From positions 34,483,501 through 34,547,500 of the forward strand of contig NC_091670.1 in the NCBI RefSeq assembly GCF_042453785.1: a DNA stretch of 64,000 nucleotides. Direction: 5' to 3'. Made by a program: the position numbers and the translations under genes. Every line of letters starts with the position of its first letter. Positions within the stretch are counted from its first letter, which is position 1. The notes under the pieces are model-generated. The model made no database searches, was not told where the DNA came from, and saw only the letters and a list, made by a program, of their open reading frames with translations. This DNA is from Malus domestica (lineage: Eukaryota; Streptophyta; Magnoliopsida; Rosales; Rosaceae). Below are positions 1-64,000 of this stretch, piece by piece.

Positions 1-500
1 GAAGAGGAAAGAGGGAGGAACCTGGAGAATGAGGGAAGAACAGCGCATCGTTTCTATTGTTCCAGAAAAAAGATCTGCACAAATTTTGACTGGTTCTGTC
101 GTTTTTAGCAAGAAAATGAGAGAGAAAACTTCATCGAAAGAACTCGAGAACGGCGATGGGAGGGGATGCCCTTTCTGAGATTAGCGAATGGAAAAGAAAA
201 TGGGTTTTTCCACTGCTTTCGTCGGCTTTCCACCACTTTTCTTTCCACGATGACCAACACGTGTAGACGTGGAGCTGAGAAAAAAAAAAGCGATTGCAGG
301 AAATGGAAGGCAGAGAATGAAACAACAGAGAAATCCAACAGGAAAGGCCATTGATGAAGAATGCGTGGCCAGCCAGGACAAAGTGGTCATTTCACTGTGT
401 AAAAGAGGCAGCACAACGGGAGATCAAGAAGAAACCGAGGGGCAAATTCGTCAAATCACTGTTAATGAACAGTGTTCAGAAACTGAGTTTTAGTATATAT
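1..500. other. Unassigned sequence at the window edge
   Basis: No gene can be supported. The stretch is purine-rich, and its short open frames overlap in several phases without recognisable domains. It could be upstream or untranslated sequence of a gene beyond the left edge. Confidence 0.3.
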
Positions 501-750
501 AATTTATTTGTGCATATAGTCAATTACATTGTTTTCTATGAGTGTAGGTTTCCATTTTTCGGGGTTATTTATAATAATATCAAAGAAACCATTTGCAAAG
601 AGTGTTAATGTGAACCTCTTTGCACCCTACACAATAAACAAACGTTAACACTCTTTGCAAATGATTTTATTAATATTTTTATAAATAACCTCGAAAAAAT
701 AGAACTATACTTACAAAAACAACATAATCGATTATATGCACAAATAAATT
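501..750. mobile_element. Hairpin MITE-like element
   Basis: Two arms of about 110 bp (about 501-612 and 637-750) are imperfect reverse complements. The ends pair through AATTTATTTGTGCATAT, and the inner part pairs through CATTTGCAAAGAGTGTTAA. The spacer is only about 25 bp. No coding capacity is visible. A short foldback DNA transposon is the simplest reading. No convincing target-site duplication was found. Confidence 0.6.
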
Positions 751-1767
751 TTTTGCATACTCAAATTGTCTTTGCCCATCGTTATAGTAAGTGATATTTC
801 GGCCATAGTATACGCTCTCAAACAATGCTGATTTCCACTTCCATTAATTGTGTTTAGAATGTCTACAACTCTACTCATGTTTTGTTATTGTGTGAAACAT
901 ACCATCATTGTCCATTGATACTTTTACAAATTTGAAAATACAAGAGGGCCAATATAGTAAAGTAATGCATTCCCTTGATCTTCGACATGAGTAAACGGTA
1001 GATTGCAAGTGATATTAACTTTTGTAAACTTCAAAAGTTAAATACGCACAAGAAAAAAACACAGTTATAAAACTGTATAAAGTGTTAACAAAAGAAACTA
1101 AGAAAAAACAAAAACAGAAGTTCACCATCATAATTAAGAAAGAAAACTGCTAAATCTTTAGATACGGATGATGGACACACATATATAAGAGGGAGGGGAG
1201 GATTATATCCCCTCCTAATCTCTCTTACCATCTTTGTTTCTTTCTATTTGAATGACTACGGTTAAGTCACGTTAACATCTTATATTAATTTTTTTATAAA
1301 GATAAAAAGACAAAAAACAAAATGTGAGAGAAAGTGAGAAAAAAAAATAGAAATAGGAGAAAAAAAAAATCCGACTCCCCCTCTCGATGACCCTGCCTTG
1401 GTTTGGTAGGCAGCAAAGCCTTCACAAGGAAGGTGTCAAGCATGCGGTCCGTATAGAGTAGTGATGGAGCTTTCTATTGGCCACCCAACAAATATCTAAT
1501 GCTTTGTCAAAGGGGTGTTTTTTTTTTAAATTTTTTTTTAACCTCTCACTTTCTTGCTTTAGAAGGAAAATCTCATTTCTGCAGTTGCTTTCTCAATATC
1601 CAGATTCTTGAATAAAACCCATATTCGGCATGGTTCTTGCATTTATTCTAATTGGAAATTTTCAGGAATACATGGTCAAGTAAAAGTGGTATATAAGCCA
1701 TTTGTTTTCAAAATCACAGTAGGAAATACTAGGAACAGTTTTTAGAAAGTCATGGAGTATATGATAT
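751..1767. repeat. Intergenic; holds one copy of a duplicated segment
   Basis: No gene is seen. About 1079-1205 is repeated in direct orientation at about 3085-3215. Both copies contain GTTCAC(C/T)ATCATAATTAAGAAAG followed by CTAAATCT and a GGATGAT(G/C)GACACA(C/T)ATAT stretch, with scattered differences. Probably dispersed repeat sequence. Confidence 0.45.
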
Positions 1768-2330
1768 TCCCCACACTCAATCTGTGTAATTTGGGACACA
1801 ATTACTAGTGATTGGTTAAGGATGCGAAGAGGCATAAAGGATGAGGATTTATCTGTTACATTGATTGAAGTGGTAGACCGCTACAAAGTTATACTTTCTT
1901 AACAACGTATATAACTTATGTTTCCTGTGCTTATGAATTAAATATTACAGCCAAACCTTATCTCGGTAGTACTCTTAATATTAAAAGAAACCAATTTGTG
2001 TCCCTTGAAAAATAACTTTGTGTTACGACTTACGACTTACGAAAACTATTCATAACACAAAATCATTTTTAAGGAACACAAACTGATTTTTTATTTTATT
2101 TTTTAAATTCTAAGAGCACCATCGAGATTAGGTTTGGCAGATGGTATTTGATTCATAAGCATGAGATAACCTTGCTAGTAATTGATAACATGTTGCAAAT
2201 GATTTATAACTTTGTAACGGTCCAACACTTCAATTGATGTAACAGATGAACCCCATCTCTTATGCCTCTTCGCATCACGCCAACCACTAATAATCGTGTG
2301 GCAAATTACAGATTCAGTACGGTGCTTGAT
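1768..2330. repeat. Inverted duplication with coding-like arms
   Basis: About 1768-1893 (plus) and 2330-2207 (minus) are imperfect copies of one sequence. Shared cores are GATGCGAAGAGGCATAA and ATCTGTTACAT. About 310 bp separates them. The minus-strand copy reads openly through a peptide containing GWRDAKRHKRWGSSV, while the plus copy is broken by stops. A decayed transposon or a duplicated gene scrap; the family is not recognised. Confidence 0.5.
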
Positions 2331-3950
2331 AATTATCCTCTCGGTGCAATCAATATCATAACTCATAATCTTCTAAAAATTGTTCTAGTGTTTTTACTGT
2401 TGTTTTTTAAGACAAATACCTTATTGTTACTCAGTACTACGGTCTGGTGGTATTCCTCTTTACTTGGAAACGTTAAGAAATTTCGTAGATGACGAATTCA
2501 ATACCAAATTAAGTTGCTCATTGTGTGATTTAGCCAAACTCTCCATCATTTTAACACAAAAATATATGGTTGTACTAAAAAAAATATATAAATACCTTAT
2601 TAAATACCCTAGAGTAAATGCAAGAACGATGTCAAAAAGTTATAACTCAAACTCACAGCATTCACACCACAACTAAAAGCCATTAAAATTAATGAAAATT
2701 AAATTACGTACTAAACAAAAGGGTAATGTGAACACTTACACAAGAAGAATTACCATATATCTTCGTGCTTGGCCAATTATCCGACGTTTGATCCAAAGAG
2801 AGCTCAACTGAGAGTCGAAACATATAACAAGAAAATTATATAACAACCATACATACACAAATATATGGTATGAAAGAGAGTGAAGAATAATTAAAGTGAA
2901 GTACTTAACTCTTAAAACCGATAATGCAGTAGATGTTTTCCCTCATATTTTCCTTGTCGTTTCATAATCCATCAGTCTCACTATCTCTTGAATTGTTATA
3001 TACGACGGACCGGACTCCTATTTCTTTTTGTTTTTGGGTAAAAACTGGACTCCTACTCTTTGGTGTAAAGTATGAACAGATCTAAGGTGTTGACAAAAGA
3101 AACCAAGCAAGAACAACAAATACAAGTTCACTATCATAATTAAGAAAGCAAACTACTAAATCTCTAGATTTGGATGATCGACACATATATGTACAAGGGG
3201 GAGAGAAAGTGTAGTAAGGCTTCCTGGACAATAGGCAACTCAATTCTCTTAAATAAACAGTAACTGCATGCAGTGAATAGTAACTGTCCAAGTGCATCTC
3301 CACCTCTAAACTAAATAGCTAGTCAATTTGTATTAAAATATTAGTATTTTTTATTTAGTTTAAGTACCTAAAACTCCCTAACCTTTTAGTGTCTTTCCAA
3401 TTGACCTCAACCTTTTTAAACATTTCAAACAAATACTTCCTTACATCAACAACTCATCAAAACTCTTGCAGCTGAGATGAACTTGCATGGCATGGATATA
3501 CAGCTACGCGTTTTGTGTAAATAATACAAGAATAATTGTTTTTTTTTCCTCACATGTTCTCATGTTATTAACATTGAATGCTAGCATGGCAGTGAACCTG
3601 AGCCATACAAGTTCTCTTTAAAGTTGGAACCGTTATAAAAAGCCAAGGTAATAAAATTGCAAATAACACCAATTATAGCCCTATCGGACTAAAGCATAGG
3701 TTTTGAGGGTAGGTCAATCTTAACCTCCAAGTCGGAAATGACACTAGTTTCAGAAATAATACAAACACTCTTGAGTACACGAAACGAAAAAAAGACTATT
3801 ATTCACATTGCAGATAATATGATACCTCATAAGAGCGAGCAAAAACTATACACAAAACAGCCACCTGAAACTGTACAATTGACAAATTTCTTATACGTTC
3901 TAAGACTATTTAGATGTTCTGCAATAATCCGTGTCAATAAATCCTGCAGT
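2331..3950. other. Intergenic, AT-rich
   Basis: Contains the second copy (about 3085-3215) of the repeat seen near 1.1 kb. No gene is recognised. The right end is the 3' flank of the AAH gene on the minus strand. Confidence 0.4.
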
Positions 3951-6900
3951 TTACAGTTGAGTCTCTATGAATGCCAAAATTGCCAAACCAGATGCCCAAA
4001 CATCGTCGTCCAATACATGCTCTTCAGGGGAGTGACTTACGCCTCCTCGACAGCGCACGAAAAGCATTCCCACCTGTTCACAAGTTCTCAGGCCAGAATT
4101 GTCCACAAGAAAATAAAACAAACAATAACATGGTTCATGATTCATAATTCTCTGGAAAATGAAAACAAACCTTGGTTAAATGAGATAGAGCCATTGCATC
4201 GTGTCCTGCTCCACTCATTAACACGGGAATTTCATCCTCAATGGCTGCACCTGTCATTCTCTTGAGCCCGATATATGCTGCAGATTTCAGCTTTGAACTC
4301 AACTCAGAATCACAAATGGCTGCACCTGCATCATGCTGAAAAATACAAACCATATAATGTTAACAGTTAAGCTTCCTGCAAAAAGATTAACTAGGATAGG
4401 AAAGTCCCTTACCTTACGATCAATTGTACAAGAAACAGAGCGTCTATCACAAATTTGATACACTTGGTTAGAAAACTCATACACAACAGCTTCACGTCCC
4501 ATGTCATCTATCGTACGTAAATCTACGGTGAATGTTACCTGAAACCAAGAGTTTCATTTTCATTACAGATGTTAAGAAGTGAATGATAACTAACCACCTT
4601 TGGGCTGGTTATCAAATTTGACAGTGTCGTGAGGTGAACTTCTTGCCTGGCCAGGAATGACGTTGCTTGCACTCGGCCAAGTTGATATCTCTCCAACAGT
4701 ACAAACAAGCGAAGCTGAAAGCGACTCCATCGAGAAACTTTTGCATTGACCATCAAAAGACAAAAAATCTTGAGGGCTTTTACATAAGCTTTCTAATGAA
4801 TAAATTGCTTCAGCAGCAGCAGCCATAGGGTCACGACGCATAGACATTGGAACTGTTCCAGCATGCCCCTGGGAACCTCTCATCGTAACCTACAACATTT
4901 ATGCATATCAAACTGCTCAATCAAGATAAGAAGCTAAAATTGCAACAAGACGTCGATGATCAAATAAAGTCTATATTACTTGTAAAGAGCTTCCGTGCAA
5001 ATCTCTTATTGACTGAGTTTTGCCATAAAATTTTACAAGATTGTACCCTTTGTGAGCTGTACACATATATGTAGTTCATGATACTCATCCAATTTTTCAT
5101 ATATTATGTTTATCTCGATTTTGAATTGCCCACGAATTCCAAAAATAATATTCAGCCACAAAATAGAATTACTCACTATATAAGAATTATCTTCTTTTTC
5201 ATAAAAAAATGGACCACAATTTAGATATGATGCAACTATGCAAACGGAAATATTTCATAATCGTATACCTTTATTCGTGTCTGTCCAGCTATGCCTTTAA
5301 CCACAGCTAGAGGAAAGCCAACCCATTCTAGTACAGGTCCTTGTTCAATATGAATCTGCAACATGAATATTGAGGGTCAAATGCTAGAATAACTTATAAG
5401 GCGATGATACTAATACAATACAACCAGCATAGGTCACCGTACCTCAACATAACCCCAGACCGACTTTGGGTCATATTTAAGCTGCAACAAGTGCTCCTCT
5501 GTAATTTCTATGGAGTTCTTCTTAAGAGCATCTTCAATTGTTACATCACTGAACAAGGATTTATTACATGTAAGTACATTGATGGTAAATAGTGTTTCAA
5601 ACAGATATATAATGGGAATTATCCGAGGAAACCTTTTATCGGATATTTTGAGTGCTGAAACGGGTAAAATTCCTGCTACAGCAGCACTGCCTAAGAATGT
5701 AGACTGATACCTTACTCCCTCTTCATCACTAAATGCTATTACCTGCAATGTTGTGAAGCATAGATAGCATGAAACAAATAGTTAGATTTCTGGTATAGCC
5801 ACTACAGAGTCACTCCACATACAGTTTTGCAAGAAATTTCTGCTCCTACATACTGTAAAACATGAAGGGACTAACTGGAAAACTAAACAGGTTAAATTTC
5901 CCTTAATTTCACTCCGACGAAATATACAACTTGAATGAAAAGGCCACGAATTGGAAAATAGAGAGTTAATGATGAAACTTAATCGAAAAGGCATAATAGA
6001 TTAGACCCTACACGCAATTCCACTTTGAGATATCTCCAGATGAAAAATTGGTATGGTTTCACAAAACCTCTATTCAAGTAAGATAAACACATAGGAGAAT
6101 ATTACCACAGAAAACTTCTAAAATCATTTCAATAAAGCGCCGATATATATCTTTCCCATAAAACTTTAATTGTTCACTGACCTCAACTGGCCGGCTTAGT
6201 TCTCCCAACTTTCCATTGACCTTCAAAACCTTCAATGCAGATAACACAGAAATGATGCCTAATGCTCCATCAAATTTCCCACCATCAACAACAGTATCCT
6301 GTTATAACCCGAATTGTTAAATATCAGGATACAATAGTCCCAAGTTTAAGTTCAAATAATTAGGAAACTGAGGGAAGAAAATATTACCAAATGAGAACCC
6401 ATTAACAGAGCTTCCGCACTAGCATTCCTTCCCTCAACTCGACCGTGTACATTCCCCAAGCAGTCAACCCATCTGAAAATCAAGACAAAACATGAGACAA
6501 GAATTCCTGAAACACATTTTGGATACACAGATGGATAGAAGCTGACGTTCTCAAACCCGCGTCTTCCATCCATTCCCGGATAAGATTTCCTGCCCTCAGA
6601 GCAGCCGGGCTCATGAATGTCCTCTCAAGATATCCATCACCATCACTTACCTGATGGTCAAGGGTCAAGGCAACAAAATCAAAATTAAAACATGATCACT
6701 TTCACTACCATAACATACATGGATTTGCAAAATTGAGTTATGAGAACCCAAAAAGAAACACCAAACCAATGCAAGGAAAAAGAAAAGGTCTGAGCTGCTA
6801 AGGATTACAGTTACCGTTACAGTAGTTGTAACAATTGCAAGAACCCTACTTAAGATTATATATTTCAAATAGACAATCATCAAACCCATGAAAAATAGAA

Positions 6901-7348
6901 AATTCATGGGTTCTAGATAAATTAATTAGTATATATCGAATTAATTTAATATCTCCATCTTTTATATAAAATTAGTACTTTAAAAAAAAAAAAAGAGAAA
7001 GGGAACATGAAGTCTGGAAATATCATACCCGTCCAAGCTGGTGAAGTCTAGCCACAGCCTCATCCCTCAGAATTTTCGGATACGAACCGCTCTCTTCTCC
7101 AACACCTATTCGTACGAATATTATTAATGATAAAAACACATACAAATTAGATTTTAAGATAAACATGTCAATTAGTGCCATTGATAATTACCAGAAACCC
7201 CAAAAGATGGAGTGATGGTTGATGAAGAAAGCAGAAGCACCAAATAGCTGACCAAAACCACTGAATCATGGAAACTGCAGGAGGTGAAAATGGAGGTGGG
7301 ATTAATGGCGGAATAGGTTCTCTTGTCGACACGTGTAACAGTTGCCAT
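3951..7348 (-). CDS. AAH: Allantoate amidohydrolase (allantoate deiminase), 12 exons
   Basis: Hydrolyses allantoate to ureidoglycine or ureidoglycolate, CO2 and ammonia in purine (ureide) breakdown; plant AAH acts in the ER. Exons on the minus strand: 7348-7192, 7105-7029, 6650-6547, 6472-6388, 6298-6182, 5742-5633, 5548-5443, 5355-5269, 4889-4647, 4538-4413, 4335-4171, 4073-3951. These join to 1500 bp, 499 residues, with every phase consistent. A hydrophobic N-terminal segment (VVLVSYLVLLL) fits ER entry. M20 metallopeptidase-family motifs appear in order: GSHLDTVVDGGKFDGALG, AFSDEEGVRYQSTFLGSAA, HIEQGP, GSQGHAGTVPMSMR, SGAGHDAMA and ISHSPEEH-like near the end. The start is the first in-frame ATG, in a good context (GCAGCCATGGCA). 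Ten introns are GT-AG. The one after 4647 uses a GC donor (CAG|GCAAGA). The gene looks intact; length agrees with plant AAH. Confidence 0.95.
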
Positions 7349-8936
7349 GGCTGCCACCTGAACCAAAGCTTTGTGCAAATTGTGAGATTTAGGGTGCACC
7401 TTAATGGTTGCCTACATAAAAGATATTTTGATTCTACTATAGAATTAATATGAAAATTAGACTAATTTTACAAGCATGTGCATTGGGTTTTTTTTTATAG
7501 ACGTGAAATTTATACTCTTAATACAACATCTTATTATGAAGAATTTTCAAGCCTAATATATAAATAACATAAACAAAGCAGCATAAAGTTTATTCATTAG
7601 ATTTATGCATAAACAACATGTTCTGATCCCATATAAAAGTTGAAGTTCTTCAAAAAACCAATTATCAATTTGTTGTGTAATAATTGACAATGATGACGTG
7701 TGGGTTGATGTGGACCCAACTATATATGTGAGTCCTTCATGACGATACTTGCTTGATTCTCTTTGTGAGGATTATGAGGATTCTTTAATCACATCTAGTC
7801 ATTGTACATTGTGCGGTAAAAAATCATTATAATTTTTTTATTAAAAATTGAATATAAATAGTATCTGACAAGAACTGACCGTACAATATAAAATAAATGA
7901 ATGTGATTAGAGGATCTAGAAAGGATCCTCTCGTGAGTCCCGTATGACTTGGCAGTATCTTGATTTTAATATGTGGAGAGCATCTATAAAAGAGACTGTA
8001 TATTAATTATTTTTATTCAAAACAAGATTTTAGAATGGTATATATGTTGCGGTTTTTGGAATCCCACAAGGATTATTTTATAAATTATGTCGAATCCGGC
8101 AGAAAATGACATTACTGTTAATGTTAGCATCTTATAGTATGTTTATTACCAGAAAAATATATATCATATATACAATTTATAAATTCTATTCTCGTTTCTT
8201 AACTCACATTAAAAATTAATATATTTCACACTCGAATGACCTGCGTATGTTAACTGAAAAGGAAGAGTTCCTATAACTGAGAGGGAGAATTCGAACTATT
8301 ATAGAGCTATTATTAATATTTTTAAATAAGACTATTTTTTAATACAAGCTATAGTTTAGCTAAATTAATCTAATTATAAAGAGGATTGAGGAGGGATTCG
8401 AACTTCAGTACACATAATAAGAAATTTGATATTGTATCATAGGGATTGAAAGAAATCGCATCCCTTTCAAAAAGAATATAATGAACAAACAGTTAATAGC
8501 TTGAAAACAAATTAGTGGAAGGTGAATAACTAAAAAGAAAAACATGAATGATGGGTGATGAAAGATATGGAAAAGTTGAGTGGCTGCATTATCACATAGC
8601 ACAATATGCTCTAATATTATAACAAACATATCCATATTTTTTTTTTCAATATGAGAATTTAGAACTAAATTGTACAAATTTTTTAAAGAAAAAGACACCA
8701 TCTTTCTAGACCATATTATGTAGACATATGATGAGGCAATCATTAACCGTTACATCCTATGATTTACAAATAATTTAAAAAGATAGTCTCCAACATTTTT
8801 GTTTTTCAGATTTAAGAAGAGAAAAATCAGTAAGCTAACAGTAGTTCAAATCTTTTGCACCCATTTTATGTGTGGTTTTTTAGTGACCTCATCATTGATT
8901 AAAACGGGTTAATTTTATTAAGGAAAAATTAGTATT
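7349..8936. other. Intergenic, upstream of AAH
   Basis: AT-rich sequence with no supported gene. The first few hundred bases should contain the AAH promoter, but no unambiguous TATA box was picked out. A minus-strand open frame near 8.4-8.7 kb is low-complexity and has no recognisable domain. Confidence 0.4.
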
Positions 8937-9668
8937 TGGTCCCTAATTTCTAATGTTCATTGATTGAGACATTATTAATTTTCAAATTTTGATTGAAGTC
9001 CCTAGGATTAATGTGATAATGAATTTACATGTTTATTACATAATTTTTAATATAAAATGGGTAATTAATTTAGGGTTTAATACTCACACCTTTATTAAAC
9101 TCCTAATTAATTTTCAATTCAAACATTTCCAAAATAATAAAAAATAAAATTAGATTAAGTTTGTACCTATTAGTTTTTTTTTTTAATAAAAAGATTCTTA
9201 ATTTTTTAATCTTAAATGTACCCATTCATATAATTTTTCAATTTTTTTTAAATCTTAAATGTACCCATTCTTAAATATACCAATTTGTTATATGTAAAAT
9301 ATACCTTTTTTTTTAATATAAAATCCATTCAAAAATTTTAATCCATTTTTAAAGTTATATGGGTACATTCTTTTTTATTGATTTGAGAATGTATCCATGT
9401 CAAGTTCGATCGAAGAAATTTACGTGTGTGTGTGTATACACACAATATAATAGAGAGTATAATTTATATTTTATTATTTTTAATCCCACAAATTATGGGT
9501 TCTATTTAAAATCTCATTAATATAAACAATTACAAATTACAAATTTTAATTTTTAACTTAAAAAAATATAGTAACTTACATTATTACATTAATGTCATGG
9601 ACTTCGATCAAAATCTAAAAACTAACAAAATTTCAGTAAAAGAATATTAATAGTTAGGGATCGCATTC
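8937..9668. mobile_element. AT-rich element with diverged terminal inverted repeats
   Basis: The left end (GGTCCCTAATTTCTAAT, then TTTTGATTGAAGTCC and TTAATGTGATAATG) is mirrored at the right end (reverse complement GATCCCTAACTATTAAT, TTTTGATCGAAGTCC, TTAATGTAATAATG), about 110 bp on each side. The interior repeats ATCTTAAATGTACCCATTC. It encodes nothing, so it is a non-autonomous DNA transposon; the superfamily is not determined. Confidence 0.5.
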
Positions 9669-10598
9669 AAAGTGTAAATTTCATTAATCATTCTTAACTT
9701 TGTCGTCTTAGACTAACACATGTCAACTAATAAAAAAAGAACACAAAAAAATTCACACACAAAATAAATATAAAAGATTGGTTTGAGAATGTTTGGGTGT
9801 TACCGTCCTATGATGAAGACAAAAGCTTAAGGCCGACACATTTGTCTATGGGCATATTTTCTTAAAGAAAATTAGTAACGCAATAAACACAGAATCATGC
9901 TCATTTATACTATATTATAACAGGCTACCATCTGTTGAAGACGATTTACATGTTTGTCTTGAAAACGGAATTACAGACCTAAAGAATGTAATCCCACGCC
10001 AGAAGCCTTTTTTGGTCACGATTCCATTAATAAAATTAAAATATATATGCTCAAGGAATGTAGCCCATCGAAACTTAATAAAATATATTATTACTTATAA
10101 TAGTTCAGCTATTAAAAATATCAAAATCTTTCGTGATGAAACTATGCATCTTCGCATATGTGCAAGTAGTAAATTTAAAGCAATAACACTATTATTAGTA
10201 GTAAATTGTTAACCCTTGTATATTGACATATATAATAGGTAGCGATGCTGTTTTCACAAAAGTGGACAAGTTGAAGTTACGTGAGTGACTTCTTCGCTTA
10301 ATTTGCAATTAAAACAAATCACGCAAGACTAAAGTTGTCATAATCTGTCAAGTAGTTTAACCAGCCAAGCAAGTTCTTGTCTTGATGATCACATGTATTG
10401 TACGTATTACTCAAATCTTGAAACAAGCTAGGCCTCTCTTTCAATGTTGACGAAAAAAGGAGGCCAAAATTTGGACTACGGGCAAATGGCAACGTACCCA
10501 CTTACTTTCCAATACAAAACTGGTAGCTTCACAATTCATTTCTTCCTCTTATATTACAGTTCTCTCCTTCCCCCTTTTTTTCTTATCTTTTTCAATCG
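9669..10598. other. Intergenic, nothing recognised
   Basis: AT-rich sequence with only short open frames lacking domains. The last five bases (AATCG) are the left target-site duplication of the TRIM element that follows. Confidence 0.4.
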
Positions 10599-10794
10599 TG
10601 TTGGAATCCCACTTCGGTACGTGGGTGCAAAAAGAAAATAATGGGTTTAAATATAATCACTCTACTTTAACTATTATCGAGGCATTTTGTACTAAAATTT
10701 CACACCTGACGGATTGGGCAGATGGTAAAGTTGGAGATAGTATCGGTATTGTTAGAGTGGGGCTCCCGGGCTCGTCGATCTAAAAATTCCAACA

Positions 10795-11003
10795 AGGTAT
10801 CAAAGTCAAGGTTCAGGCCCGTGCAAGCTAATGAGCTTGTCACCAGGAAGGAAACAAGCTGGGACTCTTAACATAGAGCCAGCCTATGAGTTCTATTGAA
10901 AATAAGTATGGACTCTTAACATAGAGCCGACATCTGAGTTTCAATTGCCAGTGTGTGGATCCCCACGTGTGAACCACTAAATGAGGTTACTCGTGAGGGG
11001 GAG
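10795..11003 (+). other. TRIM internal region with primer site and polypurine tract
   Basis: Non-coding. A short motif GGACTCTTAACATAGAGCC occurs twice (about 10862 and 10910). The primer site is at the left end and the polypurine tract at the right end, the normal order for a plus-strand LTR element. Confidence 0.75.
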
Positions 11004-11154
11004 TGTTGGAATCCCATATTTGTGGGTGCAAAAAGAAAATAATGGGTTTAAATATGATCACCCCACTTGATGAGTCCATATTATACCATATATTTCACCC
11101 TAATCTTAGTATTAATTTATTGGTTATTTTGGTAGAATTTTGATACTTTGTTAT

Positions 11155-12094
11155 TGTAGACATCGAAATTTCGGTAAATAAATGTTGACCAATAAATCAA
11201 AGTGTCAACGCTCATGTATTACATAAATTTTACACGTAGCATGTGACTCAACGAAAATTGAAATGAGTTGGAAAAGTCATCAAATAAGACACGTGTCAAC
11301 ACCTGGCAGAAACGACTTATTTCATCTGGGATATTATATTCAAAATTAGGCCTTGGAAAATTCTATAAATACAAGCCCATTTCATTCATTTGGAGGACCA
11401 ATTCATATTACACCTTGAAGCTCTGAAGCTCTGAAGCTCCGAAGCTCTCAAGCATCCAGGTTCCCGAAGAATCAAGAAAGCTCTCTTCGTTCTTCGTTCT
11501 TCGTCCATCGCTCTTTCAAGATCAAGCCCCGACGGCCCTTGAAGAAAGCACCATCGTTCATCATCCGTTCTTCCAAGATCAAGCCCCAACGGCCCCTTTG
11601 GATCGACAACATCAACAAATCCGCTCATCCGCTGTTCATCAAGCCCAAGCCCCGACGGCCCTTGAAGAAAGCGTTCATCGTTCATCACTGTTATTCGAGA
11701 TCAAGCCCAAAAGCCCTCGAAGATCCGTTCAAGCCCAAAAGCTCTCGAAGATCCGTTCATCACTATTCTTCGAGTTCAAGCCCAAAAGCCCTCGGAAATC
11801 CGTTCATCACTGTTCTTCAAGATCAAGCCCAAAAGCCCTTGAAGATCCGTCAATCACCATTCTTCAAGATCAAGCTCAAAAGCCATTGAAGATCCGTTCA
11901 TCCTCGTTCATCCAAGATCAAGCCTCGACGGCCCTTGGATCAATCGCACATCCCACAAATCAACACCTTACGGAGATCGAATCAGAGGATCAAATTAGAG
12001 AGAGATTGTAACCCAAAATCATCAAATACATAATATTTGTTTGTGCACGTCGTTGTTCTTGTCTCTTTCGTTTCAGGAATTTTCCGTGTTCACA
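11155..12094 (+). repeat. 5' LTR of the gag-only retrotransposon
   Basis: 940 bp, TGTAGACATCG...GTGTTCACA. It has the same length as the 3' LTR and translates to identical peptides in the sampled frames. TATAAATA at 11364-11371 is a plausible core promoter. About 11510-11940 consists of imperfect repeats around TCAAGCCC(C/A).ACGGCCC or AAAAGCCC with TTGAAGA. Confidence 0.93.
11364..11371 (+). promoter_or_regulatory. TATA box of the 5' LTR
   Basis: TATAAATA lies in GC-poor sequence followed by a repeat-rich transcribed part. Its position about 210 bp into the LTR fits a U3/R boundary about 30 bp downstream. The same box recurs at the matching place in the 3' LTR. Confidence 0.65.
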
Positions 12095-12096
12095 AA

Positions 12097-12114
12097 TTGG
12101 CACGCCCGGTGGGA
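12097..12114 (+). other. Primer-binding site of the gag-only element
   Basis: TTGGCACGCCCGGTGGGA begins two bases after the LTR end. This is the type of primer site found in plant Gypsy elements. The exact tRNA primer was not assigned. Confidence 0.7.
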
Positions 12115-12172
12115 TAATCTCTACCTCTCATCTCTTTCTCCGTTCAAGGAATCCAAGCACACCTCAAAGTCA

Positions 12173-14137
12173 ATGGCATCAAGCAAGGGACAAGCCATTC
12201 TCGCAACCACTGAAGGAAGGATCCTAAGCACTTCTGCCGCAAACGGACAATCCATTGGCGCCACAACCGCTCCTCAACATGCCACTTCAAAATTGGTGCC
12301 GCTAAAAGAGCAAGGGGAGCATCCAAGGTGTGAGTATGTCATCAACCTGACCTCACTGGGGGCACCGAAGCACGATGTTGGGGCACACAAGATGACATCC
12401 CAAAGCAGCCAACGACGTTCTTCATCAGCATCCTGGATGTCTAAAGGAAAGTCACGTCTATTGGTCGCACAAGTCATGACTATCGGCGTTACCTCCGTTG
12501 AAGAACAACTGGCTCAAATGAATGAAGCAATCGCAAGGCTAACCCGAACTGTGGAAGAAAAAGACTTGCAAATTGCAGCACTAGTCAACCGACTGGAGGC
12601 GCAGGACGACGATAAACCCGACCCAGAAGATGATCCACTAAAGGGAGGAGCTGGCGGAGACGAAGAACCCCCGGTGAAGAAAATCGATGGGAAGCCGGAG
12701 CCAGACCAAGCAGCGGCACTCATGGGATCTCTTTCTATCCAGCAGCTGCAGGAGATGATCACCAACACCATCAAGGCACAGTACGAAGGGAGCTCACATA
12801 CCTCCTTGTTCTACTCGAAGCCCTATTCCAAGAAGATTGATGCCCTAAAAATGCCGAGGGGATATCAACCACCAAAGTTCATGCAATTTGATGGAAAGGG
12901 AAACCCGAAACAGCACGTTGCCCACTTCGTTGAAACTTGCAACAACGCAGGAACCGAAGGGGATTACCTCGCCAAGCAGTTTGTGCGCTCGCTGAAAGGA
13001 AACGCCTTTGAGTGGTACACAGACCTAGAGCCTGAGTCCATCAACAGCTGGGAGCAGTTAGAGCGGGAATTCCTCAACCGCTTCTATAGTACCCGCCGCA
13101 CTGTGAGCATGCTAGAACTAACGAGCACAAAGCAGTGGAAGGACGAGCCAGTCATTGACTACATCAACAGATGGCGCACTCTAAGCCTCGACTGTAAAGA
13201 CAGGCTCTCGGAAACCTCTTCAATCGAGATGTGCATCCAAGGCATGCAATGGGGTTTGCAATACATCCTTCAAGGCATTAAACCACGGACCTTCGAGGAA
13301 TTGGCCACTCGCGCTCATGACATGGAGTTGAGCATCGCTCATCATGGGAAGAAAGAACCGATCGCCGACTACAAGAACGACAAAGTTCTTGGGACAAAGG
13401 TGGAAAAGGCTGCATGGAAACCCACCAAGGAAGCGATGACGGTCAACACAGCTCCCGTCAAAATCTCCACACGAGGCAAGGCGATTCAAACCGAAGCTTT
13501 TCGTGATCAAGAGATGCGTAGACGCACTTTGAAGGAGCTTGAGGAAAAGATTTATCCATTCCCCGACTCTGCTGTAGTTGCCATGCTGGATGACCTGTTG
13601 GACAAAAAGGTGATCAGTTTGCCTGAGTGCAGACGGCCGGAAGAGATGAATCGTACCGACAGTCCAAGGTACTGTAAATTCCACCGCTTCATCAGTCATC
13701 CGACAGAAAAATGTTTTGTGCTGAAAGATCTCATCATGAAGTTGGCTCAGAAAGGAATCATCGAGCTAGATCTGGACGATGTGGTGAAGTCAAACTATAC
13801 CACCTTCACTTCTGGCTCTTCCGACTCAAAGTTTTCACCTCAACCGTTGGGGGCATCCTCCAAGACAAGCAAAGTTGAAGGATGGACTCAAGTCACTCCT
13901 AAGAAATTGCACAAGAAGCATACGTCTCCTCCACAAGTCCGCCAATCGGAAAGGGGGCAAAGCAGCTCTTGTCAACCTTCGAAGCAACGTGAACGTGTTG
14001 AAGATGATGAAATTTCGACATATAGATCGTCCATCCCCATCACGATGCGTGATTTCTTGCCCGAAGACTTCTTCAATCACTCGGTCAAGGCTCCTTGCTA
14101 TGAAGATTGTGAGGAACGCCTCTCCAAAATTGCTTGA
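12173..14137 (+). CDS. gag: Retrotransposon Gag polyprotein
   Basis: 654 residues from the first in-frame ATG; the frame is also open upstream through the primer site, but without an ATG. The N-terminal third is low-complexity, with a coiled-coil-like stretch (about 105-150, MNEAIARLTRTVEEKDLQI) and an acidic linker. About 245-390 matches the plant retrotransposon gag domain (PMQFDGKGNP-type start, FVRSLKGNAFEWYTDLEP, SWEQLEREFLNRFY). Near the C-terminus, CKFHRFISHPTEKC resembles a zinc-knuckle-like CX2H/HX4C module. The protein ends soon after and no protease or polymerase follows, so it would form particles but cannot reverse transcribe. The frame is unbroken, agreeing with the recent insertion. 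The Gypsy assignment rests on gag and primer-site type only. Confidence 0.88.
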   Translation: MASSKGQAILATTEGRILSTSAANGQSIGATTAPQHATSKLVPLKEQGEHPRCEYVINLTSLGAPKHDVGAHKMTSQSSQRRSSSASWMSKGKSRLLVAQVMTIGVTSVEEQLAQMNEAIARLTRTVEEKDLQIAALVNRLEAQDDDKPDPEDDPLKGGAGGDEEPPVKKIDGKPEPDQAAALMGSLSIQQLQEMITNTIKAQYEGSSHTSLFYSKPYSKKIDALKMPRGYQPPKFMQFDGKGNPKQHVAHFVETCNNAGTEGDYLAKQFVRSLKGNAFEWYTDLEPESINSWEQLEREFLNRFYSTRRTVSMLELTSTKQWKDEPVIDYINRWRTLSLDCKDRLSETSSIEMCIQGMQWGLQYILQGIKPRTFEELATRAHDMELSIAHHGKKEPIADYKNDKVLGTKVEKAAWKPTKEAMTVNTAPVKISTRGKAIQTEAFRDQEMRRRTLKELEEKIYPFPDSAVVAMLDDLLDKKVISLPECRRPEEMNRTDSPRYCKFHRFISHPTEKCFVLKDLIMKLAQKGIIELDLDDVVKSNYTTFTSGSSDSKFSPQPLGASSKTSKVEGWTQVTPKKLHKKHTSPPQVRQSERGQSSSCQPSKQRERVEDDEISTYRSSIPITMRDFLPEDFFNHSVKAPCYEDCEERLSKIA

Positions 14138-14149
14138 CAAATTCACCAA

Positions 14150-14345
14150 AGCTCATTGTCTGTAAGAGCCTAAACTGCAAGACACAAGGCTCCTCGCCCG
14201 CACGAGCCTAAACTGCATGGCACAATGCTCCTGGTCTGCACGAGCATAAAAGGCAACACCAACGCTCCTTGTCTGCACGAGTTGAAACTGCAAACGACAC
14301 CAACGCTCCTTGCCTGCACGAGTTGAAACTGCAAACGGCACAAAA
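14150..14345 (+). repeat. Short tandem repeats after gag
   Basis: About four to five imperfect units of 37-45 bp, each with GCTCCT(T/C)G.C(T/C)GCACGAG followed by T.AAACTGCA. Non-coding; its position where pol would begin marks the truncation of the element's coding region. Confidence 0.7.
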
Positions 14346-15080
14346 AGAAAATACCAAGAAAAAAAAATATGCATGTATTTGAACTACGTTACGACTTGAT
14401 CTCTTCTTTAGAGGGGTACGTAGGCAGCTTGAATATTCGAAATTTCGAGTTCAATCACATCAAAATCAAAAGAATAAATGTTTTATTAAAGAAGGTCAAT
14501 TTCATTACAAATTTATTTTTGTTAAGAAAATTTGCAATTTTCTTTGTACAAAATTAAATTACAGTTTCTTCGAAAAAAAATTTTGAATACATATGTTATT
14601 ATGTATTTAGAAAAAAAAAAGAAAAAAAAAAAGAGAAAAAAAAAAGAGATACAATTTCTTCAAAAAAAAAAAAAAAAAAATACATATGTTATTATGTATT
14701 TAGAAAAAAAAAAAAACAAAAGAAAAGAAAAAAAAAATATATATATATATATATAATATATGAGTGTCTCGGCCCAGCAGCAAAAGGGCTCAAGCCACAA
14801 CGGGCCCAAACTCCAGCTTGTCTTCTTCCTCATTTCTCCTTGGCCCACAGTGCAGCCCAGCAGAGCACACAACTCCAACCCCATCTTCTAATCACTCACT
14901 CATCCCCACTGCCAGGACACCCAAAAGCATTTCCCTTCAACTTCGTCGGCCTCCGCCGCCTCAACGACGTCGTCCTCTGGGAACGCCTCGTCGTCAAATA
15001 ACTACTTCAGTGCTGCTTCCGGGTCCACCCCAAGATTTCCTATGCCGTCTTCCACTCCCGTTGACCATTGCCTCCGTCAA
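14346..15080 (+). other. Non-coding spacer with A-rich and TA tracts
   Basis: Contains GAGGGGTACGTAGGCAGC, a motif I remember from internal regions of related plant Gypsy elements, then long A/AG-rich and (TA)n runs at about 14570-14760. GC-rich sequence begins at about 14765 and leads into the captured host fragments. The origin of 14765-15080 is not recognised. Confidence 0.5.
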
Positions 15081-15377
15081 ATGCCGCACCAGGAGATCGA
15101 TCTGCTGAAGATCGTGAAGAGGTTTTTTGGATCCGAAACCGGACTGTGGGCTCGGGTTGCAGCTACCGCTCATTGATCGCCTGCCCGATGTGCTCAAGAA
15201 CAGGCTCGATCGCTCCAGGACGCCTTCGATCTGGCAATCCGGTCCCACGACTACGGCTCCCATTACCAGGGCGTGTACCCGGTGAAATGCAACCAGGACC
15301 GGTTCGTCGTGGAGGACATTGTCAAGTTTGGATCGCCGTTCCGGTTCAGACTGGAAGTCGGGTCGAAGCCGAAGCTC
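15081..15377 (+). pseudogene. ADC: Captured arginine decarboxylase fragment
   Basis: About 99 codons, in three frames joined by two frameshifts. They read PHQEIDLLKIVK, then [20 protein letters not shown], then [20 protein letters not shown] and [12 protein letters not shown]. This is the N-terminal half of plant arginine decarboxylase, which makes agmatine for polyamines, and includes the YPVK lysine that binds pyridoxal phosphate. No intron is seen and the rest of the enzyme is missing. It lies in sense orientation inside the retrotransposon, immediately before the next captured fragment. It cannot make enzyme. Confidence 0.85.
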
Positions 15378-15396
15378 ACTCCGTACGGTAACAGCC

Positions 15397-15813
15397 ATGT
15401 CTGTACAGACCGCCGCGTCTGCCGTATCATCGCCAGACCATGCTGCCGAGAAATGGTTTTCGGTGCCGGAGCTCCGACTCCGAGACCACCGATTCACTGT
15501 GCCCCTTGACTACTCCGTCGATCGTACCGCTTCGCCTAAGATCTCAGTCTTCGCTCGCGAAGTTGTTTCAGTTAGTAAAGAAGAACAACAATTGCCATAC
15601 CTATTATATCTACAAGGTGGACTTGGATCTGAGGCCCCCGACCAACTAAATCCAGTGGATGGATATGTAAAGCAGGTGAAGAATTTCGTGTTATGTTGCT
15701 GGATCAGCGAGGAACATAGTTTATTCGAGTACACCTTGTTTCTGATGCTGCACCATGGATACGTAAAGCGTGTAAGAAGACGCTGGGGACGACATGGGAT
15801 TTCTTTAGGATGA
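15397..15813 (+). pseudogene. Captured prolyl-iminopeptidase-like hydrolase fragment
   Basis: An open frame of 138 residues starting at ATG. Residues about 20-75 read [20 protein letters not shown], then YSVDRTASPKISVFAREVVS and LPYLLYLQGG, the N-terminal part of the plant alpha/beta hydrolase annotated as proline iminopeptidase. After the QGG motif the match degrades. EEFR.MLLDQRGT, the oxyanion-side motif region, appears in another frame near 15677-15714, so a frameshift has occurred. The nucleophile elbow and the remainder are absent. Sense orientation within the retrotransposon. Confidence 0.75.
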
Positions 15814-16030
15814 GGGACGAGTAGATGAAGCACCCCGTGCTTTCCAATCAGCTCCACCACGCCACTCCTGGCCTCGGCATCGCTCTCGTTACATTCAGCG
15901 GTGAGCAGATCTACGACCGCCTCATATCAATGTTTTGAGGCACCAAATATCAACGTTTTCAGAAACCCGAGATAGGGAGAGGGCAAGAGACACATGGCGA
16001 AGATCCAACGGTCGCCGGAAGAATTTCATA

Positions 16031-16307
16031 GCTGTCGAGGCGGAGTTGGCGGCAGCCAAAAAGGCGTCTACAAATAAGGAGAGTGGAAAATCCTCTGTTC
16101 TTTTGGATGTCAAGCCTTGGGACGATGAGTCTGACATGAAGAAGCTCGATGAGGCTGTTCGGAGTGTCGAGATGGAGGGTCTCTTCTGGGGCGCATCGAA
16201 ATTGGTTTCCGTTGGTTACGGGATCAAGAAGTTGCAGATCATGCTCACCATTGTCGATGACCTTGTTTCCGTCGATGACCTCATCGAAGACCAGCTTACC
16301 GTTGAAC
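16031..16307 (+). pseudogene. Captured elongation factor 1B beta/delta fragment
   Basis: About 92 codons without a stop. They read [12 protein letters not shown], then [40 protein letters not shown] and [20 protein letters not shown], ending in TVEP. This is the C-terminal nucleotide-exchange domain of eEF1B beta/delta, missing about the last 15 residues. It sits in a longer chimeric frame (15935-16660) that runs on into the next fragment in a wrong frame. No intron interrupts it, which suggests capture from a spliced transcript. Confidence 0.88.
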
Positions 16308-16311
16308 CCCC

Positions 16312-16545
16312 GCATCGGCAACATCAGCACGGGCAGTGCACTTCTGGACTCAAAGCTCAGCAACAGCGGCGGCACCGGCAGCTTCGAGGTCGAGTCTCGG
16401 AAGCTCCCTTCCTCCAAGTACAAAAGCGTGGTCCCGTAGCCAAACGGACGCCAGGGCCCACAACGTTGCTGCACAACGCTTCCGTCGCCACAACGCCGGC
16501 ATCAACTTCGAGTCTTCATCTACTGAACCCAGCTCCCGGTCTTAG
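16312..16545 (+). pseudogene. Captured RAV/TEM-type AP2 transcription factor fragment
   Basis: One frame reads [20 protein letters not shown], then a stop, then PNGR. After an internal deletion, another frame reads [20 protein letters not shown]. These are the start and end of the AP2 domain of RAV proteins (normally [20 protein letters not shown] ... AARAYDVAAQRFRGRD). The central WLGTF-type part is missing. It follows the eEF1B fragment directly and has the same orientation. Confidence 0.75.
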
Positions 16546-17336
16546 CACTCCGCCTCGCCAAGTCCACCTTCATCACTGCAGGATCGTTCCCAAGCAGAAG
16601 TTGGTCCCCGCAAGGTTCGAGGTAAGGATGTACTTGGGAATGCCGTGGTGGCTGCTCTAAACCACTATACATCAAACAAAAAAAAAACTTGTGAATGCAT
16701 GGGGCAACCCAATCTCAAACACCATCGAGCGGGACTCCTTCTCCGTCATCTCCTGCTACTTCCAAAGCTGCACCGCTCCTCTTTGCCCATCTTCCACCGC
16801 AGCTGCCAACGACTTCAACGACCGCCGTCAAACGACTAGCCGGTCGTGAAGCTCGAAGCACCATCTTCTCCGTCCTCCTTGCTCCGCTGCCTGCAAATTT
16901 CTTTACCCATCATCAACATTTATACAAAAAAGATATATTAAAAAAATAGGATGGTGGAGCAAAGCAAAGTGGTGCATCTGGCACCACGTGAAAAAAAAAG
17001 AGGAATGGTGGATCAAAGATGGGGTACAGCCCCATGGCAGATCAAAAGTTTCTGGTGGTGCATGGGCACCATGTGCAGAAAGAAAGAAAGCAAAAAAAAT
17101 AAATAAAAAATAAATATTGTAAAAAAAAAAAAAATAAATAAATAAATAAACATAAAAAAAAATAATAATAAAAAAAAAAAAATGATGGAACTTGGTGCAT
17201 CCAGCACCAAAAGAAAAAGAAAAAAAAAACAAATGCATAGAGAGAAATAGAAGGTCCATTTTATTTATTTTTCTGGAAATTATACATAAATTTAAAAAAA
17301 AAAATCAAATCAAATCAAATTTACAAGAGGGGATAT
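16546..17336 (+). other. GC-rich remnant then A-rich spacer with GGTGC hairpins
   Basis: 16546-16900 is GC-rich and coding-like, but the source is not recognised; it may be further captured sequence. 16960-17230 holds repeated self-complementary motifs (GGTGCATCTGGCACC, GGTGCATGGGCACC, GGTGCATCCAGCACC) separated by A-rich tracts. Confidence 0.45.
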
Positions 17337-17948
17337 TCAAGGACGATCAGGTGGCGCCTCACAACTCGGCAGAGCTCCAGGAAGAGAAGGCGTTAGAGGT
17401 TGGCTGTTTGAAGCCTCAGCAGTCGGTACAGCCCCAGAAGACGAAGGTAAATGCTGCTGGAACAAACCCACAAACCTCCGATGATCAAGTAAGATCTGAC
17501 CATCAGATTCCTGCATCTGGTCAATTTTCCTCTTCATGTTTGTGGCATAGTTGTGTGCAAGCTTGTGCAACTGTTTATTCTCATGCTTGAGCCCTCTGAT
17601 CTCCTGTTTGAGACTCATCACTTCAGCCGCCAACGATTCAACTTGACGGGTTCGAGCAAATAGGCGTTGGGCCATGTTGGACACAGAACCCGCACACTGC
17701 ACACTTAGAGCCAGGGACTCCTTAACGGCCAACTCATCAGACCGCCTGGAAAGTAGTCTGTTATCTTTGGGAGTGACAAGGTTCCGGGCCACCACCGCAG
17801 CGGTCATATCATTCTTCATCACCGAATCCCCAACAGTAAGAGGACCAGTAGGGGATATGAAGGATGGGCGCCATATGTTATCTGGAGAAGACGGGACTAC
17901 CTCTTCACCAAGGTTCAAATCAAAACGACGGTCGGAGGGACCAGACAT
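17337..17948 (-). CDS. Antisense ORF of unknown function in the retrotransposon
   Basis: 203 residues from ATG (MSGPSDRRFDLNLGEEVVPS) on the strand opposite gag; 13 more codons are open upstream without an obvious need for them. About residues 95-150 form a probable coiled coil (QVESLAAEVMSLKQEIRGLK, then HENKQLHKLAHNYATNMKRK). The tail is rich in P/S. No catalytic motif is visible. Extra antisense ORFs in the 3' part are known in plant Tat-lineage Gypsy elements, and this one looks like that class. Function unknown. The frame is intact, as expected for a young insertion. Confidence 0.65.
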   Translation of the reverse strand: MSGPSDRRFDLNLGEEVVPSSPDNIWRPSFISPTGPLTVGDSVMKNDMTAAVVARNLVTPKDNRLLSRRSDELAVKESLALSVQCAGSVSNMAQRLFARTRQVESLAAEVMSLKQEIRGLKHENKQLHKLAHNYATNMKRKIDQMQESDGQILLDHRRFVGLFQQHLPSSSGAVPTAEASNSQPLTPSLPGALPSCEAPPDRP

Positions 17949-18450
17949 TTTCAAAGTGTTGAAGGAAGAAGAGATCGGACAAATCAAGATCTTAGAAGTA
18001 CAAGAGGGAAGTTTTCACAAGCGAAAATTCAAGTGTGTTTTGAAACGAACTGCATGCCTCTATAAAAAATCAGCACTCGACGGGATTTCAGAGATCGAAG
18101 AGGCGAGCTCAGAATTCGAAGAGGCCATTCAAAAATCGAAGAGGCAAGCTCAGAAATCGGAGAAGCATCTTGCTTTTCCAGACGTGTCGGCACCCGTCAC
18201 ACGCAAACTCAGCGTTGCGGAAATCACGGGTAATTTGTCGAAGCGCCAATCCCAGATATCGAAGAGGCGCCAGTCTTTTTCAGCCGAGTCATCACCTGTC
18301 ATATGCACACTCAACTTTGCGCAAATCACGGGCAATTTGTCGAAGATTTTCGGTGAAAGAGAAAGCACGTGAAATTTTACTGTTCAATCACGCGTTAGTT
18401 GCCGACACGAGTGAAAGAATAGTACCTCTACAAGTATTAAAGAACTTCCT
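17949..18450. repeat. Duplicated segments upstream of the antisense ORF
   Basis: Two copies of about 110 bp around CATTTGC or GTTGCGGAAATCACGGGTAATTT (about 18178-18245 and 18280-18345), plus repeated ATCGAAGAGGC motifs at 18090-18150. It would be the 5' leader of an antisense transcript. CTATAAAA at about 18060 is on the plus strand, so it does not serve that ORF. Confidence 0.5.
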
Positions 18451-19200
18451 ATAACTGTCCATCTTCACCCTCCATAGCAAGGCAGACATACAAAACCTTT
18501 CTTCATCTCTGAGAATGCCTTCCCAACGAAGCCTCTTGAGTTACCCAGTGTTCCTTATTCCTTGGGGTACCTCTGCAAGCCAATGACTCCAAAGCAAAAG
18601 TATCTCATATCACCAGGGTAGAAAGCAAGAGTATCTCATATCATGCGTTCTCCCTGTCCTTTCCTTTATCCCTGTTCTTACCTACAAAGACAAGGATAAA
18701 GAAAACAATATGCCGGAACTTCCACTCAAACTCGGGTAAGGAACCGACTGCTTGGAACCCTTCCCTGATTGCCTACCTAGCACTGCTCTCGAGTACTCGC
18801 CTTCCACTGCTGCTGTACTTTCAAAGAAGCTGCCACATCTGCCTGAAGAACAGATAAGGCAAGTGAAAATGATACCTTGCAGCATGTGGAGACAAGGTGC
18901 AGAAGGAACAAGCAGAGAAGAATGCAGCATGCTCAGTTAACTCGGCAGAAAGAGTCTGAGATGAAGAACTCGTTTTGACCCTCAAATTCTTGGGTCGACT
19001 TACTAGGCGTTGTGGGCTGCACGTGCTGATTCACCACCCTTGAATCAAATCCTTAAAGATCATGTCACCAACGGGAAGAAGAGCTCATCAACCTTGAAGA
19101 TCATACCGTTGACCAAACTGCTCAGGTGTGAATTAGAAAGATTGAACAAAGAAACAGGTTGTCACCTTTACCTCGTGCCTGCTTACCATGTGTTCGAGTC
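18451..19200. other. Non-coding 3' part of the gag-only element
   Basis: No supported gene. Short frames lack domains. The sequence continues into the minisatellite that precedes the 3' LTR. Confidence 0.4.
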
Positions 19201-19690
19201 AACCTTCAAGAATCAAGCCTCAACGGCCCTTGAAGAAGCTTCCAGCCAAATTCAAAATCAAGCCTCGACGGCCCTGGAAGAAATCACAAGTCCGATTCAA
19301 GATTAAGTGTCTACCACCCTTGAATCAAAACCTAGTTCAAGAATAAGCTGTGGAAAATCAACAATTGGAGGAATCTAGAAAATCCTTCAACCCAGTTCAA
19401 GATCAAAGCTGTGGAAAGTCAACAAAGCGCAACAAAATACGTGTCGATTCACCCACTACCAAAGCCAAAGATCATCTACCACATGAAACTCCTTGTGGTC
19501 CAATTTCAACCTTCAAGATCAAGCCTCGACGGCCCTTGAAGAAATTTCAAACAACAATTCAAGATCAAGCCTCAACGGCCCTTGAAGAAATCTCAAGCCC
19601 AATTCAAGATCAAGCCTCAACGGCCCTTGAAGAAATCTCCAGCCCAATTCAAGATCAAGCCTCGACGGCCCTTGGATCGACATCTATAGT
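19201..19690 (+). repeat. Minisatellite related to the LTR repeats
   Basis: About seven imperfect units of about 40 bp built on TTCAAGATCAAGCCTC(A/G)ACGG and CCCTTGAAGAAAT. The same motif makes up the repeat block inside both LTRs (11510-11940 and 20117-20547). It lies just upstream of the polypurine tract. Confidence 0.8.
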
Positions 19691-19761
19691 AAGGGACTTC
19701 AAAACACATCTCCTACACGTGACAAGCACATGTATACGACGTGCCTTGAAGTGGGGGCATT

Positions 19762-20701
19762 TGTAGACATCGAAATTTCGGTAAATAAATGTTGACCAAT
19801 AAATCAAAGTGTCAACGCTCATGTATTACATAAATTTTACACGTAGCATGTGACTCAACGAAAATTGAAATGAGTTGGAAAAGTCATCAAATAAGACACG
19901 TGTCAACACCTGGCAGAAACGACTTATTTCATCTGGGATATTATATTCAAAATTAGGCCTTGGAAAATTCTATAAATACAAGCCCATTTCATTCATTTGG
20001 AGGACCAATTCATATTACACCTTGAAGCTCTGAAGCTCTGAAGCTCCGAAGCTCTCAAGCATCCAGGTTCCCGAAGAATCAAGAAAGCTCTCTTCGTTCT
20101 TCGTTCTTCGTCCATCGCTCTTTCAAGATCAAGCCCCGACGGCCCTTGAAGAAAGCACCATCGTTCATCATCCGTTCTTCCAAGATCAAGCCCCAACGGC
20201 CCCTTTGGATCGACAACATCAACAAATCCGCTCATCCGCTGTTCATCAAGCCCAAGCCCCGACGGCCCTTGAAGAAAGCGTTCATCGTTCATCACTGTTA
20301 TTCGAGATCAAGCCCAAAAGCCCTCGAAGATCCGTTCAAGCCCAAAAGCTCTCGAAGATCCGTTCATCACTATTCTTCGAGTTCAAGCCCAAAAGCCCTC
20401 GGAAATCCGTTCATCACTGTTCTTCAAGATCAAGCCCAAAAGCCCTTGAAGATCCGTCAATCACCATTCTTCAAGATCAAGCTCAAAAGCCATTGAAGAT
20501 CCGTTCATCCTCGTTCATCCAAGATCAAGCCTCGACGGCCCTTGGATCAATCGCACATCCCACAAATCAACACCTTACGGAGATCGAATCAGAGGATCAA
20601 ATTAGAGAGAGATTGTAACCCAAAATCATCAAATACATAATATTTGTTTGTGCACGTCGTTGTTCTTGTCTCTTTCGTTTCAGGAATTTTCCGTGTTCAC
20701 A
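19762..20701 (+). repeat. 3' LTR of the gag-only retrotransposon
   Basis: 940 bp, TG...CA, apparently identical to the 5' LTR, and followed directly by target-site duplication GTTAT at 20702-20706. Confidence 0.93.
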
Positions 20702-21641
20702 GTTATATATTTTCAATGTAGGGCATTCGACTTCCTCTGGTGCAAAAAGTGATCAAACGGATGAATTTTGGAGTGATTCCAATTGGAGGATGTTCATGTG
20801 CCCTTCAAGATGATTGTGTCAAAATTCCATATTTTTCTATCTAGCCGTTTGACCGTGGCAATGAAATAAAGGCCCATCGCGCAGCTTTCCTAGATTGATG
20901 TTTCTAGACATTTTGGGTATATTGAAGGTCAAGATGGCATATTTTGAGGAAGATTCCTACTGAGGATTTGTAGGGGACGTCTTTAGCTTTCAAAAGAGAC
21001 CTTATGGGACCAAATCGTAGTTGATTTGGTAGGTCAAAAGATTAATTTCTGAGAACTCCGAATTCTAGTTCAAATAGGAAACCTTTTATTTTCTGTTTTA
21101 TCATTTAATTATGTTTCCTAGTTTTATTCTAAGACCTTTTATAGGAAGGATTTTATTTTGTAGTAGTATAAATAAGGCTTTTTATTCATTAGGAGAGAGG
21201 GGGGGAGAACGCACGCATTTTGGTTTTAGAGAGCTTTTGACGATTCAAGTTTATTTTCAAGGTGTTTTATATCCATGTTTCTAACAGTATTTTATTTTAT
21301 GATTGTTCGAAACTAGTTTCTTTTCAATTTGCTTATGATATTATGGATGCAAGTTTTGAATTATTAGTCACTGTACTTTAAACTATCTAATTGTCTTGAT
21401 GATTGGCCACCATTAGAGTATCTAGAAAAGTAATTTGATGCAATTTTGGCAGAGGGTTGTTCCTGGAATTGGCATTGGCTTCTTATGGTTAATATGTGTA
21501 ACTTCTTAGGATGGACGACATGTCTTAAGGGTTATATGGTTTTTCAGAAGGTTTTCACAAAACTTAATGAGTTTGGCATGTTCACATTCGATCTGAACAC
21601 CACAGACAAGTTGCATGTTAGATATATGTTCTATGTTGGAG

Positions 21642-22117
21642 CAGAGCCGTCCCTGAGGGTGTGCAAAAGGTGCAACCGCACAGGGCCCCCAATTCGGAAG
21701 GGCCCACAAAATTTCTTTACATGTACACATATACATATAAATATATTAAATGTGCAAGAGAATATCGAAGTTATTTGTAAGCGGTAGTGGGTTAGGCTTC
21801 CTACTCTTTCACCCAGGAGTAGGGTTCGATTCCCTATGGCTTTGCTTTGGAATTTTAATTTTTTTTGCATATTATAAACTTATTGAGCAGACAAATTTAC
21901 ACAAAAACATTCACCTTATTTCGAATTCAAGACCTTTTGAAGATAGAAAAAAAAACTCCTATAAAACAAACTTATTTTTTATTCCCTAATTTGTAATATT
22001 TCAATTTTATTGAATAAATTGAAAGTTAAGAAATAATATAAAAAAATACACCGTTAGAAAATGAAGGCCCCTGTCTAAATTTTGCACAGGGCCCCTAAAT
22101 TCTCAAGGCCGGCCCTG
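21642..22117. mobile_element. hAT-type MITE in the loop of the palindrome
   Basis: 476 bp. The terminal inverted repeats are CAGAGCCGTCCCTGAG at the left and CAGGGCCGGCCTTGAG (reverse complement) at the right. Perfect 8-bp target-site duplication TGTTGGAG (21634-21641 and 22118-22125). The ends extend into imperfectly paired GTGCAAAAGG and GGGCCC stretches. No transposase. The 8-bp duplication and CAG-type ends identify hAT. Confidence 0.9.
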
Positions 22118-23325
22118 TGTTGGAGGTTCCAAGTAGGATATATATTAGGAAAACCTAACCTTCAAAATATGCTAGTGTAAGTCATAAGTAATTGGAAGAA
22201 TTACGTAGGATTGTTAAGGTGACGGCGGAACCCTAGTGCTTAAATAGATTGCAAAACTATTTTCTTTTGGTTTTTTTTTTTGTGAAAACCTTCTGAAAAA
22301 CCATATAACCCTTAAGACGTGTCGTCCATCCTAAGAAGTTACACATATTAACCAAAGCCAACGCCCATTCCAGGGACAACCCTCTGCCAAAATTATATCA
22401 AATTACTTTTCTAAATACCCTAATGGTGACCAATCATCAAGACAATTACATAGTTTAAAGCACAGTGATTAATAATTCAAAACTTGCATACATAATATCA
22501 TAAGCAAATTGAAAAGAAACTATATATTCTTGCTAAGGCTCGTGGCCTCGCCCTAGCAAACAAAACTAGTTACGAACAATCATAAAATAAAATATTGTTA
22601 GAAACATGGATGGAAAACACCTTGAAAATAAACTTGAATCATCAAAAGCTCTCTAAAGCCAAAATGCGTGTTCTTCCCCCCCTCTCCTAATGGCTAAAAA
22701 GCCTTATTTATACTACTACAAAATAAAATCCTTCCTATAAAAGGTCTTAGAATAAAACTAGGAAACATAATTAAATGATAAAACAGAAAATAAAAGGTTT
22801 CCTATTTGAACTAGAATTCGGAGTTCTTAGAAAATTAGTCTTTTGACCGACCAAATCAACTCCGATTTGGTCTCAAAATGTCTCTTTTGAAAGCTGAAGA
22901 CGTCCCCTACAAATCCTCAGAAGGAATCTTCCTCAAAATATGCCATCTTGACCTTCAAAATAATCAAAATGTCCAGAAACGTCAATCTGAGAAAGCTGCT
23001 CGCTTGGCCTCTATTTCATTGCCACGGTCAAACAGCTAGTTAGAAAAATATGGAATTTTGACACAATCATCTTGAAAGGAACATGAACATCCTACAATGA
23101 AAATATATAACAAAGTATCAAAATTCTACCAAAATAACCAATAAATTAATACTAAGATTAGGGTAAAATATATGGTATAATATGGACTCATCACCACTCT
23201 TACTAATATCGAGATTTTTTGTGGTAAAACCTCACACCTAACGGTTTGGACAGATAATAAAGTTGAAGACAATATTGATATCGTTAGAGTGAAATCCCCA
23301 AACTGTCGATCTAAAAATTCCAACA

Positions 23326-24563
23326 AATCGGTTTCTCCTTATCATCTCCAAACAACATAGAACTCTTTGCATTTATGTTTGGCTTTTTTCCCAGTTTCAC
23401 CTGTAAGGGAAGGGCAAAGGTGGTCTAAAGATTCCCTGGAGACCGGAGAGCAATGCATGCAGTTGTGTTAATTAATTATATATGTGCGTGGTGACGAATA
23501 TCCCTCTATGCAATATTTTACGATTGTCTTTCCTTTAATTTTATTAAAATTTAGTTCATGTTATTATGCACTAAAATTCCTAAGGATTCCACTGATATGG
23601 AGCAGTAGTGGACCTACAAAATATTCCTCGAGATTCTTTTTTTATGCACAAGAATCATGGAAAGTGGATGCATGGGGAAGAAACAATATAAAAATGAGAG
23701 AAATAGTTTCATGCAGTTGGACACATCGTAAAATGTTGTACTGGTACAACACATGTTTACTGCAAGTGCAAGCTGCATGTTTTATGTCAAAAGCTTGTAT
23801 TTGAGCATAGAAAACGTAGGCTTAAAGAAGGGATAGATGAAGTGTGAGTTTGAAACAAGGAGCCTACCCAGCCTACCCATTTCATTAATTAAGGTCATTA
23901 TCTGATTGATGCCAGATGGTTAAGCGTGTTTAAGAATTAATTAGTTTGAATATTTGACTTTATTAAGAGGAGGAAAAATGTTAAATTTTGACATTTCACA
24001 CCATAATATAACATCCTTTGAGATTGACAAGAAAACATTAATTGGGTGGAGATCCCATCGCTGATTGGTCAAAACATGATGGACCAATTTCAAACTTAAC
24101 ATAAGTTCAAGACTTCATAAGGTCAGGTAGAAAATCATTTGAACTGTCTCTCAAGACCTTTGGTCTCTACCCTAACCTGATGAAAAAAAATGCAATCACT
24201 TCTTGTAGACTCGTTGAGAATGATTTTGATGTACGCCAAAAAATTTCATACCGCTACCATTTAGTATTCATCTTTACTTGGTGATAAATAAAGCACCTTC
24301 AGCTCTTTCAAACTAAAAAAAAAGATGTTGAAGAAGATTATATAGGAACATGAAAAAACATAAAAATAAAACGCAATACAAGATCAATACAAAGCCAGAG
24401 TTTGATTTCTTCCTAAAAAGGTATTTGTATTTTAGAAGGGAAAAATACTTCAAAGATGAAAATGTTCCTATTTAATAGTCAAGAATTCTGGACGGCGTCG
24501 AGTAGGAGCAAATACCAATATAATTACTATCAAGTCACGCCAGGCATAAAACATGCATCCATA
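23326..24563. other. Intergenic, nothing recognised
   Basis: Starts with the right target-site duplication of the TRIM element (AATCG). AT-rich sequence without a supported gene. About 24500-24555 resembles 27300-27355 (ATATAATTACTATCAAGTCA core), a dispersed repeat. Confidence 0.4.
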
Positions 24564-24950
24564 TGTTGGAATATGATTATGATAACATGATTTTCACAAT
24601 ATGTGTAATCATGTGTGAAGGTACACCATAATATTGGTGTACTAATATACATATGATTGTAGTGAAATAAGTTAATTAATTAATAAAGAAAATAATATAA
24701 TTATTATTTTTTATTTAATTTATTTCAACATAAAAAGTTATAACTTCCCCTAAAAAATACAACTCCACTAGAAGGGTTATTTCCATCTCTATATATTTGT
24801 CAAATCCTTTTCTGTCATATTCATTCAATTTGATACTTACTCTCTGTTCATATCCTTCACACCATATTGTGATCGATAGTCTAAGTGACATTCGTTTCCG
24901 ATCTTGTGTACTACCCTATTTTCTAACATTGGTATCAGATCCAGGTTTTC

Positions 24951-25508
24951 ATGAATCAAAACAATTTGCCTAGTTTTCATCTGAGGATGTTTCGAACTAC
25001 AATTGAGACTTCCTCTTCGTCAAGTAACGAATCAAACAACGTTCTTACTGAGTTTCAACTTGAGAAGAAATTAGGGAAGAGGACGTTGTTGGACAAGGAA
25101 AATATTGAACCGATTTTGATCGAAAGTTCGAAATCGACATACGAGAATTTTCCTGCAGAATCCAAAACTCACAAAAATACCCAATCGTTCGAACATTATA
25201 ACTTGTTCGAAATCCCATCCTACAACCGATTTAAACCCAGACCTGAATTAACCCAACAATTCGAACTATTTTCCCCCACACCATTTCATTCAGCAAAGAA
25301 CAAAACTCAATCTGCCATTGAACCACTTCAGCATTCAAATTCACTAAGTTCACTCTCCGAATATAATTACCATTATCAGAATTTGAATGAATTACATCTA
25401 GAGGGTTTATTCAATCCTATTAGAACCTTAGAAAACCCATTGCAAATGGCATTGCTGGCTGCAAAAACCGAATCTGCACAAGAAATTGAAACTACAAGTG
25501 CCGATTGA
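24951..25508 (+). CDS. Unknown 185-residue ORF in the Copia-like element
   Basis: Begins 22 bases after the 5' LTR, right behind the primer site, with an ATG. The product is rich in N, E, S and L, with no zinc knuckle, gag, protease or membrane motif that I recognise. It contains MFRTTIETSSSSSNESNNV near the start and NYHYQNLNELHLEGLFNP near the end. Its position suggests expression from the LTR. It could be a highly diverged or unrelated replacement of gag, or a captured host sequence. No function is claimed. Confidence 0.45.
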   Translation: MNQNNLPSFHLRMFRTTIETSSSSSNESNNVLTEFQLEKKLGKRTLLDKENIEPILIESSKSTYENFPAESKTHKNTQSFEHYNLFEIPSYNRFKPRPELTQQFELFSPTPFHSAKNKTQSAIEPLQHSNSLSSLSEYNYHYQNLNELHLEGLFNPIRTLENPLQMALLAAKTESAQEIETTSAD

Positions 25509-25581
25509 TTTCCTACATTTTAGTCACCAAGCCCAAGGGATTTACCTGCACCTTCAAGTCTGATTCAAAGTTGCTCTTAGA

Positions 25582-26016
25582 TTACTGCAAATCCGAATTT
25601 GAACTCGCAACTTTCGGCTTGAAAAATAAGCCATTCACGCCCTCTGCCTCTCCCGTGGTCTTGCCTTCCACCATGGACTCGCCGCAGCATCCCATTAACT
25701 CATAACACTCAGCAGCGTGGTTGTGTTCTCCCACCATTGTCATGTCCTCTAGTTGTCGTCTCGTGCTCTCGTGGTAATAAACCACGCCTTCAACACCGTT
25801 ATCCTCCAAGAAGAATTGTCTCTGTCGTTCAAGATTATCTGTCGGGCTGTAGAACGAAGTATTTCCGTAGACAATAGAGAAAGGCACCTGTTTTTTCCAG
25901 AGGAAGTACTTTGAAAATAAGAAGAATAAGGGAAAAACTTGCTTTTGGGGAGGCTTCACATGGGAAACAAATAAAATATAAGGGATTTTATGGTTCTGAG
26001 CAATTTGACAGTGCAT
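25582..26016 (-). other. Open antisense frame, possible captured fragment
   Basis: A 144-codon open frame opposite to the element's sense strand. The middle part (RQRQFFLEDNGVEGVVYYHE, ESTRRQLEDMTMVGEHNH) has coding-like composition unlike the AT-rich surroundings, and the local GC content is raised at about 25640-25870. The family is not recognised. It may be a piece of host gene in antisense orientation. Confidence 0.3.
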
Positions 26017-27114
26017 TCAAAGGAGATAGTGCATGTGAAAAAAACAATTTGCAATAATAGAGATTGGTGTCCATCACATAGTCAAGTCAACAGAGTTTTT
26101 GAAGTGGGCTCTTCTTCTAGGCAAAATTCGGGACAGCTGAAATTGGACCCATTTCCTACTCGTTTGGGTGTTACGATCAAACCAAATTCAACTCTATTTG
26201 GGATGCCTGAAACATGGACAAGTAGATGCAACTCTATTTGGTTCTTTAGTACTTAGTTGGTTAATGATAAAGGGCACTAGCAAGGTAACCAAGTTACAAT
26301 AAATCATCTTGAAAGTAAAATCCGTAATAAGCTTTAAGAAATAATTTATATAACATTGTGGCGTATAGTGCGGCGCTAAGTCATCATTTGTAACCGGGTA
26401 TGGATTGTTTTTCCTAGTTACTTGGATATGATGCCATTTTACTAAAAAGTAAAATGTTATCAGATAAAGTGGAATGGTGCGCACCAGGTAAAGAAGCCAC
26501 ATATCTTATATTACATTGAATTTCTTTATGAGTAATACTCTTGAGAAACAAATCAGAATAAGAAACCATTTATGTCATCATAATCAAGTGGGAGATGTTG
26601 GAATATGGTTATGATAACATGGTTTTCACAATATGTGTAATCATGTGTGAAGGTACACCATAACATTGGTGTACTAATATACATATGATTGTATTGAAAT
26701 AAGTTAATTAATTAATAAAGTAAATAATATAATTATTTTTTATTTAATTAATTAATTCTAAAAGATATGAACAGTTGTATTTCAACATGAAAAGTTATAA
26801 CTTCCCCTGAAGAATACAACTTCTCCAGAAATGTTATTTTCATCTCTATCAAATCATTTTTTGTCAGATTCATTCAATTTAATACTCACTCTCTGTTCAT
26901 ATCCTTCACACCATATTATGATCGATAGTCTAAGCGACATCCGTTTCTGATCGTATGTACTACCCTATTTCTAACACTATGCACCTATGCAGGTCTCATT
27001 TACGAACGTAAGTCATCTCTCCCTAACCCTATTTACACACACGCACAAGGATTGACATTACTATAAAAAAAATCTAGCTAGATTGACATTGAAGCAATGT
27101 TTGGAGATTCCCTT

Positions 27115-27263
27115 CGCCAAGTTGATTGGTCACACAAGCAGGATAAGTTACAAGGCTACATATTGCAGTCGTATGAAAGTTAGCACATCAAAATGTAACA
27201 TCCTCCGAGAAAATGAAAAGACATAAAGATTGAGACGTGTTTGTGTGACCAATCAACTTGGCG
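27115..27263. repeat. Perfect 23-bp inverted repeat
   Basis: The left arm 27115-27137 begins CGCCAAGTTGATTGGTCACA and the right arm 27241-27263 is its exact reverse complement, with a 103-bp spacer. Diverged versions of the core (TTGATTGGTCA) occur near 24063 and 27398. Likely a small MITE or part of one. Confidence 0.6.
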
Positions 27264-29380
27264 AGGAGCAAAATCCTATGCATCAGTATATAAATATTGA
27301 TGGTGAAGGAGCACATAACAATATAATTACTATCAAGTCATGCTATGCATAAAACTGGAAGAAATCGGAAGTAATGCTTGAAGATCATCTTCACCCAGTT
27401 GATTGGTCAATACAAAATAGGCCAGTTTCAGTGCCATAAATTGTAGCAACATAAGTTTAGGACTTCAAAACCTAATATTTTTGTGAGGCATGAATACCAC
27501 CAAATGTCGGAGTTACTCCGAAGGCAATATTTAGTTACGCTATATGGTTTCTCTAACCAAAGAGTACATTCCCGCCCATGTGGTTGCAATATAGAATCAA
27601 AACGGTTTTTCATTTTGTACATGCTAGATCATGAATTAGTAACATTCCTCATACTTGACATATATATATATTCCTCAACAGCCTCATTCACAACTGATTA
27701 CTTTTACAATACATCGTATACAAGTTTTCTTGAAAGCCCGAGAAATCTCATAGTCCTTAATGCTTCCGTATTTTATACCTAAATTTGCGTTTATTTTAAG
27801 AGGCCCAAATCCATATTAGTATATAGTAAAAGACTAGATTTTTCATTAACCATATGATTTGTTCTCCATTAACCTTGACTAATGGGGATGGATGTTGCAT
27901 GCGATAATTCAAACAGAAAAGTCACGCCTTAAGCAGCTAAGAATAAAGAGCTACAACGTTAGAAAATAAATTTTCTCGTCTATTTATGTGGGGATATACA
28001 ATCATATTCTCCATCATTTCAGTAACTAAAACTTGAAATTCATGTGATCAGGAGATCTTTGGTAAACTTCCTTATTTACATATAATCAATTATTATTATA
28101 TGAACAATATTATTCTAATTCACACATAATTAGTTGTTTACAAACATATTATTTTTCATTAAGCAACTTCTAAACTATTACTTTAATTTACAAGGAGGGA
28201 ATTCAAACTCCAGTGTAAAGACTAAGTACACTACTTTAACTAATTGGTCTAATTCACGAATATATGCTACATGTACATCACGTATATATATGTGTGTATA
28301 TATATTATATATAAACTTACATATATGTCTTGATACAGTAATAAAGACTTTTATAGACAATGGCCAATGGTGTGACAAACTTATTCTTCCCCTTCTAGTA
28401 ACTTGGTTGTTTCAAAATATATTGACATGTTCAAATAAAACTTCATCAAAGATCAAACTTCATGTAAATAGTTATTTCTTAGTCTATTCAGGCATCTGTT
28501 CATCAAAACATCATGTTTCCTATATATTTTTTTAACTCAATTGTCATACTTTCTACATATGCATGACCTATGAAAACCGAGTTTAACTTTTTCTTTTTCT
28601 TTGTTTGTACATAGATTAAAACCAACTAAACTTGGCGACCAACAGACATGTCAAATTTGTTTCTATATTGCATATGACATGTAAATCCAAGCCAACAAAA
28701 GGAACCTCATCACTATTATTCTTCAATCAAAGTATGATGTGAAGAAATATCTACCAATTTTGTACCTTTCTAAGGTTTTATATCCAATTGATGACTAAAA
28801 GGAAGCAATTCATTCTTGAAGGTTTATTTTCTTACATTTGTACAGTAGTTTTTTTTAATTTTTTTTTAAATTTTTTTTTATGGCATTAGACATTTTTTAA
28901 AAGTGGAACATCATCAATGTAATTAAAACCTACAATGTGATGTGAAAAAGTTGTAATTTCAACTAAAAGAATCATATTGAAATTTTGACATAAACATTGA
29001 AAAAAGTTAAGATTTCACCATAAAATTAATTTACAATATGTAGAAGTCTAACTCCTTACAAGGTTTGATAAACTTCTAATACATAACATTTCTTCACAAC
29101 CTCACGTCCATATATATCATAGAGACGCCGATCTTAACAAATCAATTTAACTGATTTCACCTTTAATTTATTATGTGAATCATATAATTAATTTGGCATA
29201 GAAACTGTCTTTTAATATGCTCCACACAGGTGTGCAATCAAAATGGAGCTACATGTGCAATGTTTGGATTGCTGAAATGCATCATATGCTGAATATAGTG
29301 TTCATTATATATATATAAACGCTTTAAGTATACAGTAAAGATAAAGATGTCAAGTCATGACAGATCATATAGTTTAGGCA
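27264..29380. other. Intergenic, AT-rich, nothing recognised
   Basis: Only short frames without domains, and (TA)n-like stretches around 28280-28320. No gene is supported. Confidence 0.4.
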
Positions 29381-29720
29381 GCCAATTATTGTTGTTACAC
29401 CTGTATAGTTTTGGTTAGATTGTTATATTTGTTACAGGTTGTTAGAGGAAGTTTTTGTACATGGCCTTAACTATATATATATATACCCCAAATGTAAGTG
29501 TAATTATCAAGTAATAAGTAATAAGAAGAGGATTATTCAGTAAAACCATTCTTCTGTTTCTTTTGGTTTCTTTATGGTATCCATCGCCATTGCCTCACGG
29601 CACTCTTCGATCCTAGTCTCTTCCGTCGATTATTCAGTAAAACGATTCTTCTGTTTCTTTTGGTTTCTTTATACAGTTGATATGCTACTGTTTCTATACG
29701 GTCGATCTCATTAATAATAA
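29381..29720 (+). repeat. Probable solo LTR remnant with internal duplication
   Basis: Has the layout of a Copia LTR: a TATATATA box near 29475, then CCCAAATGTAAGTGTAATTA and AATAAG, then ATTCAGTAAAA. A segment of about 45 bp (GATTATTCAGTAAAAC.ATTC, TTCTGTTTCTTTTGGTTTCT) occurs twice, at about 29531 and 29629. No partner LTR and no clear target-site duplication. Confidence 0.4.
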
Positions 29721-30185
29721 TATGAACTAAGAATATAGTTTGAGGGTTAGGACATCTAAAATTACCTAATATTTCCCCTACTTGATTGTCCTACGTGATG
29801 CAATTGATATTTGTGACCTTAAGTGACAAAGCAAAGACCAAGCAATAGTAGATTCATCATTCATGTACATATTGAAATTGGCACACAAGGAGGGAAAGAA
29901 CTATTTGTTTTGATCCAGCTTGGTGTCCTTCCAGGCTTCCACACACTGAAAAAAAAAAGTACTCATGCATGCCCGTGACCTTCTGTTATATCATTCCATT
30001 TCCATCATATGATCTGCTGGGCCTTGCATTAACACAATGGTTAAACTTTTCATAAATTAGGGTTGTGATGAAATGGTCGGAACCAAGTGTTTGTTTTCTA
30101 CTTGGCCACTAGTTATTATAGAGGCAGGACACGACCACATACTCCATAAGTGAAATACTATAGTAAAAATTAAAGGGGTCTTTTG

Positions 30186-30292
30186 AAACAGGTCCAATTG
30201 GACTAAAAATTGGACCTATTTCAAAAGTCAACATCACACAAAAATTGGACCTATTTCAAAAGTAGGTTATAAAATTGAACCTATTTCAAATT
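30186..30292. repeat. Three-unit tandem repeat
   Basis: AAATTGGACCTATTTCAAA recurs three times (the last with GAACC), with spacings of about 40 bp, preceded by a related AACAGGTCCAATTGGAC. Non-coding. Confidence 0.65.
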
Positions 30293-30324
30293 ATCCCAAA
30301 ATTAAATTATATCGATCTTCTCAT

Positions 30325-30698
30325 GAGCATCCCCAACATCCTAACTAAATGAGGTTTTTTGGCACATTAATAAAAAAAATACAAAAAACCAAGCTCCAAC
30401 ATGCTAGTTAAATGACTAATAGTCTAATTATCTTAACTTTTTGAAAAGTAACTAGCTAAATTTAGCTAGAAAGAGAGAGAGTTGAATTTTTGCTAAATGT
30501 TAAAAACTATAAAATAGCGCGGCTTTTAAGAGAGGAAAAGGAGTTTGGTTTATTAAGTATAGAAAAAATAATGTTTAAAAAAATTAACTTAAGCTAAAAG
30601 CTAGTATTGCTGGAAGTGATGGGTAGCCAAATTAATGTTTGAGTCATTTGATTAGCTACAATAAAAGAATAGTTAACTAATATTATTAGAGATGCTCT
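30325..30698. mobile_element. MITE-like element with GAGCATC ends
   Basis: The left end TGAGCATCCCCAACATC mirrors the right end (reverse complement AGAGCATCTCTAATAATA). Length and AT-rich interior fit a MITE. No clean target-site duplication was identified. Confidence 0.45.
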
Positions 30699-31758
30699 TA
30701 GATCGCATAATGAAAAATAGACACAAACTTTTTTTATCGCTTTGTTCTTTTTAACATAACTTTTTCCATTGCAGTTTTCTTTGATTTTGTTAAAAAGAAG
30801 GATAAGAATTTTTCAAGTCCAAAATGGAGAATGTTGTTTAACTTTGTTTCCGCTCTTGCATGGTAGACGATAAGGCACCATATTATTGCATTAACCCAAT
30901 GTAAACATGCCATGTAAGTTGGAAATGAAAAGTGAGGTAAAAGTTAGGTTAATGAAAAAATTAAAGGTTAAATTAAAGGGTAATGACAAAATTAAAGGTT
31001 CACATGTTCATCCTCAAGTTATAAGTTTTTATTATTTTTTTCATAACCGTAAATTTATTCACAAGTATATGTGACCGAAAGAATTCTTGGGTCTTTTTGG
31101 AAAGAATTCTATCACAACACTTATTGATTAGAGGCTTGTTTGAAAATACTTTTAAACTGGCTGAAATCGTTTTTGATGAAAATATTTTTAGTACCAATTC
31201 TCAATAAAATGACAAGTGAATCTTGAAAAAACACTTTATTGTTTAATACAAGAGGTGATGTTTCTTGCAAGAAGCACTTAAGTGCTTTTAGAACCCAAAA
31301 ACATTTTCTTTAAAAATATTTTTAGTCATTTTAAAAAACAATTCCACACAAGCCCTATGATAGTAATTTGTATTCAAAAGAAAAGATCCTTCAAGGTAAA
31401 AAACAAAATAACATTAACCTAAAAATTTGCAAATCTTGTAAAATATATTGATATCTTGAGTCCTTGACTGCATGGAATCTGAGCTTAGGAGTCGAGAAAG
31501 CAGGCATTATTTTTTTGGAATTATTATTAGCACTCCAAAAATCTCATTTGGCACTCTAAACTTTCTATAATTAGAAAAAAAAATACACTTATGAGAAGTG
31601 TAGAATGAAATTTTTGGAGTGCTAAGAACAATTCCCTATTTTTTTTCCTCAACAGATAGACTTTATTAAATTTTAATTAAAATGTTTACATCTTCAGTCA
31701 AGATGTTAAAAAAGAACTTGAAACCAATACAATCCCATCTAAAAGAACCTCCAATTTT

Positions 31759-31963
31759 TTAAATAAACGCTGCAACAGAATGTGCCGTTCGGTTGCCTTC
31801 TCGACAAACAAACTCGAGCAAAACTGACCCCACATCTTTTGTAATATCCCAAATTTCATGCACTATGCTTCCCACCTCCGCATCAAGACCGATCTCCTTC
31901 CTTATCATCCTAATAACTTCACGGGCATCAGACATGGTTTGTCAAACATTATCATAGAAAGCA
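31759..31963 (-). pseudogene. RNase H-like domain fragment of a retroelement
   Basis: The minus-strand reading gives MSDAREVIRMIRKEIGLDAE, then a short gap, then LLEFVCREGNRTAHSVAAFI and a stop. The final motif is typical of RVT_3-type RNase H domains (REGNR.AH..A) that occur in plant LINE-derived sequences. An in-frame stop breaks the upstream part (FYDNV then stop). No reverse transcriptase lies nearby. A truncated, dead fragment. Confidence 0.5.
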
Positions 31964-33630
31964 TGCATTTCAGTACTCGAATACTATAATCAATGGCCAT
32001 CGTGAGCTGTCTATTGAAGGTGTAGTTATTTCCATGTTCTCCTAAGGTTGTCTTGTTTTTTACTTGCCCAAATTTTACAGATGGCAGATTACAAATTACA
32101 ATAGGCATTCTTTTCTTTCATAGCCTAAAGAAAAGATAGAAAAGGAGGAGGAAGAACCAAAACCTCATAGGCATTCTTTGTCGTTTTACTTCTCAAATTA
32201 TGCACTTAAGACGCATGATTTGTCTCAAACAATGAACCCACTACAAGAGCAATTAAGTTAAGCACTTTTTCGCATGCCAATAAATTGATTATATAGGGTG
32301 CATTTTTGCTGACCGCTCTTGAATTGTGGTAATGCTCATTACCATCTTATTTATCACATCTAGATAAGTTTGAATTTGAGATCTGTGTTTGTCCACTACA
32401 TTGATTTTGAAATTTAAACACATCTAAAAGTGCTAAATTGGACGGTGATCATCACCTTAATTATGAGTAAAAAATTTCCCGATTATATATATGGGGCAAT
32501 GCGCATTTCCTTATTATTTGTAAACTAAATTGTGACATGCAAGAGAAACTCATATATAACAAAAATACATCCACATTTGCACCCTCTTTGCACGGAAGTC
32601 ATTCTCGAGACAATATGCAAATGTTACTCACTTATACCCCCGTTGCATGAAAATTATTCTTTGAAATAAAGAATGACTCGTGACATGCAATGTCCTTTTA
32701 AACTTGAAAATTTTCCTCATTTCCTACTAACTAACGTGACATTAATTTACTGCACAAATATTATAATTGGAAATCGTTTATTATCTATCATTTTCCAAAG
32801 ATCATCTCTAGAAAGATTTATTCAATCTGGAGATTGCTTAGTCATTCATATGAATTTAAGAAATTTATGGTTCATCACTTGTTACCATAACTATCAGTTT
32901 ATTTGACACATGAACGACTAAATCGTCTCTAAATTGAATATTATTTTTTTTGAAAAAAACTAATCCCTTCACGATGACGAATATAATGAACGGTTTCGAT
33001 CAATTTATTATTATTGTATGATGAAATGATACCACATTAGTGGCAAAATCCTCTTTTTTCAAGAAATACAAAATATGTGATGGATGCCACGGTGCTTAGA
33101 GTCTTCTTTTTCAACCAAATACATCTCGAGCTCAAACATTCCTTTTTATCGTGGCCCATGTAATTGAATCATATTTTCAACCTTTGTATATATTCTAAAT
33201 TTCTATAAATTAACGTAATTTACCTAAATAGGTAAAAATATTGTTGATGAATATAAGAGTGAAGTGTTTTATTGAAATTCAATAAATAGATCTACCAAAC
33301 CCAACGACGTGAAAATACCTTTTAAACAATGTCAAACTTGCTGGGGTCCCAAAAGTAAGAAGTTGGTAACCGCTTATTTTTCCGTTAGGGAAAGATTAAT
33401 TAAAACAACAATTAAAATTTCTCATCAGTTTTAAAAACAACAAAGATTTCTAAGGATTTGTCATCACCATTTGTATAAATACCAACAATTGAAGGGTGGT
33501 GTCTTTTGTATGATCCCATAATCTATAGGAAAACATTTCGTCCCATATTCTTGGCAAATCTTAGTTAGCCCCATCTCTTTCCATGTCCCTTTACTCTACC
33601 TTTCCCTCCTTCCCTTTTCCTCTCTCTCTC
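31964..33630. other. Intergenic, upstream of QRT3
   Basis: AT-rich, no supported gene. The last 150 bases turn pyrimidine-rich (TCTCTCTCTC), as is common in plant core promoters. Confidence 0.4.
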
Positions 33631-33636
33631 CCGGAC

Positions 33637-33644
33637 ATATAAAG
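33637..33644 (+). promoter_or_regulatory. TATA box of the QRT3-like gene
   Basis: ATATAAAG lies about 79 bases before the start codon, after a CT-rich tract. The 5' leader would be about 45-50 bases. Confidence 0.5.
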
Positions 33645-33715
33645 TGATCAAATATATCCCAACAACTTGTATCTAACATTGCTAAAACCAGAGAGAAAAA
33701 CAGAGGAGTTTAGAC

Positions 33716-35653
33716 ATGGAGGCAACAATGCCGAAAACGGCTCTAATATGGTCATTCTTCATGGCATTTTGTAGCTTCATCGTAATTCATGTCTACGCAG
33801 AGGACTCTCAAATGGGTTACCGTCAATTTTCCGGTGGCGATTACAATGATCATTTGCGAAAACTGCAAGAGTTCAAGGCTTCACTCACCCGCCACGATTC
33901 GCTTTCTGTTGCACCATCTTCAATCCCACCCTCTCCTAGTCCTAGCCTTATTGTTCCGCCAACGGTAATTCAATCGCTTTGTGCATAAATTTTCGCATTT
34001 TTCTTTGATAATTTGGTTGTTTAATTCTTGGTTAAAATGTTGGGACAGAAGCTTCGTTGTTGAAAAGTATTTGTGATTTGTTAGTCCATGTTGAAAATGG
34101 GTGATGGTTGGTGCAGGGGAGCGCTAGTCCACGTGTTTATCGCGTGACATCGTACGGTGCTGATCCGACGGCGAGCAGAGACAGCAGTGATGCACTTGCT
34201 CAAGCAATGGCAGATGCATTTAGAGGCCCAACTGAAGGGTTCTTGATTGACGGTATTGCCAACCTTGGAGGTGCCCAGATCGATCTTGAGGGTGGCCATT
34301 ATCTGATCAGCAGACCCCTGAGGTTGCCTGGAGCCGGAGTAGGAAATCTTATGGTATGCCCCGATTAACATTATTTTCTTAAAGATTTGATAAAATCCTA
34401 CCATAAAGTTTCCGCGGAATTCCAATACATGCGAGTTATGCCAGATGTTCGTTCTTTGGCTCGCCCTCGGGAATGTACCGAGTCTAATATGTGTTTCCTA
34501 ATTGTTGATCAAATACATATCAACATGATGATATGAATTAAGCGATGTGATTAGGTTTGTGTGATAATTTGAACATTCTTTTTTTATGAAACAGATTCAT
34601 GGAGGAACGTTACGCGCTTCGGACGATTTTCCAGCTGACGGATACCTGATTGATTTATCTCCAACATCATCAGCTAGCAAGAAAGAAGAAACCAAAAAAG
34701 GGAGCTCAATGTCCGCACAGCTTTCTTCATCATCCTACAACTATGAGTACATAACTCTCAAGGACCTACTTTTGAACTCTAACTACAGGGGAGGGGGCAT
34801 TTCAGTCATAAACTCACTTAGGATAAGCATAGACAATTGTTACATAACACATTTCACCACCAATGGAATCCTAGTGCAAAGTGGCCACGAAACTTACATC
34901 CGAAACTCCTTCCTAGGGCAGCACATCACCGCTGGTAGTGATCGCGGTGAAAGAAACTTTTCCGGGACTGCGATTAACCTAATGGGGAATGATAATGCTG
35001 TGACAGATGTGGTGATTTTTTCTGCTGCGGTAGGTATAATGATTTCGGGTCCAGCCAACATACTTTCCGGGGTACATTGCTACAATAAGGCTACCGGATT
35101 TGGGGGCACCGGAATTTATTTGAGATTGCCCGGGTTGACACAAACCCGAATTGTGAATTCGTACATGGACTACAGCGGCATTGTTGCGGAAGATCCGGTG
35201 CAGCTTGATATCTCCAACAGTTTTTTCCTTGGTGAAGCATACATTGTCCTAAAATCAATAAAAGGGGTTGCCAATGGGGTCAATATTGTAAACAACATGT
35301 TTAGTGGGTTCGATAAGGGGGTAGAGATTGTTCAATTGGACCAAAATAATGGGCCTTTCAAAGAGGTTGAACAAGTATATGTGGACAGGAACAATGTGAG
35401 GGGCATGAACACAAAAGGCACAGTTGGAAGGAGGTCTGTGCAAGGCAATGGGAGCTCATGGACCGTAGATTTCAATCCAATTCTACTATTTCCTAACCTT
35501 ATTCGGCATGTCCAATACACGCTGAGCGCCAGCGGCAATGCGTTCCCTAACCATACCTTAAGGAACGTGTCGAATAACCGTGTTGTGATCGAGTCGAATG
35601 TGGCGGCTCCGGCTTCTGTTTTTGTGACAGTTGATCAAGGAGTGGCAAACTGA
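33716..35653 (+). CDS. QRT3: QUARTET3-type polygalacturonase, 3 exons
   Basis: Cleaves pectin of the pollen mother cell wall so that microspores separate; in Arabidopsis it is made in the tapetum and secreted. Exons 33716-33964, 34117-34353 and 34595-35653 join to 1545 bp, 514 residues, with GT-AG introns in phase 0. A signal peptide is visible (ALIWSFFMAFCSFIVIHVYA, cleavage near AEDS), followed by a proline/serine-rich stretch (PSSIPPSPSPSL). A right-handed beta-helix (pectin-lyase fold) region starts at VYRVTSYGADPTASRDSSDA. Conserved QRT3 blocks include IHGGTLRASDDFPADGYLID, SGHETYIRNSFLGQHITAG, GVHCYNKATGFGGTGIYLRL and DGNGTSWTVDFNP-like near the end. It is slightly longer than Arabidopsis QRT3 because of the linker. 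It looks intact. Confidence 0.95.
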
Positions 35654-37107
35654 AGCTAGCTGACCTAAATTTGTGTAAAGATCATTGACTGGACAAATTG
35701 TGAATAGGTTGGGGAAGATGGCAACATTTTGTCATGTTCTTTTTTATCAACTACTCTTTTTTGGTCATGATTTATACTATTCAATTATGCCACGGAATAC
35801 ACACACACACACACACACATATATATGTTGTAGCTTGTAGTAGTAGTTTGAGTCTTTAGAAATACAATACATATACCTCTGTAAGACTTAGGCCACAATT
35901 GCTTTTGTCAAAGCCATATTTTGAATATGGCTCATCGCTGAAATTTGTGCAATAGAAATTGACCAATCAAATAAAAGGAAGGTCTTTTCTGGTTTACTTA
36001 CTAAACTTAAAGTTGCATATGACAATAACATTTCAACACAAGCCAAAACCTGAAATGATTAGAGATGACAACTGGTTGAACATCATTTAGAAACAATTAT
36101 AGAGAGTGTAAAATAAGAGCAATTCATGTGAAATGAAACATGACGTGGAGATGAACCCATTTCATACTCTCTTGAGCAACATGGCTCTGTGACTGTGTAG
36201 ATGTGAACGTGTACACATAATACTTGGGGATTATATGGACAAATGTGAGGTAGAAGTTGCATGGAGTAGGAGCAGAAATGGCCAAAAGTCCAAGCTCTTG
36301 AATAAATAGCGTAACTAATCTTTGTATATGCTGAAGGGGGTTGGCTATTGGTCAGGACTCATTCGTCATTGTCTTTTTTTTTCGTATTTACAAGCGACTT
36401 AGGTGTGGTTCTGGATGCTTGGACAAATATTTTTGAAAACTTATTCGTTCTAATGATTCTACCACATATAAGTGTTGGACTAACCAATTCATAATTAATG
36501 ACTTTATAAGGGATAAAAGTTGGATTTATAAAAAATGAGATAACGATGGATCTGTAATTAGTTTGGCAAAGATTTAATTTGATCATTTTAACCAATTGCC
36601 TAATATTTTTTTAATCATATGAGCTATAAGTAACCTTAGACAAAGAAAAACGTTAGAAAGAAAGAGTACACCTATTACTATTAGCGATTGATGGACTTTC
36701 CAAATAAAAGCATATAGTCTTTAAGGTTAGTTTTGAAGATCTATTGAGAGATTGTAATTCAAGTAGTTGATGTTTGTATTTTCAAATAAAAAAATTAAGA
36801 ATAAAATCGAACATCTAATTACTAATAAGCCAATTGAATTGTATTCGTCTCTACCCATGAATTATCGTTGTTGCATAATGTGTTTGTATTTTTGTAAGTG
36901 AGTTTTTTAAAGCAAAAATCAAGCAAATTAACTTATGCTAAATTCTAAACCATATATAGAGTGTTTTAAATTCAGAAAATTTCAAGATTTAAAAAAAAAA
37001 AAAAAAATTATGCCATGAACTTTGTGTATTTATATAGTGTTCAAATCCATGAGGCGAATCGGTTGAAATGGAACAAAAATGAGTGATTTATTGTATTTGA
37101 CAAGTAT
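35654..37107. other. Intergenic, with an (AC)n microsatellite
   Basis: The 3' flank of the polygalacturonase gene. An (AC)n run at about 35799-35818 passes into (TA)n. No gene is supported. Confidence 0.5.
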
Positions 37108-37559
37108 TGTCACATCCCGGTCCGGGCCCCCATCACATCTCGGGCTCGACTCTGCCGTAACACGATATTGTCCGCTTTGAGCCCCAACCACGTCCTCACG
37201 GTTTTGTTTCTGGGAACTCACACGAGAATTTTCCAGTGGGTCACCCATCCTGGGATTGCTCTCGCTCGAACTCGCTTAACTTCGGGTTCCACACATCCTG
37301 GGCTCGACTCCGCCATAGCATGATATTGTCTACTTTGGGCCCTGACCACACCCTCACGGTTTTGTTTATAGGAACTCACACTAGAACTTCCCAGTGGATC
37401 ACCCATCCTGGGATTGCTCTCGCGTGAACTCACTTAACTTCGGAGTTCTGATGGAACCCGAAGCCAGTGAGATCCCAAAAGACCTCGTGCAAGGTAGAGA
37501 TGAGAATATATATATAAGGCTTACATGATCCACTCCTCTGAATGATGTAGGATATTACA
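37108..37559 (-). mobile_element. Solo Cassandra LTR with duplicated 5S-like half
   Basis: On the minus strand it starts TGTAATATCCTACATCATTC and ends GGGATGTGACA. It carries a 5S rRNA-like segment: GAACTCCGAAGTTAAGTGAG, then GAGAGCAATCCCAGGATGGG and TGATCCACTGGGAAG. The target-site duplication AGTAT (37103-37107 and 37560-37564) is perfect. No internal region or second LTR remains. About 158 bp, including the 3' half of the 5S-like domain, is tandemly duplicated (37142-37299 and 37300-37457). Cassandra is a TRIM family whose LTRs contain 5S-derived polymerase III promoter sequence. Confidence 0.9.
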
Positions 37560-37564
37560 AGTAT

Positions 37565-39200
37565 GCTTGCGATAAAAATGAGTAAACTTTGTCTAAACCA
37601 TAAACCCTATTTGTCATAAGTCAAAACACGATGTAGTGGTGATGATGGTGTTTGGCATATTTAAAACGATTCCCACTAATGTCACAATAATAGTTTTGGG
37701 ACTTTGTACTTTAAACGTGTGTACTAATGGACTTTGGATCCTCTGGACATTAGTGTCCAGGGCTTAAGAATCAAGAAATCCAAGTCTTTAGTTTGGATGC
37801 ATAAATTAATCATCTATCGCTTGTAATATTGGACAATGATTAATATAAAATGAGAACAATATGAGATTTATACAGGTACTTTATATTTTTGGCACAATAT
37901 TTTTTAATAATATTAGCATGAAATTAATGTTAAATTATGAAGTCACATAGAATTTATAAAGAATTTTTATTTCTCTCTAGAAAAATATATGACAAGCCTG
38001 AGGCTCACGGGGAGTGGACACGAGATGTTATTTGTTGGATTTTAATGGATTGGCCAGTTAATTGTCAGGCTTGGCTGAATTACAAAGGCAACTACCCTAT
38101 TTAGAATACTGTAAAAAAAAATTTAAAAAAAAAATTAAATTTTTTAATGATAAATGGAAAAGGACTTGGGTCTAAATTTGTTGAGGCTGGGAAATGGAGT
38201 TGCCCAGAAGCATGCTTGCAGACTTGCAGCTTTCATACGACATGCAGACAGTTTTGAAAACGGGATTAGCAATCTCATAGTTTTTTAGGGGTTTCGCTAA
38301 AATCGGCTAATCCCATGGTTAGTCGAGGCGGGTGAAAGTTAGTGCCATTAAAGTTAGCCCCAGTGGGAACCAAACATGGGACTGAACTAACCCTTAGTCT
38401 AGTCCAATATAGTGAGAGTTAGCAAGGCCAAACAAACGCCCCCTTAATTTACATTTCCAAAATAACTTGAAAACTACTTTTGGAAAGATTTTGTAGTGTG
38501 TCCAAAACACAAGTTAGAACCACATGCCATTATATAATTAAAAAAAGTTTTTTTTCAAGTGTTCCTTCAATTTTATAATGATTTGCGGTGTCTTGCCCCA
38601 TGCCCAAACACATTGAAAAATCTCTCCACTACTTTCAAGTTGGTGGGAAACAATCAATCAACCAATAGGAAGGTTTCTTTTGGTTAGACCATAGAGAGAT
38701 ATGCCCTTGCATACCTTTAAAGCGCATTAAACAAAAGAGAAGAAGATAGTGGATTGCCAAGTAAGCATATCCAATCATGCCACCATTTTCCTCATCCATC
38801 ATTTTACTCTCCACACCCTCCATTAATTGATGGACCATTTTTCTTGTAGAACAATATTTGGCTCCAAATCATTGTCCAGTACACATATACTTAAGTTACA
38901 AAAGAAAAGTTTATATACACATGTCAAATTTAATTTTTTTTGTATCAAAATATAACTTCTTCATATAACGAACCAAGTGTTTTCCGTTTATCCTAAATCA
39001 TATTACTCTTCACCTCCATTAACTAAGCCTTAGCCTCTTCTCTCTTTTTCCTCAAATTTACGTTCCCCTTCAGCATGTACTATCAAAACTATGTGCATGC
39101 CCCTTTTCTCTACTAATTAAACTTCTATCTCCACCATCCCCACTACTACTCTCAAAAGCTTCCAATTTTTCTCCACCACTTCAGTTTCATCTCTATCTCG
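37565..39200. other. Intergenic with a MITE-like tail; promoter of the RING gene
   Basis: GGCCAAACAAACGCCCCC at about 38427-38444 resembles a terminal end of plant MITEs; a left partner was not settled. The last 200 bases are pyrimidine-rich leader-like sequence before the RING-H2 gene. No other gene is supported. Confidence 0.4.
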
Positions 39201-39737
39201 ATGGCTCAAACATCCCCTCCTCCAATTCCTTCAGTGCCTCCAATTCCCAGTCCCATCTCAATAAGAACACTTTGTGATCAAAACCCTAATCATGATCAAT
39301 TCCAACCCATTCATCATCTCAATTTTATGGTCATCTTGGCAGCAATTTTGTGTGCCCTTGTGTGTGTTCTTGGTATCAATTCCATGTTGCACTGCGTTTT
39401 TCAATGCGCAAGTCGTGCCGTCATTGAACCGGTCGAATGGGTAGCTTCACGCCGGCTTAATTCAGGCCTAAAGAAGAAGGAAATGGTGGCTTTGCCTACT
39501 TCAACTTACGCTGATTCAGGTACTACTTCTCCATCTTCGTCGTCTTCAGGCTGCGCTATTTGTTTGGCTGATTTTTCTGATGGGGACAAGTTAAGGGTGC
39601 TGCCCAAGTGCAACCATCGGTTTCATGTTGCCTGCATTGACAAGTGGTTGCTCTGCCACTCTTCTTGTCCGACTTGCCGACATCGGCTCAAGTCCAGTGA
39701 CTGCATGCCCTCTCTTTCTGAGATTGTCACAGCCTAA
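39201..39737 (+). CDS. ATL-family RING-H2 E3 ubiquitin ligase
   Basis: 178 residues, single exon, as is usual for ATL genes. A proline-rich N-terminus is followed by one transmembrane helix (about 43-68, [20 protein letters not shown]). A basic segment and a GLD-like region follow ([15 protein letters not shown]). The RING-H2 finger is [20 protein letters not shown] with [20 protein letters not shown] and TCR. All eight zinc ligands are present, and so is the tryptophan after the sixth ligand (KW) that contacts E2 enzymes. It would act as a membrane-anchored ligase passing ubiquitin from E2 to unknown targets. It resembles the short ATL members; I do not assign a number. Confidence 0.92.
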
Positions 39738-40028
39738 GAGACTCAATAAGAGAAGTACGTCATCAGCTTAGTTGAGTTGCAGATGGGATAGTACGTCATC
39801 AGCTTAGTTGAGTTGCAGATGGGATATGAACCTGCAGAAACTCATGAATTTGTATTAGGGTTTCATATTAGTATCCGGTTTTACTACTTTATCTTCCTAT
39901 ATATCCTATTAGGGTTCATATCATATGGAGTTACGAACATGGAGGAGTTTTGAAGCATGCAAACTATATTATTAAATGTTCTAGTTTTGGTATCGCCATA
40001 TTTCACTTTCATGTGTGTGTGTAAAACA
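39738..40028. repeat. 3' flank of the RING gene with a short tandem duplication
   Basis: GTACGTCATCAGCTTAGTTG, followed by AGTTGCAGATGGGATA, occurs twice in tandem (39755-39790 and 39791-39826), probably inside the 3' UTR. Confidence 0.7.
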
Positions 40029-40037
40029 TTAACTTAT

Positions 40038-40431
40038 GAGTAAATTGTAGCAATGGTTTTTCAATTTTAATTCAATTTGAGCAATGGTCTCTCAACTAAA
40101 AATTCATTATCATCGGTCTCTCAACTCATCAAAACGTGCAGCTATAGTCCGTCAACTAAAAATCAATTACCAATGGTCCCTTAATTTTAATCCAACTGGA
40201 GAAATGATCCCTCAATTTTAACCCAATTGGAGAAATGATATCCCAACTTTAACCCAATTGTAGCAATGGTCATTCCAACATAACTCATTTTGACAAAATT
40301 CTGACGAAGTTGACAAAAAGGAGCATAGCTACACGTTTTGATGGGTTGAGAGACCAACGGTAATGAATTTTAATTAATGGACCATTACTCTAATTTGATT
40401 AAAGTTGAAAGACTATTACTATAATTTATTC
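40038..40431. mobile_element. Mutator-like MITE
   Basis: Ends pair as GAGTAAATTGTAGCAATGGT (left) and GAATAAATTATAGTAATAGT (reverse complement of right). A perfect 9-bp target-site duplication TTAACTTAT flanks it (40029-40037 and 40432-40440), the size made by Mutator transposases. The interior repeats CAATGGTC.CTCAA-type motifs. 394 bp, no coding capacity. Confidence 0.85.
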
Positions 40432-40440
40432 TTAACTTAT

Positions 40441-41823
40441 TAATTGACTTTATATAATAAAAACTATGGGAGCTCTAATTTTTTTTTAGGGTGAGTGCGG
40501 ACAATAATGTGAAAGGCATTAAAATTAAAATTACAACTCACACTTAACAAAGCTACTTTTGGCACCTTTAAATCTTTGTCCAGACTCAGCGTATATTTTT
40601 GGGAGTTTTAACGAAACACTCATAGTACTGTTCAATTTTAACGTTAATGACATTTTTACTCTAAAAAGTCACCATGGTACTATTCACTTACAACATTTTT
40701 TTGTCCTTTTGATTAAAACTTAAAGTTTTCAAGCCTTTTTTCATTAGTTTTCCTTATATTTTTTAGCGTTCAGCAAATTTTGTTTACAAAGTCTCCCAAG
40801 CATTATCTTTTTTTAGAAATGTTAAAGAGACTTTTTGAGAAGTAAGACTCTCTATGAACCCTATGCTACCTTATGTTTTTAATATAATATTTTATAATAT
40901 TAGCACGAGAATTAACTTTAAAATATGAACCTGTGAGGTAGTAGAGAATCCATAAAAAGTCTCACTTTAAAAGAGTCATTAGCATTTCCCTATATTTTTT
41001 CCTGATGTGCAAAAAGTTACTCGATTAGATAAATGTTAATGGCCTTATGTTTTGTACAAGTGAGAGTGAGGACAAAGAAGTTTAAATCAGCACCTCAAGT
41101 GAAGTGGTCATATGAAATACGTTAAATCAATTGAGCCACAAATTTTTAGTGAAATACGTTACTTGGTCTACTAACACTCTATCTCTACCTTATTAAAAGA
41201 GGTCATGAATTCGAAAAACATGAATCGACAAACGTTGACAAATAGAAAAACAATTGTTTTTAATATGATTTTATTAGTGCTGCTGAAGCCACCAGCACTA
41301 GAATTTCGTCAGCTCTCAAGGACAAGCCGCTGCACTTCACTCCCCATGTGATAGACTCAAAGAGGTGAAGGGATCACATTACCCCACAAATGATGAAAGA
41401 AGAGAAGAACAAGACATGTCCCAGTTTCGTTATGTTAAATTTGCAAGGAAACCTATCCAGTATTTGGTTTTTGCTAGATAGATATTGTAAAAAGCATCCA
41501 ATATGTAGTGATTGGTGGGATCACCCTCATCTGATGTGCGAGATTCCGAAACAAGAAACCGAAAAAGAAAAAGCCATTAATTTGTGGAAACTCGAACGAT
41601 TTTGCACTAATTTGTGATCTTCATAAAGATTTTGTGTCAACTACATCAAACAAGCAACTATTGAAACGAAATGACAGAACACTAACAATTGAATTTTGGC
41701 TGTTTCACAAACTGAAGTCATATAATCAAGGAACCTAATGCTATGGACTTCTTAGTTAGTTCTACATTAATACAACGGATAAGTATTCCAGCTCCTAAGC
41801 AATTGACAGCAACAGAAGCAAAT
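40441..41823. other. Intergenic / 3' flank of the CCT gene
   Basis: No supported gene. The right end is the 3' UTR of the minus-strand cytidylyltransferase gene. Confidence 0.4.
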
Positions 41824-44889
<3,066 letters not shown>

Positions 44890-45230
44890 CTCTGCCTCTC
44901 TCAGTCTCTCTCTCAACTGCAAATTCTTTGGGTTTTTGCAAAATTGGTTCTCACACAGAAAGCAGGGAGCTTCACAGCCCCTCTCTCTCTCCCTCTCCCT
45001 CTCCCTCTCAAGGACCACAGCAGTTGGAGTCTTCTGCGTTAACGTACAACGGTACAAGTACTCTTCTACGCAGGTTTCTATTCAAGAACTCGGGTGTAAC
45101 GAGGATAATTGATTATTTGTATCCGCCCGCTAACGTTGTCTTGACGGTTATCCTACATCCAAAAATCAGTTATTTTTTATTGTCCTTTTTTTTTTTTTAA
45201 TACAAACGCAGTTCGATACGAATGCGTCAC

Positions 45231-45630
45231 CACTGGCGGATTCATGTAGGGACCGGGGGTTCCGGGATCCTTCGGAAACTCGAAGAAACACTTATGATCG
45301 ACCTTCTGAACCCTCCAATAATTTGGGCAGGTGCAATGGAGAGGCTTGTTGCCTCCATGGAATTGGGCAGGTGCAATGGAGAGGCTTGTTGCCTCCATGG
45401 ATGTGCAGGCAACTGTGCTTATAACAAAGAAAAAGAAGAGGTTTTTAATTTTTGCTGAGGAAAATTTGTTGGTTTTATTACCCTTAAGATAAAACTTGAT
45501 TTATTCAATGAACCAAATTCAGTAGAAAATAGTGATATGGAACCACATTAGTCTAATATATATATATATATTTTTTTTTTTTGAGTTTTTATGTTGGGAC
45601 CCCCATCTTGAAAACCTGGATCTGCCATTG
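45231..45630. mobile_element. hAT-type MITE upstream of CCT
   Basis: 400 bp. The left end CACTGGCGGATTCATG pairs with the right end (reverse complement CAATGGCAGATCCAGG). Perfect 8-bp target-site duplication TGCGTCAC (45223-45230 and 45631-45638). A 40-bp unit (GGGCAGGTGCAATGGAGAGG and onward) is tandemly doubled at 45321-45400. No transposase. Confidence 0.9.
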
Positions 45631-45658
45631 TGCGTCACAACTTCATATTTCATTAACA

Positions 45659-45715
45659 AATATATATATATATATATATAACTATATATATATATATAAC
45701 TATATATATATGAGA
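45659..45715. repeat. (TA)n microsatellite
   Basis: Interrupted TA repeats between the hAT MITE and the Copia element. Confidence 0.9.
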
Positions 45716-46278
45716 TGGATATGTGGTATTATTATCTTTTATATAGTTTTTGACATGTTGCAGTCCTATTAGATTAGAAATATAATTGTGTAAATCTCAG
45801 TAGATATGAGAATGTATCTTATATTTCTATTAGGAGTATATTACTTATTAAATGTTGTAATCCTAAAGGGTAAGGAATTAACATTCCTTACTATTATAAA
45901 TAAAGGCACAATAGGGTAGAATAACACACACCCACAATTACACATCTATATCTTCTCTCTACTATTGCCGCACCTCCCTCTCTCTCTATGACCTCCGTAA
46001 TCGTGTAGTAAATTATGCCTACAACACGTTATTAGCATGCTCTTTACGTTGGGCTAACAAGAGAATTTATTCTTCAATCAGGAGAGTTTTACATTTTAAT
46101 CATTCTTTTTATGATTAATTTATTATTTTATTGAAATTATCTACATGCTATTTATTCAATTTAATTTTTCTGTGTTGAACGTGATACAACACATTGGAGA
46201 TGCAATTCCTGCTTTATGAGAAGGATATTCTACAAATTCAAAGGTTTTTGTAGTTTTCTGCCAATTAGGTACGCTTAA

Positions 46279-48677
46279 TGACACATCCCGACTCGAATTG
46301 TCCACTAGGACTCCGAATCGAGTTGTGATGGCCGACACCTAAAAGGTGACGAAGCCATTAAGTGTAACGATGTGGAATATGTGAATAAATTTAAACCTAG
46401 AAGTGCCTAAATACGAGAGTGCGTTGGAGGAGGGAATGAACCCATTTCACAAGTGACGTCAGAATATAAGTAAAGCACAGTAAAATGGATTGAAAATCAT
46501 ACCATCAAAGGTAATCTCCAATACCAAGATTTGCCGCGAATCCTCGTCAATACGAAAACTCTACTACTAGGACCTGGAGGGAAAAAAAAAAGAATGAGTG
46601 GGCCTGAAGAATAAGCTTTAATAAAGACCTTCTAAACGTTATAACCCCTCACTGTAATACCTGTATAGTTTCCAGAAAATCATACTACGTAAAAGTATGA
46701 AATCAAATGTAAATCAACAGTAAATCCAAGAATATTCCAAATCACTACATATCGGCAGCAGCATAATAAAATCAGGTACTCATCAATTTATGATAACACA
46801 TGAGTCGGAGTTGCCTAATGCAACATGTACGACAGTGTCGGAGTTGCCTATTACACAAATATAGTCATACCATAACTCAATCATTTCAAATAACACCATA
46901 AACGCACCTGAACTTACCTGCACGTCCCGCGTTCACCTTAGCACTTCAAAGCATTCACAACAATTATATGTAGATAATATGCATATGGATATGCCATGAT
47001 GCAATCTAAAACTCAAACATATCATATTATTTTATAATATATAAGTATATATATGACATGGCATAAAATGCATAAATCAATTTAAAAACATTTGTGGAAC
47101 TATCAATTATATATATACGATAAAAGGGAAAAGACCCACTCACCTAAGGTTCATGCTATGACTCCCTAGCACGAATATTGAGACGTCACGAACGATCATC
47201 ACCTAGAGAAAATATTCAGTCACATCTCAGAACTTTTATCAATAGAACACTTAACGTACATAAAACACATCCCAATGACGTTCTAGAATGGTTTGAGACT
47301 CATTGATCAAAAGTCAACCATCGGTCAAAGATCAACGATAGAGTCCACAACCCTACATAACTCAATCTGGAAGATCTGCATCTCGGATTTCTGATCCGTA
47401 ACTTTTAAAGATCCACATTATACTTCTAGGACATCATACTAAAGTTTCATTACGATCCAACGGTTGAATCTCCGCCAATTGCCAATTCAAGTGGCGGTTA
47501 ATATTATATTTTATGAACTTACAAATCCAATTTGGGAAGATTCATACGTCAGATTCCCAATCCATAAGTTTCTAATATCCTCAAATATTACATACTATAA
47601 TGTACTAAAGTTTGGTGACGATCCAACCGTTGGATCGTCAATTCACATAATGTTCAAGTAGCGGTCTTTAACAAAACTATTTTTAAACGATGAGATTTCA
47701 TCAATCGGACTTCACCTATGGAATTGGGGTGTCAAACTTAGTTTAGGAAGGTCAGGGGATGACTCAACTCACGCGCCTCCGCCACGCACCGCTGCACACG
47801 TCGGTCGGTCACCCTGATTAGCTAGAAAATTCAACTATCTCCAAAAATTCTCAAATTTTACAGAAATGAAGATCTCAAAAAAGTAGAGCAAGTTTTATAC
47901 CTGTGACCAAGTCTAATTTGGCCGGGAAAGGCTCCAATATCACTTAAACCCGCCAGAACCCTAAAATGGGTGAACTTCGATTCTCCTTCCTTGGTGTTCC
48001 AACGACTCTACCACTGGTTGGGTCTTGTTCCTATGTCCAAGGGAAGTTGATTAAGGGTAGTTTTAGATGGTGGAACTTGCCGGATCGGAGGAATCACTGG
48101 CGAGCACCTCCGGTGCTCCGATGGAGTTCCTCACGGTTTTGGACATAAAAACCCTCAAGTGTAGGTGGAGATGGTAGATGGAAGGTTATGGAAGAGATTG
48201 CAGGTGATGGATGGTAGAGTTTCACCTAAAAAATGGATGAGATTGGCCGCAATTCACACCGGTTCGAAATCGGGTTGCTACGCATGGATGGGTCGACGGG
48301 AAAGGGTGGTTCTTTCTCACCCTTCATGATTAGTCCCTCATTTTATCCTCTTTTCTAATTGGTCCTTAGTTTCATTTAAATTGATTGGTCCTTTATTCCC
48401 TTGTTGAAATCTCATTGGCTTCCTTCCCACAAGATGGGAGCTCAAATTATTTAACTAACTTTAAATAATCAATTTCAAACATCTGTAACTATACCGTTAT
48501 TATCCGGACTCAGAAACGGCTTTCGCCTACACGTTCGTAGCTTCAAAATCTATTCTGAAACATTAATTGTGACTTCGAACAGTCAACGAAAGTTAAACAT
48601 CCTCGCCTCTAAGGGTATTTTCGTAAAATCACTACTTTAAAATTTATAAAACTTAAAATTTGGGACAAGATGTCACA
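46279..48677. mobile_element. Probable solo LTR inserted in the Copia element
   Basis: About 2.4 kb of non-coding sequence beginning TGACACATCCCGACTCG and ending GGGACAAGATGTCACA, flanked by near-matching 5-mers CTTAA and CTAAA. Inside, GATCCAACGGTTG-type motifs recur. Composition and length fit a long Gypsy LTR, but boundaries and class are inferred. Confidence 0.4.
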
Positions 48678-48764
48678 CTAAAAATGAAGTAAGATATTTG
48701 AAACGACCTTGAAGCATGAAAACATTTCCCATGATGCATGAACCCCTTACATTTATATTTACCT

Positions 48765-48805
<41 letters not shown>

Positions 48806-51480
48806 CATGCAATACGCAATTATATTATCTGCAATTTGTGAGTCAAAGAATTAAAATAAATTAAAAGCAATTAGGGTTTTTCAAACCCTAGGAATGTCGG
48901 AAAAAAAATTATTGGGATTTTTTTATGGCGTTTGACATCCGAACAAAGGCAGCAGCCATTTGGGCTTGTTGCGTGCGAGATTGACTAGGCCTGTGGCCTG
49001 TGAAGGTTTTTCAATAGGGCCTGAAGCCCCAGCTCACCTCCAGCTCGCCCTGCAACTGCATGATAGGCCCTGCCCTTGCGGCCCTGGCCCAAACCAGCAG
49101 CCTTTATGTTGCTTGGCTTGTCTCGTGTCCCAGCCCGCATACAACAAACCTGCTACTGGTTGGGCTTGCCCCGGAATCTCAGCCCGTATTCCAAACTGCA
49201 AGGCTTCGGCTTGCTACTCTTGAATTGAACCAGGTCCAATTGCCTGAGTCCTTAGTGTTGGGCTTCATGCCCTCGGCCCTTGACCCAAAAACCAGCGTAT
49301 GTTGGGCTTTTGCTTACCCCACTTCCAACAGCTTCTAAGTTGCTGAGCTTTTCCCAACACATGGCCCATGGCCTGCATCCATTCAATTTTTTGCAGGGCC
49401 GTGCCTCCCACAACCAGCCCGCACGTGATGGGTTATGCCCTTTTTCTTTTTTTTCTCGATCCGATGCCATTTTTTTGGTATCTTGTGCTTCTTAACCATA
49501 CCCAAATATTTTTGGGACGTTTTTGGTTAACTTTAAATGAGTTAAAATTCACTTGTCACTTGGCATGTCGCCAATTAAAGCTAATATGACCCACATGTCA
49601 TTATTTTGCTTTTACGATCGACCCCGAATGGTCCCGATCTATTGAATTAATTAAAAGTGACATGCAGTCCATTAATCTGATAATGAATCCAAAACTATTG
49701 ACCTGAATATCACTTTTGGACATTAACAATTCAATAATTTATTTCTCTTCTTTGAACCGTTGACATACTTTCGTAGTAACGAAACTCTCACACTTGAGTT
49801 CCCGAAGAAACTCAAATCCACTACACTTAGTTGTATATTGCATTATGTGTTCTTGCAGGAACCTCTCTTTTATGAACTAAACGTTCATAAACTAAATTGA
49901 ACATGTAGTTTCAAATTTAGTACCTTTGAAACCTAAAGTTTTCATAAAACAATACACCCATGAAAACGTGACATTTTTCATGAAACCCATGTGTTAGAAC
50001 TCAAATGTTCTAACTTTGATGCTTATGGATGATTCATTCCCATAGCACCAACCACAATCTTGTTCCCTCCAATTCAGTGGATTGTAGAACCGTCACAAGT
50101 TCGATTTCCCTTATTTGGACGTTTCTAATAGAAACCACTATTTGTGGGGTACAAGACGTGAATCTCCACTTGACTATTAAAGTAGCTGAGAAACCATTGA
50201 AGCCAACAATGGCATGTAAGAGCTGAATAAGCCTCCGCAATGATCTTCATTCGAAGACTTATGCCCGAAGCATTACAAACGGACATACTTCCCGAACGAG
50301 GATTTCATGGCTATTTGGCTTGCTTATACGGACTGTTTAATCATGAAAGACATTGCCTACATCACACCATGATTATGTCCATAAATGAGTACAATTCTGA
50401 AGTTTATAAATCTGAACAAATTTTGACTGGATAATACTTTTCTTGTCCTTCCATGTTTCTAACTCACCCCTGAAGCAGCAGTGTAGAAAGTGGAAGTTTA
50501 CCAAATTCTCAGATCTGATTACTGCCACAAACATATGGTAGAATCAGAGCCTGCCAAGGTGTGGCATCATGCCCAAAGCATGCTCATTGGCACCTAAGAC
50601 CTAAAACTTCAAAAATAAGGGATAATATTCTCGAACCTCAACCCTGCAATATCTACTTATGTATCGATGGAATAAATCATTGGTTATGCACCTGTTCATG
50701 CCCCTACCAATGTTGTTGAGGAGTACCATTCTAGTAGTCAATATGTGAGACTAATTTTGCTCCACCAAACATCGTTGAAAGAGCAGAACTTTGACATGGA
50801 TGGCCTTGTTGGCCGAATCCCCTCAATAAACCATTTACTTTGTGAACATTTTCCCATGTTCTTGGATTCAAGTTTGGTGTATGTTTTACTTATAGATAAT
50901 CTTATTGATATTGGCCTCAAATATGAGTTAATTGAATCATGTTTCTTAATACATGTGACCGATTCAATTCAACATGTGATTAGGTAGGAATGTGGGAAAG
51001 TTAGTCGTCTAGATGAATGCGTACTACGCACACTAACTTTACACCTAAATCACATCTCTAACAACAACTTCAGGTCTATCCAACCTGATTAAGAGCATTG
51101 GCACACTCCTCATTGTATTGTACTGAATTACCATTTAAGGGACCTTAAATTCTCCCCATCATTGAGTTTTTAAGGATATTCGAGATGATAATGATCATAA
51201 ATGAAACCACTGAAGAAAATAGAGTGAATATATTTACACCACCTCCAAGAATGAGCCTGAAGCTTTGATTTGGGGCCAATGGGTTATCTCCTAACTGGGA
51301 ATACACCACATATGGCCGGTCTGGAGCCTGGTGATTAAGCCGTTTACTTGCTTTGACACAACCTTTTGGGACACTTAGGTCGACCAATGATGCTACGACG
51401 TATCTCCTTACCAAAGTAAGGATCTTGTACCTACAAGCACACTTTGTCAAGCCTGCTCATTAAGGAAATTGATTTTCTAT
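48678..51480. other. Internal Copia region, (TA)n and degraded 5' coding part
   Basis: A (TA)n run at about 48770-48800, then GC-richer sequence with many GGCCC or GCCC motifs (48960-49480), then degraded coding-like sequence (50240-51480) presumed to be gag/protease. No intact domain could be read. Confidence 0.4.
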
Positions 51481-51489
51481 ATCATTCCT

Positions 51490-53500
51490 CGCAAAGATAC
51501 TAAATCACCCTTTTTTCACAATGGATTCAAGGGAATATATGTGGACTAATCCAACCAAAATGCGGACCATATAAATACTTATGGTTTTGGTTCATGAATC
51601 GACAAACTGGTCACATGTTTGTCTACATACATTGCTGCTAAACCCCTTGGCTGATTAAGGGTTCACCACCATACTTATCCCTTAAGGTCCATGAGACTGG
51701 ATAATGCTGGAGAATTTATATCGATGGTTTTCGATAAAGTATTGCATGTATTTTGGGTTAATAATTGAACATCAAATTCCCATGTTCACCCCAAAGAGCC
51801 TCGCCTACTGATCATAAAGCACAATTTAAATGATCGCCTAAATTTTGGTGAACGTACCAAGCTTTCGATTTTTGCCTAGGGCTATGCAATCTTGTATGCA
51901 GTTATGTTGGTCCGCCTTAAGGCCCATTGCCATCCAACCTATATGACGTTACAGTTGGTTACTGGGTACGAACCTGACGACTTTCATATTTACACATTTG
52001 GGTGTGCATTTCATGTTTCAAGTTGTGCCGCCACAATGTACCAATATGGGTTCTCAAAGAAGGATGTGAATATTTGTTTATTATGATTCTCATTCACACT
52101 AGCTCTCTTCAAGCCCTTGCACGCGATCTATTTACCTTTCATTTGCGGGTTGTCACTTTAATGAGATAGTCTTTTTGCTATTAAGGGGAGATAAGAACGT
52201 CAATGTTCCTGTTAGAATGGCACAAATTTGCGTGGACGTTGCCCACTATGTCTCATATCGATCCCCATACCGCACAAGTGTGATAAGCAAGTGCGATAAA
52301 TTCTAGCTTTCAGAATGTTGCCCTAGACGCATTCCTCTGATCAAGCTGAAGTGACGAGATCATATACCAGCCGCAAACATGCTTGCAAGGATAGACGTAC
52401 TCAACAAATGTCAAGTCAACATCCTTGTAGGGTATGCTGCCTATGTTGGACGGTTTGGACCCCCATGTTGGACTGTCCAATACACCGGTGGATATCCAAT
52501 CAATCTGTCTTGGCCTAAAGCATGACAGATCACTCGGTTTGTAGGATTCACTTCCTTAGAAGAGAAAGACACAGCACAACAGTGAATCCATACTTGATCG
52601 ATGTCTCAAATCATTTCCATCTTATGAGATTAATCCGGATTACTCCCAAGACTTGAAGTTCTTGGTCCAGTATACTAATTTGGATGAGCTAAATGGAATT
52701 GAAATGAGATTACCATCAATGATGTTTTCACTTATATGGTAGCTACCGACATAAATGAAAAGCGATGATATTGAACCATGTTCCGTTGATTAATTGACAA
52801 CGTAGAACTGATTGGACAACCGAAATTACAATCTAGGTTAAATTCCTTACCAAAGTGTGTTTAAACATATCGTTCCTACACTGCCCAAGGTAACCCTATT
52901 ATGTTACAAGTGGAAAATGAAGCATTATGAGATGCATGAAATAGTGCATATGATACACGCCTTACGGCACAATGTTTCTCTCAAACGTCCAGTGATTGAT
53001 AGCAGCATTATGAAATGTGGTTAGTGTTTTCTCCACGGGGTATATAGATACGGAGATTGACATGTAAGTTCCCGAAGAATTACATGTATTGGTTCAAATA
53101 GTTCCAAACACGGAACACCCTCTTAACTCGTTTTGAGGCGTTCACTTATGGATTAAAAAATCCGACGGATGTGGTATACCTGTCTATGTGATTATTTGAT
53201 CAGTTAATGATGAATTATGCCCTTGTGTGTTAAACTATGAAGTCTTATTCCAAATTGCTAAAGTTACAGTTTATGTTGTTAACACGAATCTCACTAAGAC
53301 TCCGGAAGAGCTTGAGAAAACTGCCTCGCACCTGAAGATGGAATTTGAGATGAATGATCTTGGGAAAACTTGTTTATGCCTTGAGCTGAAGTTGAAGTGT
53401 TATTCTGACGATATTTTGGTCTACCAGTCGAACTATACCCCAAAAGTGTCACCTTTTAAGTATACCTTTGATCGTCCATATGTTATATGCAAATGAGACC
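51490..53500 (+). pseudogene. Copia integrase and reverse transcriptase remnants
   Basis: Integrase core traces (CGPYKYLWFW, NRQTGHMFVYIH) are at about 51560-51650. The domain's tail (LVTGYEPDDFHIYTFGCAFH) is at about 51950-52010. Reverse transcriptase pieces occur in the order expected for Copia (VVTAYLYGS-like near 53010-53035, then EELEKTASHLKMEFEMNDLG and DDILVYQSNYTPKV at 53300-53440). Stops and frameshifts separate all of them. It cannot encode functional enzymes. Confidence 0.8.
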
Positions 53501-54926
53501 CTTAAAGAGGTTATGGAATCTGAAATTCCATATCTAAAGTTCAACTTTGTACTTCGTTGTACTTAGCTTATTGTATTTAGATAAGACATCTCATTCGCTA
53601 TTGATCTTGGTAAAGATGCAGCACTGCGCCTACACGCAACCACTAAATTGGTATTAAAGACGTACCCTGAAGGTACTACGAGGGAAAATCCCAACACATC
53701 TCGAGCAAATCCAACTCACCTGATCCTCGAAATGATGTTTGCCTTATTTGTTATGCTGACGCATGTTACTTATCAAACCAACACAAGGTAAAATCCCCAA
53801 ATGGTTATATCTTTACCGTTAGGGATATCGCAATATCTTGGAGGTCCACGATATGACCTTAGTTGCGAAACTTTCGAATCGTTCCAAGACTCACCTCACT
53901 TCACTACACCACAAGTGAGACATGGTTAGAAGTTCTTGTTGAGCATATTCGAAGTACTTGTTGTTTTCATCCATCGTTGAGTTCCAACGACGATCCATGA
54001 AGACTATGGCACATGTATCCACCCAACCAAGACATAATACATCAACGAAGTTAACGCCAAGACAAATTGCATCTACATCACATCAACAAAGCATCAGGAG
54101 ATTGAAGTCATGCAAGTAGATCCCAGACAACCTTGTCGACCTCTACACGACGTCACTGCCGAAGTCAACCTTCCAGAAGCTTGTCCGAGGAATTGGTATG
54201 CCTAACTATTCATATTCAATGCTTGTAGTTCTCATTTGGAAGTTGTCAAACTCAGGGGGAGTATCCAGAAATCTACTTACTTGATCTTAATGTACTCTTT
54301 TTCCCTACGATTAGGGCATTCCCACTGGGCTTTTGCTACCTAACTAGGTTTTAACAAGGCACACATCCTCGGCTGATCATACTCTTGTGAGCTCTTCTAC
54401 TTGCGTCCAAAAGACGTATAGTTTTGACTTAACGCAACTTCTCACTTTTCTCCTTAGACTATGAGTTTTTCTCTCACCTTGGGTTTTACCATAGCAAGGT
54501 TTTGTGAGTTTCACTTTTTTTTTATGCATTCTTCCGTTGATCTGAGACTCGCATTTGCTCATTGTGCCGACGACTTCATCAACTGTACTTACTTCATCAC
54601 TGAAGACCTGATGCACCATTTACTTGAGTATTTACATACTCAAGGAGGAGTGTTGCAGTCCTATTAGATTAGGAATGTGATTGTGTAAATCCTAGTAAAT
54701 ATGGGAATGTATCTTATATTCCTATTATGAGTATATTACCTATTAAATGTTGTAATCCTAAAGGGTAAGGAATCAACCTTCCTTACTATTATAAATAAAG
54801 GCATAATGGGGTAGAATAACACCCACCCACAATTACATATCTCTCTCTTCTCTCTACTATTGCCACACCTCACTCTCTCTCTATGGCCTCTATAAACGTT
54901 TAGTAAATTATGCCTATAACATGACA

Positions 54927-55990
54927 AACTTTTTATGGGATTTTCATAATATATTTTAACGATCTAAACTGTTCATCTTTAAGTATTTTCCTTAATTATC
55001 ATGTTTACCAAAAATCATCCAAATTTGACTATTGAATTACGAGTTTAAGGTTGTTTTGTAAAACCGTATTCGCCCATTTTTTTCACTATAAATGAATGTC
55101 TTAATGGTTTTGAATTTGTCTAATATTTTATATAGATAATCTATAAATTGTGTTCTAAAAGATAGACAGAATAGACCCCACAAAAAAAATGTGTCAAGTT
55201 GGATAAAAAAATGGTGCCACAAATCATCCATATATATGATAAGTTGTTAGTCGAACTTAAATCTCATCTATTTAAGTGAGACCGATTGTTGCTAAACCAG
55301 TTGATTATGCACATTTCTTTTTATATTATACTGTTTAAATACTTTTTCTTTTCATAGTATGTTTGATACCAGTTGACTTGAACGCTTAAGGACAAAAATG
55401 CAGAAAAAGAATGGTGCCTGTCATGCTAGGCTGCTACCTTATTAAGAAAATGTTTATTACAAACAGACCAAAAGTTGAATATTATTTGGGTTGGTCACTG
55501 AATTAAATATTCATGTTCAAACTGGCTAAATTTGACGGGAAATTAAACCGGAAGAAAACTCAAATTTCTTCTCCAACTCAATGGAATACGTTTAGAAGTT
55601 GTGTTAGAGTTATGTAAACTGCAACCAGCTTACAGGAAATGCTAACATCAATCATTTACAACAGCGTGTTTGTGACAAACAAAAATTAATTGGGTTTGGA
55701 TCCTATGACGGATTTAATACAGACCATGACTAACGGTGCTCAATCCCAATCTGTGTAGCATAAGAAGTTATTGAAATAAGATTCATTACAAACTATGTCG
55801 TAATGATACAGTATCTCATCTGTATCGTAACGACATTCTATACTTTCCAATTACAATGCTCTAACCATACACCACTTATACATACACAGTGATGAACACT
55901 CGGCCGCGCTGCTAATAGTTGCAGGGGTGAAATGCACCTCTGCATCCAGTATTTCCATTCTAGCTAGCGTACTTACAGTGCTGTTTTCTA
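54927..55990. other. Intergenic / 3' flank of the RRM gene
   Basis: No supported gene. The right end is the probable 3' UTR of the minus-strand RRM gene. Confidence 0.4.
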
Positions 55991-57785
55991 TCAGTACCAG
56001 CAGTCCGAAACTTCCTCTTGCTGTGGCAAATTCTGCTTCTTTGGGGGACCAGAGGTTCTTGGATATTCTCCATAAGCGTCTTTCCCAGGTCTAGCAAGCT
56101 CTACGTAGATGATCCTGCCGTCAAGATTCTGATAGTAACAAAAGGAAAATGAGTCACTAGGGGTCATATTTTATCAGGGAAAAAGGCATAAGAAGAATGG
56201 CAAATTTAGAACCTGGCGATCCATATTTTCCAGGGCGAGCATAGCATCATCTTGACAGGTATATTGAATAAATGCAAACCCCTTGGATCTTCTTGAGGAT
56301 TCATCCTTGACTAGTTTAACTGATTGACATAGTAAATACAGTTACATGGTGTACATGAAAAATAAAGGATCGGACTATGCGAACTATTTTCTGCTGCAAA
56401 TAAAGGTACGTACCTTCAGCTATCTGGCCGAAACTCGAAAATTTCTGCTGCAAACTATTTTCACTGGTGGAATATGGTATATCTGCAGCTCAAAACAATA
56501 CAGTTAGAACTTGGACAGTTAAAGACAAATTGCATAGTATCTTTATACTTTTGGGGATCTTCAGTTATCTAGTAATATATTTGTGAAGTGCTAACTCGCT
56601 ATAGCTGCTACTACCAACCTATACTAAGGTACATAAAAAGGCTCTAAACTTAGCATCTTTTGTAAATTGAAGGATCTGAGGCCTCAGTGAAGAAATTCCT
56701 ATAGCTGCTACCAACTCCTTGCTCTTTCCATTGTTGGTAGTACTTAAGCGTTCCAAGCAATCTTCACTTGCAGTGAGCTTACTTTGGATGGAAAACCATG
56801 TGATTGCGCACTTAGGAACAGCTTAAGTAAACCAAATCGTATTCTACAAATCCACAAATGGATTAGGTGTTACCAATTTTCCAATCCATTGCTTTCAATG
56901 CTACCATGTTACTGTTAGCTGTATTTTTGTTTGTTGGTGCCTACTTAATTTCATGTGTGCAGGACTGATCGAAATCTTCCCCTTCACTTCCTCTTGTAAT
57001 CAATAACCTCTTCTTAATCCATTTCTTCTTCGAAAAGATTAAACCACAAGAATGAAATAAGTCACCAAACTCTTGACTTCCTTTTGTAATCAATAACCTC
57101 TCCCCTTCACTCCCTCCTAATCTTCACACTCATCTTAAACTATCCCACCCGCATGCCAAATTTCATTATTGTGCCTCTGCTCACCTACATTTATTCCATT
57201 TTAACCATCGAAGCGAAATTCGAGTATGTGCTAGCCACCCTCAATCCAAATAAAATGTAGTCAAAATATGTCTACCCGCTAATAAATTTCCAATCACATG
57301 ATAACACTACAAAAATGCACAAAATTCACAATTGAGAAGATAAATTAAGTAAAAAAAAAAAATCAAATGATAAGTCAGTCAAAATTAAACAATCAAGATC
57401 TAAAATACAGCATAAACTACATAAAAATTTAAACTTCAAGAAAAACCCAGATAGTGAAACGGTAAAAACTCAGAACAAGAGCTAATCCACTGCATGAATT
57501 ACACAAAAGTTAACACATTGAAGCAGACCCAGGTGGTAAATCAATCAACATTTCTCACAATTCACAGGTTGAAGAAAACCCAAATGGAAAACCAACCGAA
57601 TTCACAGTAAATGCTGAATTAAATTAACAAAAAAGCATACTTTTAACCAAGATTTTGCTTGCGAGAGGATAGTCGAAAAAGGAAGCTCTCATTTGGAGCT
57701 TCAAAGGCTTGGAGTCCGTACGATTCGACAGATGAATCGGTTTCGGGTGTGCGTAACAAGGGAAGGAGACCGTTGCCGCCCACAT
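55991..57785 (-). CDS. Small single-RRM RNA-binding protein, 4 exons
   Basis: Minus-strand exons 57785-57641, 56482-56414, 56319-56213 and 56128-55991 join to 459 bp, 152 residues. The first intron is 1158 bp, and all are GT-AG with agreeing phases. An N-terminal extension of about 45 residues rich in S, P and basic residues, without acidic clusters (MWAATVSFPCYAHPKPIHLS), looks like an organelle transit peptide. The RRM follows: ILVKNIPYSTSENSLQQKFS (RNP2 = ILVKNI), FGQIAEVKLVKDESS, SKGFAFIQYT (RNP1-like) and DGRIIYVELARPGKDAY. The C-terminus is short and Q/P-rich. Length and layout match the Arabidopsis single-RRM protein I remember as At4g20030. RNA targets unknown; chloroplast or mitochondrial location is inferred only. 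Confidence 0.9.
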
Positions 57786-60515
57786 ACCTTCTCAATCTTC
57801 TTCTTCTTCGAGTGTCGAGTTTTCTGCTAACTTCTGCTGTTCTTCGAGGCTTCGTTTTTTCAGTTTACAGCAAAAAGCCCGCGACCCGTTTTTCAGAACG
57901 GGTCTTAACCCGAGCTCCCAGCCCAACAGCCTCAACCCTATGCTTTCAGCCCATCCCATTTCCCAATGCCACACTCCATCTTTTTTTCCTCTCTTTTGTC
58001 TTTTGACAATGAGATATCCTGAACTCCGTACTCTCGAAGTCCGTTTGGTGGGCAAGATGGGATTGACCCTCATGGAGGATTGGATTGGTGGGAATTGTTT
58101 AGGCTTTGAATCTCAATTCTTGTTTGGTGAAACACCAAACTGGATAAGATTGGGTCAATGACGTAGACAACTCAAATTAAATAGGTTGGGATAGCCAATT
58201 CATTTCGTGTTGTAATTTTTCTCATCAAACATTGGCTGGGTTACAAGTACAATTTTATTGAAAATAACTTATCCCATCCTGCTTACCATATGGGGCCTCA
58301 AATCTCATCAACTGGTCTAACTTATATTTACACTTTATATGGTTGCGAAAGAAATAAGTAAACCATTTTCTACTTTAAACATCCATAATTTCTTTTGATT
58401 TTTTTAATAAAGTGACAAAACGATACGTTAATTACTTTTTATTCATACAACGATCTTGGGAGACGGGTATGATGGGTAGCCACAATTAAATATCAAAATT
58501 CGTAATTCATAAAAATTGAATTTAAGACTTCGAGCTTATAACAGATATATTATTTTAACAAGTTGGGCGAGTGGTTATTTTAAACAACTTTAACTTAATG
58601 GAAAGTGAACTCAAACTTTAAAAGACTAACACGCTGCCTTATTATTCTATAAATAAATAACACGTAGTTCAGAGGCTAAAACACATTTACATCCAAGACC
58701 AAGTCAAATAAAAGCACATTCCTAACAGAGGTGATGAACCTCAATCACAGGAGAACTCACAAGTCAAAAAGGAGACTTCCGAATATTGCTCATGAACGAG
58801 TGATGCTTGGAAATTTCAAAAACCATGAATGTTGATAACTTGAAAGATCTCAAACGTGCACAAAGAACATTAGGATTTTGTAGTGGTGGGGATAGACAAG
58901 TTATATGGTAAGAGGGAGACAAAGACCCATGACCATAAAGTCTTTGAAGCTAATTATGGCACTCTATTTGAGAAAGACAATAACTTGGATTGACCGTATC
59001 TGATCAGTCCAATTGGGTTGACGGCTTTAGGCTTGAATAATTTTCCTTCATGCTTAGGAAAGAGCATATCGACTGGAACCAGTCCAAGTAAAACAAGGCT
59101 ACATGGAAAATATTTTTTCTGATCACCTTAAGTGATGGTAATATTTATCATCTTATTTATTATTATTTGATGAGTTTAAATTTTAAGATTTGTATGAATA
59201 GATAGAGATCTAAAAGTTTAAACTCATGCAATAGTAATAATAAATAGGGTGTGAGCAAAAATATACGCTGGCTACTAGCCTACTACGTATTCCTTTCATG
59301 GCATCAACGTATACAGAGGCACAAAAATACTATCATGCTCTGGATATCTTATATTTTGAAGTTTTTAAATATTAAATTTTGGTGATTTTGTTATTTATTT
59401 TATCTCTCACGAATGGGAGAAAAATTTCCAGTCACATGGAAAATTTTCTCTATTAATAGTTTAATAGTTAAAAACCCAATGTATAGAAAACCGCAGAACA
59501 TATTAGAAAATTGCAAAACTTCGAAGTTTGAACCAACAAAAAAGGATGAAGTAAAAGCGACTTAAACTAATTCATGTGATTAGATGCTTAAACTCAAAAT
59601 GTCCATCCATCCTACTTTAACAAATGGAAAGGTTTTTAGCCACTTGAGAGAAGCATGTTGCTAACAGCTAGTGGATGGGATTCTCTCCCCGTTCTTTTTC
59701 TCTCATATCCCTTCTCCCTTTTCACAGTTTTTTTTTCTTTTTTCTTTGTACTTTTTTTTTCTCTCTCTACAAAAATGAAATTTTGAACATTCAAACAGAA
59801 GAAAACGAAAGGGGAGAGAAAAGAAAAAAAAAGAAAAATAATCCTTGTCCGTAGATAATACATGCAAATATATTTGTTGCATTGATTGTCAATATGTGTT
59901 CGAAAAATATTAATACATCGGACTATTACGAATGCTATAATGTGGCATTAATTTACAATTACTCTCATTTGCTTGTTTTTTTGTTTGATTTTATAATTCT
60001 ATTTATGAAATTTGTACTCAAAATTCTCTTTCACAAAAAAAAAAAAAAAAAAAATTGGACGCATGCATGTTCGGGAAGCATTTAATAATTTTCACACTTT
60101 TTTTTCCTGTATTCTCTTGCTTGTTTTTATCACTTGATTCATTGTTAATTTATGCAATTTAGATGGTTAAAAACAAAATGAATTCCATTTTCATTTCCTA
60201 AGTTTTTAAAATAGTGCATGGAAACAAAAAGATTGAGTCTCGTAATTACATTTGGCGCATGTATACCAAGTACCAAGCCAATCAGCATGCTAAGATACTT
60301 GGTCAACCAACTGAGAGTCTACTGACATAAAAAGTGGTCCTCAATTAAACAACAGCCACTTTCTTGTTCCGATCCCTTACCCTTTTCTCACTCTTTATTG
60401 AGTCTATTCTCTTATAAGTCATTAGTCAATACCATTGACTAAATTGAGTACTGCGGCTGTGCTAGCAACACTACTGCATCACACCACCAACAATGAAACA
60501 TTGGAACCTCCATGG
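57786..60515. other. Intergenic, AT-rich
   Basis: Immediate upstream sequence of the RRM gene, then no supported gene. A plus-strand frame at 57659-58006 only overlaps the RRM first exon in the opposite direction. Confidence 0.4.
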
Positions 60516-60870
60516 TGTTGAGGTATTAATCTCACATCAAGGAAAACAGCGATTTTGATTTTGCATGTACTTATAATTAATTGAGCTATTTTTCAGATTG
60601 TCATTTGGTTTTATGGTGGAACGTTAATTTTCTTCATGCTATCAGAGCTAGTTGTTTCACGTGTGAAGCTTAACAGTCACACGTCTTCACGTCACTCGAT
60701 TTGTGTTATCCACTTGCTAGATTTGAAAATTCGCCACACGTGAGGCGGCGTGTTGAGAGTATTAATCTCGCATCGGGGAAAGAAGGAACTTTGTATGTAG
60801 TTATAAGTAATTAGGCTACTCTTCATGCATATTACCAATTGGTTTTATAGTAAAACATCAATTCTTTTGA
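60516..60870 (+). mobile_element. Second TRIM-like element, old
   Basis: Two direct repeats of about 120 bp (60516-60636 and 60751-60870) start TGTTGAG and share GTATTAATCTC.CATC..GGAAA and TTGGTTTTAT. A primer-site-like TGCTATCAGAGCT follows the first repeat at 60637, and a purine-rich CGTGAGGCGGCG precedes the second. The internal part is about 114 bp. The repeats are diverged, the last CA has become GA, and no target-site duplication is visible. Confidence 0.65.
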
Positions 60871-61368
60871 CTCCCAAGACTAGTGAGTATATAAATAGAA
60901 GCAGAACAGATGATCAAAACCCAATTTTTTTATGAAGTAGGTATTTTTTTTGTAATCTCAAATTAAGCTGCAGTGGTTACATTGCTTTGATTTGCTATAA
61001 GGAAATTGAAATATTGTAATTAACAAATGTTACTTGCTTGAAAACCTTAAAAATACTATGTAAACTACATATTAGTGAAACTCCTTTTGTCAATTACAAG
61101 AGAGTGACATTTTTGTCTTCTATCACAGTAAAATTGTTAAGGATAGTAACGTAATTTCACAAAACAAAATTTTGCTGATTTTTGTTTAAACCCGATCCAC
61201 ATGTGATTTTATCATCTCTAATTTAAAAAAAAATTAAATAAATTACCTCTCTCCCTCTCTTCATACTCCCACGTTCTCACTCTCCTTTAATTATAAGAAA
61301 AAAAGTAAAAAATTAACACACTTTGTGTGGGAATATACAACTATACTAGTATATAAAATAAAAGTTTA
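60871..61368. other. Intergenic, nothing recognised
   Basis: AT-rich sequence without a supported gene, ending at the TTA duplication of the following MITE. Confidence 0.4.
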
Positions 61369-61587
61369 GAGCATGTTTGGTATTCTACTTGAATCTAACT
61401 TTTTTGACTCAAAAACAATTTTTAAGTTTTAGACCTTAAAAACTTGTTTGGTATGACTAGTTTCAAAAACTGAATTCAAGACTAACTCAAAAATATAGTC
61501 TATTATTTAAAAACATAAAAAATGAGTTTTTAGAATTTTTAAACTTAAACTCACTCTTTTCTTTTTTCTCCCTCCTCCCCTCTCACT

Positions 61588-61625
<38 letters not shown>

Positions 61626-61966
61626 TTTTTTTTTTTTTTTACCTTTTTCGTCTCTCCTTTAATCAGATCTCTTCATTTTCTCGGCTCTTTCTCTCACTCA
61701 TCTTCCTCTCTATCTCGTCCAATTCTCTCTTCTTTCTCTTTCCTTCAATCATCTCTTACTTTACTTCCTCCTCTCCCCTCTTTCTCCTTCTCTTGTGACT
61801 CTTTCTTTTTAGATTTCTTTGTCTAGTTTAAGTCGTAAGATTTAAAATTTTTAAATTGCAAACCAATCAAGTTTTTGAGTCTTAAAAAAAATTGTTTTTA
61901 AGAAATGTTCTTAAGATATGTTTTGAGAAATGATAAAAAATTTCAAATAGGATATCAAACAGGCCC
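61369..61966. mobile_element. Harbinger-like MITE with a polypyrimidine core
   Basis: Ends pair as GAGCATGTTTGGTATTCTA (left) and GGGCCTGTTTGATATCCTA (reverse complement of right), flanked by TTA (61366-61368 and 61967-61969), the duplication typical of PIF/Harbinger. The middle (about 61555-61800) is almost pure C/T with a (TC)n run near 61597-61618 and a T run. 598 bp, non-coding. Confidence 0.65.
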
Positions 61967-61969
61967 TTA

Positions 61970-62304
61970 GCAATTTACACATACAGAATTTTCGTGCTCC
62001 TGATGGGAATGCATGGGATTCCTCCACACCAAAATAATGATTAAATTGAAAAACATGCAAGTAATTTGTAACTCAGATGTTAGAGCATTTATCTATACAT
62101 GCATTGGATATTTGTGTTCCATCCCATCTTTCTTCAGTATCGATTGATATTTAAAAGAAAGTAACAAAATATCATGCATCTGAACAATATCTGAAAATGA
62201 GATATTAATTAATTATTCTAATATTACACATAAACCAATAAACTTAATCATAAGAAAATTACATAGCTTTTCTTATTTTCATGAATATGTAGTGAACCAG
62301 TGTT
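61970..62304. other. 3' flank of the VQ gene
   Basis: AT-rich, with no separate feature; includes the probable 3' UTR of the minus-strand VQ gene. Confidence 0.4.
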
Positions 62305-63012
62305 CTAACCGGAGAAAAATTCCCTAGAAAGTTCATACAAAGCTATATCTTCCTGATCCATGACAAAACCATCCACAACCTCCATACTCGGTACAGAATT
62401 ATAATTACCACTGCTCGACGAATACTGAAACACATCGTTACCACTACCGCTAACGTTATCAATCGGATACATGCCTTGATGCTCTTGATGAAGCTGTTGA
62501 TTTTCTTGTAGCTGTAGCAGCGGTTGTCGATGTAGTTGTTGTTGTTCTTGATGTAATTGTAGTGGCTGCTGCGCCAACCGCTGCAACTGTTGCTGATACT
62601 GGTAGTTATAGTTGTGATTGACAAAAGGTGTCATTACAGAACCAAACACATTATTATTGGATCCAAAACTCAAGTTGATCGGACCCTTTTGGTTCCCAAA
62701 GGAAAGGGATGTGCTAGAAGCAGTACAACCTGTGAATTGTTGCACCAAAGCTCGAAAATTGTTAGCGTTGGCGTTGAGGAGGGTGATGGGTGTCTTCTTT
62801 GAAACCCTAGACCGCCTTCTGATGGGTTTTGACACACTTCCTGTTGGAGTGAGCTGGCCTCCTGGGCTGCTAGTGCTGATCTCTGTCACAGTAGCGCTAC
62901 TTGTTGTGACAATGGTGGAATCTGAAAGCCCTCCACTACTGGGTGGTGTTCTCTGCCCATTATCCATGAGGTCGTGTTGGTAGTATTGCCCCCACTCATT
63001 CGAACCAGGCAT
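62305..63012 (-). CDS. VQ-motif transcriptional co-regulator
   Basis: 235 residues, single exon. The VQ motif FRALVQQFTG (FxxxVQxxTG) is at about residues 87-96, preceded by a basic stretch (KPIRRRSRVSKKTPITLLNA) that can serve as a nuclear localisation signal. The C-terminal half is Q/H-rich (QQQLQRLAQQPLQLHQEQQQ) and ends SREFFSG. VQ proteins bind group I and IIc WRKY factors in the nucleus and tune defence and jasmonate responses. The domain layout resembles the JAV1/VQ22-like group, but the membership is inferred. The start is the first ATG; the frame is intact. Confidence 0.93.
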   Translation of the reverse strand: MPGSNEWGQYYQHDLMDNGQRTPPSSGGLSDSTIVTTSSATVTEISTSSPGGQLTPTGSVSKPIRRRSRVSKKTPITLLNANANNFRALVQQFTGCTASSTSLSFGNQKGPINLSFGSNNNVFGSVMTPFVNHNYNYQYQQQLQRLAQQPLQLHQEQQQLHRQPLLQLQENQQLHQEHQGMYPIDNVSGSGNDVFQYSSSSGNYNSVPSMEVVDGFVMDQEDIALYELSREFFSG

Positions 63013-63300
63013 ATTTGTCCTTTTTGATGCCTGAAAACTGTAAAATAACTTACAATATAGGAATTGATTGGATTTTTACTTACTTGGAGTGATTGAATGC
63101 CGAGGAACCCTGAAGGATGACAGTTGCCGAAGAACTACCAGTATAGTATCGGCCAAAGATCTCAACATATTTAGGACAGTGAATAGAGAAGCACTGTTAG
63201 AGTTTCAACAGTGGTACCTCATGGTTTTGAGTGGTGGGCGATATATGTCACTCCTTTACGTTGTGAATGGAACTACAAACAAGCTCTATATCTCTACTGT

Positions 63301-63310
63301 ATTTATAGTG
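63301..63310 (-). promoter_or_regulatory. TATA box of the VQ gene
   Basis: The minus strand reads CACTATAAAT, about 290 bases before the ATG. Transcription would start near 63270, giving a leader of about 260 bases, unless a leader intron exists. Confidence 0.55.
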
Positions 63311-63342
63311 ACTTTTGGTCAGTATTAAGACAAGTCTTTTTG

Positions 63343-63348
63343 TTGACC
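63343..63348 (+). promoter_or_regulatory. W-box upstream of the VQ gene
   Basis: TTGACC lies about 35 bases beyond the TATA box. W-boxes (TTGAC[C/T]) bind WRKY factors, the partners of VQ proteins, so feedback control is possible. A six-base site has a high chance frequency. Confidence 0.35.
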
Positions 63349-63359
63349 TTTCAATTCAT

Positions 63360-63735
63360 AGAGGAGAAAGCGGTGACCGTGCTTCCTGGAAATTGCATCT
63401 GTTAGCTATGAGAGATTTTTCAGTGTAACCGATACACAAAATGGTACACCATGTATCATTATACAAATATTGGAATACGTGTGTTAAAGGGTTAATAACT
63501 TAAAAAATATAATTTCTCATCACTTTTATAAAAACGCGTAGTATACCACTCGTGTTTCGATCACAATGAAAATTTTATGGTTAGCTAGTATCAATGAGGT
63601 CGTCAATTTGAGACGGTCTATGCTTCTTTGGTCAGAAAATTGTTAAAAAGAATCTAACCATGGTTAGAAAAACTTAATTAATTAAACATTTTTCTGCTCC
63701 ATTAAATAAGTTTTCAGAGAAGGACATTTAAAATG
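63360..63735. other. Upstream region of the VQ gene
   Basis: AT-rich flank without a supported gene. Confidence 0.35.
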
Positions 63736-64000
63736 TTAGAGTAAACTGTCGGTTTACCCCCTGAACTTTCACCTCATTTTCGATTTCTCCCCTGAACTTT
63801 TCTATTGGAAAATTAAGGACTCAAACTAATTTTTTTAGCCAATTTGCCCCCACCGTTAGTTTTTCATATATTCCATCCATATTTCCATTAAGTGAGACCA
63901 TGTGCATAACATGTGAGGATAGTTAAGTCATTTCAATTTAAAAATGATTAAAAACTGAAAATAAATAATAATAATAATTTTCCCTCTATTTTTTCCCGCT
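63736..64000. repeat. Left part of a dispersed repeat cut by the window edge
   Basis: GTTTACCCCCTGAACTTTCA and TCTCCCCTGAACTTTTCTAT, followed by AATTTGCCCCCACCGTTAG, are wording I know from plant MITE ends. The right end lies outside the window, so neither type nor length can be fixed. Confidence 0.45.

What the first reader, a model, noticed from the sequence alone, without database searches (positions are those of the whole stretch)
15081..16545. LTR retrotransposon carrying fragments of at least four unrelated host genes
Between gag and the antisense ORF lie, in one orientation and almost back to back, pieces of arginine decarboxylase, a prolyl-iminopeptidase-like hydrolase, eEF1B beta/delta and a RAV-type AP2 factor. 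Each is recognisable by long conserved peptide stretches, is truncated, and shows no intron. Gene capture by LTR elements is known, but a mosaic of four genes in a gag-only element with intact mobile ends is unusual. The sense orientation means the LTR transcript would contain sequence of all four genes and could yield chimeric RNAs or small RNAs against the parents.
Basis: partly seen in the sequence, partly recalled or inferred. Interest (0 to 1): 0.9.

Follow-up and report, generated by a model that had tools for sequence, protein, structure and literature searches.

The report
Apple retrotransposon hoarding host gene pieces
A mobile DNA element in apple carries a patchwork of pieces from at least six unrelated plant genes, copied from spliced RNA, and its relatives carry other patchworks in the same slot, which shows how genes can be picked up and shuffled through RNA.

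Summary
The window lies in an apple genome. At 11155-20701 is an LTR retrotransposon with LTRs identical over 940 bp, TSD GTTAT, intact gag, no intact pol and an antisense ORF. Its cargo (about 14873-16789) holds, in sense, pieces of six host genes: ADC, a prolyl-iminopeptidase-like hydrolase, NDUFB3, a GH3 beta-xylosidase, eEF1B and RAV, perhaps also a pectinesterase. Nearest host copies lie on C10, C1, C8 (two loci 9 Mb apart), C7 and C13.

The cargo derives from spliced RNA: two hydrolase introns are missing exactly; in relatives one intron each of UER1 and an anthocyanidin reductase. Relatives share backbone and slot but carry other gene sets; about 19 host gene families have database support. 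The ADC piece shares mutations with other elements, so it was inherited and recombined, not freshly captured. Microhomology is mixed: 5 of 14 junctions have 5 nt or more (p 0.0008), but the sum over 14 is not significant (p 0.12). Best explanation: a gag-only family with a cDNA cargo slot filled by template switching. LTR-element transduction is known (Bs1, soybean TRIMs); such a family-wide variable slot was not found in my searches.

The parts
11150..11154 (.). 5' target-site duplication GTTAT
   Evidence: sequence
11155..12094 (+). 5' LTR (940 bp, TG...CA)
   Evidence: identical to the 3' LTR over 940 bp
12098..12114 (+). primer-binding-site-like sequence just after the LTR
   Evidence: read from the sequence; tRNA identity not tested
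12173..14137 (+). gag ORF, 654 aa
   Evidence: PF03732 E 2.7e-14; dN/dS 0.10-0.34 against 12 other copies; 588 relatives at E<=0.001 among 7993 scored candidates
14559..14872 (+). A-rich tract and left backbone edge of the cargo slot
   Evidence: 14760-14872 is 90% like L024, which has other cargo next to it; this stretch recurs at many loci
15082..15377 (+). arginine decarboxylase fragment
   Evidence: changes shared with L013, L014, L017
15367..15759 (+). prolyl-iminopeptidase-like hydrolase fragment, spliced from three exons, with an internal jump in exon 3; overlaps the ADC piece by 11 bp
   Evidence: 8jgn 2.9e-25; introns of 1,051 bp (GT-AG) and 99 bp (GC-AG) of parent L025 absent at 15571/15572 and 15707/15708
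15772..15925 (+). NDUFB3 (complex I B12 subunit) fragment
   Evidence: parent L030, about 84%; 7a23 1.4e-29
15933..16022 (+). GH3 beta-xylosidase fragment
   Evidence: parent L031, about 93%; PF00933 1e-9
16036..16310 (+). eEF1B beta/delta GEF-domain fragment
16310..16541 (+). RAV (AP2/B3) fragment with a 71-bp internal deletion
   Evidence: the compared element copies share the deletion against L029
16562..16672 (+). possible pectinesterase fragment (weak)
   Evidence: PF01095 E 0.048, below cut-off; 16536-16728 also matches C13 and C3 loci at 89-90%
16790..16960 (+). right backbone edge of the cargo slot
   Evidence: 30 of 40 scored loci match only from 16722 or further right, 18 of them starting exactly at 16790
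17337..18014 (-). antisense ORF, 225 aa between stops
   Evidence: no Pfam family above its cut-off
19745..19761 (+). polypurine-like tract before the 3' LTR
   Evidence: read from the sequence
19762..20701 (+). 3' LTR (940 bp)
20702..20706 (.). 3' target-site duplication GTTAT

Best explanation
The feature is one member of an apple family of non-autonomous, gag-only LTR retrotransposons in which the place where pol would lie (after gag, before an antisense ORF) is a variable cargo slot. Proposed working: genomic RNA is packaged in gag particles; reverse transcriptase comes from an unidentified autonomous relative. Spliced host mRNAs are sometimes co-packaged. During minus-strand synthesis the enzyme jumps to an mRNA and back, at some junctions at a few bases of matching sequence and sometimes perhaps after running off the mRNA 5' end, which puts the cDNA in sense orientation between gag and the antisense ORF. 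Later jumps between co-packaged element RNAs trim and reassort cargo. This copy is such a second-hand composite: an ADC piece as in L013-type elements, a hydrolase-NDUFB3-xylosidase block as in L012, an eEF1B piece, and a RAV block as in L019/L024-type elements. Cargo frames are broken, so it is passenger sequence. Shown: structure, sense orientation, spliced origin of three genes' pieces, shared cargo history, recombinant backbones. Inferred: co-packaging, trans-acting enzyme, the order of steps, template switching itself.
For: Splicing: hydrolase introns 1 and 2 missing exactly; the UER1 copy in L024 runs from 67 nt of 5'UTR through the stop to 67 nt of 3'UTR with an intron of about 0.58 kb gone, exons 97-99% identical to C4 (parent hits 4qqr 1.8e-84); an ANR intron of about 0.64 kb of the C5 gene is missing in L023. 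Sense only: 7 of 8 cargos with sense Pfam matches, 0 of 8 antisense at E<=0.01. Separate parents, many with a second related copy on another chromosome. mRNA 5' ends: 3 of 14 fragment starts lie 28-39 nt after a TATA box, against 2.6% of positions. Microhomology of 5 nt or more at 5 of 14 junctions, against 5.7% expected per junction, p 0.0008. Shared changes between elements. Recombinant backbones: window and L009 are 97-100% identical from about 13555 to 18650 but 74-76% at 12055-12650; L011 departs within a few bases of the eEF1B/RAV junction. Slot: 30 of 40 scored loci share only the right edge; 15 of those 30 were fetched, and 8 of 10 ORF pieces that I picked by eye from 9 of the 15 hit host families. 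gag dN/dS 0.10-0.34.
Against: No transcript, particle or small-RNA data; the enzyme donor was not found. Microhomology is not general: the sum over all 14 junctions tested is 26 nt against 17.4 expected (p 0.12); a first test on 9 of them gave p 5e-5 but had left out five, of which two carry unexplained filler of 12 and 7 nt. 11 of 14 fragment starts have no TATA box in range, some lie inside coding sequence. Introns could be tested in three genes only. The second ANR exon was matched on C5 but not found in the 1.4-kb C10 stretch. SHMT and WDR5 parents were never searched, as the tool stayed busy. The 20 long loci were chosen because they share this cargo. gag is shortened (236-566 aa from the first Met) in 6 of 13 other copies. 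An antisense scan of three further loci gave one sub-threshold family, FeoB_associated (E about 0.001), in two of three. By my rule of shared stretches of 80 nt or more, 16 of 21 slot ends fell into one cluster, mostly through the last 300 nt or so, so part of what lies left of the edge is shared. Gene names RBP45, CAF, LONGIFOLIA, SEUSS are recalled from peptides.
Confidence: 0.82

Rival explanations
1. A Pack-MULE or Helitron carrying the gene fragments inserted into an LTR element, which then amplified.
For: Such elements are frequent carriers of gene fragments in plants (passages in PMC2774510; PMC13317346).
Against: Precisely spliced cargo, sense only, no inverted repeats longer than 28 nt in 14100-17400, other cargo in the same slot in other copies, an mRNA copy with parts of both UTRs in L024. 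Helitron ends were not scanned for.
Confidence: 0.05
2. Processed pseudogenes made by LINE machinery inserted one after another into the element.
For: Explains spliced pieces; some junctions lack microhomology or carry filler.
Against: Would be expected in both orientations and with target duplications; the pieces share one orientation and abut or lie a few bases apart.
Confidence: 0.04
3. Segmental capture of one genomic region or a read-through transcript containing neighbouring genes.
For: Pieces lie back to back in one orientation.
Against: Nearest host copies are on C10, C1, C8, C7, C13, with identities from about 96% (eEF1B) to about 85% (RAV).
Confidence: 0.01
4. The cargo is selected for a function (for example silencing of the parent genes) rather than carried passively.
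For: The 1,465-bp block is identical in three copies, and apple gene sets contain predicted proteins from this family's cargo (P0001-P0003).
Against: Frameshifts, a stop and internal deletions within the pieces; the identity fits recent transposition, as those copies' LTR pairs show no differences.
Confidence: 0.08

Closest known systems
Bs1 LTR retrotransposon of maize
   Same: LTR element with segments of three host genes (PMC13317346 passages; PMC5408686 passages), exons only according to PMC4717578; the 2010 Bs1 paper was not held
   Different: one element type with three genes; here copies carry different sets, six genes in the window copy
Soybean TRIM GmaRetroS15
   Same: exon-only pieces of three genes, 5-bp TSDs (PMC4717578 section 13 read whole)
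   Different: TRIMs of 1,172-1,449 bp; 30 such elements in seven of 289 subfamilies; here a 9.5-kb element with gag and a fixed slot
Maize B73 LTR retrotransposons with gene fragments
   Same: 425 elements with gene fragments (PMC2774510 passages)
   Different: the authors identified no case, under their conditions, of one LTR element with fragments of more than one standard nuclear gene
LTR-mediated retroposition by template switching (Tan et al. 2016, as cited in PMC5408686, passages)
   Same: same proposed mechanism: co-packaged mRNA and microsimilarity, several switches held possible
   Different: there a route to retrocopies; here layered cargo reassorted between elements
TR-GAG non-autonomous elements and HODOR of apple
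   Same: gag-only non-autonomous type (search listing only); HODOR is a 9.2-9.7 kb apple/pear LTR element (passages)
   Different: identity with HODOR could not be tested, its sequence was not at hand; no gene cargo was mentioned in the passages seen
Acutely transforming retroviruses (recalled)
   Same: defective element whose own genes are replaced by host cDNA and which depends on a helper
   Different: one or few genes under selection; here many broken passengers in a plant element

Membership tests
LTR retrotransposon | two LTRs with TG...CA ends and a target-site duplication | tested here: met
LTR retrotransposon | PBS and PPT beside the LTRs | tested here: inconclusive
   PBS-like and purine-rich sequences read; tRNA match not tested
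Non-autonomous gag-only (TR-GAG-like) element | gag ORF present, no intact pol | tested here: met
   PF03732; no other frame of 250 aa or more in the element except the eEF1B-containing cargo frame; no RT in a six-frame Pfam scan of 14740-16960; decayed pol outside that stretch was not scanned for
Ty3/gypsy Tat-type element | RT phylogeny | not testable with these tools
   no pol; only the antisense 3' ORF, as in Grande, RIRE2 and Retand in PMC7264820 (passages), points that way
Transduction by template switching | cargo derived from spliced RNA | tested here: met
   hydrolase, UER1 and ANR introns absent; uninformative for ADC, eEF1B and RAV
Transduction by template switching | sense orientation of cargo | tested here: met
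Transduction by template switching | microhomology at junctions | tested here: inconclusive
   5 of 14 junctions with 5 nt or more (p 0.0008); sum over 14 not significant (p 0.12)
Pack-MULE | terminal inverted repeats flanking the cargo | tested here: not met
Helitron | TC...CTRR ends with 3' hairpin | not tested
   no dedicated scan
HODOR | sequence identity to KX869746 | not testable with these tools
   sequence not at hand

The most novel reading that the evidence does not exclude
A whole high-copy plant retrotransposon family has turned its lost-pol position into a standing, hypervariable cDNA slot that keeps collecting spliced host mRNAs (some from the cap end) and reassorts them between copies, so that most lineages of copies carry their own set of host gene fragments.
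Probability: 0.75. Interest if true: 0.85.

Novelty: new variant of a known kind. Interest (0 to 1): 0.78.

Why it matters
It makes RNA-level gene capture by LTR elements directly testable: one slot is shared by many copies (491 first-look candidates for its right edge, of which 40 were scored), some with LTR pairs that show no differences, and parents can be named, so capture rate, mRNA preference, junction rules and reassortment can be counted. It also warns that apple gene sets contain 'hypothetical proteins' that are retrotransposon cargo (P0001-P0003), and it supplies candidate sources of chimeric transcripts or small RNAs against named parents.

Tried and rejected
Segmental capture: contradicted by parents on different chromosomes. 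Nested DNA transposon: no TIRs, spliced cargo. Direct capture of ADC by this copy: contradicted by changes shared with L013-type elements. Exact shared block ends as evidence of module swapping: dropped, because such ends can follow from the query's own borders. First NDUFB3 query used a wrong frame and found nothing; repeated with the right frame. L036, L037 and L038 as host parents: uncertain, L037 may itself be chimeric. L032 (50 bp) was not used. A wide census and the SHMT/WDR5 parents were not reached.

Corrected on re-check: the first junction test (9 junctions, sum 40 against 11.1, p 5e-5) had left out five junctions with two known templates; with them the sum is not significant.

Counts with dropped rows: dN/dS is for 12 of 13 other loci; L027 broke the calculation and the script ended in an error after the window pairs. 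LTR pairs were computed for 12 of 14 elements; L017 and L024 had no usable pair in the stretch held. Fragment starts: 14 tested; NDUFB3, RAV and the third gene of L013 were not in the list. Junctions: 14 tested; borders with unidentified sequence on one side were left out, and in 4 of the 14 another element (L012, L019 twice, the window element) served as one template. NDUFB3 comparison: 17 shared columns, 1 in the window only, 27 in others only, 11 other, with L026 perhaps misaligned; RAV: 107 shared (about 71 of them the deletion), 0, 18, 16.

Full report
What the window is. A protein search with the cargo frame 15905-16657 gave best matches among apple proteins, one of them (P0001) 100% identical over 91% of the query; the own-genome search places the window at G000:C10:34483501-34547500 of a 651-Mb assembly. 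The element spans 11155-20701: LTRs of 940 bp without a difference, TSD GTTAT, a PBS-like and a purine-rich stretch, an intact 654-aa gag (PF03732) and an antisense ORF at 17337-18014. No other frame of 250 aa or more lies in it except the eEF1B-containing cargo frame, and a six-frame Pfam scan of 14740-16960 shows no reverse transcriptase, so no intact pol is present; decayed pol elsewhere was not scanned for.

The cargo. Six host genes are identified with a database match of the piece or its parent: ADC, the AT3g61540-like hydrolase, NDUFB3, GH3 beta-xylosidase, eEF1B, RAV. A pectinesterase match is weak; 14873-15081 is unassigned. The nearest host copies lie on C10, C1, C8 (two loci 9 Mb apart), C7 and C13, which contradicts segmental capture.

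RNA origin. The hydrolase parent L025 has introns of 1,051 bp (GT-AG) and 99 bp (GC-AG); both are absent to the base at 15571/15572 and 15707/15708. In relative L024 a UER1 copy runs from 67 nt of 5'UTR through the stop to 67 nt of 3'UTR, without its intron of about 0.58 kb, with two frameshifts, at 97-99% identity to the C4 gene; its start lies 32 nt after a TATATA box. In L023 an ANR intron of about 0.64 kb is missing, judged by the C5 gene; the second exon was not found in the fetched C10 stretch. Of 14 fragment starts, 3 have a TATAWA box 28-39 nt upstream, against 1,167 of 44,737 positions. The other 11 have none in that range, some being inside coding sequence, so 5'-end run-off is at most one of two routes.

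Family with a variable slot. Twenty 9-10 kb loci were fetched because they match the window's cargo: 13 are elements and 7 show no family LTR or gag. The 14 elements, counting the window, share LTR, gag and 3' backbone. Their cargo sets differ: L009 and L010 carry the window's set; L013/14/15/17 carry an LRX-like piece, a longer ADC piece and a third gene; L019/20 carry WDR5, SHMT and the RAV block; L023 carries eight further pieces before the RAV block, three of uncertain parentage; L024 UER1; L012 the hydrolase-NDUFB3-xylosidase block and others. A sample not chosen by cargo came from the search with 16530-16960: 491 first-look candidates, 40 scored; 8 match most or all of the query, 2 only the possible pectinesterase part, and 30 only from 16722 or further right, 18 of them starting exactly at 16790. 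I fetched 1.3-1.4 kb left of the edge in 15 of those 30. L045 and L054 carry nearly the same cargo, so do L047 and L056; L053 and L057 share the last 800 nt; by a rule of shared stretches of 80 nt or more, 16 of 21 compared slot ends form one cluster, mostly through the last 300 nt or so. From the ORF listing I picked 10 pieces from 9 loci by eye; 8 of 10, from 8 of 9 loci, hit host families above cut-off: receptor-type kinase, alpha/beta hydrolase of carboxylesterase type, another kinase, EH/EF-hand, WDR5-type WD40, bromodomain, 5MP HEAT, PLAC8. The choice was mine and favours recognisable pieces. Three of the 15 were scanned in all antisense frames: one sub-threshold family (FeoB_associated, about 0.001) appeared in two of three. 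Adding up gives about 19 host gene families with database support for a piece or its parent; names such as RBP45, CAF, LONGIFOLIA and SEUSS are recalled readings of the peptides and are not in that count.

How the window copy was built. Compared with two host ADC genes, the window shares five changes, one a 1-bp deletion, with L013, L014 and L017, and two more with L013 and L014. Against one host copy each, so without knowing on which side a change happened, it shares 9 columns with L012 in the hydrolase (7 only in the window, 6 only in L012), 17 in NDUFB3 (with L012 and L026), 8 in the xylosidase, and 107 alignment columns in RAV, about 71 of them the common deletion. L012 runs on into another sequence after a stretch that differs from eEF1B at one of 12 positions, where the window switches to eEF1B. 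L011 shares the window cargo at 99% up to 16317, a few bases past the eEF1B/RAV junction, and then carries other sequence. Window and L009 are 97-100% identical from about 13555 to 18650 but 74-76% at 12055-12650. This is the pattern of recombination between co-packaged RNAs.

Junctions. Overlaps at 14 junctions were 11, 1, 12, 5, 9, 1, 2, -7, 6, -12, -7, 2, 3 and 0 nt (negative: unexplained filler). Five of 14 reach 5 nt, against 5.7% expected from random joins (p 0.0008), but the sum of 26 does not differ clearly from 17.4 (p 0.12). A first version with 9 of these gave p 5e-5 and is superseded. Short repeats also border internal jumps (GTTTAT in hydrolase exon 3; GTCAGA in ANR of L023, read). 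So microhomology helps at some borders and is absent, or replaced by short filler, at others.

Activity and selection. LTR pairs without differences: window 940, L009 933, L010 797, L011 591 and L019 618 compared bases; five others K 0.007-0.011, L023 0.041 (303 bases), L027 0.068. gag shows dN/dS 0.10-0.34 between the window and 12 other copies; in 6 of 13 other copies the longest gag frame is shortened. Cargo frames are broken. So gag is or was needed and the cargo is not maintained as protein.

Literature. Passages of PMC2774510 state that among 425 maize LTR elements with gene fragments no case with more than one standard nuclear gene was identified. Bs1 with three genes and soybean GmaRetroS15 with three are the nearest precedents. 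PMC7264820 (passages) notes that transduced sequences usually lie in the sense of gag-pol and that antisense ORFs before the 3' LTR are a separate recurrent feature. [quoted passage not shown] Searches listed nothing whose title or abstract start describes such a family in apple; most subscription papers are not held, so this is not proof of absence.

Noticed in passing
20782-23098: An inverted-repeat structure (arms 87.8% alike over 828 bp, about 0.7 kb between them) lies right beside the element's 3' end, perhaps a foldback or TIR element.
   Followed up: no
45756-54921: Two direct repeats of 271 bp, 90% alike and 8.9 kb apart, perhaps another, older LTR element.
   Followed up: no
24563-26976: Direct repeats of about 390 bp, 84% alike, 2 kb apart.
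   Followed up: no
34568-35653: 361-aa open frame that reads like a QRT3-type polygalacturonase (recalled), so a likely host gene.
   Followed up: no
62305-63075: 256-aa open frame on the - strand that reads like a VQ-motif protein (recalled).
   Followed up: no
L026:4419-5126: Locus on C15 without a match to the family's LTR or gag in the 10 kb held, but with an open frame running through a FAD_binding_4 (DWF1-like, recalled) piece, 34 bp of the hydrolase, and NDUFB3 and xylosidase pieces: another gene mosaic, perhaps of a more distant family.
   Followed up: partly
L024:4472-5809: UER1 mRNA copy with parts of both UTRs, a young capture at 97-99% identity.
   Followed up: yes
16562-16672: Possible pectinesterase piece; 16536-16728 matches C13:16212873 and C3:28868292 at 89-90%.
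   Followed up: partly
L023:4100-4179: A piece (cargo bases 776-855) that ends at a likely splice donor in its genomic match L038 and joins a sequence that starts after an AG in L039, which could be a spliced rather than a template-switch joint.
   Followed up: no
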